Shown piece by piece: positions 1 through 64,000 of a stretch of DNA of 64,000 bases; positions within the stretch are counted from its first letter, which is position 1, and every line of letters begins with the position of its first letter. Source of the DNA: Parundibacterium terreum (GTDB taxonomy: Bacteria; Pseudomonadota; Gammaproteobacteria; Burkholderiales; Burkholderiaceae_D). Both the position numbers and the translations under genes were made by a program. Location: positions 62,001 through 126,000 of the forward strand of contig NZ_BMED01000007.1 in assembly GCF_014636315.1 (NCBI RefSeq). Direction: 5' to 3'. The notes beneath the pieces were generated by a model, which searched no databases, was not told the origin of the DNA, and worked only from the letters and a program-made list of their open reading frames with translations.

Positions 1-1586
1 ATGATGGGCAGTCCAAGTTCCAGCGCCGACGGTTTATCGTTAACCTCGCCCAAATTCTTGTAGATGACTAGCTCCTTCTCATGCGCGTCGTAGTTCGAAG
101 GAGTTGGGATGCGTGCTACCTCCTCAAATTTGCCGGTCGCCAGCATGTGCTCAAATTTTTTCATGACTGCCAGATCGGCCCAGAATCCCGGCTGTACTAC
201 CAGATAATGAATGCCCAGCTGATTGATTTTGTCGTTAATTTCCGCCTCATTCAAATCCTTTTCTGCGACACCCAGCTCGCGTCTTACTGAAACGCTCAGT
301 AACAGCTTGTCCGCTCGTATCACCGACATATCGCGCCTGTCTTCACGGCTGCGCATGTTGAATACGAAGGAGCCGTCGCGGTAGCCCGAAAACAACACCT
401 TGCTTTTTTGCGGCGCATTTTTTGCAATATAATCCGCCGCGGCGGCGTAACCCTGCACATAATGAACCGGCCTGAATAGTACGGTCTGCATCACCAGTGC
501 TGCCGTCAGCAGCATCAGCAATCCAGAGGAAAGCCGCGCCGGCGCTATATTCCGGATCAATAAGCTGGCTGCCAGTACCAGCGGCGGCAGGATGAAAATG
601 CTGTGGCGTGCTTCTTTCAGGTCAATCAACGAGAAAAACAGGTAGCCGCAGAACAGCCACGACAACCAGAACAGAAGGTCTCCCTTTGTCAGTTCACCGC
701 TATTGCGTCGTATCAGCGCGACGATAGCCGCCATTGCTGCCGTCAATGCCAGCGGCCATCCTAATTGACCTGGAAATTGTTGCAGATACCATAGCCAGCC
801 GGCCAGGGTTTTGCGGGATGCGACAGAGTCTGCGACGCCGGTCACGGATTGCACATTAGCCTGCCCAAATTTCAGCGTGATGACAATCAGTGGAACCAGG
901 CTTATCGCGGCGACAATAGCGACGATCCAGATATGACGGTCGCGCAATAGTTGCATGCGCCTCTCTGCCAGCAGGCTCAGCGCAAAGGCCAAACCCAGGA
1001 AAGCGGTGGAAATTTTGGTATACATGGCCAGCACAAGCAGGGCGGCGCACAGGTAGAGAAATACCGGTCTGGACTCTTTGCGGTAGCGGACAAAAAATAC
1101 CGCGCTCCACATCAGGAAGGCAAAGGCAGGAATTTCCAGCATGACCTGGCGCCCCCAGAAGGCCACTTCCGGTGCCGCAAGCAGCATCAGTGCGGCGAGC
1201 GCTGCCTGCCATGCAGTAAGCCAATTCTTGAATAGATACCAGCTGCCCCAGGCAAACGCAACATAGTGCAGTGCGACTACCAGTAATGCTGTATTTTGCG
1301 ATGCGCCAAACAGTGCATAAAAAGGTGCAGAGATGACATAGAAAAGCGGTGGATAAAAAAGTATCGTTAATGCCGGATACTGCGCATAGTAGTTATACGC
1401 AAATTCGGTAGGATTTTGAAAATGACCCGCGGTAAAGTAATCCTTCAGAAATACCCCGTTCAATGCATGGCGCGGTGCATCGCTCCAGTCAAAAGCACCG
1501 TGCGACGGCGCTCCGATGAACAGCAGAGCAACCGCGACTGCCAGCGCCAGCAATATGGACAGCTTTTGATAAATTTCTCGTGACAC
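1..1586 (-). CDS. GT39/ArnT-like membrane glycosyltransferase (3' end cut by window)
   Basis: The reading frame is open from the GTG at 1586 to the left edge, about 528 residues with no stop, so the C-terminus lies outside the window. The GTG is preceded by AGGAGA about 8 nt upstream, which decides the start. The N-terminus has one membrane segment followed by an acidic periplasmic-type loop (FDWSDAPRHALNG) and then many hydrophobic segments. This is the layout of the PMT/ArnT superfamily of polyprenyl-phosphate-sugar glycosyltransferases. The last visible 150 residues are soluble and probably extracytoplasmic. These enzymes transfer a lipid-linked sugar to an acceptor on the outer face of the inner membrane. 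Here the likely role is decorating the exopolysaccharide or exported proteins (inference from the XrtA locus). It is the last visible gene of a minus-strand series, separated by 157 bp from the GT2 gene. Confidence 0.8.
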   Translation of the reverse strand, partial: MSREIYQKLSILLALAVAVALLFIGAPSHGAFDWSDAPRHALNGVFLKDYFTAGHFQNPTEFAYNYYAQYPALTILFYPPLFYVISAPFYALFGASQNTALLVVALHYVAFAWGSWYLFKNWLTAWQAALAALMLLAAPEVAFWGRQVMLEIPAFAFLMWSAVFFVRYRKESRPVFLYLCAALLVLAMYTKISTAFLGLAFALSLLAERRMQLLRDRHIWIVAIVAAISLVPLIVITLKFGQANVQSVTGVADSVASRKTLAGWLWYLQQFPGQLGWPLALTAAMAAIVALIRRNSGELTKGDLLFWLSWLFCGYLFFSLIDLKEARHSIFILPPLVLAASLLIRNIAPARLSSGLLMLLTAALVMQTVLFRPVHYVQGYAAAADYIAKNAPQKSKVLFSGYRDGSFVFNMRSREDRRDMSVIRADKLLLSVSVRRELGVAEKDLNEAEINDKINQLGIHYLVVQPGFWADLAVMKKFEHMLATGKFEEVARIPTPSNYDAHEKELVIYKNLGEVNDKPSALELGLPI

Positions 1587-1743
1587 AAATCTCTCCTGAG
1601 TCTCGCTACCACTCTTTATGCCTGCGACGGATTACTCACACAGTATCGTTGATGAAATTTTTCGATGAAACAAATGCCGGTTTTTTCGGATGAGATGCTT
1701 AACAAATGCTGCCTCGGGGAGTGGGGCCCCGCCGGCATCCGGC

Positions 1744-2706
1744 TTAGCGCTGCCTTTTAAAGCGGGACAGTCCTTCCATCAGTAAAGCGCGCGGTATATA
1801 GGTCGCACTCTTGATGGGCCGAATACCAAAATAGGCGGCTTTTATAAACGGCGGTATGCTGGGCAGGAAGGCTCCGGCAAAAAACAGGTTACAACCCATC
1901 TGGAAGGACTGCGTGCCGCGAATGTGGCGCACTTCGCTGGAAGACAACTTGCTGTACTGCGTGACCAGGTGTCTTTCCAGCATGGGCTGGACGATAGTCT
2001 GGGTTTGCCACAGATGCCTCTTCATCAGGCTGTCGGTACTGTCATAATAATTGATCAGTATGTCTTTCAATACCCTGATCTTGCCAAGCATGGCCAGTCT
2101 GATCCACAGGTCCAGATCCTCGCCGACGGCCAGGCTTTCATCAAACCCGCCCAGCTGCAATACCAGCTTGCGGTACGTTAGTACCGTCGGTGTTGGCAAG
2201 AAGTTGTAGATCAACAGCGTTTTCCAGGCTTCGTCGCCTTCAACGGGAGGGCGATTGACATGCCCCTCTTTCAGATGTTCGCCGGCTTCTGAAATCAGTT
2301 TGCTATTGCAGGATACCAGCGTAATCAAAGGGTCTTGCTTGATGGCTGCCACTTGCTGTTTCAATTTTCCTGGAAGCCATATGTCGTCGGCATCCAGAAA
2401 GGCCAGGAATTTTCCTTTCGCATGCCGGATACCCATATTTCTTGCTGCAGAGACGCCACCGTTCTTCGGCATCTTCAGGACATGGAAAATTTCTGTCGGC
2501 CGTACGAGGCTTTTCGCGACTTCGTAGGTGTCGTCTGCGCTGCCGTCGTCGATGACAATAATTTCCATCGCGTCCATATTCTGGATACGGACCGATTCAA
2601 TGGCGCGGGCAATGGTCTGCGCCGCATTAAAGGCCGGGATGATGACGCTGACTTCGTAGACGTTCTCTTCACCTTCGGCGGCAAGTGAGTGGGTGGAATT
2701 ATTCAT
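1744..2706 (-). CDS. Glycosyltransferase family 2
   Basis: This 320-residue protein has a GT-A fold N-terminal domain: VSVIIPAFNAAQTIARAIES near residues 19-38, the IDDGS nucleotide-binding loop, and a DxD-type metal site in AFLDADDIW near residue 107. The second half carries the acceptor-side region and no clear membrane helix, so the enzyme is probably cytoplasmic. It would add one sugar from a nucleotide-sugar donor during repeat-unit assembly. Its start is 4 bp from the stop of the acyltransferase gene upstream, so they are cotranscribed. Donor and acceptor cannot be read from the sequence. Confidence 0.88.
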   Translation of the reverse strand: MNNSTHSLAAEGEENVYEVSVIIPAFNAAQTIARAIESVRIQNMDAMEIIVIDDGSADDTYEVAKSLVRPTEIFHVLKMPKNGGVSAARNMGIRHAKGKFLAFLDADDIWLPGKLKQQVAAIKQDPLITLVSCNSKLISEAGEHLKEGHVNRPPVEGDEAWKTLLIYNFLPTPTVLTYRKLVLQLGGFDESLAVGEDLDLWIRLAMLGKIRVLKDILINYYDSTDSLMKRHLWQTQTIVQPMLERHLVTQYSKLSSSEVRHIRGTQSFQMGCNLFFAGAFLPSIPPFIKAAYFGIRPIKSATYIPRALLMEGLSRFKRQR

Positions 2707-2710
2707 CGTA

Positions 2711-3745
2711 TTAAATTCCCAGTCTCCATTGTATGCTTTGGAGGCCTCGTGCTAATTGAGTCGAGACTGATTTGTTGTACCAGGTCCCTCTGTAAAACAA
2801 ATGGTCTTCGTTTGTGATCTCGCGCTTGCTGGGTGTATCGCCCTCGCCACGGTCTATCATGTGCACCTGATTGGCATACGTTGCCTTACTGATAGAGTGC
2901 AGCAGCAAACGGCCTGGCGCATATTTTGCCAAGTCCGGGTTATACACAGGGAACCAGTATTGCAGCACACCGTTTCCCATGACGCCAAAATGGCTGCCAA
3001 CCCAGGTATCGCCGGCAGTCATATGCGACAGCACACCACGGCAACTGGCGAAATTTTTCTCGAGCAAATTTTCTAACAATTTTAATTTCCAGGCGGTGGC
3101 CAGCACATCTTTGGCGTTTGTTTTTTTGTACTGAGCACGCTTGTGTGCAACCAGCCGCCGCAGCTTTTCCAATCGGTCCTGCTGTGTATCGAACTCAAAA
3201 CTGACAGGTCCTATGTCGCGGCTCAATTGCCTTTCGCGCCGCTCGGTATCTTTCAGATATTTATGGCTCATGGACTCGAGCCGGGTACGATCGGCGGCAT
3301 CGGTATCGAAGCGTATCCTCAGCCCGGTGCGTGGACGTTCTCCGGTTAATCCATAGTTCAGTTGAGACTCATCCAAGTGCGAGAAATTGAGATGGTTCAA
3401 ATGCGCCAGCCTGAGCAGTTCGGGTGCCGTGATCCTGATGCCTGCATCCGCCGCCAGCCCAAAGTAGTCGCTCATTCCTCCGCCCGCCGGTGCTGCCGAT
3501 TTAAGTAGTGCGGAGAGTTTGCTTTCAAACTGGTAAGGAAAAAATCCAACCATTTTGCTGTCGCGATAGAGTATGCAAACGCGTACATCCATACCGGATT
3601 GCTCGACTGCGCGTGCGTAGTGTGCGCTGAGAAAAGGCGATGCGAGATGGGCTTGGGTCGCCGATAGCGCATCCCATGCGTCGATCGCACTTTGCTCCAA
3701 CTGTAGCGGGCGAAGGATGCTGGCTGAAAGTAGTTGATTTTTCAT
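2711..3745 (-). CDS. CelD/FemAB-like GNAT acyltransferase
   Basis: This 344-residue protein resembles the GNAT-fold proteins annotated as acetyltransferases of cellulose biosynthesis (CelD/BcsL). The N-terminal half has the typical FLSAHYARAVEQSG and GFFPYQF stretches. The C-terminal half has the WVGSHFGVMGNGVLQYWFPV acyl-acceptor core and the closing YKRG-like region. There is no signal peptide, so action is cytoplasmic, probably acylation or aminoacylation of a sugar precursor (inference). It is packed between a deacetylase (stop 3 bp upstream) and the GT2 gene. It is one of three proteins of this general fold in the locus (see 18234-19319 and 29960-31132). Confidence 0.75.
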   Translation of the reverse strand: MKNQLLSASILRPLQLEQSAIDAWDALSATQAHLASPFLSAHYARAVEQSGMDVRVCILYRDSKMVGFFPYQFESKLSALLKSAAPAGGGMSDYFGLAADAGIRITAPELLRLAHLNHLNFSHLDESQLNYGLTGERPRTGLRIRFDTDAADRTRLESMSHKYLKDTERRERQLSRDIGPVSFEFDTQQDRLEKLRRLVAHKRAQYKKTNAKDVLATAWKLKLLENLLEKNFASCRGVLSHMTAGDTWVGSHFGVMGNGVLQYWFPVYNPDLAKYAPGRLLLHSISKATYANQVHMIDRGEGDTPSKREITNEDHLFYRGTWYNKSVSTQLARGLQSIQWRLGI

Positions 3746-3748
3746 GAG

Positions 3749-4912
3749 TCAGTCCATATGCAAGCTGCTGCTCGGCCTGAGGAATAACGAGGTCGCCAGC
3801 ATGAATGGATGAAAATGACCCTTTACATCGGTAATCGCGCGTTCAGAAATATGGATGCGGCCCCAGATCTTGCCACCTCTTCCGGCGGCGTCCATTTTGT
3901 TGAGCATTGCATCGCTACTGAACAAATGCCGATAGCCTTCGGTCAGGCATGCTTTGACGACATTGCCGTCATACGCGCCATGCGGAAACGACATACTGTC
4001 GATGGAGGCACCTTCCAGGTAATGAGAAAGCGCCGTTTTTGCCTGTGCGACTTCAATGCCGGCGCTCGCCACTTTGGTAAGCGGCTGGTGCGTCATGCCA
4101 TGGCTGCCGATGGCATGCCGGGATGTCGACATTGCCTTGAGCTGTTCTGCATTCATCATCGCCGGCGGCTCATTAGAGGCCGCCTGTAACAGGCGCGCCA
4201 GTTCATTGAGCTGCTGTTTATCGCCAGCCTCCAGCGATTGTATGATGGAACGGATGTTCTTCTCATCGTAGGCGGGCGGCTGCGCCAGCTCCACCTGAAG
4301 ACCGCAATGGGCGATTGCTTGCCGTAGCTGCATCAGCCCGTTTTGGCCGGCAGACAAAACCCGGTAAACGCTCTCTTGCCAGAATGGCGCGTGCTGATTA
4401 ATAACGCAGCCGGCAACAAATACCAGAGCAGACAGACCCAGTTCATCCAGGATGGGCTGCGCGTATTCCGCAGTATCTGCCCAGCCGTCGTCAAAAGTGA
4501 TCAGCAGGCTGCGGGCAGGTAAAGACGAGTTTGCCGCGCAGGCTGCTGCAAGCTGTTCCAGAGTTATGAGCTGATAGTGCTTTTTGAAAAAGTGCAGGCA
4601 CGCCGAGAAGGTATCCGTGCTCATGGTCCATTCTGGGTCGGCGCCGGCCCAGCGTATATCGGTGCGAGGGAGCACCCGGTGAAACATGGCGACGGTGAGA
4701 TTGTCCCGGTTGCGGAAGCGATGATAGATATCCAGTGCGCCGGTACCGTAGGCAAGTTCTTTCACCAAAGTTTTGACTTTGTACGACAGGCTCCGCCCTA
4801 GGCCTGTTCCTGCCGTGTCGCGTTTTACGGCACTACTGGTCGGGTGGATGCCGACATCCAACGAGCGCTCACCCGCTAGCGGCACGGATAAATTGGAAGT
4901 GTGAATGTTCAT
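3749..4912 (-). CDS. Polysaccharide deacetylase family protein (NodB domain)
   Basis: The 387-residue product contains the NodB homology motifs: TFDDGW (residues ~128-133 from this start, metal-binding Asp pair) and SHGMTHQPL (the second metal-binding His motif), then a SFPHGAYD motif. These enzymes remove N- or O-acetyl groups from polysaccharides. The open frame extends to 5140, but that extension overlaps the upstream deacetylase in another frame and looks unlike protein. ATG 4912 (MNIHTSNLS) falls 22 nt after the upstream stop; ATG 4924 is an alternative. No strong Shine-Dalgarno is seen. No signal peptide is evident, unusual for an extracellular deacetylase, so it may act on lipid-linked intermediates in the cytoplasm (inference). 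Confidence 0.83.
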   Translation of the reverse strand: MNIHTSNLSVPLAGERSLDVGIHPTSSAVKRDTAGTGLGRSLSYKVKTLVKELAYGTGALDIYHRFRNRDNLTVAMFHRVLPRTDIRWAGADPEWTMSTDTFSACLHFFKKHYQLITLEQLAAACAANSSLPARSLLITFDDGWADTAEYAQPILDELGLSALVFVAGCVINQHAPFWQESVYRVLSAGQNGLMQLRQAIAHCGLQVELAQPPAYDEKNIRSIIQSLEAGDKQQLNELARLLQAASNEPPAMMNAEQLKAMSTSRHAIGSHGMTHQPLTKVASAGIEVAQAKTALSHYLEGASIDSMSFPHGAYDGNVVKACLTEGYRHLFSSDAMLNKMDAAGRGGKIWGRIHISERAITDVKGHFHPFMLATSLFLRPSSSLHMD

Positions 4913-4934
4913 GAGAGGCCACATGTTTCGGCTT

Positions 4935-5915
4935 TCAGATTGCCAGCCAGCGCAACAGGCGAAGCTTGAAGAACAGGGGCGTATTGTCCCAGGGGCGGCT
5001 GCGGGGAATCTGATGCATGTCCATTTGCGGCTTGACCGAGCCCATGGCTGTCGTAAAGGCTGCGCTGTAACCTGCCGCCTTTGCCATCTGCACATGGCGC
5101 TCATCGAAATCCATGCCGACTTTGCCGTTCGGATAGGCAAACAGTCTTACCGGTTTCCCTATGATTGCTTCCAGTTGCTCCTTGCACCCGGCAATCTCAT
5201 CCCGGGCGCGCTGATCGTCCAGACGGGTCAGGATAGGATGCGTAATGGTGTGACCGCCAACCTCTATACCCTGTTCAGCCAGGGTATGTACCATTTGGCG
5301 AGTCAGCATCAGGTCTTCACTGCGATGGTTTCCTATCAGGCTTTCCAGCTTCAACGACAGCTCCAGTCTTTTTTCCGTGGCAAGGTACTTGGCGATATCG
5401 ATCAGCTTGTCTGCCGTCTGTTTTCGCTCAGCGACGGTAGAGACAGGATGCAGACCCAGACCGAGGTCGTGCAGATCCAGTGTACCTTCAGGTAAACGGC
5501 GCACAGCCTCCAGTATCCTATCATTCCACATGTTGTTGCCATCCATGTAACCTGTCGTTACAAATACGGTGGCAGTCAGGCCGAATTCTTTCAGTATAGG
5601 CAGGGCCAGATCGTGGGTAGAGCGATAGCCGTCATCAAAGGTAATGGCGACTGCCCTTGGCGGCATGCGATCGTTTTTCAAGGCAAGCATGGCATCGTAC
5701 AGGGGCATTACATTGAATGAACTTGCCAATGCCTGCATTTGCCAGCGAAACATGTCTACATCCGGATCTTCGTCGAGCATAGGGTCTGCGTGCTCAAGAA
5801 TGCGGTGGTAGTTCAGTATGCACAAACGTCCCTGCCCCTTGCCATGAGGAGCGATTCTATTGCCGATGACCCGCACCATGCGCGAGGTCAGGCTATCGAT
5901 GAATGAGGTAGTCAT
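4935..5915 (-). CDS. Polysaccharide deacetylase family protein (NodB domain)
   Basis: This 326-residue protein has ITFDDGYRST (first NodB motif, about residue 95), FVTTGYMDGNNMW after it, and GGHTITHPILTRL (second motif) near residue 220. A third motif, FAYPNG, follows. This fits a metal-dependent carbohydrate deacetylase. It precedes a second deacetylase by 22 nt. Its ATG overlaps the stop codon of the upstream ligase gene in an ATGA arrangement, indicating translational coupling. Together with the DUF3473 protein at 19316 the locus has three different deacetylases, pointing to a heavily deacetylated, probably cationic or hydrogen-bonding polymer (inference). Confidence 0.87.
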   Translation of the reverse strand: MTTSFIDSLTSRMVRVIGNRIAPHGKGQGRLCILNYHRILEHADPMLDEDPDVDMFRWQMQALASSFNVMPLYDAMLALKNDRMPPRAVAITFDDGYRSTHDLALPILKEFGLTATVFVTTGYMDGNNMWNDRILEAVRRLPEGTLDLHDLGLGLHPVSTVAERKQTADKLIDIAKYLATEKRLELSLKLESLIGNHRSEDLMLTRQMVHTLAEQGIEVGGHTITHPILTRLDDQRARDEIAGCKEQLEAIIGKPVRLFAYPNGKVGMDFDERHVQMAKAAGYSAAFTTAMGSVKPQMDMHQIPRSRPWDNTPLFFKLRLLRWLAI

Positions 5916-7228
5916 GCGCGATCAGGAGTATTAAGCTGCGATTGGCTGGCAGCCGGATTGAGTTCCAGGCTTGCGGCCTCCGGTTCTCGCGGCTCAAGTT
6001 TATTGGATAGTAATACTTTTTCCAGCAAGATCAATAGGCCTACCACGTCATAGAACAAATCGTAGTAGGCGAGAGTCAGGAAGGCTCCGCCGATGGCATA
6101 ACCGATGATACTGACCTGACACATTGCGGCGAGGTCGGATGCCCATTTCAGGTCGTCCCTTCCTTTGCAATGCTTGATGATTTTTGTGCCGGAGCGCCAG
6201 GCCATCCAGATGAACAGTAAAAACAAGCCCAGGCCGACAAAGCCGTGCTCACCTAGTACCTGGAAATAAATACTATGCGCTGCATGCTGGTCATAAGGAT
6301 TCGGCGCGTAGACAGCGAACATTTTGTGCGTGAAGCAATCATAGCCACCGCCCATCAGATTATTTTCGGCAACATTAACAGCGAAACCCCATGCATTGAT
6401 GCGGCCCTGGGCCGAGGCATCCTGCTTGTAGTCATCTATCGTGTTCATCCGGTCAAACCATTTATCCGGCATGACCGTGTAAATCAATGGCACGATCAGC
6501 AACAGGATCAGGCCGGTGCGAATTTTTTGCCGGCTTTTTAACCATAAGAAAATCAGCATGCAGCCGCCGCCGAGCAAGGCGCCGCGCGAGTAGGAGCCGA
6601 CTGCTGAGACGAGGCAAATGATGGACAGTGCCATCAGGCCGTAGCGTATGATTCTGTATTTTACGGTGAGCTGGGTATACCAGATGATCGGCAAAGCGGT
6701 TACCAGCGCCAATGCGAGTGCATTATTATCCGCAATATAGCTGCCGTCCGGCCCATACACATTGCTGCCGCCGCCGCTGGTCAAGGTAAAGATGCCGCCT
6801 TTCAGGCCCCAGAATCCAATGGATAAACCAATTGTCCAGGCGAGAGCCTGAATTTCCTTTTTCGTGTTGACAGATACCAGTACGACCATGAGCAGGAACA
6901 TCGTCTTCATGACGCGGTTCCATTCGGTCCACGCGCGAACTGGCTCCAGTGCGGAAAAAGTTGTCAGGTTCATCCAGCCAATAAAAATCAACAAGACCAC
7001 TACCGCCGGGGTCACGGGAAATTTTTTCGGTTGTTTGGAAGCGAGCAGGCTGATTAAGGTGATCACGACTATCAGCGCTGCAAATGGAAAATCGTAAGCA
7101 GCACCGTAGGTAAGCCGGTGGGGGTTCATCAAGCTGACCCAGATGAACATGAGCACGCCCAGGAAAGGGCGCGTAAATACAAACGGCAGCAAGCTGAATA
7201 TGAGTACGAAAAGCGCAATATCACGCAT
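5912..7228 (-). CDS. Putative O-glycosylation ligase, exosortase A system-associated
   Basis: The 438-residue protein is polytopic, with about ten to twelve hydrophobic segments and an O-antigen-ligase/polymerase (Wzy/WaaL-like) loop (SYSRGALLGG, then INAWGFAVNVAENNLMGGGY). The N-terminus (MRDIALFVLIFSLLPFVFTR) and the whole layout match the family named putative O-glycosylation ligase of exosortase A systems (TIGR03097, recalled from memory). It would act on the periplasmic face, joining lipid-linked glycans to each other or to sorted proteins. ATG 7228 is preferred over the longer 7246 start: GAGAGG lies 10 nt upstream and the overlap with the upstream GT4 gene is only 8 nt. It is translationally coupled to both neighbours. 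Confidence 0.88.
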   Translation of the reverse strand: MRDIALFVLIFSLLPFVFTRPFLGVLMFIWVSLMNPHRLTYGAAYDFPFAALIVVITLISLLASKQPKKFPVTPAVVVLLIFIGWMNLTTFSALEPVRAWTEWNRVMKTMFLLMVVLVSVNTKKEIQALAWTIGLSIGFWGLKGGIFTLTSGGGSNVYGPDGSYIADNNALALALVTALPIIWYTQLTVKYRIIRYGLMALSIICLVSAVGSYSRGALLGGGCMLIFLWLKSRQKIRTGLILLLIVPLIYTVMPDKWFDRMNTIDDYKQDASAQGRINAWGFAVNVAENNLMGGGYDCFTHKMFAVYAPNPYDQHAAHSIYFQVLGEHGFVGLGLFLLFIWMAWRSGTKIIKHCKGRDDLKWASDLAAMCQVSIIGYAIGGAFLTLAYYDLFYDVVGLLILLEKVLLSNKLEPREPEAASLELNPAASQSQLNTPDRA

Positions 7229-8378
7229 GCTGCTGCAACCTCTCAAAAAGCCCGGTTACCCGTTCGGCGTTGGCTTTCCAGGTCAGCTGTTTGTCGGCGA
7301 TGGTGGCCGACGCATTTTTGCTGACATGGCTGCGCAGCGTCGAATCTGAACAGAGGCGGTCTATGGCCAGCGGCAAGCCGTCGGCCTGCGCCGGGTCGAA
7401 CAGTACGGCATTGTGCTCATCGCTGAGCAGTTCGCGGATATTCGGCTGGGCTGGCGCGACGATGGCTTTGCCCAGTGCCAGGTATTCAAACAACTTCAGC
7501 GGTGATGCGTAGGCGACCACGGCAGGTTGCAGCGCGATATCAAAGGCGGCCACATACTGCGGGATTTTTTCACGGCCGACAATGCCGGTGAAGCTGACGC
7601 GGCTAGCGACGTTCAGGTCCCTGGCTTGCTGCTCCAGTGCCTGGCGCGCGGGGCCGTCGCCGACCACCATCAGGTGCCTGGCTGAATCGGCGGGGTCCTT
7701 GGCGATCATGTCGATGACCTTGTCCAGTCCATGCCAGTCGCGCACAAAGCCAGTAAAGCCCAGCACCAGTTTGTCGGTTAACCCCAGCGAAGTCTTGACT
7801 GAAGTGTTGTCTGCGACATTTTCAAATTCTTTGGTATTGATGCCGTTATGAATGACCATCATGCGCTCGGCCGGCACGCCGTACGACTGTACGATCTCTG
7901 CCATCACCTGCGTGACCGGCAGTACAAAATCGGCGGCTTTCCAGGTGTAAGCTTGCGACCAGCGCGCCAGGCGCTGCAGCGACAGGCCGTCGTAGCGCGA
8001 GCGCTCTTCAAAAATCGGAGAATTGATTTCCAGCAGCATCGGCAGGCGGTATTTGCGCTTGAGCCAGATGCCGGCCGGAAGGAACAGGTTATAGCGTTCA
8101 TACAGGCAGTCAGGTTTATGCAGTTTGACTGCCTTGACCAGGTCGCGATAGGCGATCAGGCTATAGGCAAATTCCATCAGCTCATAACAGAACTTGGGAA
8201 CATGGCGTTTCAGCCATGGCACAAATTTGCCGTCGGAACCAAAAGAGGTCTGCTCCGCGCCGGCGGGGGCGACCACGATGACTTCGTGCCCCAGTTCGCG
8301 CAGGGCTGCGATCATTTCGTCGATATGAACCGACTGTCCGTCTTTGGAGCGGGTGCGATGGTGGTAGAGTATCTTCAC
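7221..8378 (-). CDS. Glycosyltransferase family 4
   Basis: This 385-residue protein has the GT-B architecture. An N-terminal acceptor domain begins MKILYHHRTRSKDGQSVHID. A C-terminal donor domain contains GFTGFVRDWHGLDKVIDM, VGDGPARQALE and the EX7E-type region around SPLKLFEYLALGKAIVAP. It belongs to the GT4 retaining transferases common in XrtA loci and would transfer one sugar in the cytoplasm. Its start overlaps the stop of the preceding GT4 gene by 4 nt (ATGA), so the two are coupled. The sugar specificity cannot be seen. Confidence 0.9.
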   Translation of the reverse strand: MKILYHHRTRSKDGQSVHIDEMIAALRELGHEVIVVAPAGAEQTSFGSDGKFVPWLKRHVPKFCYELMEFAYSLIAYRDLVKAVKLHKPDCLYERYNLFLPAGIWLKRKYRLPMLLEINSPIFEERSRYDGLSLQRLARWSQAYTWKAADFVLPVTQVMAEIVQSYGVPAERMMVIHNGINTKEFENVADNTSVKTSLGLTDKLVLGFTGFVRDWHGLDKVIDMIAKDPADSARHLMVVGDGPARQALEQQARDLNVASRVSFTGIVGREKIPQYVAAFDIALQPAVVAYASPLKLFEYLALGKAIVAPAQPNIRELLSDEHNAVLFDPAQADGLPLAIDRLCSDSTLRSHVSKNASATIADKQLTWKANAERVTGLFERLQQHA

Positions 8379-9577
8379 TTGGCGCTTACCCCGTGCAGCC
8401 TTTGTCCATTGCTGTTCAAAATATTCTGAAACAATTGCAGTTGTCCTTGTGTGGTGTCGTCCCAGCTGAATTTTTCTGCATAGCGCCGCGTAGCCGCATG
8501 CTCGGGATATGTGGCGCGCAGTGCGTTGACTGCATCTACCAGTGCGCCGGGAGTACGTTGTTCCATCAATATGCCGGCTTCCGGCGAGGCGACCACTTCC
8601 GGCGTGCCCCAGACATTGCTGGCGACCACAGGCGTGCCGCAGGCCATGGATTCCAGCAAGACATTGGCCCAGCCTTCGCGGCTGGATGCCAGCACCAGCG
8701 CATCGGCGCCATTGTAATAAGTCTTCAATTCGGTTTGCGGCACTGAGCCCAGGAATTTGACACGGTCGGCAACGCCGAGCTGTAGCGCCAGGTCTTCCAG
8801 TTTCTTGCGGTCCGGGCCGGTGCCGGCGATCAGCAGCCGCACGCCCTGCAATGAAGGCATGGCCTGGATGATCAGGTCATGCCCTTTGCGCGGGTCCAGC
8901 AGGCCTACCGACAATAAAGTGAAGTGCTCCAGCCCCAGCGTTTGCCTGGCACTTGCCCTGTCCATAGGCTGGAAGCGCTGCAGGTCCACGCCATTGCGCA
9001 GCGGCGTGATGCTGTCCGCGGTGACGCCCAGGCTGACCATTTCCTCTTTCAAGGCATTGCACACGGTGATGATGCCCTTGGCATTTTGCGCTGCCCACAG
9101 GATCATCTTGCGTGGCAGCCGGTGTTGCGGAATCAGGTTGATATCGGTGCCGCGCGCGGTAATCACTACCGGCTTGTTGAAGTGCTTGCCCAGCATGACC
9201 GCCGCCACGCCATCCGGATAGAAGTAATGCGCATCCAGCACGTCAAAATCAAAACCTTCATCGATGATGCGGCCTATGGTCTTCTTGACGGCATTGGCCA
9301 TCAGGAAAGGCGCGACCTGCATGCCTACTTTAGGTAGCAAAGGGTAGCGGGGATGCTGGACGCGGATGCCATGCCTGGTTTCTTCTGCAGGCACCCTGGC
9401 AAAGCTGGCGTAGTGGCCATAGCGCGGGTTCGTCGATGGGAACCAGGGCACGGGTGCAACCACACGCGACTCCACCTGGCCGCTGGCAATCAGGTAGCGC
9501 AGCCTGGTCTCTACAAAGATGCCATGATTAGCTTGTTCTGCATTAGGAAACAGGGTACTGAATGTGAGTAGCTTCAT
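8375..9577 (-). CDS. Glycosyltransferase family 4 (first gene of the left EPS block)
   Basis: The 400-residue GT-B enzyme starts MKLLTFSTLFPNAEQANHGI, a beginning typical of exopolysaccharide GT4 transferases. It has a clear donor domain: LLSVGLLDPRKGHDLIIQAM, IAGTGPDRKKLEDLA and the ASSREGWANVLLESMACGTP EX7E region. An upstream TTG at 9613 would extend it by 12 residues, but ATG 9577 gives the family-like N-terminus. It also lies about 28 nt from the predicted start point of the sigma-54-type promoter at 9617-9631. It is followed by a 4-nt overlap with the next GT4 gene and begins the minus-strand series that runs to the window edge. Confidence 0.9.
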   Translation of the reverse strand: MKLLTFSTLFPNAEQANHGIFVETRLRYLIASGQVESRVVAPVPWFPSTNPRYGHYASFARVPAEETRHGIRVQHPRYPLLPKVGMQVAPFLMANAVKKTIGRIIDEGFDFDVLDAHYFYPDGVAAVMLGKHFNKPVVITARGTDINLIPQHRLPRKMILWAAQNAKGIITVCNALKEEMVSLGVTADSITPLRNGVDLQRFQPMDRASARQTLGLEHFTLLSVGLLDPRKGHDLIIQAMPSLQGVRLLIAGTGPDRKKLEDLALQLGVADRVKFLGSVPQTELKTYYNGADALVLASSREGWANVLLESMACGTPVVASNVWGTPEVVASPEAGILMEQRTPGALVDAVNALRATYPEHAATRRYAEKFSWDDTTQGQLQLFQNILNSNGQRLHGVSAK

Positions 9578-9616
9578 CTTTTCATAACATGGTGAGACCT
9601 GCCTGAAGCGCAAGCA

Positions 9617-9631
9617 GCATAAGAAGTGCCA
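9617..9631 (-). promoter_or_regulatory. Candidate sigma-54 (-24/-12) promoter for the left EPS operon
   Basis: On the minus strand the sequence reads TGGCACTTCTTATGCT. It has the full TGGCAC -24 element, GG and GC separated by exactly 10 nt, and TGC in the -12 element. The expected start point, about 12 nt after the GC, gives a leader of roughly 28 nt before ATG 9577. Established knowledge: XrtA/PEP-CTERM loci are often controlled by the PrsK/PrsR two-component pair, PrsR being a sigma-54 activator. The activator site itself was not identified. Confidence 0.6.
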
Positions 9632-9983
9632 TTTTGCTTAGAACTGTGGATACTAACAGAGCTGTTACGTTTTGGAATCACTTCTATGTCCTTGTTATTT
9701 AATATTTTTTTGGATATTTACCGATAGCAAAATGGAAAGTATAATTTTGCACTGGTCTATTGTGAACATCCTGTATTTATTTGATTTCCGAGCGGCAATT
9801 TTGTGATGAGAAAATCCAAAATTCCCAGCCTCGCGGCAAGTGCATGACGAGAAGATCGTCTGCCCTGGCGTGCTGTTTTACGGGTTTTCACCGCGCATAT
9901 AGTGAGTCAGCACAATTATGCCTCGCATGACTCGGCTTCCATTCGGTCTTTTCCGATTTGCAACGTTGTTTTTCCAAATTTGA

Positions 9984-10003
9984 CAAAAGCGGGGCCGCTT
10001 TTG
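9984..10003. repeat. Perfect short inverted repeat (9-bp arms, 2-nt centre)
   Basis: CAAAAGCGG-gg-CCGCTTTTG is a perfect inverted repeat in the middle of the divergent intergenic region. It has no adjacent T-run, so it is a poor terminator. It could be a binding site for a dimeric regulator or the base of an RNA hairpin. Only the symmetry is directly supported. Confidence 0.4.
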
Positions 10004-10209
10004 CCTATGGATGACATGCATAATGCAAGGCGAAGGTTTTTTCGATGCTTGTCCGCAAGCTTTTCCTATGCCTGGTTTGCTGGTGCGAGGTAAAGCCAGG
10101 CCCAGTACCCATGTCCTGTGCGAGTAATTTGGTCCCGAGCCTGGCATTGCGATGCTTAGCTGGGGACTATCCCAAGCTGTATAGCTTGATTTGATAAGGG
10201 CTTAAGCCA

Positions 10210-11199
10210 ATGACGTCTGGTAATAAAAAAATTCTGGTTACAGGGGCAGCGGGATTTGTCGGCAGTTTTGTCGCCGCGCGTTTGGCCGGCATGGGCCATC
10301 AAGTGGTTGGCTGCGACAATTTCAACGATTACTACACGCCCAAGCTGAAGACCGATCGCGTCAATGCGATACTGACGCCCGCAGGGGTGGAGTGCCTGAC
10401 TGTAGAACTGGCAGATACAGCCCAGGTGAATGCCTTGTTTGATAAGGTGCAGCCCGATCTGGTGGTGCATCTGGCCGCACAGGCAGGGGTCAGGTATTCG
10501 CTGACCAATCCTGGCGTGTATATCCAGGCCAACCTGGTTGCCTTCGGCAATATGCTGGAAGCCAGCCAGCGGCATAAGATAGAACACCTGCTATACGCCA
10601 GCAGTAGCAGCGTGTATGGCGCCAATGCCAAGATCCCGTTTAGCGAGGATGACCAGACGGACGAACCGGTGTCGCTGTATGCAGCCACCAAGAAGGCCAA
10701 CGAACTGATGGCTTACTCCTACAGCCACCTGTACAAGCTGCCGGCGACCGGCCTGCGCTTCTTTACTGTGTATGGCCCCTGGGGCCGGCCGGATATGGCC
10801 TATTTCAGCTTTACGCAAAAGATGCTGAAGGGTGAAACCATACCGGTTTTTGCTGAAGGGCAACTACGCCGCGATTTCACTTACATTGACGATATTGTTG
10901 AGGGCGTAGTGCGCCTGCTGTTCAAGCCGACGCCGGCAACCGAGTCCAGTCCGCCGCACACGGTATTCAACATCGGCAATCATCAGCCGGTGAAAGTGGT
11001 TGATTTTATTAACACTTTGGAAAGAGTGTTGGGTGTCAAAGCCAATATCAATCAATTGCCTATGCAGCCCGGCGATGTGCCTACCACCTATGCGGATACG
11101 GCCAAATTGAGGGCCTGGGTAGACTTTGCTCCGACCACGCCATTGGAGACTGGCTTGATTCGCTTCAAAGATTGGTATAATGCTTGGTCAGCATCCTAG
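10210..11199 (+). CDS. NAD-dependent epimerase, UDP-glucuronate 4-epimerase-like
   Basis: The 329-residue extended SDR starts with the NAD-binding motif TGAAGFVGSFVAARL (GxxGxxG, residues ~11-25). It continues with DNFNDYY, the catalytic SSSSVYG and YAATKKANE (YxxxK) motifs, and TVYGPWGRPDMA. The DNFNDYY and GRPDMA segments are characteristic of UDP-glucuronate 4-epimerases (LpsL/WbnF/Cap1J type), which make UDP-galacturonate. Length is at the family norm. It stands first in a two-gene plus-strand unit, 20 bp before the UDP-xylose synthase-like gene; both would draw on UDP-glucuronate. XrtA loci commonly carry this enzyme. Confidence 0.88.
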   Translation: MTSGNKKILVTGAAGFVGSFVAARLAGMGHQVVGCDNFNDYYTPKLKTDRVNAILTPAGVECLTVELADTAQVNALFDKVQPDLVVHLAAQAGVRYSLTNPGVYIQANLVAFGNMLEASQRHKIEHLLYASSSSVYGANAKIPFSEDDQTDEPVSLYAATKKANELMAYSYSHLYKLPATGLRFFTVYGPWGRPDMAYFSFTQKMLKGETIPVFAEGQLRRDFTYIDDIVEGVVRLLFKPTPATESSPPHTVFNIGNHQPVKVVDFINTLERVLGVKANINQLPMQPGDVPTTYADTAKLRAWVDFAPTTPLETGLIRFKDWYNAWSAS

Positions 11200-11219
11200 C
11201 CCGTTAATGGTTAAATAAC

Positions 11220-12260
11220 ATGAAAAAAATTCTTATTCTTGGTGTCAATGGCTTCATCGGTCACCATCTGTCCAAGCGCATCCTGGAAACGACCGACTGG
11301 GAAGTGTATGGCATGGACATGCAAAATGATCGCTTGAAGGACTTGCTGGACCATCCGCGCATGCACTTCTTCGAAGGCGACATCACGATCAATAAGGAAT
11401 GGATCGAATACCATATCCGTAAATGTGATGTTATTTTGCCATTGGTTGCGATCGCTACACCGTCTACTTATGTGCAACAGCCTTTGCGCGTATTTGAACT
11501 GGATTTCGAGGCCAACCTGCCTTTCGTTCGTTCTGCAGCCAAATACGGCAAGCACCTGATCTTCCCATCCACTTCCGAAGTGTATGGCATGAGTTCCGAT
11601 GCGGAATTCGATCCGGAATCTTCTGACCTGGTCTATGGTCCTATCAACAAATCCCGCTGGATCTATGCCTGCTCCAAGCAGCTGATGGATCGCGTGATCT
11701 GGGGCTATGGCATGGAAGGCCTGAACTTCACGCTGTTCCGTCCTTTCAACTGGATCGGTGCCGGCCTGGATTCCATCCATACGCCAAAAGAAGGTTCTTC
11801 CCGCGTACTGACCCAGTTCCTGGGCCATATCGTTCGCGGCGAAAACATCCAACTGGTAGACGGCGGCGTGCAGAAGCGTTCCTTCACTTACGTGGATGAC
11901 GGTATTGACGCACTGGTGCGCATCATCGCCAATAAAGACGGCGTTGCCACAGGCAAGATTTACAACATCGGTAACCCGGTCAACAATTATTCCATCAAGG
12001 AATTGGCTGGCATGATGCTGGAACTGGCAGCGGAATATCCTGAATACCGCGAAACAGCCAAGCTGGTGAAACTGGTGGATGTGACCGCGCAGGGTTACTA
12101 CGGCAAGGGGTACCAGGACGTGCAGAACCGCGTTCCCAAGATCGACAGCACCAAGTCCGAACTGGGCTGGGCGCCTCAATACTCGATGCGCGATGCCCTG
12201 GTTAAAATCTTTGATTCATACAAAGACAAGCTGTCTGACGCAGAACAGTTGAATAACTGA
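11220..12260 (+). CDS. Bifunctional UDP-4-keto-pentose/UDP-xylose synthase-like SDR
   Basis: The 346-residue protein is an extended SDR matching the C-terminal decarboxylase domain of ArnA but lacking the N-terminal formyltransferase domain. It has ILGVNGFIGHHLSKRIL (Rossmann motif), PSTSEVYG, YACSKQLMDRVIW (YxxxK) and RPFNWIGAGLDSIHTPKEGS, the last typical of ArnA and Ralstonia-type UDP-4-keto-pentose/UDP-xylose synthase. The reaction is NAD-dependent oxidation and decarboxylation of UDP-glucuronate to UDP-4-keto-pentose, with reduction to UDP-xylose. No arn genes are nearby, so supply of a pentose to the exopolysaccharide is the likely role (inference). A strong terminator follows 18 bp after the stop. 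Confidence 0.87.
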   Translation: MKKILILGVNGFIGHHLSKRILETTDWEVYGMDMQNDRLKDLLDHPRMHFFEGDITINKEWIEYHIRKCDVILPLVAIATPSTYVQQPLRVFELDFEANLPFVRSAAKYGKHLIFPSTSEVYGMSSDAEFDPESSDLVYGPINKSRWIYACSKQLMDRVIWGYGMEGLNFTLFRPFNWIGAGLDSIHTPKEGSSRVLTQFLGHIVRGENIQLVDGGVQKRSFTYVDDGIDALVRIIANKDGVATGKIYNIGNPVNNYSIKELAGMMLELAAEYPEYRETAKLVKLVDVTAQGYYGKGYQDVQNRVPKIDSTKSELGWAPQYSMRDALVKIFDSYKDKLSDAEQLNN

Positions 12261-12278
12261 TTGCAGTAAGAAAATAAG

Positions 12279-12322
12279 AAAAGGCCCGGATGAACTGGAT
12301 TCATCCGGGCCTTTTTGTTTTT
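12279..12322. terminator. Rho-independent terminator, probably bidirectional
   Basis: A 13-bp perfect stem (12281-12293 with 12301-12313, GC core GGCCCGG) with a 7-nt loop is followed by a T-run (12312-12322) on the plus strand. On the minus strand the hairpin is followed by TTTTCTTATTTT. It sits between two convergent genes (stops at 12260 and 12380), so it can end both transcripts. Confidence 0.9.
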
Positions 12323-12379
12323 GCGGCGATATTTGTGTGACACTTGGGTGACAGATTCGCCCGTCACCCATCATAGGCG

Positions 12380-14284
12380 CTAATGATATTCGCGGCCCAC
12401 GCTGACACGCAGGAAGGTCTCGAACATCAGTACCGACCATAGCGATGCGCTATAGTCTTTCAGGCCGGACTCGTGCTGCTCCACCATGTGGCGCAGATAG
12501 TTTTCATTGAAGATGCCGGTATCCAGCAGCAGCGGGCTCAGCACAGACTCCCTGACCTTGGCGCGCAAGGGGCCGCGGAACCAATCTGCCAGCGGAATGG
12601 AAAACCCTTTTTTCGCGCGGTACAGGATGTCGTCCGACAGATAGGGCTGCAGCGACTTCTTGAAAATATACTTGCCTTCGCTGCCCTTCAGCTTCATTGA
12701 TGGCGGCAGGCCGGATACCCATTCTACAAACTTGTGGTCCAGCAGCGGCACCCGCACCTCCAGCGAGTGTGCCATGCTGGCGCGATCGACCTTGGTCAGG
12801 ATGTCTCCCGGCAGGTAGGTCTTGAAGTCCAGATACTGGATCATCGATAGCGGATCATCGGTGGGTGAGTTGGCCGCGTGGTCGTGCATGACCTGGATTG
12901 CGCGGTAGCCCTGCAATTCGGTCTGGAATTTGGCGCTGAACAGCTCTTTCCTGACCCGGTCCGGCATGATGGACACGCCGTGGAAATAACCGTCCACCAG
13001 ATCGCGTGACAAGGCTTCAAAGGTGGTCTTGGCGCGGAACATTTGTGGTGCCCAGTCGGCCTTGGGGTAAATCTTGCCCAGGGTGCCAAAGACAGGTTTG
13101 CGCAAGCCCATAGGCAGCAGTGAGCGCACGCGCTGCTCGCCCATTGCATAGCGGTAGCGGCGATAGCCGGCGAAGTTTTCATCGCCGCCGTCGCCGGACA
13201 GGGCAACCGTTACCCGTTTGCGCGCCAGCTGGCAGACTCTATACGTGGGAATGGCGGAGCTATCCGCATATGGCTCGTCATACAGGCTGGCCAAGGTATC
13301 GATCAGGCCGTAGTCGTCCTTGTCCACGGTTTCCGAATAATGGGTTGTTTTATAACGCTGCGCCACCTGGTTGGCAAAGGCAGACTCGTCGTACTGCGGG
13401 TCATTGAAAGCGATGGAGCAGGTATTGACTGCCTCGTGATCCTGTTCCGCCATCATCGCCACTACCGCGCTGGAATCGACGCCGCCGGACAGGAAGGCGC
13501 CCAATGGCACCTCTGATTTCAACTGGCTCTTCACCGATTCGCGCAAGCGCTCCACCAGTTCCCTTTCCACGTCCTGTTCGGAAATGGCTGCCACCGGCTG
13601 GAAGGGGATATCCCAGAAGCGTTTCTGATGCACGGATGTGTCGCCGACCTTCAGTGTGATCGTATGGCCCGGGCTGAGTTTGAAAGCCTGGTGGAAGATG
13701 GTTTTCGGTTCCGGAATATAACCGTAGGCAAAATAGTCTTCCACTGCACTGGGATTCAGTTTTCTGGACAACGCCGGAAAGGTCATCAGCGATTTCAATT
13801 CGGAGCCGAACACGAAATGCCCATCCGGCAGCAGCGAATAAAACATGGGTTTGACGCCGACGTGATCGCGGCCCAGGAACATGGTCTTCTTGTTGCGGTC
13901 CCATAAGGCAAACGCAAACATGCCGCGGAAATGATGTACGCAATCCTCGCCCCATTGCTGCCAGGCGTAGACGATGACTTCGGTATCCGAGCGGGTGCGA
14001 AAGACATGCCCCAATTTGCCCAGTTCGTCCATCAGCTCCAGGTAATTGTAGATTTCGCCGTTGAATACGACACCTACCGTGTTGTCGGCGTTGAACAGCG
14101 GCTGCTGGCCGGTGGCGATATCGATCACGGACAGGCGGCGATGGCCGAAGCCCAGGCCATGTTCCAGGTACAGGTCACCTTCGTCGGGGCCGCGGTGATG
14201 CTGGCTTTCGTTCATGCGCCGGAGTACTTCCCGGTCTATCGCCCGTTCGCCGCGCGTATCAAAAATTCCGACTATTCCGCACAT
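12380..14284 (-). CDS. XrtA/PEP-CTERM system amidotransferase (asparagine synthase-like)
   Basis: The 634-residue protein begins MCGIVGIFD, so Cys2 is the class II glutaminase nucleophile after Met removal. The glutaminase domain (residues ~1-200, with GHRRLSVID and NGEIYNY) is followed by an asparagine-synthase-type ATP-pyrophosphatase domain with the P-loop SGGVDSSAVVA near residue 262 and SGDGGDENFAGYRRY. Such enzymes amidate a carboxylate using glutamine and ATP. The family is a fixed member of XrtA loci (TIGR03108, recalled). With uronic-acid-forming enzymes nearby (10210, 31252, 32318), the substrate may be a uronic acid of the polysaccharide (inference). It is the last gene of the central minus-strand operon. 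Confidence 0.92.
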   Translation of the reverse strand: MCGIVGIFDTRGERAIDREVLRRMNESQHHRGPDEGDLYLEHGLGFGHRRLSVIDIATGQQPLFNADNTVGVVFNGEIYNYLELMDELGKLGHVFRTRSDTEVIVYAWQQWGEDCVHHFRGMFAFALWDRNKKTMFLGRDHVGVKPMFYSLLPDGHFVFGSELKSLMTFPALSRKLNPSAVEDYFAYGYIPEPKTIFHQAFKLSPGHTITLKVGDTSVHQKRFWDIPFQPVAAISEQDVERELVERLRESVKSQLKSEVPLGAFLSGGVDSSAVVAMMAEQDHEAVNTCSIAFNDPQYDESAFANQVAQRYKTTHYSETVDKDDYGLIDTLASLYDEPYADSSAIPTYRVCQLARKRVTVALSGDGGDENFAGYRRYRYAMGEQRVRSLLPMGLRKPVFGTLGKIYPKADWAPQMFRAKTTFEALSRDLVDGYFHGVSIMPDRVRKELFSAKFQTELQGYRAIQVMHDHAANSPTDDPLSMIQYLDFKTYLPGDILTKVDRASMAHSLEVRVPLLDHKFVEWVSGLPPSMKLKGSEGKYIFKKSLQPYLSDDILYRAKKGFSIPLADWFRGPLRAKVRESVLSPLLLDTGIFNENYLRHMVEQHESGLKDYSASLWSVLMFETFLRVSVGREYH

Positions 14285-14314
14285 GGTTGCTGATTTCCCG
14301 ATTGAAAGATTGGA

Positions 14315-15433
14315 TTAAAGTTTTGCCTGGCACAGCGCATCGTACAGTTTCATATAATTCTGCAACATTGCCGCGATGCTGTAATTTTGTTCTACCAGCT
14401 CGCGGCCCGCAATGCCGTGCTGTGCCATCTTTGCCGGCTGGCGGAAATAGTCAGCCAGGCTGGCGGCGATTGCTTCATGATCACTTGCGCTGACCAGGAT
14501 GCCGGTGCGCCCTTGATCAAGCACATCCGGGATGCCGCCGACGGCTGAAGCAATTACCGGCAGGCCGCTGGACATCGCTTCCAGCAGTGTAACAGGCGTG
14601 CCCTCGGCAAAGGACGGCAGCACGAACACGGAAAATTCGCGCATCAGCTCGGCAATATCGGAGCGGGCACCGGCCAGCCATATCTGCTCGCCCGGCCCTG
14701 TCGTGTCTACTTGCGCCTGCAATTGCCGCATCAGCGGGCCGTCGCCTATGATATGCAGGCGAAGTTTTTCCTTGTGCTCCGGCATCAATTCCAGCAGACG
14801 CTGGAAGGCGATGACCAGGCCCTTGTGATTCTTGATATCCTGCACACGGCCTACGGTGCCGACGACGAACGGCTCTGTCGCAAGGCCATTTGGCGCCGCA
14901 TGGAAGCGCTCGGTGTCGACGCCGTTATTGATCAGCAGATTTTTTGCGTCCGGCACGCGTATTACGTCCTTCAGCCACTGCCTCAAATCACGCGACACCG
15001 GGATATAACAATCGATGAAGGGAATCAGCAGGCGGCGCAGCATATTGTGCTTGGGGTTTTTACCTTCGGGATCGCTGAGGTCGCGCCCGTGCTCTGCATG
15101 GATGCAAATCGGCACTCCCGCCATTTTCGCAGTGAAAGAATATTCGATCGCGGCCAGGTTATAAGTGTGCAGAATGGCCGGCCTGAGTTTGCGCAGCAGC
15201 TTCCACAACTTCAGGTGGGTTTTCAAGCCCAGGCCTGCCGGCTTGTGCAAGGCGATGATCTCTACGCCCGGCTTGGTGATTTTTTTTGCAAACGAGGTGA
15301 AATCGGTCAGGCACACCACGGCGTGGCGGTATTTATCCGCAGGCATGCGGTTGACGCACTCCGCCAGTACGGTCTCCAGACCACCAAAATCCAGCCTGTA
15401 GACCAGATGCACGACGAGTGGCAATTGCCTCAT
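14315..15433 (-). CDS. XrtA-system glycosyltransferase (TIGR03088 type, GT4)
   Basis: The 372-residue GT-B protein starts MRQLPLVVHLVYRLDFGGLE, the hallmark N-terminus of the second XrtA-associated sugar transferase family. It has FVVGTVGRVQDIKNHKGLV and IIGDGPLMRQLQ in the donor domain and SFAEGTPVTLLEAMSSGLPV as the EX7E region. It lies 9 bp after the exosortase stop and 30 bp before the amidotransferase, in the central operon. It is a cytoplasmic glycosyltransferase of unknown donor. Confidence 0.92.
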   Translation of the reverse strand: MRQLPLVVHLVYRLDFGGLETVLAECVNRMPADKYRHAVVCLTDFTSFAKKITKPGVEIIALHKPAGLGLKTHLKLWKLLRKLRPAILHTYNLAAIEYSFTAKMAGVPICIHAEHGRDLSDPEGKNPKHNMLRRLLIPFIDCYIPVSRDLRQWLKDVIRVPDAKNLLINNGVDTERFHAAPNGLATEPFVVGTVGRVQDIKNHKGLVIAFQRLLELMPEHKEKLRLHIIGDGPLMRQLQAQVDTTGPGEQIWLAGARSDIAELMREFSVFVLPSFAEGTPVTLLEAMSSGLPVIASAVGGIPDVLDQGRTGILVSASDHEAIAASLADYFRQPAKMAQHGIAGRELVEQNYSIAAMLQNYMKLYDALCQAKL

Positions 15434-15442
15434 GATTCTTGA

Positions 15443-16975
15443 TTATTTCTTGTTCGCTGACAATGTGGCTTGCACCGCATCCAGATTGGCGTTCAGGAAG
15501 TCTCTAAGCGCTGTCCTGGCCTCTTCGGGGTTTTCGTTAAAAGGTGCGTAGACGATGATGGATGCGCCATCGTCGCCGTTCATCAGCACTTTTTCCTTGG
15601 TCTGCAACAGCTTGCCCACATAATTATTGGCAGTGTACCGGTTGGCGAGCCAATACCAGTGCCAGACGACCATAGGACCCGATGGCCCCTTCAGTTGGGT
15701 TTCACGTATTACGATCTGGCGATTCGCCACCGATTCCTGGCGCACCGAGAAATTGGTTTTGGTCCAGTTATCGTCATGGTCGGGCACCATGATATTGACG
15801 CTGCTGATCAGCGCGGTATCGCGTGTCTGGTTACGGTAGTATTTCAGCAGCAGGTTCACTCGTTCGCCATTGTGCTGATAGGCTTTATCCAGTTCGGCGC
15901 TGGCCGGCAGGAAGACCGGGCGCCAGGTAGTAAACGATGCGCTTTCCTGCCAGTCTATGTGCAGACCAGCCAGTTGTGCCGGGGCAGGATTGAAACTGAT
16001 GCGTTTGATATAGGAGGCATAGGCAGGCCATATACCTATGCAGATGACGACTGCAACCGCTGCGACCAGAACTTTGCCGGTACTTACCGGTGGGTTGTCC
16101 AGCCTTGCCTGGTTTCTTTCAGCCTCACTGACAGTATCGTCCTTGTTTTCGCGCCAGAAGCTGCCTATCCAGAACATGATGAACATCACCAGGCCAAAGA
16201 ATAGCCAGCCGTAAATGATGTGATCCACGCCTACCGCGAGTTGCATGCCGCTCAGGTGGCCTATCATGACGATCATATAGGCACGCATGCCGTTGGCAAT
16301 GATGGGAACGACGATGGACAGCGCAACAAAAGCCAGTTGCCGTTTCAGCGAGCGGTAGGTCAGATAGGCATACAGGCAGCCCAGCGTCAGTGAAGAAATC
16401 AAATACCTGACGCCGCTGCATGCTTCGACGACGGACCAGTTGCCGGACGGGATGGAGAAGCTGCTGCCGTCGCGCAGCACCGGTATACCGGTCGCCTGCA
16501 GGGCCAGTATCGTGAAATCGGCGGTAAAGTCGATCAGAGGGGCAATAAAGACTTCGCCAAAAGGCACGGCCAGCAGCACAAAAAACAAGGGGAAGGCCAT
16601 CGCCCACGAGACACGGCGGCCCAGCAATACAACGACAGCCAGCGGAAACATCGCCACAAAACTATACTGCTTGATTACTTGCACTTCACCCAGATCGGCC
16701 AGCAGCCATGCCAGGCCGCAGGCCAGCAATGCGAGCAATGCCGGCCAGTAAGGCTGGACCGTCATCTGCATCAGGCTTTTCCTGCGCAGCCAGATCAGGA
16801 CCAGGCTGATCGGCGCGATGATGTAGCCATGCGCAAAAGTCTCGGAACTGTTCCAGACGGAGACGATGGACTCCGCCGTGGCGAGGTAGAACAGGAAGGG
16901 AATGAGCAGCACGCCCGTGATGATCAATCCCTTGATAAAATTGGATGGCGGGTTTGCCGGGGTTGATGTCGTCAC
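15443..16975 (-). CDS. xrtA: Exosortase A (XrtA) with C-terminal EpsI domain
   Basis: This 510-residue polytopic membrane protein carries the exosortase triad: Cys186 in VEACSGVRYL, Arg231 in ANGMRAYM and His252 in GVDHIIYGW. About eight membrane segments fill residues 15-270 and one more precedes an extracytoplasmic C-terminal EpsI/DUF3485 domain (about 300-505), as in true XrtA. Established knowledge: exosortases cleave the C-terminal PEP-CTERM signal of exported proteins, probably coupling them to a cell-surface glycan. The start is a GTG; AAGG lies about 8 nt upstream and the preceding gene stops 2 nt before it. No protein ending in a PEP-CTERM signal was found in this window, so its substrates lie elsewhere. 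Confidence 0.95.
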   Translation of the reverse strand: MTTSTPANPPSNFIKGLIITGVLLIPFLFYLATAESIVSVWNSSETFAHGYIIAPISLVLIWLRRKSLMQMTVQPYWPALLALLACGLAWLLADLGEVQVIKQYSFVAMFPLAVVVLLGRRVSWAMAFPLFFVLLAVPFGEVFIAPLIDFTADFTILALQATGIPVLRDGSSFSIPSGNWSVVEACSGVRYLISSLTLGCLYAYLTYRSLKRQLAFVALSIVVPIIANGMRAYMIVMIGHLSGMQLAVGVDHIIYGWLFFGLVMFIMFWIGSFWRENKDDTVSEAERNQARLDNPPVSTGKVLVAAVAVVICIGIWPAYASYIKRISFNPAPAQLAGLHIDWQESASFTTWRPVFLPASAELDKAYQHNGERVNLLLKYYRNQTRDTALISSVNIMVPDHDDNWTKTNFSVRQESVANRQIVIRETQLKGPSGPMVVWHWYWLANRYTANNYVGKLLQTKEKVLMNGDDGASIIVYAPFNENPEEARTALRDFLNANLDAVQATLSANKK

Positions 16976-16977
16976 GA

Positions 16978-18231
16978 CTAGGCCTTTGCTGGAGATAAGC
17001 CGGGTAAATGGGAAGGGGGCTGCTGGTTGCGGGCCGGTGCAGACGGATCCAGCAGCGCATCCACCCGCGACAGGTTGGCCGTCCAGTTGAATTTCGCGAT
17101 GACCCTGGCCCTTGCTGCCTGTTCCATGGCCGTGTCCCGGAGTGCCAGCAATTGCAATACCTGGCTGGCAAACTGCTGGGCATCGTCGGCCAGCATCAGT
17201 TCCTTGCCTGGTGCGGCAGCTATACCTTCCAGCGCTTGTGCGGATACAACGACAGCCTTGGCCATTGCCATCGCTTCCAGTACCTTGTTTTGTATTCCGC
17301 GAGCGATGCGTAATGGAGCGACCGCAACATGGGCATGCGCCAGGTAAGGACGTACATCCGGCACCGAGCCGGTAACCCGCACGCCTGGCAATTTCGCCAA
17401 TTCCTTCACCTGGTCGGACGGGCGGGCGCCGACGATGTAAAACACGGCATTGGGGTTCTGCTTCAGGATAGCCGGCATCACTTCATCGGCAAACCACTGC
17501 ACTGCATCCACGTTAGGCCAGTAATCCATCGCGCCGGTGAAAGCGATTGCCGTCTCACCGTCTGTGTAGGGATTGGCGTGCGCCAATTCGGGAGTGAAAT
17601 AGTCGGTATCTACGCCGTTACTGAAAAAATCGATCTTGGCCGAGCTTTCGGGAGCAAGTTGCCTGAACAGTGCAGCTTCTGCCTCCGAGACGAACAGCGA
17701 AGCGTCGCACTCTCGCGCCAGCCGGCGCTCATAGCTGAGCAGCTGGTTGCCCTCGCGCCGGTACAGCCAGCTCATGGGCCAGATTTTCTTGTCTGCGTAC
17801 TGCAGCCATTTATCGGAATCGACATCGACGAAATCGACAACCCTGCGCGCGCCGTCTATATGCTCGACGAACTGTGCCATCGCAGACGAAAAGACAACAA
17901 TGCGCTTGATTCCATGCTGCCGGATTGTCGTGTCGATCCAGGTTTGCAGACCCGCGTTGCGATAATAGTCTAGCGACAGCGGCCGGTTCCCCAGCAGGGC
18001 TCCCAGGCTGCGGATCTTGGCCGTACGCGGATCCAGCCTGGCGATATGGGTGTCGGCACAAAGCTCCTTGACCTTGTCTACATATTGCCAGTCATTGTCG
18101 TCATCGATGAAAGTACCCAGATGCACACGGTATTGCTGAGCCAGGTGTTTCAACAGATGGTAGGAGCGTATCTTGTCTCCCTTATTGGGAGGAAAAGGTA
18201 TGCGATGGACCAGCAATAGCAGATCTTCCAT
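16978..18231 (-). CDS. XrtA-system glycosyltransferase (TIGR03087 type)
   Basis: The 417-residue GT-B enzyme starts MEDLLLLVHRIPFPPNKGDK, the signature of the first XrtA-associated sugar transferase family. It continues with RSYHLLKHLA, DVDSDKWLQYA, FTGAMDYWPNVDAVQWF and the donor-site region IARGIQNKVLEAMAMAKAVV. The frame is open to 18300, but that part overlaps the FemAB gene. ATG 18231 lies 2 nt after the FemAB stop codon (TAG CC ATG) and gives the family N-terminus. It is cytoplasmic and belongs to the central operon. Confidence 0.92.
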   Translation of the reverse strand: MEDLLLLVHRIPFPPNKGDKIRSYHLLKHLAQQYRVHLGTFIDDDNDWQYVDKVKELCADTHIARLDPRTAKIRSLGALLGNRPLSLDYYRNAGLQTWIDTTIRQHGIKRIVVFSSAMAQFVEHIDGARRVVDFVDVDSDKWLQYADKKIWPMSWLYRREGNQLLSYERRLARECDASLFVSEAEAALFRQLAPESSAKIDFFSNGVDTDYFTPELAHANPYTDGETAIAFTGAMDYWPNVDAVQWFADEVMPAILKQNPNAVFYIVGARPSDQVKELAKLPGVRVTGSVPDVRPYLAHAHVAVAPLRIARGIQNKVLEAMAMAKAVVVSAQALEGIAAAPGKELMLADDAQQFASQVLQLLALRDTAMEQAARARVIAKFNWTANLSRVDALLDPSAPARNQQPPSHLPGLSPAKA

Positions 18232-18233
18232 GG

Positions 18234-19319
18234 CTATCCCAGGTTCTTGACGATATGCGGGCCGATCAGATTGGCCAGGGATAAGGGCATGCGCTGCCAC
18301 ATCTTGATAAAAAGCTGGTACTTGGGGTTCAGCGGATTATTGTCCGGCACTGCCGTGGACTTATGCAATTGATAGGCATAGTGCAGCGCTTGCGGCTCGA
18401 AGCCCCAGTTCTTTTTAAAATCGAAGGCGCCGGTGCCCAGTTTGCTGCGGCCAAAGTCGAATACCTTGTAGCCACGCGCGCAGGCGCGCCGCATCAATTC
18501 CCAATACATGAAATCATTACCGGCCAGGTCGCGTGCTTCGGCGGTACCGCCGCCGTAATAGGGCAGCACTTCATCGCGGAAATAGAAACTCATCACGCTG
18601 GCGATCACGCGATCATCCTTGACGATGGTCATTACTTCACAATCGGGGCCGAAAGTCTCTTTCAGCAGTCGGAAGAATTTCTTTGAAAAAACCGGAGTGC
18701 CCAGCCTGTGCACGCTGGTGGAATAGGCATGGAAAAAACGGTCCACGCCTTCATCCAGCTCGCTTTTCAATTCAAACTTGATCCCCTTGCGCACCATTGC
18801 GCGCTGCTTGCGCGGAATGGCCAGCATATTCTTTTCTTCGTCAGGATCGATTTCCTTGCGGAAGGTGACGTACAACTCCTTGGTATGCCATCCCTCCTGG
18901 GCCTGGGCCTTGATGTTCCGGTATTCCAGATGACCCACTCCCAATTTGCCTGCCAGTGCCTGCGCTTGCTGATTCAAGGCAGCGCGCGCTGCCTCGGATT
19001 CGCTGGCGACACCGCCATACACGCAAAACGGCAGCGAGCTCAGCGAATGGCCGAACAAGGCGCTCTTGATTTCTGCCAGAGGCAGTACGCCGACGATTTT
19101 TCCTTCCGATTCGGCATAATAAAACCAGGTTTTATGGCCGAATGCGCGTTCTATCACCGGCTGCCAGCCGGCCCGGTGGAAGAAAGTAGCTTCAGGGCAC
19201 TCCTGCACAAACTGATCCCATCTTGCCGCATCTTGCGGCTGCATCAGTTTGATCGAGAGTGGAGAGCTGGCGGTGGGGGATTGCAACTGGGCTGCAGAGG
19301 CCTCAACGATAGAATTCAT
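18234..19319 (-). CDS. FemAB family XrtA/PEP-CTERM system-associated protein
   Basis: The 361-residue protein has the FemAB/GNAT-like fold: WDQFVQECPEATFFHRAGW near residues 33-51, VGVLPLAEIKSALFGHSLSS, and a C-terminal YYGGGTAEARDLAGNDFMYW with FDFGRSKLGTGAFDFKKNWG. FemAB relatives transfer aminoacyl groups; this subfamily (TIGR03019, recalled) is restricted to XrtA loci and its acceptor is not known to me. ATG 19319 overlaps the upstream TGA (ATGA), and GAAGAAG precedes it. The longer frame to 19355 lies inside the deacetylase gene and is rejected. Confidence 0.92.
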   Translation of the reverse strand: MNSIVEASAAQLQSPTASSPLSIKLMQPQDAARWDQFVQECPEATFFHRAGWQPVIERAFGHKTWFYYAESEGKIVGVLPLAEIKSALFGHSLSSLPFCVYGGVASESEAARAALNQQAQALAGKLGVGHLEYRNIKAQAQEGWHTKELYVTFRKEIDPDEEKNMLAIPRKQRAMVRKGIKFELKSELDEGVDRFFHAYSTSVHRLGTPVFSKKFFRLLKETFGPDCEVMTIVKDDRVIASVMSFYFRDEVLPYYGGGTAEARDLAGNDFMYWELMRRACARGYKVFDFGRSKLGTGAFDFKKNWGFEPQALHYAYQLHKSTAVPDNNPLNPKYQLFIKMWQRMPLSLANLIGPHIVKNLG

Positions 19320-20209
19320 GGCTTCTTCAGGAAGATTTTGTCCATGCGGTCCCATTGGAAGTCGCGGGTCAGCGCCTTCAGGCGGTTTTCCGTACGGGAC
19401 AGGTTAACGTAATGGCGGAAACGGGTTTTCATGCCGATATTCTGTTGCCGCGGCTGCTCTGGATCGACTTCCCAAGGATGGAAATAGAAGATTCCGGATT
19501 GCTTGTCCTGCTGGTTGACTCTTTGCAGCAGCCAGCGCGATAACTGGTAAGGGAACAGGCGGAAGAAGCCGCCGCCACCGGCAGGCAGGTTCCTGTCCAT
19601 GATGCGCACGGTGGTAATCGGTATTTCCAGCAAGCCGTCTTCGCCGTTGGGATAAAACGCAAAGCGCGGCGCATCCGGCATGCCGTAATGGTCGTGCTTG
19701 ACCGGGTAAATGCTGGAACTGTAGCGGTAGCCGGCCTCCAGCAGCGAGTCCAGCGCCCACAGGTTTTGTTTGCTGATGGAAAAGCTGGGCGCACGGTAGC
19801 CGAGTACCTGCTGGCCGCCTATGTCTTCCAGGATGCGCTTGCTGCTGCTGATATCCTGCATGAACTCTTGCGCATTCTGATCGGACGCACGCAAATGCCC
19901 ATAACCGTGGCTGGCCAATTCATGGCCGCCGTCCACAATGCGCTTGACCATCGCCGGATAGCGTTCTGCGATCCAGCCCAGCGTGAAGAAGGTGGCCTTG
20001 ACTTGCGATGCATCGAGTACGCCCAGTATTAGGTCGATATTGCGTTCCACGCGGCAGGACAGCGTAGGCCAGCTTTCGCGCGAGATATGGTCGGCAAAAG
20101 CCGAAACCTGGAAGTAATCTTCCACGTCTATCGTCATTGCATTGCGTATCCCCTTGGCTGGGACAGGCGCCGCACTGGTTTGCGGGAAAGATGGTGTAGC
20201 CTGGGACAT
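19316..20209 (-). CDS. XrtA-system polysaccharide deacetylase with DUF3473
   Basis: The 297-residue protein contains the NodB-type core: MTIDVEDYFQVSAFAD near residues 25-40 (metal-binding Asp), KATFFTLGWIAERYP and ASHGYGHLRAS (His motif), then LGYRAPSFSIS. A C-terminal DUF3473 segment follows, including GGGFFRLFPYQLSRW and FYFHPWEVDP. This pairing defines the XrtA-associated deacetylase (TIGR03006, recalled). It probably deacetylates the glycan in or just outside the cytoplasmic membrane. There is no signal peptide. Its start is 31 bp after the ATPase stop, and it is coupled to the FemAB gene. Confidence 0.92.
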   Translation of the reverse strand: MSQATPSFPQTSAAPVPAKGIRNAMTIDVEDYFQVSAFADHISRESWPTLSCRVERNIDLILGVLDASQVKATFFTLGWIAERYPAMVKRIVDGGHELASHGYGHLRASDQNAQEFMQDISSSKRILEDIGGQQVLGYRAPSFSISKQNLWALDSLLEAGYRYSSSIYPVKHDHYGMPDAPRFAFYPNGEDGLLEIPITTVRIMDRNLPAGGGGFFRLFPYQLSRWLLQRVNQQDKQSGIFYFHPWEVDPEQPRQQNIGMKTRFRHYVNLSRTENRLKALTRDFQWDRMDKIFLKKP

Positions 20210-20240
20210 GATCAGCTCTTCACTATTATCTGGCGGGGCA

Positions 20241-21257
20241 TCAATTCTCTTTTTCCGAGGAACTGCCCATCTTCGCAGACGGCAGCATTTTTTTCAGCGC
20301 ATCAATCACTGAAATAATGGATCGTTCCATTTTCGCCATCCTGTCATCCATGCTTTCCAGGCTGACATTATTCAATTCTTTCAAGCCCATCGCAAAATTG
20401 GCCGCCTGCTGCGCTTCCGTGTCGGGGGCGGCGCTTTCAGGGATATCGAATTCTTGCTTGATGTCCGCGATTACCTGTTTGACTTCGGTATCGCCGAAAG
20501 CATGCAATTCTTCCAGGTAGCCCATCAGGAACAGCCGGTCGCACAGGGAATTGATTTTTCGCGGGATGCCGCCGGTGTAGTCATAAATCGCGGCAAAGGC
20601 TTCCTTGCTGATGGTGGGGTCGTCTTTCCAGCCCACGGTATGCAGCCTGTGCTCTATGTATGACTGGGTCTCTACCAGGTCCAGCGGGCCCAAATGATAG
20701 CTGGCGATTACCCTCTGCAGCAATTGCTGCATGTCGGCACTCAGCAAGGTGCGGCGAAATTCCGGCTGGCCCAGCAAAAAGGTTTGCAGCAGGGACTTGT
20801 CCGCAGTCTGGAAATTGGACAGCATGCGCAATTCTTCCACTGCGCGCGGCGTCAGATTTTGCGCTTCATCGACCACCAGCAATGCACGCTTGCCCTGCTT
20901 GTCGCATTGGCGGAGAAATTGTTCCAGCCGGGTCAGCAGCGATGCCTTGGTTGCGTCCTCATATTCCAGACCGAATGCTGAGGCGACCAGCCGCAGGATA
21001 TCGTCGGAACCGACATGCGTATTAACGATCTGTGCGGCCAGGATGTTTTCGGATTCCAGTTCGCAAAACAGATTGCGCATCAGCGTGGTCTTCCCTGCGC
21101 CGACTTCGCCCGTAATGACGATAAAACCTTCACCCTGGGAAATGCCGTACTCCAGGTACGCCATCGCTCGCTTATGCCCCTTGCTGCCGAAGAAAAAGCG
21201 CGGATCGGGTTTTAATTGAAATGGTTTCGCGGTGAAACCGTAATAGGATTCATACAT
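20241..21257 (-). CDS. XrtA-associated AAA ATPase (ExeA/GspA-like)
   Basis: The 338-residue protein begins MYESYYGFTAKPFQLKPDPR and has Walker A GEVGAGKTTLM near residue 50, Walker B LLVVDEAQNL near 128, and a sensor region typical of ExeA/GspA secretion ATPases. The C-terminal 60 residues are acidic and coiled. The family (TIGR03015, recalled) is invariant in XrtA loci; a role in energising or ordering envelope assembly is assumed, not shown. It lies 15 bp downstream of the outer-membrane protein gene. Confidence 0.92.
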   Translation of the reverse strand: MYESYYGFTAKPFQLKPDPRFFFGSKGHKRAMAYLEYGISQGEGFIVITGEVGAGKTTLMRNLFCELESENILAAQIVNTHVGSDDILRLVASAFGLEYEDATKASLLTRLEQFLRQCDKQGKRALLVVDEAQNLTPRAVEELRMLSNFQTADKSLLQTFLLGQPEFRRTLLSADMQQLLQRVIASYHLGPLDLVETQSYIEHRLHTVGWKDDPTISKEAFAAIYDYTGGIPRKINSLCDRLFLMGYLEELHAFGDTEVKQVIADIKQEFDIPESAAPDTEAQQAANFAMGLKELNNVSLESMDDRMAKMERSIISVIDALKKMLPSAKMGSSSEKEN

Positions 21258-21272
21258 CTGTTGCCTGACTTA

Positions 21273-22835
21273 TCAGAAACCTAGTAAGAGGAAAACAGAC
21301 AACGCGTTTTCCCGGAAATCGCTTACGCTTAAGCTGGAATCTTTTTGATTGCGCCGGTATTCCAGCGTTGCCTTCAGTTTAGGCTGTAAATCCCTGCTTA
21401 ACGCAGCCCTGAACATCTTGTTGTTATCCCTGACACCCGTCGAATACGAGTCTGCACGATTGTAGCCCAAGGTAAAATTGGCCGAGGTACGAGGAGAAAA
21501 TACCAGATTCCAGATAACATTTGCGCCAGTTTGCTTGGTGCGATCAGACAACGCAGGATCGGCCGACGATACAGGTGTCAGGTCGGTTGACTGTGCATCG
21601 CGCTTGGTACTAAACAGACTGAGCAGCAGGGTATTTTGCGCACCGGTAATTGCCACTGATCCTTGCAGGCTTTTTTGCAGGAATACGCGATTGGAAAAGG
21701 TATTGACCGATTGCGCCAAAGAAGAAGGCAAGCCGTAGCTCTTGATAAAAGCATCGACCAGTTGCTGGCGCGCAGCAGGGTCGGGAACGCTGGTTTGCCA
21801 TAGCTGGTTCAGGAAGGCACTCGTATTGACGCTGCCTGGTACCAGGAATTGCTGCCGGGTCGTTGTAATATCTTCGTGGTAGCCGAGGCTCCAAGTGGTG
21901 GCGCGAGTACGTTGAGCCGCGGTCAGACTATATGTCGAGCCGTAAAAACGGTGGCCGGCATTGAAGACCAGACTGGTTCTCTCTGTAGGTTCCCAGTCGA
22001 AGCCGGCAGACCAGTAGGCACCCGCTGGCTTCTTGCCGTCGATGGCGACATAGCTGTTTTTTTCGTAACCGCCGGTGCCCGTCAGGCTGAAACGCGGCGA
22101 CAGATAATAGCCTGCAGTGACGCCGGTAGTTTCCGCCTCTATCGTATTGATCGACTTGTCAAATTTCGTTTTCAGATCATCATAGGTAAATCCCCATTTC
22201 ACTTTTTGAAATGCGGTGCCACTATTGATGTTCATGGAAATGTGATCACCAGTACTGTTCACGGTGCCGCCGGAGCTGCTGGAGACAGAATCCCGGGTGT
22301 AGCGCAATTCGGCCGATGCGGTACGATCAAACGTATGGCGCAGGTATGGCGACGCGCTATAGGTCCTTACTTCAACACGGTTATTGGACAGGTTCAGATT
22401 GTTCGTTGCTTCAGACGCGAAGGGACTTTGATTCTGCTGACTGATGTTCGCCTTGCCGTCTAAAAAAAAAAGATCCTTCATCAATTCTGAGTTGGCATCC
22501 GCATTCAGTAGATGATTCGTCTTTAAGCCGTTTGCATCGCCTGTGTAATACAGGTTCTGCATCTGATAGTTGACTCTCATCTTTAATTGCGCACCGGTCG
22601 CAGTGAAATCCACGCCTGGACTTGCTTGGGTGATGAAAGAGCTTTGCTTCTGGCTGTCGGGAACCAGTTTGACGTTATCTGTATAGGTTTCCGTGAGGTT
22701 GACGGTAGGTGAAATTTTCCACTCTGCCGCATGCGCACCTGTTGCAAGACCGATCGCCAGCGGCGACAAGCTTGCTGCAACCCAAAAGGAAAGAGGCCGA
22801 ACCTTGCACTTGACGTGTGCGGCTCCGTGCTTCAT
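21273..22835 (-). CDS. TIGR03016 family PEP-CTERM system-associated outer membrane protein
   Basis: The 520-residue protein has a signal peptide (hydrophobic PLSFWVAASLSPLAIGLATG, cleavage after AHA at about residue 33). After it come alternating amphipathic strands ending in ALSVFLLLGF, a typical terminal beta-strand with final Phe. It is thus a predicted outer-membrane beta-barrel of the XrtA set, possibly the exit port for the polymer. ATG 22835 is chosen because GGAAGG lies 8 nt upstream. Earlier in-frame starts (22859, 22871, 22883) run into the kinase gene, though ATG 22859 would give an 8-nt overlap with it. Confidence 0.9.
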   Translation of the reverse strand: MKHGAAHVKCKVRPLSFWVAASLSPLAIGLATGAHAAEWKISPTVNLTETYTDNVKLVPDSQKQSSFITQASPGVDFTATGAQLKMRVNYQMQNLYYTGDANGLKTNHLLNADANSELMKDLFFLDGKANISQQNQSPFASEATNNLNLSNNRVEVRTYSASPYLRHTFDRTASAELRYTRDSVSSSSGGTVNSTGDHISMNINSGTAFQKVKWGFTYDDLKTKFDKSINTIEAETTGVTAGYYLSPRFSLTGTGGYEKNSYVAIDGKKPAGAYWSAGFDWEPTERTSLVFNAGHRFYGSTYSLTAAQRTRATTWSLGYHEDITTTRQQFLVPGSVNTSAFLNQLWQTSVPDPAARQQLVDAFIKSYGLPSSLAQSVNTFSNRVFLQKSLQGSVAITGAQNTLLLSLFSTKRDAQSTDLTPVSSADPALSDRTKQTGANVIWNLVFSPRTSANFTLGYNRADSYSTGVRDNNKMFRAALSRDLQPKLKATLEYRRNQKDSSLSVSDFRENALSVFLLLGF

Positions 22836-22851
22836 GTGCGCGACCTTCCGT

Positions 22852-23892
22852 TTAACCATAGTAACGGCCATAGTAATCCCCACCGGCGAAGGTCTTGGCC
22901 TTGTTGTAGACCAGATTCACGTTAGTGTGTGATTTCAACTGACGCAGTACTTCCTTGACGACATGCTGGGTCGTTGCTTCGGCTTCGACAACCAGCACGA
23001 TCTGGCCCATCTGATTGGCCAGGACTCGGGCTTCTGTCGTCAACAGCAGAGGAGGGGAATCAAAAATAACGATACGGTCGGGATAGCGGTTGGCAATTTC
23101 ATCCAGCAGGCTGCTCATCGCCTGGCTGGCCAGTAATTCGGTTGCACGCTTATGGCTACGGCCGGCGGGCAGTATGCTCAGCGTATCGATATTGGTCTTC
23201 AACATTGCGTCTGCCAGGTCCAGCTTGTCATCCAGCAGCACGTCCATCAAGCCGATAGCTGAACTGGTATCTGCCGGATCCAGGCGCAGATAGCGGGGAA
23301 CGGAAGGGCGGGCCACATCGGCATCCACCAGCAGAACAGTGTGATCCAGTTCCATCGCGATACTGATCGCGAGATTGACTGCGCAGAACGTCTTTCCTTC
23401 GCCTGGCAGCGAGCTGGCGACCATGATCAGGTTGCCGTGATGCTTGCTGGCGCCGCCATTCTTGGCAAACGCCTTTTCTATCAGTGGGCGCTTGATCAGC
23501 CTGAATTCTTCTGCGATGACGGTTCTTTCGGCGTCCGGAGTGACCATGCCCAATTGATGTAGCTGGGCAAGATCAATCTCTATCTTTCTTGACGTTCCTT
23601 TTTTTACCTGCGTTGCTGCGGGAGCAGGTATCCGGTGATCAGGAATGGCCGCTGCAACGGCAGCAGGAGGTACCGGCGCAGCTTGTTGCTGGACGGGAGC
23701 CGCCGCTGCAGGCGTTGCTATTTCAGCGGGTGCAGTAGCAACAGGTGCGGCAGGATTTTGTACGGCAGCAACTGCCTGTTCTTCTGTCGCCGCAGTTTTG
23801 ATCTCGATTGCAGGTTCAGCGGCCGGGCTTGCGGCTCCGGCTGCTCCTTTGCTCTGATCAAGTCTACCAGCTGCTTTTTCAATAATGCTCAC
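22852..23892 (-). CDS. XrtA-associated tyrosine autokinase (BY-kinase)
   Basis: The 346-residue cytoplasmic BY-kinase has Walker A SSLPGEGKTFCAVNLA near residue 160, Walker A' VLLVDADVARP and Walker B VIFDSPPLL, with a C-terminal tyrosine cluster DYYGRYYG for autophosphorylation. A proline/alanine-rich linker (residues ~20-100) precedes the kinase domain. GTG 23892 is proposed as start because GGAG lies 5 nt upstream and it gives the family N-terminus V/M-SIIEKAAGRLDQ; ATG 23955 would add 21 unlike residues. It partners the chain-length protein upstream (93 bp away) to control polymer length and export, as Wzc/Wzz pairs do. Confidence 0.92.
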   Translation of the reverse strand: MSIIEKAAGRLDQSKGAAGAASPAAEPAIEIKTAATEEQAVAAVQNPAAPVATAPAEIATPAAAAPVQQQAAPVPPAAVAAAIPDHRIPAPAATQVKKGTSRKIEIDLAQLHQLGMVTPDAERTVIAEEFRLIKRPLIEKAFAKNGGASKHHGNLIMVASSLPGEGKTFCAVNLAISIAMELDHTVLLVDADVARPSVPRYLRLDPADTSSAIGLMDVLLDDKLDLADAMLKTNIDTLSILPAGRSHKRATELLASQAMSSLLDEIANRYPDRIVIFDSPPLLLTTEARVLANQMGQIVLVVEAEATTQHVVKEVLRQLKSHTNVNLVYNKAKTFAGGDYYGRYYG

Positions 23893-23985
23893 GCTAACTC
23901 CAAAAATATTGATTGCTTGTCGCCAATTACCCCTCTGAAACCCGTTTGACATCATCCATGGACAAATCGGGCCTGGGCAAGAACA

Positions 23986-25509
23986 TTACTTCAGATACAT
24001 GGTCGCCATTACGCCAACATAGAAGAAGAGCAGTACGAAGGAAGATAGGCCGAATGCGTACAGGCTCCTCTTCCTTCTGGTTTTTTCGCCTTCAGTCCAG
24101 TTCATGGACACCGTACCGAGAATCGGCAAACCGGTTGCTTCCAGCAAATCGATATGGCTGAGGAAGGTTGGCCTGATTTTGCTCATCAGTACAGCTCCCA
24201 GCATACCTACGATCAATGCTGCGACAAATACAATAGAGAACAGCCGCAGGCGATTAGGTCCTACCGGTGTCAATGGCATCGTCGGCGGATCGATGACCCT
24301 GAAGGTCATCATTTCTGTGGTTGCACTCAGATCGCCGGACAATTTGGCAGATTCACGACTGGCGACCAGTTTTTCGTAGTTTTCTTTGTTGATCAGGTAA
24401 TCGCGATTCAACTGAGCCAATTGGGATTCAATTTCAGGCGCAGCAACACTCAGTGCCTTGAAGCGGGCGCTACGCGAATTGTATTCTTCCACACGGGCAC
24501 GCATTGAGGCGACCCGGGCTTCCGCTGCAGACAAGGAAATCTTCAATTGCTGGAACAGGGGATTGGCGGCCATCGTCGTTTCGGACATTGGCTTCCTGGT
24601 TTTCGCTTCTTCCTGTTTGCGCGCTTCCAATTGCGCCAGCAGGCGCTTGGTGGAAACGATGTCCGGATGCTGCTCCGTGTACTGCAAACGCAAGGAATCC
24701 AGATTCTTGGACAAGGACTGGATGCGCTCATCCAATTCCGGATTCGGCAAAACCACTGCATCCTCCGCTTTTTGCGGCATTTCTACTCCCTGGATCTGCC
24801 TTTTGATTGCATCCCTGGCCTGTTCCGCTTCGGACAATTCCAGTTTGGCCGAATTCAGGCTTTCTGTGATGTCCAGCAACTTGCTGCCGGAATCGCTGCC
24901 CTGACGCGGCAGCATCATCATGTTTTTCAGCTTGAAGTCTTTCAGGGCGTTTTCTGCCGTGGCCAGTTTTTCTTCATAGATCTTGATCTGGCTGTCGATG
25001 AAGACGATGGCTTTGGCGGAGTCTTGTTTCTTGTCTCCAAAACTGCCTTCAACAAAAATGGTGAGCAAGGCCTGGACAACATCCTTGGCCAGCTTGGGAT
25101 TTTCATCGTTGTAGGAAATTGTGTAGATATCGTTTTGAACCGTGCCGTTTATCTTGATAGAGGCGATCAGGGTCTCTATCATTTTCTCCCTGTCCTTGCC
25201 GGTGTTGGCGGCGATGTCCAGGTCGACCATGCGCATTACGCGTTCGACGTTAGGCCTGCTCAGCAGAGTGCGGCTCATGATGGAAACTTGCTGTTCCACA
25301 TTGGGGATACTGGTCATGCCCGCAAGCAATGGTTTTAAGATCGTTTGCGTGTCGACAAACACCCTGGCTGAAGATTGGTAATTATCCGGGAGCTTATAGA
25401 CGACAATAAACCCTACGGCGGCAACCAGCCAGGCTATCGTGACAGCATACCAGCGATATTTCCACCCACCCCTCAATAGGGATTGTAGCTGCGTAACCAG
25501 TTCCTCCAT
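23986..25509 (-). CDS. XrtA-system polysaccharide chain-length determinant (Wzz-like)
   Basis: This 507-residue inner-membrane protein has an N-terminal membrane segment (residues ~20-45) and a large periplasmic coiled-coil region. A second membrane segment (LFSIVFVAALIVGMLGAVL, near 415) is followed by a short cytoplasmic part and a further hydrophobic C-terminal helix, the arrangement of the TIGR03007 family (recalled). ATG 25509 (MEELVTQLQ) has GGAGAG 9 nt upstream and gives the expected start; the open frame to 25545 is not used. It is the first gene of the central XrtA operon, which runs without large gaps to 12380. Confidence 0.93.
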   Translation of the reverse strand: MEELVTQLQSLLRGGWKYRWYAVTIAWLVAAVGFIVVYKLPDNYQSSARVFVDTQTILKPLLAGMTSIPNVEQQVSIMSRTLLSRPNVERVMRMVDLDIAANTGKDREKMIETLIASIKINGTVQNDIYTISYNDENPKLAKDVVQALLTIFVEGSFGDKKQDSAKAIVFIDSQIKIYEEKLATAENALKDFKLKNMMMLPRQGSDSGSKLLDITESLNSAKLELSEAEQARDAIKRQIQGVEMPQKAEDAVVLPNPELDERIQSLSKNLDSLRLQYTEQHPDIVSTKRLLAQLEARKQEEAKTRKPMSETTMAANPLFQQLKISLSAAEARVASMRARVEEYNSRSARFKALSVAAPEIESQLAQLNRDYLINKENYEKLVASRESAKLSGDLSATTEMMTFRVIDPPTMPLTPVGPNRLRLFSIVFVAALIVGMLGAVLMSKIRPTFLSHIDLLEATGLPILGTVSMNWTEGEKTRRKRSLYAFGLSSFVLLFFYVGVMATMYLK

Positions 25510-25605
25510 CTTGTCAAACTCTCCATATATGGTAATTAACGGCATCTATTCCAAGCTATAAGTTACCAGCTTATCTGCTAGATGGGCACGTTTATTTAGC
25601 GAGCT

Positions 25606-25634
25606 ATGATATTGCACGGATATAAAAAAAACAA
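25606..25634 (-). promoter_or_regulatory. Candidate sigma-70 promoter for the central XrtA operon
   Basis: On the minus strand a -35-like TTGTTT (25634-25629) and a -10-like TATCAT (25611-25606) are separated by 17 bp. The predicted start point is near 25598, about 90 nt before ATG 25509. The match is moderate (4 of 6 in each element). Confidence 0.4.
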
Positions 25635-26040
25635 GGAAATCCAGCCTTGTCCAGAGGAAAACCGGGATTTAAGTACCGATTGCCGTAGGAACATTTTCCT
25701 GCGGCAATTTATTTGGAATTTTGACGCAATATTTTGAGGTTTCTTGCCTCGGATAAATTTAATCGAAGTGTTGGAAATTTTTAACGGATTTCTTACCTTA
25801 GTGCGCCAAGCCCTTCAAAAATCAGGGATTTTTGTTGCAGGCTTTTCTAATAAAGGGAACTATTGAATCCAAGATATGGCCGTTGATGACGTAAAAAATG
25901 CCCCAAAGAAACAATGCCGTTGATTCGCCATAGAGACAATTTGTAGCTTCAATAAATGGATAGTCGCGTGTATCCAATAACCAGCGCCACGATAGCGATT
26001 TCAGCGAATTGCGCTGCCGAATAGTTGTAATTTGCTATGT

Positions 26041-26054
26041 TGATGGTACCATCA
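26041..26054. promoter_or_regulatory. Perfect 14-bp palindrome upstream of the export gene
   Basis: TGATGGTACCATCA is a perfect palindrome 90 bp before the export gene start. It could be an operator for a dimeric regulator. No regulator family is suggested by the sequence itself. Confidence 0.35.
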
Positions 26055-26143
26055 TGTTTCAATGTCAAGTAACAAGCATGTCTGGTTGCGTCGCCTGTCC
26101 AGAAAATGCTAGACACTCCATCACGCACTTATAGGGAAAAATA

Positions 26144-26776
26144 GTGAACACGCTACGTACAACAACGATGAAATGGTTAGCCTGTTTGTCCATGTCGGTG
26201 AGCATGCTGGTTGTCAGCGGATGCGCAACCAATGCGAATCCGCCGGCACCGACAGAAGGAGCAATACCTACCAATGACTACGTCATCGGCGCTGGCGACA
26301 CCATCAACGTGATCGTATGGCGCAACCCCGAAGTCTCGATGGTGGTTCCTGTCCGTCCAGACGGCAAGATCACAACACCGCTGGTGGAAGATATTGTTGC
26401 CAATGGTAAGACCTCGACACAGTTGGCCAGGGATATCGAAAAAGCGCTGGCGAAATTCATCCAGCAACCGGTGGTGACCGTCATCGTGACCGCGTTTGCC
26501 GGCCCGTATGAAGAACAAATACGCGTTATCGGCCAGGCTGCCAAACCGCAGGCGCTTGCCTACCGTCAGGGTATGTCATTGATGGACGTGGTGATTGCTG
26601 TGGGCGGCATCACAGAATTTGCTGCAGGCAACAAGGCCAACCTGATCCGCACGGTAGATGGCAAACAGCAAAAATTGAGCGTGCGCCTGAATGACCTGAT
26701 CAAGGATGGTGATATCTCTGCAAACGTGCCTGTGCGTCCTGGCGACGTGCTGGTAATACCGCAAAGCTTCTTCTGA
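26144..26776 (+). CDS. XrtA/PEP-CTERM system exopolysaccharide export lipoprotein (Wza-like)
   Basis: The 210-residue protein starts at GTG 26144 with AGGG about 8 nt upstream. It has a lipoprotein signal with lipobox VVSGC (Cys at residue 27). Next comes a polysaccharide export (Poly_export) domain (DYVIGAGDTINVIVWRNPE, residues ~45-63, to VTVIVTAF), and then a SLBB-like part (RVIGQAAKPQALAYRQG) ending VRPGDVLVIPQSFF. It is the outer-membrane/periplasmic export component that pairs with the chain-length protein and kinase across the divergent region. ATG 26168 is an alternative start that keeps the lipobox. A strong terminator follows. Confidence 0.93.
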   Translation: MNTLRTTTMKWLACLSMSVSMLVVSGCATNANPPAPTEGAIPTNDYVIGAGDTINVIVWRNPEVSMVVPVRPDGKITTPLVEDIVANGKTSTQLARDIEKALAKFIQQPVVTVIVTAFAGPYEEQIRVIGQAAKPQALAYRQGMSLMDVVIAVGGITEFAAGNKANLIRTVDGKQQKLSVRLNDLIKDGDISANVPVRPGDVLVIPQSFF

Positions 26777-26827
26777 TTTCTTTCGTTCTATTGCCTGGCT
26801 TATGAAGCTGAGCAAGAAGAGATAAAT

Positions 26828-26864
26828 AAAAAAACCTGCATGCCGAAACATGCAGGTTTTTTTT
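26828..26864 (+). terminator. Rho-independent terminator after the export gene
   Basis: An 11-bp stem AAAACCTGCAT / ATGCAGGTTTT (26831-26841 with 26850-26860) with an 8-nt loop is followed by a run of eight T residues. The A-run on the left also lets it work for minus-strand transcripts of prsT. Confidence 0.9.
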
Positions 26865-27007
26865 GTGGTCTTCCTGATTGAGGCTTGCAGGCACTGGAGC
26901 TGATTGGGCCTCGTATCTTCGCCTGGAGCTGCTGCCGCTAGCCCGGCAGCCCGAATCACGTAGCGCTCAACCCCCACAAGTCCGGTGCCAGCGCCACGAT
27001 CATCTGC

Positions 27008-29791
27008 TTACAACTGATTTAACTGGGCTTTTGCCTCATCCAGTTTGGCATAGCCTTTACCGTTGGCAATGGTCGCCTCCAGCTCGCTGCGGGCACCTGT
27101 CTTATCTCCAGACTTGATCAAGGCCTGCGCGTAGTGGAAACGTATTTCCGCGGCAGTCGGGCTCAGTGAAGCGGCTTTTTTCAGCAATGGCAAACCTGTT
27201 TTGACATCCTCTTTCTGTATCAGCAACCAGCCATACGTGTCCAGCACTGCGGCACTTTCAGGTGCCAGCTTGTACGCCTTTTCTGCATATCCAAGGGCCT
27301 TGGGATCTTTTTCCTGATCATAGGCCCAGGCCAGATTATTGAGGACAACGACATTATCCGGAGCTGCTTTCAGCAAAATCTGGAACTGTTCAATGGCCGG
27401 CAATTTACTCTTTTGCGTTGCCAGCAAATAGGTCGCCAGATACATCCTCACATTGTTGTCATTGGGCTGGTCTTTCAGCCATTGATTCAATCTTGCATCG
27501 GCTTCTTTGATTTTGCCGTCTGCGAACATGGCTGCGTGCAGCTTGATCAGGATCTGCGGATTTTTCTCCAGGGCCCAGCCTTTTTCATAGGCAGCGATTG
27601 CAGGGGTATATTTCTTTTGTCCATATAGGATGTCTCCTTCTGTGACATAGCCGCGAGGCGATTTTGGATCCTGTTTTTGAGTTTGCCTTGCTGTCTGCAA
27701 GGACAGGTCAAAATTCCCCTGTTTGGCCTCCAGCATTGCGAGAGCCGTCTGGGCGTCGCGGAAGTTCGGGTCCAGGCGCAAGGTTTTCTTGACCGCTTCC
27801 AGGGCTTCTGCATCCTTGTTCAGCGTCAGGTACGGCGTCACGACTGAGAATTGTGCGGCAGGAGATTCCGGCAGCATTGCAGCAATTTTGCTATAGCTAT
27901 CCAGTGCTCCCTGATTGTCGCCGGTGACCTGTTGCGCGCGCGCGAGCAAGCCCAGGAATTCAGGGGCCGTGGGGTTAAGCACTTGCGCCTTTTTAGCAAA
28001 GACCAGCGCTTTTTGCTTATCGCCCATGCGCAGATAATGTGTCGCCAACAACTGGGTAGCCTGGAAGGAAGAAGGATTATCGGTATTGGCTTTTTCCAGC
28101 CATTTCTTGGCCTCTTCGTTGTTATTTTCAGCCAGCGCTATATTGGCCAGCGACAGCATCGCAGCTTCGTTCTTTTTATCCTTGTCCAGGATGTTCAGGA
28201 AGCGTTTTTTTGCCGCATCAAGCTTGTTTTCGCTGACATCGAGATTGGCCAGGTTCGCTGCAGCCGGGAAATAGGTAGGCTGCAAAGCCAGGGCTTTTTC
28301 AAAACTTTCCCGGGCTTTCACTTTATCTTTCCGCGCCAGGTAGATGCCACCCTTCAGGTTATAGATCAAAGGATTGTCGGGTGTTTCTTTTTCCAGCAAA
28401 TTGGCAGCTGCCATCGCCTTATCGTATTCTTTCAGGCGCAGATGCGTCATCAGCAGCAAGATACCTGCCTTGGGTGATTTGGCATCCAGGTCGCTGGCTT
28501 TTTCCAGTTCTGCAATCGCCTTTTCATTATCGCCGGAACCCAATTTGCTCATGCCCAACGAGGTGCGGAATTCTGCATTTTGCGGAGCGATGGCACTGGC
28601 TTTTTCAAAGTATTCAGTTGCTTTTGCGTAATCCTTGGCTTGCATCGCGGCTTCACCGGCCATTGCGAGCAATTGTGTATCCTGAGGGTATTGTTTCAAT
28701 GCAGGCTCAAGGAATACCAGGGCGCGCTTGGCTTGCTTGCTTTTGACCAGGATCCCTGCCATCAGCTTTTGCGCGTACAGGCTATTGGGATTGGCGCCCA
28801 GATACTTTTTAAGCGCTTGTTCCGCCTGCTCATAAGAACCCAGTGCAAATTGCACTGCGCCGGTCAGCAATACGCCGGGCATATAGTCAGGAGCTCCGCG
28901 CTGCACTTGTTGCAAGGCTTCCAGTGCAGGAGCATTTTTCCCCTGGCTGAAATGCAGCAAGGCCTGGGTATACAGGACAATAATATTTCCTGGGGCAAAT
29001 TTCTTTGCCGCATCAACATCAGCTTGGGCTTCAGTAAATTTTTTCTGGCCAATTTCCACGTTGGCACGCGTTAAATGGGCGACCACGCTCTCGGGCTGAA
29101 GCTTCAGAGCTTCGGCATAGGACGCCAGCGCATCATCCGGCTTCCCTTGTGATCTGGCAACATCACCCTTGAACATCCACGCGTCTGCATTTTTTGGATT
29201 GCTCGTGGTGGCCTGCTCCGCGAGCTTGACTGCGGTAGCGATGTCTTTCTGCGCGAATGCCAATTTGGCGAGACCAATCAAGCCATCTACATAGTTGGGT
29301 TGCAGCTTCAGGGCTTCGTCAAAAGATTTTTGTGATTCGGCAAATTGGCCCGCCGCCAGATAAGCATTGCCACGCAAGGTCAAAATGGCCGGATCCGGTT
29401 TGGCACCTGGGTCGATCTTGGTTTCATCCAGTGCTTTTTGGAACTGGCCTTGCATCAGCAAGGCTTTGCCCAGTACGGCTTTTCCTTTTTCCGCACTCAG
29501 GCCCAGGCTAAGTGCCTTACGCAATTCTTTTTCTGCCGAAACCGGGTCTCCGCTCTCGTTATAAATGCCGGCCAGCATATAGCGTGCCTCTGCATTATTC
29601 GGATCTTTTTGCAGCGCATTTTTTAGCTGGATGATGGCGGCCTTGTTATCGCCTTTTTCCTGGTATTGCTTGGCCTCGCTGACGAATTTATCTGCGGACT
29701 GAAATTTATTGCATGCCCCCAGGCTAGCCAATACTAGAACAGCGCCGGAAATCAGGGCAACACTGGTACGTTTGCTTCTCTTGCGTGACAT
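27008..29791 (-). CDS. prsT: XrtA/PEP-CTERM system TPR-repeat lipoprotein PrsT
   Basis: The 927-residue lipoprotein has a basic N-terminus and hydrophobic stretch with lipobox SLGAC (Cys27). After it come about two dozen tetratricopeptide repeats through to the C-terminus. The start of repeat one reads QYQEKGDNKAAIIQLKNALQ. Length and architecture match the PEP-CTERM TPR lipoprotein family (TIGR02917, recalled). It is expected in the periplasm, anchored to a membrane, as a scaffold for polymer export or for the XrtA machinery (role inferred). A weak sigma-54-like site lies 120 bp upstream, and the gene ends before a bidirectional hairpin. Confidence 0.94.
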   Translation of the reverse strand: MSRKRSKRTSVALISGAVLVLASLGACNKFQSADKFVSEAKQYQEKGDNKAAIIQLKNALQKDPNNAEARYMLAGIYNESGDPVSAEKELRKALSLGLSAEKGKAVLGKALLMQGQFQKALDETKIDPGAKPDPAILTLRGNAYLAAGQFAESQKSFDEALKLQPNYVDGLIGLAKLAFAQKDIATAVKLAEQATTSNPKNADAWMFKGDVARSQGKPDDALASYAEALKLQPESVVAHLTRANVEIGQKKFTEAQADVDAAKKFAPGNIIVLYTQALLHFSQGKNAPALEALQQVQRGAPDYMPGVLLTGAVQFALGSYEQAEQALKKYLGANPNSLYAQKLMAGILVKSKQAKRALVFLEPALKQYPQDTQLLAMAGEAAMQAKDYAKATEYFEKASAIAPQNAEFRTSLGMSKLGSGDNEKAIAELEKASDLDAKSPKAGILLLMTHLRLKEYDKAMAAANLLEKETPDNPLIYNLKGGIYLARKDKVKARESFEKALALQPTYFPAAANLANLDVSENKLDAAKKRFLNILDKDKKNEAAMLSLANIALAENNNEEAKKWLEKANTDNPSSFQATQLLATHYLRMGDKQKALVFAKKAQVLNPTAPEFLGLLARAQQVTGDNQGALDSYSKIAAMLPESPAAQFSVVTPYLTLNKDAEALEAVKKTLRLDPNFRDAQTALAMLEAKQGNFDLSLQTARQTQKQDPKSPRGYVTEGDILYGQKKYTPAIAAYEKGWALEKNPQILIKLHAAMFADGKIKEADARLNQWLKDQPNDNNVRMYLATYLLATQKSKLPAIEQFQILLKAAPDNVVVLNNLAWAYDQEKDPKALGYAEKAYKLAPESAAVLDTYGWLLIQKEDVKTGLPLLKKAASLSPTAAEIRFHYAQALIKSGDKTGARSELEATIANGKGYAKLDEAKAQLNQL

Positions 29792-29911
29792 ATTCCTGTC
29801 CTTTTTGATAGAGGATCAAATCTTGTGGTTATAAAACTTTTAGCAGGCTTCTACTTTATTAGTGTGGCGGGCCATCAAAGTGCTGAATTTGTTGGCGAAA
29901 AATCACTCTTT

Positions 29912-29925
29912 GCAGAGATTACACC
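29912..29925 (-). promoter_or_regulatory. Weak sigma-54-like site upstream of prsT
   Basis: The minus strand reads TTTGGTGTAATCTCTGCAAA, with GG-N10-GC spacing correct and TGCA in the -12 element, but the -24 element lacks CAC. The predicted leader is about 110 nt. GG-N10-GC alone is common by chance, so this is tentative. Confidence 0.25.
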
Positions 29926-29959
29926 AAATCTACTCGAAATCGAACAAAGCATCCAAAAA

Positions 29960-31132
29960 CTAGGTCCTTCCCGACGCCGACTGTCCCGACAATGTCCTCA
30001 ACAGATTTTTCCCGACGGTGATTACTTGCCGCATGTAGCGCTTGAGCAAGCGGCCGCCGATATGTCTGGCGGCGGCAAGCATGCCGCGTGCGCTGCTGCG
30101 CTTGAAGGCGATAATTCCCCAGCGCTCGCGGCGGTGCGACATCCAGTCCTGCTTATACGGTTCGTCGCCGGTCAGGTAGTCCACCGTATCGACCCGGTCA
30201 ACATCGATGGCTTGCTGCATCATGCGGGCAGTCAGGATGGAGCCTATCGACAGCTCGGCAAACTGTTCGTCGTAAGCCAGCTTATAGATGGATGCTGTTT
30301 TTTCGGAGACTATCCACAGCTGCGCCGCGGCCGGTTGCTGGTCCACATAGGCGACCCCCAGCCTTAGCTTGCCTTCGGCTGCCAGTTGGCGTATCAGGCC
30401 GGGAACAAAATTGGGGTAAAACTCTGGCCCCTTCCAGCTCGACAAGTAGATCTGCTGGTAGGCCTGGATCGTTGTTTCCAGCCGCTCGGGGCCAGTCACG
30501 ATATCAATGCTGACGCGGCCTGCGCTTTCCAGTTGCCTGGATTTTCTTTGTACGGTATTGCGCAGGCGCGATGGCAGTGACGCAAAATATTCCTGGTAGC
30601 TGCGCCCCTGTACTTGCAGGTACCAGTTGCCGAAGCAAAAATAGGTCTGTGGAATCATGCCCGCAGCACGCAGTGCACGCAGGCATGATGCAAAAATAGG
30701 GGAGTCCTGCGCCATCGGGTGCATATCTACCGCGTCCCAGCCTTGTGCATCGTTGCGGACGGCCTGCATCAGCAGGCGCAAGTCCTCATCCATGTCACTC
30801 TTCATATCACTCGTGGCCGTGTTGAGCACAGGCGAGAATAAAGAGGCGTAGTAATTGCTTGCCGCATGCAGGGTATTGGGCGCCAGCCAGCCGGGCGCGC
30901 GCGGCTGGAAGCGCATGACCAGCGCTGCATGGACATGGACGCTTGCCAGCCCTGTATTCGATTCGACCCCATACAGGCGCAGTCTGGTGTCGGGGTCAAA
31001 GGAATGCGCTGCCAGGTGCTGGAACCAGGAGCGGCCCAGAAAAATGCCGCCAGAGCGCTCGGCGGCGTCGAACAAGCTTGCATAGGCTGCCGGCAGGTCA
31101 TCGAAGCTATCGTAGATACAAAGCTTTTTCAT
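29960..31132 (-). CDS. GNAT/FemAB-like acyltransferase
   Basis: This 390-residue protein resembles GNAT-fold proteins of exopolysaccharide loci: SGGIFLGRSWFQHLAAHSF near residues 27-45, LPSRLRNTVQRKSRQLE near 205, and a C-terminal AAAQLWIVSEKTASIYKLAYD followed by VDYLTGDEPYKQDWMSHRRE. The last motif is typical of the CelD-like group. No signal peptide is present. It lies between TviC-like (119 bp upstream) and PrsT genes, and is the third such protein in the locus, so acyl or aminoacyl decoration of the glycan is likely (inference). Confidence 0.8.
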   Translation of the reverse strand: MKKLCIYDSFDDLPAAYASLFDAAERSGGIFLGRSWFQHLAAHSFDPDTRLRLYGVESNTGLASVHVHAALVMRFQPRAPGWLAPNTLHAASNYYASLFSPVLNTATSDMKSDMDEDLRLLMQAVRNDAQGWDAVDMHPMAQDSPIFASCLRALRAAGMIPQTYFCFGNWYLQVQGRSYQEYFASLPSRLRNTVQRKSRQLESAGRVSIDIVTGPERLETTIQAYQQIYLSSWKGPEFYPNFVPGLIRQLAAEGKLRLGVAYVDQQPAAAQLWIVSEKTASIYKLAYDEQFAELSIGSILTARMMQQAIDVDRVDTVDYLTGDEPYKQDWMSHRRERWGIIAFKRSSARGMLAAARHIGGRLLKRYMRQVITVGKNLLRTLSGQSASGRT

Positions 31133-31251
31133 CGCAGGGCAGGGGCTTTATGCTGGAAGGGACGCCAACTCGCAATGCTGCCGCCTGAGCGACGGCATTG
31201 CGGGCCCGCTTGCCGCTCCGGAAGGAGGGACAGGAATGATTTTTGACCGGC

Positions 31252-32289
31252 TTATGATGTGCTTTGCAAATTCTTTTTATACCAGGCCATTGCTTCTCCC
31301 AGACCCTGGTCTACCGTATGGGTAGGCGCAAAGCCAAGCAGGTTCTGGGCCTTGGAAATATCCGCCTGCGAGTGACGGACGTCGCCCGCGCGGAAATCCT
31401 GGTACACCGGTTTGTGCTCGCTGATATGAGAAAAATCGTCCTTCAGCAAATCGCTCATCATCTTGTAAAGCTGATTCAGGCTGGTGGAGTCATTCAGCGC
31501 CACATTGTAGATTTCATTCAATGCCGCTTTGTCTTCCGTCAATGCGGACAGCAGATTCGCCTGGACGATATTGTCGACAAAGCAGAAATCGCGTGTGGTT
31601 TCACCGTCGCCATTGATGTACAGGGTCTGGTTCTTGATCAATGCCGCTACCCATTGCGGAATAACCGCAGCATAGGCGCCGTTCGGATCCTGGCGCGGGC
31701 CGAATACGTTGAAATAGCGCAGGCCTATGCTGTCTATGCCATAGCAGCGATTGAAGACATCGGCATACAGCTCGTTGACGTATTTGGTCACGGCGTAAGG
31801 GGACAAAGGCTTGCCTATCACCGATTCGACCTTCGGCAGGCCCGGATGGTCGCCATAGGTAGAGCTGGAAGCGGCATACACGAAGCGCTTGGTCTTGTGG
31901 TCGCGCGCGGCGACAAGCATATTGACGAAACCGGTCACATTGCTTTCATTCGACAAGATAGGATCTTCTATCGAGCGCGGTACCGAGCCCAGGGCCGCAT
32001 GGTGCAGCACATAGTCCACACCTTCGCAGGCCAGTTGGCAATCTTGCAGATTGCGGATGTCGCCCTTGATAAATTTAAAATTGCGCCAAGCGGCTTCGCC
32101 GACCAGTTCGCGCACCTGATCCAGATTATGCTGGTGGCCGGCTGAAAAGTTATCGAGGCCGACAACGTTCTGATTCAGTTTGAGCAGGGTTTCCAGCAAG
32201 TTGGAACCGATGAAGCCGGCCACGCCGGTAATCAGCCAGCGGTGCTGGCGGGTTTTTAGTTGCTGCTGGATGTCTTGATATTTGGTCAT
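31252..32289 (-). CDS. UDP-GlcNAc(A) C4-epimerase, TviC/WbpP-like
   Basis: The 345-residue extended SDR has [20 protein letters not shown] near residue 20, [45 protein letters not shown] and [15 protein letters not shown] (YxxxK), then [20 protein letters not shown]. The GSVPRS and FSAGHQHNL elements are typical of WbpP/TviC, which convert UDP-GlcNAc or UDP-GlcNAcA to the galacto form. It is 28 bp downstream of the TviB-like dehydrogenase, the same pairing as in Vi-antigen clusters. The likely product is UDP-GalNAcA. Confidence 0.9.
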
Positions 32290-32317
32290 TTTGCGTTATG
32301 TATCTTGGTGAGGTGGT

Positions 32318-33598
32318 TTAAAGCCGCCATACGCTGAAACCGGCGTCTTTCAATGCGCTTCTGTCGAATTTGGATTTGACGTCTACAAAACATCCGTTCG
32401 GCAAGGATTTAGCGGAATAATCGGATAATGGCCGCTGTATTAATTCATCGTGGGAAACTGCGGCAATAGTGACAGTAGCCCGCGGCAATTCATCCCAGCT
32501 TTCCAGCTTCAGGCCATATTCATGGATAGCCTCGGCCGCGTCGGCGAGAGGGTCATGTACGTGGACTTCGATGCCATAGGACTGCAATTCAAAGATCATT
32601 TCGGCAATTTTGGAATTTCTCAGGTCGGGACAATTCTCCTTGAAAGTCAGGCCCATGACATTGACCACGCAGCCTTTGACGTGATGATCCGATTTGATAA
32701 TTTCCTTCACCACTTTTTCTGCGATGAACTTGGCCATGCCGTCATTGATACGGCGGCCTGCCAGGATCACCTGCGGATGATAGCCTAGCATATCCGCCTT
32801 GTGCGTCAGGTAGTAAGGGTCAACACCCACGCAATGCCCGCCGACCAGGCCCGGGCGGAAATTGAGGAAATTCCACTTGGTGCCCGCCGCCTGCAATACC
32901 TCCAGCGTATCGATGCCTATCATGTCGAAGATGATTGCCAACTCATTCATCAGCGCGATATTCAGATCCCGCTGGGTGTTTTCGATGACCTTGGCTGCTT
33001 CCGCTACCTTGATGCTGCTGGCCCTGTGTACGCCGGCACGGATGATATTCTCATATAGTCCCGCCACTTTCTCAAGCGTTTCCTCGTCGTCGCCGGAAAC
33101 GATCTTCAGGATGTTCGGTAGCGTATGCTCCTTGTCACCCGGGTTGATGCGCTCCGGCGAAAACCCCACATGGAAGTCCGTCTTCCATGTCAGGCCTGAA
33201 TGTTTTTCCAGGATAGGGATGCACACCTCTTCGGTGGCGCCGGGATATACCGTTGATTCGTAGACGACGATGGCGCCGCGCTTCATTTGCTTGCCGACAG
33301 CGGCGCTGGCGCTGCTGAGCGGGCCAAAGTCCGGGTTATGAGCAATGTCCACCGGGGTAGGCACGGCGATAATGATGAAGTCGGCCTGCGACAGGCTGGC
33401 CGGGTCGTTCGTGACGCTCAGGTGTTGTGCCGCCTGCAGTTCTTCGGTGCTCACCTCCCCTGTCGGGTCGATGAATTTCTTATAGCTGGAGACCTTGTTC
33501 TCAGACAGGTCGTAGCCTATGGTAGTGATTTTTTTTCCGAATTCTATCGCCAGCGGTAATCCGACATAACCGAGTCCAACGATGCCAACAACAGCCAT
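32318..33598 (-). CDS. UDP-GlcNAc C6-dehydrogenase, TviB/WbpO-like
   Basis: The 426-residue nucleotide-sugar dehydrogenase has the N-terminal NAD site VGIVGLGYVGLPLAIEFG, the YESTVYPGATEE segment, and a catalytic Cys in GGHCVGVDPYYLTHKA near residue 265. The C-terminal domain has GLTFKENCPDLRNSK. The TviB/WbpO group oxidises UDP-GlcNAc (or GalNAc) at C6 to the uronic acid. ATG 33598 has GGAA about 6 nt upstream and gives the family N-terminus; the TTG at 33628 would add ten unlikely residues. It forms a unit with the epimerase downstream. Confidence 0.92.
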   Translation of the reverse strand: MAVVGIVGLGYVGLPLAIEFGKKITTIGYDLSENKVSSYKKFIDPTGEVSTEELQAAQHLSVTNDPASLSQADFIIIAVPTPVDIAHNPDFGPLSSASAAVGKQMKRGAIVVYESTVYPGATEEVCIPILEKHSGLTWKTDFHVGFSPERINPGDKEHTLPNILKIVSGDDEETLEKVAGLYENIIRAGVHRASSIKVAEAAKVIENTQRDLNIALMNELAIIFDMIGIDTLEVLQAAGTKWNFLNFRPGLVGGHCVGVDPYYLTHKADMLGYHPQVILAGRRINDGMAKFIAEKVVKEIIKSDHHVKGCVVNVMGLTFKENCPDLRNSKIAEMIFELQSYGIEVHVHDPLADAAEAIHEYGLKLESWDELPRATVTIAAVSHDELIQRPLSDYSAKSLPNGCFVDVKSKFDRSALKDAGFSVWRL

Positions 33599-33664
33599 AA
33601 AGTTTCCATTCAACAATTCGTTATTCAAGATTGCACTGTCATCCTGTTGCCTGGCAAGGCGGAT

Positions 33665-34441
33665 TTACTTTACATTGCGCTGCAGCAGATCGCGAATGAA
33701 GTTCACCGGGATGGCATAGGTAATTCCACTGGGACTGGTGATGGCCGTTTCCTTCAGGCCCTTCACAAACACCATGTTGACAACGCCGATCACCTTGCCG
33801 GTTTCCGTATCATAAACCGGGCTGCCGCTATTGCCGGGATAAGCCGTCGCATCGAGCTGAAAAACCACATACGGCGCGCGCCGCAATTGGGCGATCACTT
33901 TTGGGTCCAGTGACTTAATGTCCTGCACCGGCTTGGTTACCGGCGTGATCGAGGAAATAATTCCCCTGTGGGTTGCGTGATGAAATCCCAGTACCGGACC
34001 CAAGGGAAAACCGGTGAGCGCAATCGCCTGCCCCTCTGCGACGTCGCTCGCTTCTCCCAGCGTCATCGCCGGCAACGGCGCGCCGCTGATCCTCAGCCTG
34101 GCCAGGTCATGCTCCTCATCGATTGCAACCACGGTCGCCGGCCTGAAATCCGGTGAATCGCCTTTGCCTACCAGCACGCCCAATGTTTCCGGCGATTCGG
34201 GGTTCAGGGGGCGGTTGACGACGTGCGCATTGGTAATGACTGTCAAGCCGTCGCCGACGACAAATCCGGTACCGCTAAAACTGATCGCCGGGCTGCGGGT
34301 TTTTTGCAGGGTGCCTACCGCGACCACTGAGGGCTTGACTACCTTGATCGTGGCAGGCAAGTCGGCAGCACAGGACAGCTGCACGAATGACAGGCCGAGA
34401 GATGCCAGGCAGAGGTTTTTCAAAAGAAAAATTTTATTCAT
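33665..34441 (-). CDS. Exported HtrA/S1-type serine protease lacking a PDZ domain
   Basis: The 258-residue protein has a signal peptide (hydrophobic residues ~4-22, cleavage near SCA-A) and a trypsin-like S1C domain with a visible triad: His73 in TNAHVV, Asp112 in EHDLARL and Ser205 in PGNSGSPVY. It is shorter than DegP/DegS because no PDZ domain follows. It should be periplasmic. It is 66 bp upstream of tviB on the same strand, so it may mature or clear proteins of the sorting/export system (inference). Confidence 0.87.
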   Translation of the reverse strand: MNKIFLLKNLCLASLGLSFVQLSCAADLPATIKVVKPSVVAVGTLQKTRSPAISFSGTGFVVGDGLTVITNAHVVNRPLNPESPETLGVLVGKGDSPDFRPATVVAIDEEHDLARLRISGAPLPAMTLGEASDVAEGQAIALTGFPLGPVLGFHHATHRGIISSITPVTKPVQDIKSLDPKVIAQLRRAPYVVFQLDATAYPGNSGSPVYDTETGKVIGVVNMVFVKGLKETAITSPSGITYAIPVNFIRDLLQRNVK

Positions 34442-34743
34442 GGCAACTTAGATTGAAATCGCGGCGATGGAATAGTGGCATCCTTCAGTGTGGCCTCGCA
34501 TTGGCATTGCAAACGCAATGGGCTGAAGGAAAGAATTTTCAATTTCGCCATTATGGCGCATGGAAATAAAATTTACACGCCTGTTTTTGTCGGCGGTAAC
34601 TGGGATAAAAATAGCAAAATCAGCAGATTCGGTCTTTTCTTGTAATATATTGACGATAACGGGCTGGCCTTATTTTTGATGTCCTGAATGCAATCCCTGT
34701 TTACTATGATCCCGACCAACTCCTCAGATAAGCATATGCCGAC
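34442..34743. other. Divergent intergenic region, protease to polymerase-like gene
   Basis: This 302-bp region has no supported gene; a small minus-strand open frame at 34573-34776 is not protein-like. A plus-strand TTGGCATTGCAAACGCAA at 34501-34517 has sigma-54 GG-N10-GC spacing but a poor -12 element. CGCCAT-t-ATGGCG at 34546-34558 is a short inverted repeat. No convincing promoter can be assigned. Confidence 0.4.
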
Positions 34744-36693
34744 TTGCACGCAGGCCCAGGCCGACATGGCCCCCATTTGGACGCACTGATCCCGGCTTCG
34801 ACGCCTGGCCCCAGGCGAACAGCGGCTGGCTTTGCCCTGCGGGACTTGTTCGCCGTTGTATTTGCCGGCATCGCGCTATGGGCGTTGACCAGCTATCCGC
34901 TGGGACGTTATTGGTCCTTGCTTGCGGCTTCCGGCTATGTGCTGGCATTGCGGCGCTGGCCGCGAGCCTGGCTGCCTGCGATGCTGGCAGTATTGCCGGT
35001 GCTTGATTTTGCCCCATTCAGCGGCTGGTTTTTCTTTGACGAGTTTGATCTGCTGGTGTTGCTGACGCTCGCTGGATTGCTATGGCGGCGGCCGTGCAGT
35101 GAGAAAAGCTACCTTTTTTCTGTGCCGGCGCAATGCCTGCTGGGGGGCTTTGTCGTATCGGTCGCGGTTTCCGTGCTGATAGCTTGCTATCCTTATCCTG
35201 CGTGGGATGCCAATGCCTTCAGCAATTACTACAGTCCTTATAATGCGCTGCGTGTAGGCAAGGGCGTGCTATATGCGATATTGCTGCTGCCGTTTCTGCG
35301 AGACGCGTTGCAACAGAATGCAGTAAAGACCTATAGGGCCATGGCCTTTGGCATGGTGATCGGTACTTTGGCCGCCGCCGCTGTAGTTATATGGGAACGG
35401 CTGTCGTTTCCCGGTTTGTGGAATTTCAATAGCGGCTACCGTGTCGTTGGCCCTTTCTCTGGCATGCACACTGGCGGCGCCTATGTAGAAGCCTATTTTG
35501 CGACGGCAATGCCCTTTGTGTTGTGGTGGACATTGAAGAGCCGGCGCTGGCTGCACAGGGGATTTGGCGCTGCCGTATTTGTGATCGGCTGCTATGCGAT
35601 GCTGGTTACCTATGCGCGCGGCGGGTACGTGGCGCTGGTGCTGGCGATGCTGATATTGCTGCTTAGCCTGCTGTTTCGCCGCAGTGCCTTCTTTCGTCGG
35701 CCACATCTGCGTGGCGCCCTGATTGCCTTGCTGCTGCTGGTGGGTGCAGGATGGTTCGGCCTGAGAGATACGCCGATGGAGTACCGCTTCTCCATTGTTC
35801 AGAAAGATGTCGCCAAACGCACCGCGCATTGGGCGAAAGTGCTGGATATCATGGGCAAGGATGCCTACACGCAGGCGCTGGGCATGGGCCTGGGCAGTCT
35901 TCCATACGCTTATTACCGGCATAGCGGTACAGATATCCTGTCTAGCTATAATTTTGCCGGCGAGGCTGGCCATCAATTTTTGCTCCTCAGCGGCGGCGAT
36001 CCCTTGTATTTTGAGCAGATAGTCGATGTACGCGGAGGGCAAGACTACAGGCTGGACCTGACCCTGATGGGGCGCAGTGACGATGCTGAACTGCTGATTC
36101 CGGTCTGCAGAAAGTGGATGCTGTATTCCACTGCATGCAGCTGGAACAGGCTGCCGGTTGGCGATACCGGTGGCGAGTGGAAGAAATACAGCCTGAACGT
36201 CAGTACCCGCAGGTTCCGCGAACAGGCCTGGCATGCCTGGCCCACGGCCAAATTGTCCTTACTGAACCTGAATGAAAACACCCGCGTTGCCATCGCCCAC
36301 GTGTCGCTGCTTTCTGCCGATGGCAAGGAATTGATACAAAACGGCGATTTCAAGCAGGGCATGGATCACTGGTTCTTTGCTGCCGACAATCATTTGCCCT
36401 GGCACTTCAAGAACCTGTTCCTGCAAGTTTTCTTCGAGCAGGGCTGGCTGGGCTTAGGCTTATTCCTGGCCCTGCTGTTGTGGGTAGTGCGTGGACTGTG
36501 GCAGCGCTACCGCGAAAACAGTTTCCCTTTTCCGCCCATTGCGGCCGCACTGGCGGCATTCCTCACGGTTGGCTTGGTAGATAGCTTGTTTGATTTTCCG
36601 CGCATGAGCCTGCTGTTTTATATGCTGGTGGCTTGCGTGCTGTTGCGGCCGCGGTCTGCTACCGCTGCAGAAGGAAAAACGGCACAGGATTGA
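34744..36693 (+). CDS. O-antigen ligase/polymerase-like membrane protein with inserted extracytoplasmic domain
   Basis: This long protein (up to 649 residues) has about ten membrane segments and a Wzy/ligase-type core (YARGGYVALVLAML near residue 285, then AHWAKVLDIMGKDAYTQALG). Between the last two groups of helices lies a roughly 150-residue soluble part (residues ~395-560). It contains QFLLLSGGDPLYFEQIVDV and ELIQNGDFKQGMDHWFFAAD, resembling a jelly-roll carbohydrate-binding module. It probably polymerises or ligates the glycan on the periplasmic side. The start is uncertain: the frame opens after a TAA at 34729 and the only early candidates are TTG codons (34744, 34777, 34846) with no clear Shine-Dalgarno. 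ATG 34736 is out of frame and hits a stop after 17 codons, so a nearby frameshift or sequencing error is possible. Confidence 0.82.
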   Translation: MHAGPGRHGPHLDALIPASTPGPRRTAAGFALRDLFAVVFAGIALWALTSYPLGRYWSLLAASGYVLALRRWPRAWLPAMLAVLPVLDFAPFSGWFFFDEFDLLVLLTLAGLLWRRPCSEKSYLFSVPAQCLLGGFVVSVAVSVLIACYPYPAWDANAFSNYYSPYNALRVGKGVLYAILLLPFLRDALQQNAVKTYRAMAFGMVIGTLAAAAVVIWERLSFPGLWNFNSGYRVVGPFSGMHTGGAYVEAYFATAMPFVLWWTLKSRRWLHRGFGAAVFVIGCYAMLVTYARGGYVALVLAMLILLLSLLFRRSAFFRRPHLRGALIALLLLVGAGWFGLRDTPMEYRFSIVQKDVAKRTAHWAKVLDIMGKDAYTQALGMGLGSLPYAYYRHSGTDILSSYNFAGEAGHQFLLLSGGDPLYFEQIVDVRGGQDYRLDLTLMGRSDDAELLIPVCRKWMLYSTACSWNRLPVGDTGGEWKKYSLNVSTRRFREQAWHAWPTAKLSLLNLNENTRVAIAHVSLLSADGKELIQNGDFKQGMDHWFFAADNHLPWHFKNLFLQVFFEQGWLGLGLFLALLLWVVRGLWQRYRENSFPFPPIAAALAAFLTVGLVDSLFDFPRMSLLFYMLVACVLLRPRSATAAEGKTAQD

Positions 36694-36800
36694 TGCCATT
36701 CTGGCAAAAACCGGAGTGCCGGTTCACCTGCAAGCCTATTCCTTTGCCGGTCTATATTAGAATGCGGGTTCGGCACTTCGTCTCTGATTACCTATTCGAC

Positions 36801-37469
36801 ATGACTTTTCATACCTGGATTACCTATTTCCTCGCCTGCTGGCTGATTGCCATTTCACCCGGCTCGGGTGCAGTGCTGTGCATGTCGCATGGTCTCGCCT
36901 ATGGCGTGAAGAAAACCTCGGGAACCATCCTGGGTTTGCAGATGGGCGGCATGCTGCTGCTGTTTATTGCCGGTGCGGGAGTGGGATCCATCCTGCTGGC
37001 GTCGGAGACCGCCTTTACGGTGGTCAAAACAGTGGGCGCCCTATATCTGATTTATTCCGGCATCAGCCAATGGCGTGCCAGAATTGACACGGGCAAGACA
37101 GCGCCAGCAGAACAGCCGGACAATGCCGTCAGCCAGGCAACAGCACCACGGATTGAAGTACCGGCTTTGCGCCAGAGGATTTTGCAGGGTTTTCTGACCA
37201 ATGCCACCAATCCCAAGGGCATTATCTTCATGGTGGCGGTTCTGCCGCAATTCATCAGCGCGGAAAGGCCTTTGCTGCCGCAACTGCTGATACTGGCTGT
37301 GACCATGTGCAGCGTGGACCTGTTCGTCATGCACGGTTATGCCTTCGCTGCGGCCACCATGCAGGGTTTTTTCCGCAATGCGCGCGCAGTGAAAAGGCAG
37401 AACAGGTTTTTTGGCGGGGTACTGATGGCTGTCGGAACAGCGCTGTTTTTCGTCAAGCGCACCGCCTGA
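36801..37469 (+). CDS. LysE/RhtB family exporter
   Basis: The 222-residue inner-membrane protein has six hydrophobic segments and the family N-terminus MTFHTWITYFLACWLIAISP followed by GSGAVLCMSHGLAYGVKK. A conserved FLTNATNPKGIIFM motif lies near residue 130. It would export amino acids or related metabolites. ATG 36801 is chosen because upstream codons in the same frame (to 36633) overlap the preceding gene and are not protein-like. A hydrophilic linker of about 35 residues sits between segments 3 and 4. Confidence 0.88.
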   Translation: MTFHTWITYFLACWLIAISPGSGAVLCMSHGLAYGVKKTSGTILGLQMGGMLLLFIAGAGVGSILLASETAFTVVKTVGALYLIYSGISQWRARIDTGKTAPAEQPDNAVSQATAPRIEVPALRQRILQGFLTNATNPKGIIFMVAVLPQFISAERPLLPQLLILAVTMCSVDLFVMHGYAFAAATMQGFFRNARAVKRQNRFFGGVLMAVGTALFFVKRTA

Positions 37470-37496
37470 GACAGCGCAGGTAATTCCTGCAGCCCG

Positions 37497-37763
37497 TCAG
37501 GAGCAGGGATTGCCGCTGCCGTTGCTGGCGATCTTGTATAGCTCGTCTTTCAATTGGCAGCGCCGCAGTTTCAATTGCTGCAGCGTAGCGTCATCCAGTC
37601 TTTGCCTGGTGCCGGCTTCATCGCTGGTGATCTGGCTATCGACCTCGTCATGCGCGGCAAGCAGGCGCACAAAGTGAGGATCGTCTTTTCTCAGCATGGC
37701 TATTTTCTCGGCCAGTTCAGGACATTCTTTTTCAAGAGCGTGGGAGAGTAGGGATATTGACAT
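37497..37763 (-). CDS. YdcH/DUF465 family small protein
   Basis: The 88-residue helical protein has the DUF465 pattern: FVRLLAAHDEVDSQI (residues ~31-45) and the basic LQQLKLRRCQLKDELYKIA at the C-terminus. Such proteins are small, cytoplasmic and of unknown function. It is monocistronic on the minus strand, 105 bp from the YigZ gene. Confidence 0.85.
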   Translation of the reverse strand: MSISLLSHALEKECPELAEKIAMLRKDDPHFVRLLAAHDEVDSQITSDEAGTRQRLDDATLQQLKLRRCQLKDELYKIASNGSGNPCS

Positions 37764-37868
37764 GCTGCAACTCCTTTCAATGGGCCGCCATAAACGCCTG
37801 CCGGTCGTTGCATGGTAGTGCAGTTTCGCTTGCGCAGCAAATGCGCTAAATAATATTGCTTAACGGAA

Positions 37869-38459
37869 CTAGGGTGTTTCACCGATACGCTGCAAAGATC
37901 CTCTGAGCAGGCTGTATGCAGAGCTTTCAAATTCCTCTGCCTGGCTCAGCTTCAATTGCAGGCGCAGCACGACCCGCTCTTCGTACACAGCATCCAGAAC
38001 AAGCGCTGCATACTGTTCGGCCAGGCGCCGGAAGGCTGATTCATCGGCGAATTGCAAGGCGAATGTTCTTTCGCATAGTACTTCCACCGGAATCAATTCC
38101 GCCATCTTGAATGCGTCCGAGACCGCCTGGCCATAAGCCCGTGTCAGTCCGCCTGCACCCAGCTTGATGCCGCCCCAATAGCGTACGACTACCGCCAGCA
38201 CATTCGCGACGTGCTTATGCACCAGCACGTTGTACATGGGTTTGGCGGCAGTGCCGGAGGGTTCGCCGTCATCATCGAGGCCGGAATCGCCCTCGCACAG
38301 CAGCACCCAGCAGACATGGACCGCGTTCGGATGCTCGGCACGTATAGCCGCCAGTTTCATACGGGCTTCGGCACGGCTGTTGACGGGGTGTAAGGAGGCG
38401 AGAAAACGGCTTTTCTTGATTTCTATTTCAGCGCTGCAGCTTGCTGCGATCTGGTACAT
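37869..38459 (-). CDS. YigZ/IMPACT family protein
   Basis: The 196-residue protein has the UPF0029 N-terminal domain with EIKKSRFLASLHPV and the family signature DDDGEPSGTAAKPM near residue 65, then VVRYWGGIKLGAGGLTRAYG. A C-terminal DUF1949-like domain follows. Members are linked to translation or stress control; the exact role in bacteria is not established to my knowledge. Confidence 0.92.
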   Translation of the reverse strand: MYQIAASCSAEIEIKKSRFLASLHPVNSRAEARMKLAAIRAEHPNAVHVCWVLLCEGDSGLDDDGEPSGTAAKPMYNVLVHKHVANVLAVVVRYWGGIKLGAGGLTRAYGQAVSDAFKMAELIPVEVLCERTFALQFADESAFRRLAEQYAALVLDAVYEERVVLRLQLKLSQAEEFESSAYSLLRGSLQRIGETP

Positions 38460-38513
38460 GTCAGGTGGTCCACCGCTGGCACGGCATATTTCGCCGCATG
38501 TTAGCTCCGGGTT

Positions 38514-38789
38514 TCATTTCGCCCTGGCTGCCCTGAGCAGTATGCCTGCCAGCAGTGCCGCGGCTGCAGCCCAGAACAGGTAGGGGCTGTATGGGGTTTT
38601 CCCGACAAAGCGCGCCGCGCCATGAGCCAGTCCGCAGGGGCCGTCCAGCGTATACAGGCAATTGCCGGCGTCGGACAGGTGCATGCCCAGCTTGCCGACG
38701 ATGGGCTGATAAAAGCTGAACCACCAGCCGACGGCTGCGGCCAGCATCAGGATGCCGGCGATCAGCAGGGCGTTTGCCAGGTTTTTCAT
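38514..38789 (-). CDS. Small membrane protein, two predicted helices
   Basis: This 91-residue protein has an N-terminal hydrophobic segment (ALLIAGILMLAAAVGWWF) and a C-terminal one (YLFWAAAAALLAGILLRAA). The short loop between them carries two Cys residues (GNCLYTLDGPCG), likely extracytoplasmic and able to form a disulfide. I do not recognise the family. It lies 55 bp upstream of the YigZ gene on the same strand, so they may be cotranscribed. Confidence 0.7.
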   Translation of the reverse strand: MKNLANALLIAGILMLAAAVGWWFSFYQPIVGKLGMHLSDAGNCLYTLDGPCGLAHGAARFVGKTPYSPYLFWAAAAALLAGILLRAARAK

Positions 38790-38846
38790 GGATATCCTTG
38801 TGTGTTACGTCAAATGGCCCGCATTGCCGGGCGCATGCCTGCACGA

Positions 38847-39272
38847 CTAATACGGTCCTGTTACTTTCAGGATGCGCTGCTCGTCTTCGCTGACATGGCA
38901 GGTGTAGCTGCGTGTTCCTGTATAGGCGCCGGAGGCAGTTCTTTCGCTGATTTTCAGGTAGTAGGTCTTTGCATAGACCTTGCCATTCATATACTCGATA
39001 GCGGCCGAATTGCCCTTTTTAATACTCTCTATGACGATATGATCGGGCTCGTCAAACTTGGCATAGGTACTGATTTTTTGTGCGCAGACATGCTCGGTGA
39101 CCGATGCCGGCGCTGCTTCCGGTGCCGCATCCTTGCGTATCTTTTGCGCATTGTCGCCGCAGGGCTGGTCTGAATACACCACGCTGCCGCCGACTTTGCA
39201 TTTGTACATATTGGCTTGTGCATAACTTAGCGTACAGCAGCCGGTCAGCAGTATAGAGAGGATCAATTTCAT
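38847..39272 (-). CDS. Exported protein with DUF4124-like N-terminus
   Basis: The 141-residue protein has a signal peptide (LILSILLTGCCTLSYA, cleavage before QAN). Then comes a DUF4124-like start (NMYKCKVGGSVVYSDQPCG) and a region with paired Cys residues. It is predicted periplasmic with two to three disulfides. Function is unknown. It reads toward the small membrane protein 57 bp downstream. Confidence 0.75.
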   Translation of the reverse strand: MKLILSILLTGCCTLSYAQANMYKCKVGGSVVYSDQPCGDNAQKIRKDAAPEAAPASVTEHVCAQKISTYAKFDEPDHIVIESIKKGNSAAIEYMNGKVYAKTYYLKISERTASGAYTGTRSYTCHVSEDEQRILKVTGPY

Positions 39273-39353
39273 GTTGAGTCGGCGCAGGGCGCGGGCATGG
39301 TATGGAAATGGCGTGAGAACGATGCGGGCACAGGGCGTGCCCGCATGCTTGTG

Positions 39354-41021
<1,668 letters not shown>

Positions 41022-41139
41022 TTGCTATGTTTTCGCTAGTGAAAAGAGGATGGGCGCAAGCATAAACCATGTTGCGCCGGATTGGGGAGTGGAAGCCGCC
41101 GAAACCGGCTGAATTTTATGCCGGGTGTCTTCTGGCCGG

Positions 41140-41622
41140 CTATTTGGCCGGAGTTGCGGGCGCGACGATGTCGCGCTGCATGGGAGCCAGCAAGGCAACT
41201 AGTTTGTTTTGCGTCGCGAAAGGGATATTGTTCTTGTCCATCGCCATTTGCAAATCCTCGACCAGCGCATTGAATTGCAGATTGTTTATGCCCAATTTGC
41301 CGTGCACCAGTTTCATGTCATCGCCGGTATATTTGCATGGCCCGCCGCTGAGTACGCAAAACTGCTCTTTCAGCAGCTTTGCCAGGTTCTTCATATTGGT
41401 TTCCTTGAACTGTTCCTTGATCTTGGCATCCTGCAGTATCAGCACAATCAGGTCGTCGACAATATTGCTGATCCCCTGTTCTGCGCCCAGGCCCTGATAC
41501 AGCTTGTCGTTACCTGCCTGTGCAAAACCGGGAGCAGGGAAAGAAAAGAGCAGGCCGAGCGCTAGACTGAGCATCATCATGCGCAAAGGCAGCTTATTGA
41601 AAATGGTCATAGCGGTTTTCAT
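41140..41622 (-). CDS. Exported group 1 truncated haemoglobin
   Basis: The 160-residue protein has a signal peptide (residues ~10-36, ending GFAQA) followed by a 2-on-2 globin: LYQGLGAEQGISNIVDDLIV at the start of the fold and the proximal His107 in LVHGKLGI. Cys89 and Cys96 (FCVLSGGPC) could form a disulfide. Truncated haemoglobins bind O2, NO or CO. Export to the periplasm is unusual for the family in general but seems typical of this genomic setting. It is 20 bp downstream of the DUF3034 gene and last in that minus-strand unit. Confidence 0.9.
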   Translation of the reverse strand: MKTAMTIFNKLPLRMMMLSLALGLLFSFPAPGFAQAGNDKLYQGLGAEQGISNIVDDLIVLILQDAKIKEQFKETNMKNLAKLLKEQFCVLSGGPCKYTGDDMKLVHGKLGINNLQFNALVEDLQMAMDKNNIPFATQNKLVALLAPMQRDIVAPATPAK

Positions 41623-41642
41623 ATGAGTTGGGCCTTGCTTGT

Positions 41643-42548
41643 CTAGTTGCCGATCTGCACGGACAGGTACCAGCCACGTTGCGTGGTCGGGTTGAATATG
41701 GTGATATCGCCCAGTGTTGCATAGGCGGCAGTGACTGATACGTTCTTGGTGGGGAAGTAAGCCAGGAAGACGTCGTAGTAATCCTTTTCATTGTCCACGC
41801 TCAGATTGCGCGGCTTCATCCTGTATTCCACGCCGCCGACCAGCTTGCGAGTAAACATATACGCTGCCGAAGCTTCAAACATGGGCTTGTAGTTATCGTG
41901 CTTGTCGCCGCCAAAGCCGAGTATGCCCATCTGGTTGGCCTTCGTCATGCGCACGGTGCCGTTCAGCAGCAGGCTCTGGTCCAGAAACAGCTTGGTTGCG
42001 GCGACGTAATAATCGATGCCGTGGTCATCGGTCGCGCCTAACTGCTTGACATTGGTTACTCCCAGGGCTCCCAGGCCGCCTATGCCGTTATTGCGCTTGT
42101 ACATCGCACCGATGGCGATTTGCGGCATCAGCTTGTCCTGGTCTATCACGGCGTCGCCGCTTAGCTTCAGTTTGATGCCGATGATGTCCTGCTTGATATC
42201 CAGCTGGTTCAGCGGGGCTTTGCTGCCGGTGAACTCTTGCTTTGCCACAGAAATCTCTACCCGGTCGGCGATGCCCAGCGATAACCCGTAGGTTTTTAAA
42301 GTGTAATCCTGGGTGCTGACCTGGGTGTAATGGGCGTTGCCGCCGTAACTGTCCGAGCTGCCATAGCCGGTAATCAGCGCCCACGGCGTGATACCGCCGC
42401 CGCCGGCACCTTCCAATTGGCTGACGCCGCCGGTGGCAGTCAATTTGCCCATATCGGGCAAAGACAGGGACTCTGCCGAAGCCGGTGCGCCCGAGCACAA
42501 AGCCATGAGCGTCAAAGTTGTTGGGACGATTGCTGTTCTATATGACAT
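41643..42548 (-). CDS. DUF3034 family outer-membrane beta-barrel protein
   Basis: The 301-residue protein has a signal peptide (cleavage after APASA, ~residue 25), then GGVSQLEGAGGGGITPWALI and alternating strands ending GWYLSVQIGN, as in DUF3034. It is probably a small outer-membrane barrel of unknown cargo. A candidate promoter lies upstream (42609-42638). It is paired with the truncated haemoglobin gene. Confidence 0.87.
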   Translation of the reverse strand: MSYRTAIVPTTLTLMALCSGAPASAESLSLPDMGKLTATGGVSQLEGAGGGGITPWALITGYGSSDSYGGNAHYTQVSTQDYTLKTYGLSLGIADRVEISVAKQEFTGSKAPLNQLDIKQDIIGIKLKLSGDAVIDQDKLMPQIAIGAMYKRNNGIGGLGALGVTNVKQLGATDDHGIDYYVAATKLFLDQSLLLNGTVRMTKANQMGILGFGGDKHDNYKPMFEASAAYMFTRKLVGGVEYRMKPRNLSVDNEKDYYDVFLAYFPTKNVSVTAAYATLGDITIFNPTTQRGWYLSVQIGN

Positions 42549-42939
42549 TTTTTTGTTCTGGACAGATAAAAAAACGCGTAGTGGGGGAGCATATTAGTTT
42601 TATTCTAATTGATACTTTATTCCAATAGCTATAAGCAAGGGCATACTGAAAAATATGGTAAAAATACCACTCTTCATCGCTATAAAATGCAGGTACACTC
42701 TAACAAAAAAGTCCTGCAGGAAAGTTATCCAAGGACAAGTTTTTATGTGAAATATTGTTGAGTATGATTGAGTACAAGTAAGTACGAGCAAGGAAATCAC
42801 AAGCAGACCCTGGTCTTCGTCGTCCGTCATCCTCTATATTTATAAAAAGGAGAGAGGATTTGCTGTTCTCTATAAGAGTCCGTCAAAAAACGGCCTTGTC
42901 CACCTCACATCAGAATTTGCGCCTGGGAAAAGCGGCAGT
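42549..42939. other. Divergent intergenic region, DUF3034 to sensory diguanylate cyclase
   Basis: This 391-bp AT-rich region contains the minus-strand promoter candidate at 42609-42638. Near 42757-42786 is a cluster of short degenerate direct repeats (GAGTATGATTGAGTACAAGTAAGTACGA). No gene is seen; a 76-codon minus-strand frame is not protein-like. No convincing plus-strand promoter was found. Confidence 0.5.
42609..42638 (-). promoter_or_regulatory. Candidate sigma-70 promoter for DUF3034-haemoglobin unit
   Basis: On the minus strand TTGCTT (42638-42633) and TATCAA (42614-42609) are separated by 18 bp. The start point would be near 42602, about 54 nt before ATG 42548. The match is moderate. 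Confidence 0.4.
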
Positions 42940-44670
42940 ATGAAAAAAACTTCCTTACGTCGCGAGCTACTGATACCGGTCACTGTACTTGTCATCGGCG
43001 TGTCGGTTGCGATCGCCTGGGTCTCGATGAAGGCCGGAACCGATGCAGTACAGACGCTGACGCAAAGGGTGCTGACCGACATGGTCAACCGCATCAGCAA
43101 TGCGACCGAGCGCCATCTGGAAGGGGCCTTGATCGCGCTGGAATCGATCTCGCCCAACCCCAAGACTGTCCCCAGGGAGCAGGTATTTTCCGACGACATG
43201 CATACGCTGGAGGTCAACCTGTGGGCTGCCAGCGGCCTGTTCATGAACGTGAATAATTACGTCTACTACGGCGGCTCGGACGGGCGCTTTGTCGGCGTGT
43301 ATCGCATATCCAGCGATTTTGTCCAGTTGTTCTGGCGTCTTCCGGGTGAGGCGCAGCGCGAGGTATATAACGTCAACAGCCCCGGTGATCGATCGAAGAT
43401 GATGCGAACGGACGGCTATGATCCGCGTAAACGGCCGTGGTACCGGATTGCCTCGGTGACCGATAAACCAGTGTGGTCGCCGATCTACAATAATTTCACG
43501 TCGGACTTCCCTACCATCACGCTGGCCAAGGCGGTATTCAGGAAAGACCATACGCTGTCAGGCGTCGTTGCTACCGATGTGACCTTGAAAGTGTTGTCCG
43601 ACTTTTTAAAGACACTGGAAATCAGCAAAAACAGTGTTGCCTATATCCTCGATGCGGACGGCCATATCGTTGCGACCTCGGGGCAGGAATCTCCTGTAAA
43701 GACCGTCGCCGGCATGCCGGTGCATATGACGGCGACAGAAATGAAAACCTCGTTGATCAGCGAAACCTATAAGAAGAGTTTTGAGTGGCAAAGGCAGATT
43801 CTGCAGAAAAGCGCGGATGTGCCGCCCACGCGGCAACTGGAACTCAGCGTCGGCACCGTTGACGTCGCCGTGTCTTCGCTGGGGAGCAAGCAGGGACTTA
43901 ACTGGCTGACCGTGGTTGCGGTGCCGCGCTCGGACTTCATGAGCGGCATCAACCAGGGCTTTGTGCAGAGTGCCATGATCGCCCTGGCCTGTATTATTTT
44001 TGCACTGACCATAGGGCTGGCAATGGTGGAGCGGGTAGTCAGGGATATCCGCAAGCTGACCAATGCGGCGGAGAAATTCGGTAACGGGGAACCGCTACCG
44101 GTGATGGATATACAGCGCGGCGATGAAATCGGTACGCTGGCGCAGACCTTTGTCGAGATGGAAAACAAGCTGCGCTTCGACAAGCTGACCCAGGTTGCCA
44201 ACCGCGAATCGCTGTTCGCGCAAATCAACTACCTGCGCAAGCAGGCCGAACGCAACGCCAGGGATGTGGATGCGTTTACCCTGCTGTTCGTTGATCTGGA
44301 CCGCTTCAAATTCATCAATGACAATTACGGCCATGATGCCGGCGACAAGGTGCTGGTGATTATTGCCGAACGCCTGAAGGCGGCGATACGCGATACCGAT
44401 ACAGTGGCACGCTACGGCGGCGACGAGTTCGTGCTGTTGCTGAAAGAAACCAAGAGCTCGATAGACATCAATAATATGGTGGAGAAAATCTGCGCGCTGG
44501 TGGAAGAGCCGATCTCACTGGATCAAACGATAGTCAGTGTCGGCGTCTCCATAGGCTGGGCCAGTTTCCCCGATGACGGCGACGACTATGTCAGGCTGAT
44601 CAAGATTGCAGACGGGCGTATGTACAAGCGCAAGCGTGACCGCAAATCCAGCCAGATGCATCTGGTTTGA
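42940..44670 (+). CDS. Sensory diguanylate cyclase (Cache-HAMP-GGDEF)
   Basis: The 576-residue protein has an N-terminal membrane helix (residues ~10-30) and a periplasmic double-Cache-like sensor with DGYDPRKRPWYRIA near 165-178. A second helix (QSAMIALACIIFALTIGLAM) is followed by a HAMP domain and a GGDEF domain with an intact GGDEF at 493-497. The inhibitory I-site RDTD lies five residues upstream. It should make c-di-GMP in response to a periplasmic small molecule. It is encoded on the plus strand inside an otherwise minus-strand cluster, convergent with the GGDEF/EAL gene 59 bp away. Confidence 0.93.
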   Translation: MKKTSLRRELLIPVTVLVIGVSVAIAWVSMKAGTDAVQTLTQRVLTDMVNRISNATERHLEGALIALESISPNPKTVPREQVFSDDMHTLEVNLWAASGLFMNVNNYVYYGGSDGRFVGVYRISSDFVQLFWRLPGEAQREVYNVNSPGDRSKMMRTDGYDPRKRPWYRIASVTDKPVWSPIYNNFTSDFPTITLAKAVFRKDHTLSGVVATDVTLKVLSDFLKTLEISKNSVAYILDADGHIVATSGQESPVKTVAGMPVHMTATEMKTSLISETYKKSFEWQRQILQKSADVPPTRQLELSVGTVDVAVSSLGSKQGLNWLTVVAVPRSDFMSGINQGFVQSAMIALACIIFALTIGLAMVERVVRDIRKLTNAAEKFGNGEPLPVMDIQRGDEIGTLAQTFVEMENKLRFDKLTQVANRESLFAQINYLRKQAERNARDVDAFTLLFVDLDRFKFINDNYGHDAGDKVLVIIAERLKAAIRDTDTVARYGGDEFVLLLKETKSSIDINNMVEKICALVEEPISLDQTIVSVGVSIGWASFPDDGDDYVRLIKIADGRMYKRKRDRKSSQMHLV

Positions 44671-44729
44671 GCTTCTGCGGCAGGTGCTCAAGGCAGGACC
44701 GTGCAGCGGTGGCGGTGCAGTAACAGTAA

Positions 44730-47105
44730 TCAGGCCGCTGCTGAATACTCCGGCGGCACCCATTTCATTACCCATTCCTGCAGGTGCTCTGCGGGCATGG
44801 GTTTGCTGATGTAATAGCCCTGGGCTTGGTCGCAGCCCATTTCCCTCAGCAACTGCATCACGTCCTTGTTTTCCACGCCTTCGGCGACGACCCTCAGGCC
44901 CATGTTGTGGCCCAGGTCGATGGTGGACCTGACTATCTTCGCATCATCCAGATCCTGCTCCATTTTCAGTACGAAGGATTTGTCTATCTTCAGTTCATCC
45001 ACCGGCAGGCTCTTCAGATAGGCCAGTGATGAATAGCCGGTGCCGAAATCGTCAATCGACAAATCCACGCCCATCACATGCAGGCGCTCCAGGGTTTGCT
45101 GCGCCCGCACCGGATCATCCATGATGGCGCTTTCAGTGATTTCGAGGCAGAAGGACTCGGGGCTGATCTTGTGGCGAGCCAGGATATCGGCAAATTTGTT
45201 CGGCAGGTCCTGATCCAGCAGATCGCGGGTAGACAGGTTGACCGACATTTTCAGGTGCAGGCCGCGTGCCTCCCATTCACTGCACATGGTGGCCGCCTGC
45301 TCCAGTACCCAGCGGGTCAGCAGCCGTATGAAGCCGGTTTGCTCTGCGAAAGGGATGAACTGGTCGGGGAAAATGAAACCACGCTCAGGATGTATCCAGC
45401 GCACCAGAGCCTCTACCGCAATCACCCTGCCGGTACCTAGCTCCACCTTTGGCTGTACATACAGGCGGAAGGCGTTGTGATCTAGCGCGGCCCGGAGTTC
45501 GCTCAGTAGCGACAGGCTTTGCTGGCTGGACTTGTCGATCTCGGGAATATAAGTGACTGCGCCGCTATTTCTTTGCTTGGCCGCATACATTGCCACTTCT
45601 GCATGGCTGAGCAGGGTTTCAGCGCTGGTGGCGTTTTCCGGATAACCGGCGATGCCTATGCCGGCGCCGAGATCCACGGTCTGGTCTTCGATGGAGATCG
45701 GTTTTTCCAGCGATTGCAGGATACGTGCAGCCAGTTCCTGCGCTGCCGCCAGGCTGGAATTGGGCAACAGGATCGCAAATTCGTCGCCACCGAGGCGCGC
45801 CGGCTTGGTTGCGCCCTGGCCGAGTTCGGCACTGAGCCTGACTGCGACCTGGGTCAGCAGCAGATCGCCGAAGCTATGTCCCATGACGTCATTGACATGC
45901 TTGAAGCGATCCAGATCCATCATTAATACATAACAGGATTCTTCCTTAGATTCCGCATGCTTGATGGCGTCGTTCAGCATGTTGACGAAGCGCGCCCGGT
46001 TCGGCAGATTGGTCAGCGTATCCCAGTACGCGAGGCGCAGGATTTCTTTCTCACGATTGGCAATGCCGTCGCGCATGCTGATGAAGGTGCGCGCCAGTTC
46101 CCCTATTTCATCCTGGCCCTTGACGTCTATGGTGGCGGAGTAATCGCCGGCGCCCAGCTTCTTCGCTGTTTCCGCCAGTTGCCGCATGGGGCCGGTAATG
46201 CGCCTGGCGGAGAAGACACTGATGATGATCGCCACCAGCACGCCCAAGCCTGTCAGCACCAGCAGGCTCAGCTTCAGGTTCTCATAAGGGGCGATGGCTT
46301 CATTGATGGATCTTTGCAATACCAGTACCGTGGTCTGGTTCTGGCGCGGATTTTGTGCCAGCTTCAGCACGCGCGCGCTGTAATTATCGTTGCCAATATC
46401 CAGGTCTTGCAGAAAAAAGGCCTTGTCCAGCGTCGTCGGCAATTGCTTGGCCAGGTCGCCTGCCTCTGCCGGCGCCAGTGTGGAGACGCTGGAACTCCAT
46501 GGGCCGCCGTCGCTGCTGGTCAGCAGCGATACCTGCATCGACGATAGTTCGCGCATGTCGGCGACGATCTTTTTATCGATGGGAATTGCCATCACGACCC
46601 AGCCTATTGTTACCGGTGCTTTCAGCGGCACGACAACCAGCTGGTAGGGGTGGCTCTCAACAATGGTGGTACTGGATGTAGCGCCGCCATTCTGTTCCGC
46701 CTGGTCTATCATCGTCGGGATGGATTGCTGCAGGCTGGCTGCCAATGCAGCGTTGGTCGAAGCGGTAATGCTCTTGTCCAGACCTATCAGCACCGTCAGC
46801 GTCGCGCCTATCCGTTCACCGTGGTTGGACAAAGCAGATTCTATGGTGTCGCGGTCATTGCTGCTGACTGCAGTCAGGAAGCCGAACTCGGAAGCCAGCA
46901 CCTTGGCACCGAAGATCAGGCGTTGCGCGTTTTGTTCCAGCAGATTGCCGAACTGGCGCTCGCCGATTTTCAGATCGGCCTGGATGGAGGCGCGCGCATT
47001 GGCCTGGATTTCGTGGCGTATGGTGAAATAGCCGGCCAGCTGAACGGCCAGTATCAGGACGATGAATAGGGCGACGACACGGCTTTCCAGGCTATGGAAG
47101 CGCAT
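44730..47105 (-). CDS. Membrane sensor GGDEF/EAL protein
   Basis: The 791-residue protein has a membrane helix at the N-terminus, a ~250-residue periplasmic sensor, and a second helix (LSLLVLTGLGVLVAIIISVF) followed by HAMP. A GGDEF domain (RLGGDEFAILL, about residue 437) and a C-terminal EAL domain complete it. The EAL catalytic set is complete: VEALVRW, VNLS, EITES, DDFGTGYSSL, IDKSF, AEGVEN and QGYYISKP, so it is a likely c-di-GMP phosphodiesterase. The GGDEF lacks an RxxD I-site, so cyclase or GTP-sensing activity is open. It follows the MauL-like gene by 101 bp. Confidence 0.93.
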   Translation of the reverse strand: MRFHSLESRVVALFIVLILAVQLAGYFTIRHEIQANARASIQADLKIGERQFGNLLEQNAQRLIFGAKVLASEFGFLTAVSSNDRDTIESALSNHGERIGATLTVLIGLDKSITASTNAALAASLQQSIPTMIDQAEQNGGATSSTTIVESHPYQLVVVPLKAPVTIGWVVMAIPIDKKIVADMRELSSMQVSLLTSSDGGPWSSSVSTLAPAEAGDLAKQLPTTLDKAFFLQDLDIGNDNYSARVLKLAQNPRQNQTTVLVLQRSINEAIAPYENLKLSLLVLTGLGVLVAIIISVFSARRITGPMRQLAETAKKLGAGDYSATIDVKGQDEIGELARTFISMRDGIANREKEILRLAYWDTLTNLPNRARFVNMLNDAIKHAESKEESCYVLMMDLDRFKHVNDVMGHSFGDLLLTQVAVRLSAELGQGATKPARLGGDEFAILLPNSSLAAAQELAARILQSLEKPISIEDQTVDLGAGIGIAGYPENATSAETLLSHAEVAMYAAKQRNSGAVTYIPEIDKSSQQSLSLLSELRAALDHNAFRLYVQPKVELGTGRVIAVEALVRWIHPERGFIFPDQFIPFAEQTGFIRLLTRWVLEQAATMCSEWEARGLHLKMSVNLSTRDLLDQDLPNKFADILARHKISPESFCLEITESAIMDDPVRAQQTLERLHVMGVDLSIDDFGTGYSSLAYLKSLPVDELKIDKSFVLKMEQDLDDAKIVRSTIDLGHNMGLRVVAEGVENKDVMQLLREMGCDQAQGYYISKPMPAEHLQEWVMKWVPPEYSAAA

Positions 47106-47206
47106 AGGCCGTTCCTGAAAATTGCTGCGTATGCCGTGCAGGCGAGTGGCAGCATTTAAGCAAAGTTGCGTGCATTTCTGAGCCGGAATCTGGAGACGTA
47201 AGTTTG

Positions 47207-47812
47207 CTAGCTGGCTTTGTAATTCAGTTTAACAGTAATTGTCGCATCATCTTTATAGCTAATGCTCTGTTCGTTGACAGGAATGCCTGCAGCCTGTTTG
47301 AAATGCCAGGTTTTCAGCGCATATTTGCCTGCCGTAATGGAGTTGATCCTGGCCCGGCCGCTGGCATCCGTCTTTGCGAAATACGGGGTATCGACCACCT
47401 GGATATAGGCAATCATCTGGTCATGAATATTGCAGCCTACGACTACCGTGCCTGGCTTGTCGAAGAGTATGGGCTTGGTGGGAGTGCCCGCATACAGCTT
47501 GATATCGAAGGGCTTGGGCGCAGAAAAAGAATAGGCGTGGTGGCGGACAGTATCATTATTCGGGAAACTAATCGCCGTACCGGTCTGGACCACAGTCACC
47601 AGAGGGATGAACTTTTTGTCCTTTTGCTCGACATCCACTTGCGGCGGGGACTTGACCAGCGGAGCCGTTCCTTCGGCGTACACAACGGCATCTGCAACCG
47701 GCTGACCCGCGCTGTCGACTACCTGCACCGTCAGGGTGGCAAAGGCGCTGCTCGCCACCATGCCATTTAATAAAATAACAACGGCGGTGTGCATTAGACG
47801 TGGTCTGCTCAT
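47207..47812 (-). CDS. MauL-like periplasmic cupredoxin (methylamine utilization protein family)
   Basis: The 201-residue protein has a signal peptide (cleavage after SAFA, ~residue 25). It has a plastocyanin-like fold with a type 1 copper site pattern: His91/His92 in VRHHAYSF and Cys127, His130, Met133 in GCNIHDQM. The last 60 residues form a small beta domain (AKTDASGRARINSITAGKYA). It would be a periplasmic copper electron carrier or sensor. The name methylamine utilization comes from family annotation; no other mau genes are present. It precedes the GGDEF/EAL gene on the same strand. Confidence 0.85.
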   Translation of the reverse strand: MSRPRLMHTAVVILLNGMVASSAFATLTVQVVDSAGQPVADAVVYAEGTAPLVKSPPQVDVEQKDKKFIPLVTVVQTGTAISFPNNDTVRHHAYSFSAPKPFDIKLYAGTPTKPILFDKPGTVVVGCNIHDQMIAYIQVVDTPYFAKTDASGRARINSITAGKYALKTWHFKQAAGIPVNEQSISYKDDATITVKLNYKAS

Positions 47813-48303
47813 ATTTATGCCTGAAACGGCCCAAGGTAATCAGTAAAGCGCACAAGTCTCAATCCGGAGGCTTATCTCCGGGAAACTATGCAACGCATAA
47901 CTATACTACTGGCGTGGCTGTTTTTGCAGGAGTATAGAAATAATGCCTAACGGAAACTTACGAAATAAAGTGTGGTTTTACAATAGTTGACAAACACCAA
48001 TAGTGAGTCGAGGCAATATGTTTCGCATATAATGTGATGCAAAGAATTTAATACGTCGTTAATACGAGACTCGCCGCTGCCAAGTTTCGTCGCTATCACG
48101 GCCAAAAAGGCATCGCTTCAGTGAATTAGATGTCAAAACAGCACCGAGACAGACGCATCTCGCTACGTGCTGCCGCTCTTTGCCGTATGATAAAAGTGAA
48201 TAGAGCATGTTGTCGGTGAGGCGCTACTAATGTATCTTCTGCCTCTACCCAAAGGATTTGCTGCACTGGAATATTAATCGCAATTGCATCCTAAATAGAA
48301 TGT
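47813..48303. other. Divergent intergenic region, MauL to GGDEF gene
   Basis: This 491-bp region holds a perfect TATAAT at 48028-48033 on the plus strand, with no good -35 at the right distance, and a TTGACA at 47987-47992 too far away to pair with it. If TATAAT is used, the leader of the gene at 48304 would be about 265 nt. I see no riboswitch-like structure and no gene. Confidence 0.4.
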
Positions 48304-49359
48304 ATGGAATCAATCATTAAGCACCTTGTGGAAATTACCGGTCATCGTGACCATGATCTCCTCAATATTTCTGTGATTTCTGCATTAAGCGAACTGACGC
48401 ATGCGGAGTATGCGCGCGCGCTGGATATTGTTGCCGTTGGAAAACAAATCTTTGTGCAACCGCAAATCACGATCAAGAATGGCAAGGTGCTTACCGTCGA
48501 TGAACATCTGGTCGCGGTGCAGACCGGCGAGGCGATTAGCCAGTATCCTGCCCTGGAGCAGGGAATCACCCAGCATTCCAATCTGATTGAGAGCCTGACT
48601 GAAGACGGCAAGCGCATAGTCTGGCTGCCCATCTGGATCAACGACAAGGTCAGCACTTGCCTGGAAATCATCAATCCCGCGTCGTATACAAAAAATACGA
48701 TGGAGGCGATGGAAGGCATATTAATCGTTTACCGCAATTTCCAGAACCTGCTGGATTACAGCGAACGCGACTCGCTGACCGGCTTGCTGAACCGTAAAAC
48801 CTTCGACGATAATTTTTCCAAAGTATTGCGTGCGACATCGCAGCAAAGCAGCAATGAAGGTAGCGAAGTGGATGGCGGCGGTGTTGAGCGCCGCCAGCAT
48901 GAGCCGGAAAAGCAGCACTGGTTGGCGGTGCTGGATATTGACCATTTCAAGCGTGTGAACGACCAGTTCGGCCATCTGTACGGCGACGAGGTGCTGATCC
49001 TGATCGCTAACCTGCTGCGTTCCTCTTTCCGCCCTACTGACCGCCTGTTCCGCTTCGGCGGCGAAGAATTCGTGATCTTGCTGCGCTCCACCACGCAGGA
49101 AGACGCGCAGCATATCTTTGACCGTTTCCGTACCAATGTGGAGCAGCACCACTTTCCGCAAGTAGGCAAGGTGACCGTCAGTGTCGGTTTTGCCCGCATC
49201 GATCCGTTTGAGCCGGCGGTTGCCATCATGGGCCGCGCCGACCAGGCGCTGTATTTTGCCAAGAGCAATGGCCGCAACCGCACCTGTTATTACGACAGTC
49301 TGGTGCAGAGCGGCGATCTGCACACCGAGCGCTCCAACGATACCGCAGAGTTCTTTTAA
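48304..49359 (+). CDS. Cytoplasmic diguanylate cyclase (GAF-like + GGDEF)
   Basis: The 351-residue protein has no membrane segment. Residues ~1-145 form a GAF-like sensory domain (IIKHLVEITGHRDHDLLNIS, then VWLPIWINDKVSTCLEI). A GGDEF domain follows, with DSLTGLLNRKTFDDNF at its start, active-site GGEEF at 252-256, and an I-site RPTD five residues before. It should be an active, product-inhibited cyclase. No clear Shine-Dalgarno precedes the ATG. It is the third c-di-GMP enzyme in 6.5 kb. Confidence 0.92.
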   Translation: MESIIKHLVEITGHRDHDLLNISVISALSELTHAEYARALDIVAVGKQIFVQPQITIKNGKVLTVDEHLVAVQTGEAISQYPALEQGITQHSNLIESLTEDGKRIVWLPIWINDKVSTCLEIINPASYTKNTMEAMEGILIVYRNFQNLLDYSERDSLTGLLNRKTFDDNFSKVLRATSQQSSNEGSEVDGGGVERRQHEPEKQHWLAVLDIDHFKRVNDQFGHLYGDEVLILIANLLRSSFRPTDRLFRFGGEEFVILLRSTTQEDAQHIFDRFRTNVEQHHFPQVGKVTVSVGFARIDPFEPAVAIMGRADQALYFAKSNGRNRTCYYDSLVQSGDLHTERSNDTAEFF

Positions 49360-49388
49360 TTTCCCTGAGTTGCCGCGCTATCCGCTTT

Positions 49389-49514
49389 TTAGTGGATGGC
49401 TCGTTTTACGCCTGCCGTCAGCGCGCCCGCGATGATCAACAGGGCGGCGGGGCCGGGTGTCAGGCAGATCACGCCGGTAGTGACGACAAAAATTAGGTAG
49501 GCGTCCCAGCTCAT
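49389..49514 (-). pseudogene. N-terminal remnant of a LysE family exporter (41 codons)
   Basis: The frame reads MSWDAYLIFVVTTGVICLTP, then GPAALLIIAGALTAGVKRAIH and a stop. The segment matches the first transmembrane helix and the TPGP motif of LysE/RhtB exporters, which are normally about 205-210 residues, so the remaining five helices are missing. GAAGGA precedes the ATG, and the ATG overlaps the stop of the EamA gene (ATGA), so the peptide is probably still translated. It is likely a deletion remnant; a one-helix microprotein is less likely. The following 30 bp to the GGDEF gene hold nothing. Confidence 0.7.
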
Positions 49515-50410
49515 ACTGCTTCCTTCAATTCTGCGGATGGGGCAGGGCGTGCGCGCGACATCGTCAGCAGCAGGACGCTGCCCAGGATAATGCCCATGGC
49601 CAGCAACTCACGCGGCCCCAGCTTTTCTCCGCCCAAAACCACGCCCAGCGTCACAGCGATCAACGGATTGACGTAGGCATAGCTGGACGCCAATGCCGGA
49701 GGCACCGTGGACAATAAATACATATACGCAGTAAATGCCAGCAGGGACCCTGCCACGACCAGGTAAGCCCAGGCCATGAACGCAGGCAGCGTGATCGGTG
49801 CGCTGAAACTTTCACCCTTGAGCGCAGCGACGATGCTCAGGAATACACCGCCCAGCAGCATTTCGCTGGCAAATCCCATTGCGCCTGGGGCCAGCGACAG
49901 CTTTCTTTGCGACAGCACTGAGCCTATGTCCCAGCAAAAGATGGCGCCCAGCAGTGCGACGATACCTATGGGCTGTGCCGAGAAGTCGCCGCTGCTGGCC
50001 AGCAGGATGGCGCCGGCAAAACCGCTCAGGATACCGGTCCATTCGCGTTTATTCGGCCAGTCGCCGAACATGCCCACGCACAGCGACAATATCATCGGCG
50101 AGCAGGCGATGAATACTGCGGTCAGCCCGGACGATACATATTGCTGGGCCACTGCAGTCAGGCCCATGCCGCCACCCATCAGCAGGATGCCGACCACGCC
50201 GGCGTCACGCCATTGCATCAGGCTGGGATTTTTGACGCCACGCAATTTCAACCAGCCGAACAGCAAGGCGCCGGCCACCAGGAAACGCGTGCCCATCAAT
50301 AGGAAAGGCGGAAACGAGGCCAGCGCAACGTGGATTGCATAGTAGGTTGAGCCCCAGACTATATAGACAGTCAGCAGGGCAAAAAGAACGAGTCTGGGCA
50401 GGCGAGGCAT
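49511..50410 (-). CDS. EamA/DMT family exporter, YedA-like
   Basis: The 299-residue membrane protein has ten hydrophobic segments in two EamA repeats. The N-terminus LLTVYIVWGSTYYAIHVALA and later AYVNPLIAVTLGVVLGGE are typical of YedA-type drug/metabolite exporters. It is divergent from an Lrp-type regulator 173 bp away, which suggests control by an amino acid, and translationally coupled to the LysE remnant downstream. Confidence 0.9.
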   Translation of the reverse strand: MPRLPRLVLFALLTVYIVWGSTYYAIHVALASFPPFLLMGTRFLVAGALLFGWLKLRGVKNPSLMQWRDAGVVGILLMGGGMGLTAVAQQYVSSGLTAVFIACSPMILSLCVGMFGDWPNKREWTGILSGFAGAILLASSGDFSAQPIGIVALLGAIFCWDIGSVLSQRKLSLAPGAMGFASEMLLGGVFLSIVAALKGESFSAPITLPAFMAWAYLVVAGSLLAFTAYMYLLSTVPPALASSYAYVNPLIAVTLGVVLGGEKLGPRELLAMGIILGSVLLLTMSRARPAPSAELKEAV

Positions 50411-50583
50411 GATATTAAAAAGAGGTAATAAGGGGGTAACAGGGTGTAAAGAGCGCTCAACAAGGGCTTGGAGGCAACATTCAGTAGTGACAGTGTATGC
50501 CTGCAGAGTCTGTTTTTGAATAGATAAACGAAGGCAAATCGGTTACATTACTTTTGAATTAATTGAAAATGAGGGGGTTTTCC

Positions 50584-51036
50584 ATGAAACTAGAATTGGA
50601 TCAGATGGACGGCAAGATCCTGGAAATCCTGCAGGCCGATGCCCGCGTCACGCTGGCGGAAATAGGTCGCCGTATCCACATGAGCCAGCCGGCAGTGGCT
50701 GAGCGGGTCAAGCGCATGGAAGCCGCCAATGTGATCACTGGTTATCACGCGCGCGTCAATCCCGAGGCGCTGGGTTACAGCCTGACTGCGTTCGTGAGAG
50801 TGGCAGTGCGCTCGGATTACCGGCTGGTTGCCGCCGTCGCCGAGGAAATGCCGGAAATTGTCGAATGCCATTCTGTCACCGGTGACGATTGCAGTATCGT
50901 CAAGGTGGTCGTGCCTTCGGTAAAGGAGCTGGAGCGCGTGCTGGTGGAGCTGACCCGCCGCTGCGGCGACACTTCCACCTCACTGATCCTGTCGTCCCCG
51001 CTGGAACGGCGCGCGTTGCGGCCCGTCTTCAATTGA
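50584..51036 (+). CDS. Lrp/AsnC family transcriptional regulator
   Basis: The 150-residue protein has an N-terminal winged HTH (DGKILEILQADARVTLAEIG then RRIHMSQPAVAERVKRME) and a C-terminal RAM domain (VAEEMPEIVECHSVTGDDC). ATG 50584 has GGGGG about 6 nt upstream. An upstream TTG (50563) or ATG (50569) would add five to seven residues. It lies 9 bp before the LysR gene and is divergent from the EamA exporter, its most likely target (inference). Confidence 0.93.
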   Translation: MKLELDQMDGKILEILQADARVTLAEIGRRIHMSQPAVAERVKRMEAANVITGYHARVNPEALGYSLTAFVRVAVRSDYRLVAAVAEEMPEIVECHSVTGDDCSIVKVVVPSVKELERVLVELTRRCGDTSTSLILSSPLERRALRPVFN

Positions 51037-51045
51037 AAGCCTAGG

Positions 51046-51978
51046 ATGGAACTGCGCCAGCTCAGGTATTTTGTTGCCATCGTCGATCACGGCTCCTTGT
51101 CGCGGGCGGCGCGTGTTTTGCATATCGTGCAACCCGCGTTGACCCAGCAATTGCAGCAACTGGAAGAGGAACTGGGTGCCGCACTGCTGCACCGTTCTGC
51201 GCAAGGCATGCTGCCCACCGATGCGGGCAAGCTGTTTTATGAGCATGCGCAGGCCATCCTGAAGCAGGTGGGCGATGCCAGGTCTGCCGTGGCGCAGTCT
51301 GCCGACAAGCCTACCGGTACCGTGGCGCTTGGTATCCCGCAAAGCGCGTCCGGCGCACTGGCACTGCCTTTACTGAAAGCGGTGCGCGCGCACTATCCTG
51401 AAATATCCCTGCAAATGACGGAAGAGCTGACCGGCAACCTGATAGAGCAATTGAAGTCCGGCCGTATCAATCTGGCCGTCCTGTTCGACGACGGCCAGTT
51501 GTCCGGCTTTGCCGTCAAGCCCATGGTGGAAGAAGAGATGATGTACATTGCGCGCGCCGATTCGCAATTCATCAGCAAGCGCAAAGTCATCCCGCTGGAC
51601 AAGGCGCTGCAGGCGCCTTTGATACTGCCCGGCTTGCAGCACGGCGTGCGGCCGCGCATAGAAAACATCGTGCGCCAGGCGGGTTTGTCGATTGACAATG
51701 TGATCGACATCAACTCCATCGCCATCCTGAAATCGGCCTTGATGGCCGACATGGGGGCGACGATCTTGCCGGTAGCTCCGCTGCTGTCGGAGATAGAGCG
51801 TGGTGAGCTGCGCGCCTGGCCCATAGGCGGTGCAAAGATAGTCCGTAGCGTAGTGTTGTGTTCATCGAAAAACATTCCCCTGACCAATGCCGCCGGTGCG
51901 GTAGAACGGCTGGTGCTGGAAGTGGCGCGAGAGTTGTGCGCCAGCGGGCGCTGGCTGGGTGCGCGGAACTTAATGTAA
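51046..51978 (+). CDS. LysR family transcriptional regulator (Nac/CynR-like)
   Basis: The 310-residue protein has the LysR HTH at the very N-terminus (MELRQLRYFVAIVDHGSLSR, then AARVLHIVQPALTQQLQQLE) and a substrate-binding domain from about residue 90. The N-terminal sequence resembles Nac-type nitrogen or catabolism regulators. It is cotranscribed with the Lrp gene (9-bp gap). Targets cannot be read from the sequence. Confidence 0.92.
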   Translation: MELRQLRYFVAIVDHGSLSRAARVLHIVQPALTQQLQQLEEELGAALLHRSAQGMLPTDAGKLFYEHAQAILKQVGDARSAVAQSADKPTGTVALGIPQSASGALALPLLKAVRAHYPEISLQMTEELTGNLIEQLKSGRINLAVLFDDGQLSGFAVKPMVEEEMMYIARADSQFISKRKVIPLDKALQAPLILPGLQHGVRPRIENIVRQAGLSIDNVIDINSIAILKSALMADMGATILPVAPLLSEIERGELRAWPIGGAKIVRSVVLCSSKNIPLTNAAGAVERLVLEVARELCASGRWLGARNLM

Positions 51979-51981
51979 TAG

Positions 51982-52005
51982 ATCTCACTTCACAAGTAGT
52001 GAGAT
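51982..52005. terminator. Hairpin after the LysR gene (no T-run)
   Basis: ATCTCACT and AGTGAGAT form an 8-bp perfect stem around an 8-nt loop directly after the LysR stop. No run of T follows, so termination is only possible, perhaps with Rho. Confidence 0.35.
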
Positions 52006-52021
52006 GCGCTGGCCTTGAAGC

Positions 52022-52213
52022 TTGCTCGTCATCGCTCCAGGTTTTTTTGACCGCCTCAAGCCGGATATCATTTTTTATGATACCCCTATTCAAATTCCAT
52101 ATTTCCCAGGGGCGGTGATAATCCCTACACTGGCCGTACAGCAGATTTCAAAGGGAGTCGAGGAGGCGCTGCAGCTAGGACCTGGTCTTGTATCAATGCT
52201 CACATTGCACTGA
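52022..52213 (+). pseudogene. Protein-like orphan fragment, family not recognised
   Basis: The 63-codon frame starts at a TTG with no Shine-Dalgarno and follows an in-frame TGA at 52016. It reads like the C-terminal part of a larger soluble protein: RLKPDIIFYDTPIQIPYFPG, then AVIIPTLAVQQISKGVEEAL, with hydrophobic-strand and amphipathic-helix periodicity. It may be the tail of a gene whose 5' part was lost. I cannot name the family. Chance is a real alternative. Confidence 0.3.
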
Positions 52214-52452
52214 TGTAAATTCAAGTTCGTATTCGAAGCTTCCTTTGAACATCCAATCTGTATAAAAAATATCAATACATTGTGCTAACAGGCCGCCAAT
52301 AGGGGTGGTTTCGGTACTCGGGTATTTCTATTTTTGATGCAAGTTGGAATAAAATGGCTGCCATCACAGCCCTGCACGATTGACAAACCTGTGTCTTACC
52401 GGACGCATCGAATGTCAGTTTGCAAACGAAATCACAAATTTTTGGAGTACAC

Positions 52453-55400
52453 ATGTCATCCGACGCAGCAATGGAATCTGCTGGTCTGGCGTCCGCGCCC
52501 GCCCAGCAATCTGCCACGCAAGATACCCCCATCCTCACTCGCAATGAGCAAGCCGCACCAGCCTTGGCGCCGGTCAGCCTGGACGATAAATACACGTCCA
52601 ATAGCGGTACGATCTTTCTGTCCGGCATACAGGCGCTCGTGCGCCTGCCTATGATACAAAGACAACGCGACCTGGCCGCGGGCCTGAATACGGCGGGATT
52701 CATTTCCGGCTATCGCGGCTCTCCTTTGGGCGGTCTGGATGAGACACTGTGGAAGACCAAGAATTTACTGGAAGCCAGTCACGTCAAGTTTGTGCCCGGC
52801 GTGAATGAGGACCTGGCGGCCACGGCGGTCTGGGGTACACAGACGGTAGACCTGATAGGCCCCGCCAAATACGACGGCGTGTTTGCGATGTGGTATGGCA
52901 AAGGCCCGGGCGTAGATCGCTGCGGCGACGTGTTCAAGCATATGAACCACGCCGGTACCGCCAAGCATGGCGGCGTATTGCTGGTAGCGGGCGACGACCA
53001 CGGTGCATACTCTTCCACCTTGCCGCATCAGTCCGACCATATTTTTTCCGCCTGCATGATTCCCATGCTGTATCCCTGCAATGTGCAGGAATACCTGGAC
53101 CTGGGTTTGCATGCGTGGGCGATGTCACGCTTTTCCGGTTGCGCGGTCGGCTTCAAGGCCCTGGCCGATACGGTCGAGTCCAGCTCGTCGGTGGATGCCG
53201 ATCCCTTCCGCCTGAAGATCACGATACCGGAAGATTTCGTGATGCCGGAAGGCGGCCTGAATACGCGCTTGTCGCTGGATACGCTGGGCATACAGGCGCG
53301 CAAGCAGGAAGCGCTGATGCAGGATTACAAAATCTATGCAGCGCTGGCCTATGCGCGCGCCAACAAGCTGAACCACACAACGATAGACAGCCCGCACGCG
53401 CATCTGGGCATCATCGCATCCGGCAAATCCTACCTGGATGTGCTGGAGGCGATGGAAGAGCTGGGTATCGATGAAAGATTCGCCGCCGAAATCGGCATCC
53501 GTCTGTACAAGGTGGCGATGCCGTGGCCGCTGGAGCCGGAAGGCGTGCGCGAATTTGCGCAGGGCCTGGACGAAATCCTGGTCGTTGAAGAAAAACGCCA
53601 GATCGTTGAATACCAGTTGAAGGAACAGTTGTATAACTGGCGTGACGATGTGCGTCCGCGCGTGATCGGCAAGTTTGATGAAAAAGGCGAGTGGGTAGCG
53701 CCGCGCGGTGAATGGCTGTTGACGTCCAAGGCCGATTTCTCAGTGGCGCAAATTGCACGCGTCATCGCAGCGCGTATTGCCCGCTTCCACACCAGCGATC
53801 TGATCAAGGCAAGGCTGGCCTTTTTGGAGGCCAAGGATGTGGTGCTGAATAAATCGGTTAGCACACCGCCGCGCCCGGCTTATTACTGCTCCGGCTGCCC
53901 GCACAATACGTCGACCAAGGTGCCGGAAGGCAGCCTGGCGCTGGCTGGCATAGGTTGCCATGTAATGGCGACAGCGATCTACCCGGAATTTAACAAGCTG
54001 ACCACGCACATGGGCGGTGAAGGCGCACCGTGGATAGGCCAGGCGGCCTTTTCCAGCTTGCCGCATGTATTCCAGAACCTGGGCGATGGCACATACTTCC
54101 ACTCCGGCTACTTGGCGATACGCGCCGCGGTTGCTGCGAAAGTGAATATCACCTACAAAATCCTGTACAACGATGCGGTAGCGATGACCGGCGGCCAGCC
54201 GGTGGACGGCACGATCACGGTGCCCATGATGGCGCAGCAGATGGCCGCCGAAGGCATACAGCGCATTGCCCTGGTGACCGAGGATTTGTCGCGCTATACA
54301 GACCGTTCCAGCCTGCCTGCGCTGGTGACCTTGCATGACCGCAAGGACATGGATGCGGTGCAGCGCGAATTGCGCGAGATCAGCGGCGCCACTGTCTTAA
54401 TCTACGACCAGACTTGCGCTGCTGAAAAGCGCCGCCGCCGCAAGAAGGGCGAGTTCGCCGATCCCGACCAGCGCATGGTGATCAATGAAGCAGTCTGTGA
54501 AGGCTGTGGCGATTGCGGAGTGCAATCCAACTGCACGTCTATCATGCCCTTGGAAACCGAGTTTGGCCGCAAGCGCACGATAGACCAGTCTTCCTGTAAC
54601 AAGGATTATTCCTGCGTCAAAGGTTTTTGCCCCAGCTTTGTGACGGTGGAAGGCGGCAAGTTGAAAAAATCCAAGGCCGGTGTAAGCAAGGGTGATGACG
54701 GTTTCGGCATCTTGCCGCAGCCGCAAATTCCAGGCTGCGCAACACCGTACAACATCCTGCTTAACGGCATAGGCGGCACCGGTGTTATCACCATCGGCGC
54801 GCTGATAGGCATGGCGGCCCACCTGGAAGGCAAGGGCGTTTCCGTGCTGGATATGACAGGCATGTCGCAAAAGAACGGCTCGGTCACTTCGCATATCCGT
54901 ATCGCCGACAAGGCGGCACGCTTGCGCGCGCAGCGCATTGCCACAGGCGAGGCGGATCTGGTACTGGGCTGCGACATCCTGACTACCGGTGCGCATGACG
55001 CCATCTCCAAGATGCGTGCAGGCCGCACCCGCGCGGTCGTAAACACACATCAGCAGCCGACCGGCCCGTTTGCGAAGAATCCTGATTGGGAGTTCCCGGC
55101 AGAGGCAGTAGAACAACTGATCGTGGAATCGGTAGGCAATCATGCCGACTTTATCGATGCCACCAAACTGGCAACGGCACTGATGGGCGATTCGATCGCG
55201 ACCAACCTGTTCATGCTGGGCTTCGCCTACCAGAAAGGCGCGATTCCTGTTTCCGAGCAGGCCTTGATGCGCGCAGTGGAATTGAATGGCGTTGCGATTG
55301 AATCCAATAAGAAGGCTTTCCTGTGGGGACGCCGCGCCGCGGTCGATCTGCAGCTTGTGGAAAAGGTCGCGATTCCTTCGCAGCCTGTGATCGTGCAAAT

Positions 55401-56064
55401 GCCGCAGAGCCTGGACAGCATCATCAAGCGCCGCGTCGCCTTCCTGACCGATTACCAGGATGCTGCGTATGCGCAGCAATATCAGGATCTGGTCGGCAAG
55501 GTGCGCGCGGTGGAATCCGGGCTGGCACTGGGCAATAAACTGACTACGGCAGTGGCCAAATATGCATTCAAGCTGATGGCTTACAAGGATGAATACGAAG
55601 TTGCCCGCCTGTACACCGACGGCCAGTTCACCGAAAAGCTGAAACAGCAGTTTGAAGGCGACTTCTCGCTGAAATTCAACCTGGCGCCGCCCTTGTTCTC
55701 GAAAAAGGATGCGCAAGGCCATCTGGTCAAGGCGCAATACGGCTCCTGGATGTGGCAGGCATTCACCCTGCTGGCCAAGTTCAAGAAATTGCGCGGCAGC
55801 AAATTGGACATCTTCGGCTATACCGAAGAACGCAAGGCCGAGCGCGCGATGAGCGCGGACTACCAGCAAATGATCTTGTCCCTGATCAAGGATTTGAACC
55901 AGGACAAGCTGGAACTGGCCGTGGAACTGGCCAGCCTGCCGGAAAAAGTGCGCGGCTTTGGCCATGTCAAAGAAAAAGCGATGAAAACCTACTATGCTGA
56001 CAAGGCTGGCTTGCTGCAAAAGTTGCCAGGCAAAGTTGCTGGCGTGATAGCGCAGGCAGCTTAG
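52453..56064 (+). CDS. Indolepyruvate:ferredoxin oxidoreductase family protein (fused alpha/beta/gamma)
   Basis: The 1203-residue protein starts at ATG 52453 with GGAG 6 nt upstream. The N-terminal pyrimidine-type domain has LVRLPMIQRQRDLAAGLNTA and GFISGYRGSPLGGLDE (residues ~60-100). The thiamine diphosphate domain has GDGTYFHSG near 544 and the downstream NDAVAMTGGQPVDG. An iron-sulfur region follows (CEGCGDCGVQSNC, near 681). The gamma domain has NGIGGTGVITIGALIG near 770, and a C-terminal DUF6537-like part ends it. The enzyme oxidatively decarboxylates aryl or branched 2-oxo acids to acyl-CoA with ferredoxin. It lies 190 bp upstream of icmF, which fits amino-acid and branched acyl-CoA catabolism. 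Confidence 0.93.
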   Translation: MSSDAAMESAGLASAPAQQSATQDTPILTRNEQAAPALAPVSLDDKYTSNSGTIFLSGIQALVRLPMIQRQRDLAAGLNTAGFISGYRGSPLGGLDETLWKTKNLLEASHVKFVPGVNEDLAATAVWGTQTVDLIGPAKYDGVFAMWYGKGPGVDRCGDVFKHMNHAGTAKHGGVLLVAGDDHGAYSSTLPHQSDHIFSACMIPMLYPCNVQEYLDLGLHAWAMSRFSGCAVGFKALADTVESSSSVDADPFRLKITIPEDFVMPEGGLNTRLSLDTLGIQARKQEALMQDYKIYAALAYARANKLNHTTIDSPHAHLGIIASGKSYLDVLEAMEELGIDERFAAEIGIRLYKVAMPWPLEPEGVREFAQGLDEILVVEEKRQIVEYQLKEQLYNWRDDVRPRVIGKFDEKGEWVAPRGEWLLTSKADFSVAQIARVIAARIARFHTSDLIKARLAFLEAKDVVLNKSVSTPPRPAYYCSGCPHNTSTKVPEGSLALAGIGCHVMATAIYPEFNKLTTHMGGEGAPWIGQAAFSSLPHVFQNLGDGTYFHSGYLAIRAAVAAKVNITYKILYNDAVAMTGGQPVDGTITVPMMAQQMAAEGIQRIALVTEDLSRYTDRSSLPALVTLHDRKDMDAVQRELREISGATVLIYDQTCAAEKRRRRKKGEFADPDQRMVINEAVCEGCGDCGVQSNCTSIMPLETEFGRKRTIDQSSCNKDYSCVKGFCPSFVTVEGGKLKKSKAGVSKGDDGFGILPQPQIPGCATPYNILLNGIGGTGVITIGALIGMAAHLEGKGVSVLDMTGMSQKNGSVTSHIRIADKAARLRAQRIATGEADLVLGCDILTTGAHDAISKMRAGRTRAVVNTHQQPTGPFAKNPDWEFPAEAVEQLIVESVGNHADFIDATKLATALMGDSIATNLFMLGFAYQKGAIPVSEQALMRAVELNGVAIESNKKAFLWGRRAAVDLQLVEKVAIPSQPVIVQMPQSLDSIIKRRVAFLTDYQDAAYAQQYQDLVGKVRAVESGLALGNKLTTAVAKYAFKLMAYKDEYEVARLYTDGQFTEKLKQQFEGDFSLKFNLAPPLFSKKDAQGHLVKAQYGSWMWQAFTLLAKFKKLRGSKLDIFGYTEERKAERAMSADYQQMILSLIKDLNQDKLELAVELASLPEKVRGFGHVKEKAMKTYYADKAGLLQKLPGKVAGVIAQAA

Positions 56065-56068
56065 TTTC

Positions 56069-56103
56069 TGTGAAGGCAAGGCGAATACCGCCTTGCCTTC
56101 ACA
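56069..56103. terminator. Strong hairpin after the oxidoreductase gene
   Basis: A perfect 15-bp stem (56069-56083 with 56089-56103, GC-rich middle) has a 5-nt loop. A weak U-tract (GTTTTAATTT) begins 11 nt later. It is a probable terminator separating this gene from icmF. Confidence 0.55.
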
Positions 56104-56129
56104 GCCTTCAGCCCCGTTTTAATTTCATT

Positions 56130-56149
56130 TGACGTTTACGTAAACGTCA
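56130..56149. promoter_or_regulatory. Perfect 20-bp palindrome, probable operator of icmF
   Basis: TGACGTTTACGTAAACGTCA is a perfect 20-bp palindrome 105 bp upstream of the icmF start. A TTGACG -35-like hexamer (56129-56134) overlaps its left end and TATACC follows its right end. The core TTTACGTAAA resembles the operator described for MerR-family LiuR regulators of branched-chain amino acid and acyl-CoA catabolism, as I remember it. No regulator gene is adjacent. Confidence 0.65.
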
Positions 56150-56254
56150 TATACCTTAAACTCTTGTTTTAGATCTGCTGGCAGGGTCGCATTAGGCCCT
56201 AAAACCGCAAAAGATAATAAAAAGACTATAGAGACCCGTTTCATTGAGGAACCC

Positions 56255-59200
56255 ATGACCGACCTGTCAATCGCCCAAAAACTGACCGAATACAAACCCG
56301 CCAACAAGGTACGCTTCGTCACCGCCGCCTCGCTGTTTGATGGCCACGATGCGTCCATTAACATCATGCGCCGCATCCTGATGGCGAATGGCGCGGAAGT
56401 GATCCACCTCGGGCATAACCGCTCGGTGGAAGAGATCGTTACCGCAGCCTTGCAGGAAGATGCGCAGGGGATAGCGATTTCCAGCTATCAGGGCGGCCAT
56501 GTCGAATACTTCAAGTACATGATAGATCTGCTGAAGCAGCGCGGCGGCGAGCATATCAAGGTATTCGGCGGCGGCGGCGGCGTGATCGTACCGGACGAGA
56601 TTGCCGATCTGCATGCGTATGGCGTCAGCCGTATTTTCAGCCCTGAAGACGGCCAGCGCCTCGGCCTGGTGGGCATGATACTGGCGATGATACAGGCCTG
56701 CGACGTGGATTTGTCCAGCTATGCGCCGACCAGCCTGTCCAGGCTGCAGGATGGCGATATCCTGGCCAAGCACCGGCCGCTGGCGCAACTGATTACCGCA
56801 CTGGAAAACGACAAGGTATCGGCAGAGATGCGCCAGCAACTGCACCAGAAGGCCGATACCATCAATATCCCTACCTTCGGCATTACCGGCACCGGCGGCG
56901 CAGGTAAGTCTTCACTTACGGATGAGCTGATACGCCGCATCAGGCTGGACCAGGATGACCAGTTGAACATCGCGCTGATCTCCATCGATCCTTCGCGCCG
57001 CAAATCCGGCGGCGCCCTGCTGGGCGACCGCATACGCATGAATGCGATCAATCCGTGGAAGGGGCAGGTCAAGGTATTCATGCGTTCGCTGGCCACGCGC
57101 GAAGCGGGCTCAGAGATTTCGCAGGCACTGCCGGACGTGATCGCCGCTTGCAAGGTGGCCGGTTTTGATCTGGTGATTGTCGAAACCTCGGGCATAGGCC
57201 AGGGCGACGCCGCGATCGTGCCGCATGTGGATGTCAGCATGTATGTGATGACGCCTGAGTTCGGCGCCGCATCGCAACTGGAAAAAATCGACATGCTGGA
57301 CTTTGCCGATTTTGTCGCGATCAACAAGTTCGACCGCAAGGGCGCGCAGGATGCCTTGCGCGACGTGGCCAAGCAATACCAGCGCAACCGTGAGCTGTGG
57401 AGCAAGAAACCGGATGAAATGCCGGTCTATGGTACCCAGGCTTCCCGCTTCAACGATGATGGCGTAACTGCGCTGTACCAGGGCATCCTGCCGGCGCTGG
57501 CCAAGCACGGCCTGCTTGCCAAGCCTGGCAAGTTGCCGGTAGTGGACGTCAAATTCTCCAGCGGCAAGAACGTGATCGTGCCTCCGGCCCGCAGCCGCTA
57601 CCTGGCTGAAATCGCCGATACTGTGCGTCATTATCACAAGTTCACCGGCAAGCAAGTGGTGCTGGCACGCGAGCGCCAGCAACTGCAGGAAAGCAAGCGC
57701 ATGCTGAGCAAGGCAGGCAAGAGCGCCGACTTTGACGAACTGATCGCAGAGCGCGACAGCCATATGGATGCCGGTTCCAAGAAATTGCTGACGATGTGGC
57801 CCGATATGCAGGCCGCCTACAGCGGCGATGAATACGTGGTCAAGATCCGCGACAAGGAAATCCGCACCCGCCTGACCCAGCAATCGCTGTCCGGCACCAC
57901 GATACGCAAGGTGGCCTTGCCGCGTTTTGTCGATCACGGCGAAATCCTGCGCTGGCTGATGCTGGAAAACGTTCCCGGCTCCTTCCCGTTTACTGCGGGC
58001 GTCTTCGCATTCAAGCGCGAAGGTGAAGACCCTACCCGCATGTTTGCCGGCGAGGGTGACCCCTTCCGCACCAATAAGCGTTTCAAACTGGTATCGCAAG
58101 GCATGCCGGCCAAGCGACTGTCCACCGCGTTCGACTCGGTAACGCTGTATGGCGCCGATCCCGACCTGCGCCCGGATATCTACGGCAAGGTCGGCAATTC
58201 CGGCGTGTCGGTCGCGACGCTGGATGATATGAAGGTGTTGTACGACGGCTTCGATCTGTGCGATCCGGCCACCTCGGTGTCGATGACCATCAACGGCCCT
58301 GCGCCGACGATACTGGCCTTCTTCATGAATACCGCGATAGACCAGCAGATGGACAAGTTCCGCGCCGACAACAAGCGCGAGCCGACCGCCGATGAAGCCG
58401 CGAAAATCCGCGCCTGGGTCTTGCAGAACGTGCGCGGCACCGTGCAGGCCGACATCCTGAAAGAAGACCAGGGACAGAACACCTGCATCTTCTCGACCGA
58501 GTTTTCATTGAAGGTGATGGGCGATATCCAGGAATACTTCGTACATCACCAGGTGCGTAATTTCTACTCGGTATCGATCTCCGGCTACCATATTGCGGAA
58601 GCCGGTGCGAACCCGATTTCGCAACTGGCGTTCACCTTGTCGAATGGCTTCACCTTTGTCGAAGCCTACCTGGCGCGCGGCATGCATATCGATGATTTCG
58701 CGGCTAACCTGTCCTTCTTCTTCAGCAATGGCATGGACCCGGAATACACGGTGCTGGGCCGCGTGGCCCGCCGCATCTGGGCAGTGGCAATGCGTGACAA
58801 ATACGCTGCCAACGACCGTAGCCAGAAACTGAAATACCATATTCAAACCAGCGGCCGTTCACTGCATGCGCAAGAGATAGATTTCAACGATATTCGCACG
58901 ACCTTGCAGGCATTGATTGCGATTTATGACAACTGCAACAGCCTGCATACCAATGCGTATGACGAGGCGATCACCACCCCTACAGACGAATCGGTACGCC
59001 GCGCACTGGCAATCCAGTTGATCATCAACCGCGAATGGGGCCTGGCGAAGAATGAAAATCCTATCCAGGGCAGTTTCATCATCGAGGAATTGACCGATCT
59101 GGTGGAAGAAGCAGTGATGCAGGAATTTGAACGCATTGCCGAACGCGGCGGCGTACTGGGCGCGATGGAAACCGGCTACCAGCGCGGCAAGATCCAGGAA

Positions 59201-59533
59201 GAATCGATGCACTATGAACACCTGAAGCATGATGGCACCCTGCCTATCATCGGTGTGAATACCTTCCGCAATCCCAAGGCTGGAGAAACACCGCAGAAGA
59301 TAGAGCTGGCACGTTCCACCGACGATGAAAAACAATCGCAACTGACACGCCTGGCCGATTTCCATGCGCGCCATGCCGATGTGGCGCCACAGGCTTTGGC
59401 TGCCTTGCAGCAAGCGGCGATCAATGATGAGAATGTATTTGCGAAATTGATGGATGCGGCGCGGGTTTGCTCGCTGGGGCAGATTACTACTGCCTTGTTT
59501 GAGGTGGGGGGGCAATATCGGAGGAATATGTAG
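56255..59533 (+). CDS. icmF: Fused isobutyryl-CoA mutase / G-protein chaperone IcmF
   Basis: The 1092-residue protein has three parts. A B12-binding domain ([16 protein letters not shown], residues ~28-45, with the lower-ligand His) is followed by a MeaB-like GTPase (Walker [10 protein letters not shown] near 211, then NKFDRKG and ETSGIGQGD). The methylmalonyl-CoA-mutase-type substrate domain spans about 540-1092. This order is specific to IcmF, which interconverts isobutyryl-CoA and n-butyryl-CoA (some also pivalyl/isovaleryl-CoA) using adenosylcobalamin, with GTPase-driven cofactor repair. GAGG lies 6 nt before the ATG. The palindrome at 56130 probably controls it. Confidence 0.95.
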
Positions 59534-59588
59534 CTTGCTTGGCTTGCAAGCCTTTTGCTTGCTGGCTGGCTAGATGTGATGATTTTTT

Positions 59589-59895
59589 AGATTGCTGGCC
59601 GGGGGTAGCCCGGCGGCTACTTACTTTCTTTGCCTCGCCAAAGAAAGTAAGCAAAGAAAGGCGACCGCAGACTTGCCCTCCGGGTGATGGCGCGTAGCGC
59701 CATCACATTTTGTGCGTTACAAAAAATGGGAAATGAACGAAACTCGCTTCCCTTGCAGGGCGCATATCCGCTTGCAAGCGGATACCGTTACGCAGGCACG
59801 GAGCACTGCTCCGTGAAACCCCTGCTACACCTCAGACAACGTTCATTTCTGATCCATTTTCTGTAAAGCACAAAATGCTGCGTCCCGAGCGGGGC
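59589..59895 (+). repeat. Multi-hairpin repeat, copy A
   Basis: Copy A begins AGATTGCTGGCCGGGGGTAG and contains, in order, several hairpins. A 13-bp hairpin lies at 59620-59632/59639-59651 (loop CCTCGC). A 10-bp hairpin lies at 59684-59693/59697-59706. A long imperfect stem pairs 59718-59740 with 59838-59865 and encloses two more small hairpins (ATCCGCTTG and CACGGAG types). Copy B repeats the same plan on the opposite strand, with different bases in the stems but pairing kept. No coding function is seen. Confidence 0.75.
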
Positions 59896-60017
59896 ACGTC
59901 AAAACCAACGTCAACAACAACCCCAATCAAGCCAACTTATTTCGCTGAGCAAGTTCTATTTGTTATTGGTGAATCTGGTTGCCGTTGCCTTTGAATTTGC
60001 TGTTGTTCTTGACCCTA

Positions 60018-60228
60018 AACCGCTCGGAGCCTCGCCGATTGTGAGGTACAGAAAATGGATCAGAAACAGGTGTGTTTGAGCGCAGCGAGTTTCGCCTGTT
60101 TCCCATTTTTTGTACCGCATAATCGGGTACCCCGAAGGGGCGAGGCTTGCGGTCGCCTTCTTTTGCTTCCTTTTCTTGGCGAGACAAGAAAAGGAAGTAG
60201 CCGCCGGGCTACCCCCGGCCAGCAATCT
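60018..60228 (-). repeat. Multi-hairpin repeat, copy B (inverted relative to A)
   Basis: Read on the minus strand from 60228, copy B starts with the same AGATTGCTGGCCGGGGGTAG. It then has a 13-bp hairpin (60185-60197/60166-60178, loop TCTCGC on that strand), a GCCCC-TTC-GGGG hairpin, and a long stem (60095-60115 with 60046-60070). Relative to copy A, three base pairs of the first stem and the tip of the long stem (CAGG/CCTG against TGAACG/CGTTCA) are changed on both sides, keeping pairing. Confidence 0.75.
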
Positions 60229-60294
60229 CAAAAGCAAGGCCACGACCCCAAGTAGAGAATATAATCCCCACCATCTAAAAAAACGGAACCCCCA

Positions 60295-60999
60295 ATGGCA
60301 AAAATAAATTTCGATGAAGCGGTAAGCTGGGTAGCGCGAGCGGTAGTCGCGCACCCCCGACAATTGACGCAGGCTCTGGCCGAGCATTTCGGCGTGGGCC
60401 GCACTGCTGCCGCTACGGTCATTGCCAGGCTGGTGGAAGAGGGATATCTGGTTCGTAGCGGTACGGGTAGCGGCCAGGTGTTTGCCGCTGGCAAGCGCCG
60501 GTTGCTGGTGGATAGCTATAGCCTGCCTGGCATTGACGCCAAAGTGTTGTGGGAAACGGAGTTTGCTCCTTTCCTGAATCTGTCTGAAGAGGTGGCTGAG
60601 TTGGCGCGCAAGGGTTTTGTCTCTGTTGTGCACAATGCGAACCGTCATGCCAAGGCCAGCGGCTTGTATATTGTTGTAGAGCAGACTGCGCGTAGCCTGG
60701 AGATGCATTTTTCCGATAATGGCGTCGGTGTCTTCAAGAAGATTGCGCAAAAGCTCAAAACCAAGGATTTATCTTTGGCTGTGCAAGCAGTTGCCGACGG
60801 CAGTGCATCCAGCAAGCTGGTGCGCAAGGCGACTTCCAGCATGCATGCGCTGGCTTCCGCATTTTCCGATTTCTCGGTGGAAGCGAATGGCTTGCGTTTT
60901 CCTGCACCAAAGTCCAAAAGGAAGCTGGCTGTGGAAGAGGATTTTCCCGGGCTGGGGACTGCGGTCTTTATTAAGCTGGCGCTGAAGAAGAAAGCTTAG
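60295..60999 (+). CDS. Winged-helix + HATPase-like regulator
   Basis: The 234-residue soluble protein has an N-terminal winged HTH (LTQALAEHFGVGRTAAATVI, residues ~24-43, then a wing ending YLVRSG). From about residue 95 it has a histidine-kinase/anti-sigma-type ATP-binding domain: N-box-like VVHNANRHA, G1-like SDNGVGVFKKI and a closing GLGTAVFIKLAL. No dimerisation/phosphoacceptor histidine domain or receiver is present, so it is not a classical kinase. It may be an ATP-dependent DNA-binding regulator or partner-switch protein. It stands alone between the repeat region and a convergent flavoprotein gene. Confidence 0.72.
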   Translation: MAKINFDEAVSWVARAVVAHPRQLTQALAEHFGVGRTAAATVIARLVEEGYLVRSGTGSGQVFAAGKRRLLVDSYSLPGIDAKVLWETEFAPFLNLSEEVAELARKGFVSVVHNANRHAKASGLYIVVEQTARSLEMHFSDNGVGVFKKIAQKLKTKDLSLAVQAVADGSASSKLVRKATSSMHALASAFSDFSVEANGLRFPAPKSKRKLAVEEDFPGLGTAVFIKLALKKKA

Positions 61000-61019
61000 C
61001 GTCAGCTTACTCAGCGCTG

Positions 61020-62645
61020 TTAGTAGACGTCGCGCCTGTAGTTGCCTTCTTCCGCCATCTGTTCCAATTTTTCCTGGCCCAGGATCACGCCCAGCGCAGC
61101 GTGCACGCCGGCGGCCATGCCTTCCAGGCTGCCGCAGACATAGATGGCGGCGCCATCGGCTACCCACAGGCGCAGTCGTTCTGCCTGCTCGCTAAGCCTG
61201 TCCTGCACATAGACCCGATGTGCCTGGTCGCGGGAGAAGGCCAGATCCAGGTGTTGCAGCACGCCGCTGGCCAGCCAGGCTTCCAGTTCTTCGCGATGGA
61301 AATAGTCGTGTGCCGCATTGCGCTCGCCAAACAACAGCCAGTTTTGCATATGGCCGGCTTTTTCCCTGGCCCTGAGGTGCGCACGCAGTCCGGCCAGGCC
61401 GGTGCCGTTACCCACCAGTATCATCGGGCGGCCGTCTTCCGGCGCCTGGAAGCTGCGATTTTCCCTGACACGCAATGCGATGTCGCCTTGCAGCGGCGCA
61501 TATTCGGTCAGCCAACCCGAGCCCAGCCCCAGATCGCCATTGTCCAGTTGCGTCTGGCGCACCAGCAATTCCAGCTTGCCATCCGCCGGGATGGAGGCGA
61601 TCGAATATTCGCGGTGCGGCAGCGGTCTTAGCGCATCGGCCAATTGCTGCGCAGACTGGCCTTGCAGCACAGCGCCTTCCTGTTCTTTATGCGGCAACAG
61701 GCAAGTTGCCAGGTGATCCGTCAATGAAACTCGCTGTCCCGCGACGCTGACCGGCGCCAGCGGGTCTAGCTGCAGGCGGGTGATAAGCTCTTGCACTTTT
61801 TGCGGCGCATTGCGCGGGCCTATCTCGGCGATGTCGCCGGCTTGCCAGTTGCTACTGGTACCTTCGGGGCCAAGCAATGCTAGGTGGAAAGCCGGCGCAC
61901 CTGCGCTGCCCGGGTTCAGCAGCTTGCGTTCTGCCAGTGTCCAGTTGGCATATGCCGGTGCGCTCCAGTCTGCCATGTCGGTGTGGCCGCTCAGTACGCC
62001 CAGATGATGCTGCCAGTGTCGCAGTGCGCCTTCATCACCATTATCCACTTTTATTGTATCGAACAATGTGCGCGCACCTTGGTGGCGCAGCCAGTGTTCC
62101 AGCCTGTGGCCGAAGGCGCAATACTGTTCATAGCTGCTGTCGCCCAATGCCATCACACCGTATTGCAAATGTGCCAGCGGCAGGGCCTGCCCCATCAGTT
62201 TGCGGGCAAAGCCTGCCGCGCTGTCCGGTGCATCCCCTTCTCCTGTCGTGCTGACGATGAACAGGATACGGCTTGCGGCATCCAGCATGGCTTTGTCCAG
62301 CTTTGCCAGTGACAGCAAGCGCACCGCCATGCCGCCGTCCTGCAAGGCCTGCGCAGTCTGCAAGGCGATTTGTTCTGCATAACCGGTCTGGCTGGCATAA
62401 ACCACCAGCATCGCGTCCTGGCTGCTGCCTTCAGCAGTTGCCAGTTGCAGGCCGAGTTGCTGTTTATTCCTGGTTTTCAGATAAGTGACGAAACAAAATG
62501 CCAGGTAAGCCAGCACCAGCAATGCCGCCGTGAACATGCGGCCATTCTGGCTATCCAGCAAGTGGCTGCGGCTGATGCTGTATGTGGAAATCGCCGCCAA
62601 TGCCAGGCTGGCAATCCACAGGTTTTTGGTCAGCAGCGATTTCAT
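61020..62645 (-). CDS. Membrane-anchored flavodoxin/FAD/NADPH reductase (sulfite reductase alpha-like)
   Basis: The 541-residue protein has two N-terminal membrane helices (LWIASLALAAISTYS and MFTAALLVLAYLAFCFVTYL). A flavodoxin domain follows (VYASQTGYAEQIALQTAQAL, residues ~78-97; STTGEGDAP; ALGDSSYEQYCAFG). Then come an FAD domain (REYSIAS) and an NAD(P) domain (GNGTGLAGL, YVCGSLEGMA, C-terminal RRDVY). The layout is like cytochrome P450 reductase or CysJ but membrane-bound. ATG 62645 is preferred over the 62702 extension, which overlaps ApbE. Next to apbE and DUF4198 it probably feeds electrons from NADPH to a membrane or extracytoplasmic flavin/haem partner (inference). Confidence 0.88.
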   Translation of the reverse strand: MKSLLTKNLWIASLALAAISTYSISRSHLLDSQNGRMFTAALLVLAYLAFCFVTYLKTRNKQQLGLQLATAEGSSQDAMLVVYASQTGYAEQIALQTAQALQDGGMAVRLLSLAKLDKAMLDAASRILFIVSTTGEGDAPDSAAGFARKLMGQALPLAHLQYGVMALGDSSYEQYCAFGHRLEHWLRHQGARTLFDTIKVDNGDEGALRHWQHHLGVLSGHTDMADWSAPAYANWTLAERKLLNPGSAGAPAFHLALLGPEGTSSNWQAGDIAEIGPRNAPQKVQELITRLQLDPLAPVSVAGQRVSLTDHLATCLLPHKEQEGAVLQGQSAQQLADALRPLPHREYSIASIPADGKLELLVRQTQLDNGDLGLGSGWLTEYAPLQGDIALRVRENRSFQAPEDGRPMILVGNGTGLAGLRAHLRAREKAGHMQNWLLFGERNAAHDYFHREELEAWLASGVLQHLDLAFSRDQAHRVYVQDRLSEQAERLRLWVADGAAIYVCGSLEGMAAGVHAALGVILGQEKLEQMAEEGNYRRDVY

Positions 62646-62682
62646 CGTGGTATCTCTTAATGATGTCTTTTGAAGTTGTAAA

Positions 62683-63702
62683 CTAATCCAGCATTGCTTC
62701 AAATGCCGGACTCATGCATTCTTCAAAGCCTTGTGCGGTGCGGCTGACAAAATATGCCGCGATATTCTGGCTGCGCGCATAGTCCATTCCCTCTTGCACA
62801 CCGAGCACGGTAAGCGCGGTGGACAGGCCATCGGCGATCATGCAACTGGTGTGCAATACTGTGACCGAGGCCAGCGCATGCTCTACCGGGTAGCCGGTGC
62901 GGGGGTCTATCGTGTGCGAATAGCGCCTGCCCTTGTGTTCGAAAAATCGGCGGTAGTCTCCTGACGTCGCCACGGACATTTCATGCAGTGCGATCAGGTT
63001 TTTTTGTGGCGATCCGTCATGTGTTGCAGCGCTGCTCAGAGGCAAAGGCTGTTCCAGTTCTACCCACCATGGGTCATTGTCCGGCTTGCAGCCATAGCCC
63101 CGCAATTCACCGCCGACCTCGACCAGGTAGCTTTGCACGCCTTGCTCCTGCAAGTATTGCGCAACATGGTCCACGCCGAAGCCCTTGGCGATCGAAGACA
63201 AGTCTATATACACGCCGCCGGGCTGCAAGGCGCGCTGTTCCAGGCGGTCCAGTTTGACCTCCCGCCATCCCCTGGCGGCGCGGGCATGGTCGATTGCAGC
63301 AGCAGCGGGGGCCTGGTCATGCCTGCCGCCGGGGCCGAAGCCCCACAGGTTGACCAGCGGGCCTACGCCGGGGTCGTAAGCGCCGTTGCTTTGCTGCGCG
63401 ATATATAGCGCATAATCCAGCACCTTGAAAAATTCCGGTGGCAATGCATGCCAGCTGCCGGCTTCGGCGCGGTTGAAGCGGCTCAGCGTAGAGCTGTCCA
63501 GCCAGGTGCTCATCTGTTCGACCACGCTGTCCAAGCGCTGCTGTATGCCTGCATGCAGTTGCTCCAGCGCCAGGTGATCCGGACGCACGAGCTTGACCGA
63601 CCAGGTCGTTCCCATGCTGTTACCCGCCAGGCTGTCTATCGTTGCAGATGGCGGGATGGATGGCGGTTGTGCCATCGTCAATGGGATCAGGACGCGATTC
63701 AT
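62683..63702 (-). CDS. apbE: FAD:protein FMN transferase (ApbE)
   Basis: The 339-residue protein has the ApbE signatures: NSMGTTWSVKL near residue 28, STLSRFNRAE, VYIDLSSIAKGFGVDHVAQY, VEVGGELRGYG, ATSGDYRRFF, SHTIDPRTGYPVEHA and ADGLSTAL. The enzyme attaches FMN covalently to Thr/Ser in target proteins. Unusually it has no signal peptide or lipobox, and an in-frame TGA just before ATG 63702 excludes a longer form, so this copy looks cytoplasmic. It lies 37 bp upstream of the flavoreductase start and 83 bp downstream of the DUF4198 gene. Confidence 0.92.
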   Translation of the reverse strand: MNRVLIPLTMAQPPSIPPSATIDSLAGNSMGTTWSVKLVRPDHLALEQLHAGIQQRLDSVVEQMSTWLDSSTLSRFNRAEAGSWHALPPEFFKVLDYALYIAQQSNGAYDPGVGPLVNLWGFGPGGRHDQAPAAAAIDHARAARGWREVKLDRLEQRALQPGGVYIDLSSIAKGFGVDHVAQYLQEQGVQSYLVEVGGELRGYGCKPDNDPWWVELEQPLPLSSAATHDGSPQKNLIALHEMSVATSGDYRRFFEHKGRRYSHTIDPRTGYPVEHALASVTVLHTSCMIADGLSTALTVLGVQEGMDYARSQNIAAYFVSRTAQGFEECMSPAFEAMLD

Positions 63703-63785
63703 TCAGGCCGGGGAAGAGTCATTTGGTGATATGGCGGACGGCAAGTCTTGCCATCCGCCCGTGCTGCACAAGATACTTGAGCCGC

Positions 63786-64000
63786 TTATTGCGGCAATAC
63801 TTCCAGTGTCGCGACATAGCTGGCGCGGCGCTCCTTGGCCGGTTTGGCAGCCTTGTCGTCTTTCAGCGAGGCTTCCAGCCAGTACATGCCGGCGGTAGGC
63901 CAGGTAACGCTGAATTTGCCATCTAGGTCAGTCGTTGCCGAAATTTCGTTCAGCTTGTTGCGGTAGCGTATGCCGCCGCTGATCACGCTGACTTTGACAT
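63786..64000 (-). CDS. DUF4198 family protein, C-terminal part (cut by window edge)
   Basis: Only the last ~71 residues are inside the window: VKVSVISGGIRYRNKLNEIS, then TDLDGKFSVTWPTAGMYWLE and a lysine-rich tail ending YVATLEVLPQ. This matches the C-terminal end of exported DUF4198 proteins, beta-rich domains often encoded with PepSY, DUF2271 and ApbE genes. The start, signal peptide and any partner genes lie beyond 64,000. The GTG at 63986 is internal and is not the start. Confidence 0.72.
   Translation of the reverse strand, partial: VKVSVISGGIRYRNKLNEISATTDLDGKFSVTWPTAGMYWLEASLKDDKAAKPAKERRASYVATLEVLPQ

Follow-up and report, generated by a model that had tools for sequence, protein, structure and literature searches.

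The DNA analysed here, called the window in what follows, is a stretch of 64,000 nucleotides from Parundibacterium terreum (contig NZ_BMED01000007.1, positions 62,001 to 126,000 of the forward strand). Genes were called by a simple rule on open reading frames, and the families of neighbouring genes in related loci were checked against Pfam in a few members only. The locus and its surroundings contain the following features.

41140-41622, minus strand: globin gene (Bac_globin, PF01152, E 8e-11)
41643-42548, minus strand: gene of a predicted DUF3034 barrel (PF11231, E 6e-99)
42940-44670, plus strand: inserted dCache_1-HAMP-GGDEF gene (Pfam), between the barrel and receptor genes
44730-47105, minus strand: receptor gene, dCache_3-HAMP-GGDEF-EAL, 791 aa (Pfam, all four domains)
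47207-47812, minus strand: cupredoxin (CUP) gene, 201 aa (assigned by profile, model and ligands; no copper family of Pfam)
48304-49359, plus strand: GGDEF gene (Pfam), divergent from the cupredoxin gene
12380-25545: EPS locus of the exosortase EpsH type, with glycosyltransferases, an AAA ATPase, Wzz and an asparagine synthase

The globin, barrel, receptor and cupredoxin genes all lie on the minus strand, as the original prediction had it; however, they do not form an unbroken one-strand set, for the plus-strand gene at 42940-44670 interrupts them, and that prediction had omitted this gene as well as the plus-strand GGDEF gene at 48304-49359. The EPS locus upstream, in which a biofilm output of the system had been seen, is real (EpsH, glycosyltransferases, Wzz), but nothing was found that ties it to the four genes, and a link between the two is conjecture.

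The gene order cupredoxin, receptor, inserted GGDEF gene is common to the window and four Undibacterium loci (L071, L074, L075 and L080), which among the loci searched are the only ones holding relatives of the inserted gene's sensor. These four loci carry a second DUF3034-globin set, three of them with an extra cupredoxin, and they also have a gene for a protein of 383-399 aa, which in L071 is a TPR protein. A GGDEF gene at the position of 48304-49359 is present in Undibacterium too and stands outside the wider conserved unit. Downstream in the window, an ABC-F gene, which we take to be EttA, shows 84.7% identity over 1656 bases to its counterpart in the Undibacterium locus L072. The DUF3034 profile has one match in the window genome.

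Products of the conserved genes

The exported protein of 47207-47812 met no copper family in a Pfam scan. A profile search of PDB gave NirK (E 6e-6), 5fc9, which is a type 1 copper protein (E 8e-5), and, as weak matches, pseudoazurin and amicyanin; the structural model of the protein (pLDDT 91.8) is matched by Foldseek to NirK, pseudoazurin, plastocyanin and amicyanin; and the predicted type 1 copper ligands H91, C127, H130 and M133 are kept in 64 of 64 aligned relatives. Because profile, model and fold search agree, we assign it as a type 1 cupredoxin, which upholds the original prediction on this point. It shares the fold and the His-Cys-His-Met ligand set with amicyanin, pseudoazurin and the cupredoxin domain of NirK, and the C-x2-H-x2-M spacing is that of amicyanin. 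Unlike these, it is joined to a CarboxypepD_reg-like C-terminal part (below the Pfam cut-off) and its gene is linked to a receptor. The protein has a signal peptide, and a signal-like segment was seen by a crude test in 110 of the 119 cupredoxins collected. As to a reading as MauL of methylamine utilisation, PF06433 and PF02975 (methylamine dehydrogenase) matched neither the window genome (G000) nor the control genomes, the search thus being one without a positive control.

The globin is above the Pfam cut-off for PF01152, and its best PDB matches are HbN structures (profile E 8e-26 for 1idr and 1e-26 for 2gl3), with which it shares the fold family and the proximal His (His107 in the window), kept in 121 of 121 globins. 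By its sequence it is an exported group 1 truncated haemoglobin, in keeping with the signal-peptide-bearing truncated haemoglobin expected before; 128 of 132 globins have a signal-like segment by the crude test. It differs from HbN in being exported, in its Cys pair (Cys89/Cys96, kept in 118/121) and in having neither Tyr at B10 nor Gln at E11. In fact, B10 is Tyr in 0/121 globins (Ile59 in the window) and E11 is Leu in 110, Phe in 9 and Ile in 2 of them, Gln in none (Leu84 in the window), and the distal pocket is therefore predicted to be apolar. In HbN the two polar residues hold bound O2, and from work on HbN an apolar distal pocket argues against tight O2 binding; these polar residues are not obligatory in all group 1 truncated haemoglobins. 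The closest match in PDB, 2gl3, is itself a variant, and both B10 Tyr and E11 Gln are missing from its sequence as printed.

DUF3034 is known as a domain family, and the window member spans the full length of the profile (331 bits). Its model is a 12-strand barrel (pLDDT 81.5) in which the conserved glycine-rich N-terminal segment has low confidence, and this prediction agrees with the outer-membrane barrel proposed earlier; a signal-like segment was detected by the crude test in 115 of 131 DUF3034 proteins. The model matches many barrels (FapF, OmpG, NanC), and therefore the fold gives no function. Sequence matches to Ika8 (E 1.5e-5 over 39 residues) and Ika4 (E 0.008) in PDB were judged spurious. 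No function of DUF3034 was found in the literature searched. A figure legend on retrons (PMC12548924) mentions the name; this mention is perhaps a slip, since the legend itself also speaks of DUF3037. What the window adds to the family as known is its place in a probable sensing unit.

The receptor has the order TM, periplasmic dCache_3, TM, HAMP, GGDEF, EAL, and both its GGDEF and its EAL motifs are intact, as was claimed from the sequence at the outset. All 47 receptors compared keep DD[F/Y]G as well as the E, L and R of ExLxR, and 41 of the 47 have a strict EAL; the other EAL catalytic positions were viewed in the 12 commonest of the listed forms. A strict GGDE[F/Y] is present in 18 of the 47 receptors, and 29 depart from it. 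Since the EAL motifs are kept throughout and the strict GGDE[F/Y] only in this minority, the output of the window receptor is best read as mainly c-di-GMP hydrolysis. In the inserted gene at 42940-44670 both RxxD and GGDEF are visible, so that its product is probably a diguanylate cyclase, which would counteract the EAL receptor.

Co-occurrence across genomes

The statement that the four genes recur together in Burkholderiales holds, and the recurrence extends past this order, to alphaproteobacteria and to other gammaproteobacteria. Of 398 Pseudomonadota genomes in an even draw, 39 have DUF3034. A strong globin match is present in 39/39 of these versus 2/359 of the others (Fisher p 5e-52) and a strong cupredoxin match in 38/39 versus 14/359 (p 3e-40), which is non-random and far above chance, with the proviso that the p values ignore shared descent and that kinship inflates the counts. 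The cut-offs for strong matches, E up to 1e-40 for the globin (the next weaker score being 6e-26) and up to 1e-30 for the cupredoxin, were chosen after the scores were known; at looser limits the globin profile is met in 103 and the cupredoxin profile in 70 of the 398 genomes. The globin stands beside DUF3034 in all 39 loci, the window included. All four families share one locus in 30 of the 39, and the rest have DUF3034 and globin alone (5), with the cupredoxin (3) or with the receptor (1).

A further set of loci, set B (L071-L150), comprises the top 80 out of at least 584 relatives and is weighted towards Oxalobacteraceae. Neither cupredoxin nor sensor is present in 49 of these best 80 loci, mostly from Oxalobacteraceae, and 10 of the 49 are perhaps cut because they are under 15 kb. 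In three alphaproteobacterial loci (L144, L149 and L150) DUF3034 and globin are followed by small stand-alone cupredoxins and a HAMP-PAS-histidine kinase; this kinase is without the receptor's sensor, and in two of the three a four-helix-bundle sensor lies just below threshold. Within 7 kb of DUF3034, clusters of ECF sigma factors occur in 27/119 loci and of RskA-type anti-sigma factors in 18/119, each in 1/39 of the evenly drawn loci, the assignment of these clusters being checked with Pfam in three proteins.

Pairing of cupredoxin and sensor with exchanged outputs

The 119 cupredoxins fall into sets A (33), B (35), C (24) and D (27). CUP matches weaker than E 1e-21 were excluded from set C, and set D is made up of 23 loci from a class-wide search plus 4 left from a phylum-wide search. 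The sensor model was built from the window and sets A to C, and set D had no part in it. The sensor family of the receptor is encoded within 2.5 kb of 93 of the 119 cupredoxins, on the same strand in 88 of the 93, with 30/33 pairs in set A, 23/35 in B, 16/24 in C and 24/27 in D. The sensor profile (maximum E 0.001) has a single match in the window genome of 6.37 Mb, at this locus, and chance adjacency is for that reason very unlikely; the Pfam family dCache_3 has two matches in the same genome.

The output joined to the sensor changes from locus to locus. It is GGDEF-EAL in 67 of the 93 pairs, a class III cyclase in 6 (L167, L191, L200, L203, L205, L214), a Ser/Thr kinase in 7 (L185, L207, L209-L213) and a histidine kinase in 3 (L187, L198, L216), while 8 receptors have no output domain (L120, L125, L127, L128, L132, L136, L137, L139); in the remaining two pairs the receptor is cut by the contig end (L147) or apparently broken (L199). 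The eight sensor-only receptors end at the second membrane helix or at a HAMP stub, and at E up to 1e-4 neither EAL nor GGDEF is matched anywhere in their loci. The pairing in 93 of 119 cases with exchanged outputs is the new finding of this study. The retention of copper protein and sensor alongside a changing intracellular output points to the copper protein as the bearer of the signal.

Distances among the cupredoxins follow those among the sensors (r 0.83, against a maximum of 0.19 in 1000 permutations), a correlation that shared descent inflates. The cupredoxin tree, estimated by a quick method and with many weak forks, requires 8 output changes, and its well-supported branches force 3 changes for the EAL label; the sensor tree requires 5.

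The barrel varies as well. DUF3034 is absent from the locus in 33 of the 40 cupredoxin-sensor pairs of sets C and D, and 17 cupredoxin clusters, none of which has DUF3034, hold instead an unnamed family whose members have 403-447 aa and signal peptides (L163, L165, L166, L168-L173, L176-L178, L186, L198, L203, L204, L206). Four members were scanned and gave no Pfam match above the cut-off. Judging from the signal peptides, the aromatic last residue in 11 of the 17 members and one sub-threshold Porin_4 match among the four scanned, this family is perhaps an outer-membrane barrel that replaces DUF3034. In five genomes (G126, G213, G216, G340, G348) DUF3034 is accompanied by a separate locus with the unnamed family. 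Haem proteins also recur, as the globin or, in L187, as a di-haem peroxidase of the MauG type. Cupredoxin and sensor are thus most often together while output and barrel vary, which is the pattern of an input module.

Some observations count against the coupling. Among the 119 cupredoxins 26 are without a sensor within 2.5 kb, four of the 26 being the small ones of L144, L149 and L150; in a few of these sensor-less loci, L164, L175 and L208 for example, a barrel was not seen by eye either. Moreover, the sensor domain has no invariant Cys or His among the 47 receptors, the best being His95 in 31/47.

Upstream regions

The 350 bases before the approximate start were scanned for 119 CUP and 131 DUF3034 genes, with mononucleotide shuffles for comparison. 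Patterns of FNR/Anr, NsrR, NorR, Dnr, CueR, OxyR, Fur and some further regulators show no clear excess in either group. The strict FNR pattern is found upstream of 0/131 DUF3034 genes and the relaxed one upstream of 2/131, versus 0.3 in shuffles. For the cupredoxins, an ECF-like pattern is found in 1/119 (0.1 in shuffles) and a loose sigma54-like pattern in 10/119 (2.1 in shuffles). The best de novo dyads occur in 6/119 and 9/131 regions, against 2 and 4 in one shuffle, the sequences being related. Scans for promoters and terminators gave no more than in shuffles.

Discussion

The locus likely encodes a sensing unit for which c-di-GMP is one of several outputs. Starting from the gene pairing, the swapping of output and barrel, and the conserved metal ligands and EAL motifs, we propose, with a probability of about 0.55, a trans-envelope sensing unit around a cupredoxin-coupled receptor. 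In this proposal the exported type 1 copper protein would act in the periplasm as an input partner dedicated to the dCache_3-HAMP receptor of the inner membrane. The barrel, together with the exported haem globin in the DUF3034 version, would provide or modulate the signal on the outer-membrane side. As the likely signal we see the state of the cupredoxin, in redox terms or in copper loading, which a reaction at globin and barrel would set; by physical coupling, the dCache_3 domain would read this state, and HAMP would relay it to the output domain. The output of the window receptor would mainly be c-di-GMP hydrolysis, with the inserted probable diguanylate cyclase acting in the opposite way. 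The physical coupling, the redox state as signal and the barrel and globin as its source are the parts that we infer. The eight sensor-only proteins count against the proposal, since a receptor without output is odd for signalling unless an unknown partner exists. The redox relay to the GGDEF/EAL protein put forward in the original prediction survives in part: the genomic context points to the copper protein as feeding the receptor, but c-di-GMP is not the defining output, because relatives join the same cupredoxin and sensor to a cyclase, to kinases or to nothing.

More tentatively, and with clearly less confidence, one may imagine a general class of cupredoxin-coupled receptors in which the redox or loading state of the copper protein is itself the ligand of dCache_3. 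The type 1 copper protein would then be diffusible and receive electrons or copper from barrel and haem protein, and evolution would have adapted this one input to the hydrolysis of c-di-GMP, the synthesis of cyclic nucleotides, phosphorylation on Ser/Thr or two-component signalling.

The genes may instead serve redox or copper handling in the envelope, with barrel, globin and cupredoxin doing the work, the receptor merely regulating it or being co-regulated, and the cupredoxin carrying electrons or copper but no signal. This we regard as rather unlikely, although several results point to it: the 49 loci of set B, itself the top 80 out of at least 584 relatives, in which DUF3034 (48 with globin) does without cupredoxin and sensor, the genes for ECF sigma factors (27 of 119 loci) and RskA-type anti-sigma factors (18 of 119) at distances up to 7 kb, the MauG-type peroxidase beside CUP in L187 and perhaps, by eye, in L217, and the sensor-only receptors. 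On the other side, CUP tracks the sensor more than it tracks globin or barrel, as the 33 of 40 pairs without DUF3034 in sets C and D indicate, and in two genomes (G225 and G389) the CUP-sensor pair sits apart from the DUF3034-globin genes of the same genome. Iron or haem acquisition, where the barrel would move a ligand in or out and the metalloproteins would report on iron or haem, seems very unlikely to us. Next to the cupredoxin and second barrel of L163 and L166 there are genes for a PKHD-type 2OG-Fe(II) oxygenase, which was scanned in L163, and for a TonB-dependent receptor, which was scanned in L166, and TonB-dependent receptor and DUF4331 genes lie near DUF3034-globin in L083; such neighbours are, however, confined to a small minority of loci, and no exact-consensus Fur site was found in the 119 and 131 upstream regions.

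The original prediction held that the haem and copper proteins sense or scavenge NO or O2 and so set c-di-GMP and biofilm output. A haem globin with its proximal His in 121/121, an EAL output in 67 of 93 pairs and the EPS locus upstream would suit it, but we consider it improbable. Sites of the NO/O2 regulators FNR, NsrR, NorR and Dnr are without clear upstream enrichment, which leaves NO/O2 sensing unsupported; in addition, a look by eye through the listed neighbour clusters showed no denitrification gene, the globin distal pocket is apolar in 121/121, and the output is often other than c-di-GMP. That the neighbours are conserved by descent alone and have no joint function is scarcely credible: the sampled genomes do share ancestry, yet gene order, strands, output and barrel all vary while CUP and sensor stay paired.

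The preferred reading, the cupredoxin as input partner of the receptor, has parallels in known systems. LuxP-LuxQ, TorT-TorS and YfiR-YfiN each consist of an exported protein and an inner-membrane receptor with neighbouring genes, and the receptor reads the protein by its periplasmic domain. Here too the gene of an exported protein lies beside that of a receptor with a periplasmic sensor, an arrangement found for 93 of the 119 cupredoxins, and the reading of the one by the other would be similar. Those systems differ from the present one, where the receptor is partnered by a type 1 copper protein, an outer-membrane barrel is often part of the unit, and the same input occurs with four kinds of output domain or with none. 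No description of this unit was found in the open-licence literature searched, nor a role for DUF3034, for exported group 1 globins with an apolar pocket or for the MauL-like cupredoxin next to signalling genes, and our proposal gives these three families a testable one. Fusions of cytochrome and globin are reported from cable bacteria (PMC11976967). If the cupredoxin is indeed the input, blue copper proteins would gain a role in signalling, as signal carriers besides electron carriers, and the natural output swaps would offer ready reporters for c-di-GMP, cyclic nucleotide and phosphorylation.

Other genes near DUF3034

Several further observations were made in the related loci. A DUF4331-type gene lies near DUF3034-globin in six of them (L083, L087, L093, L096, L101, L113); it was scanned with Pfam in L083, where it occurs with a TonB-dependent receptor and an ECF sigma gene. 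Genes of one family lie near DUF3034 in ten loci (L082, L085, L086, L092, L120, L123, L127, L134, L136, L146), and the L127 member, the one scanned, is Lipoprotein_15 (PF03640). A search of plasmids yielded 13 records. In the Undibacterium loci L071, L074 and L080 the genes stand in tandem as DUF3034-globin-DUF3034-globin-cupredoxin, and the window has a single set.
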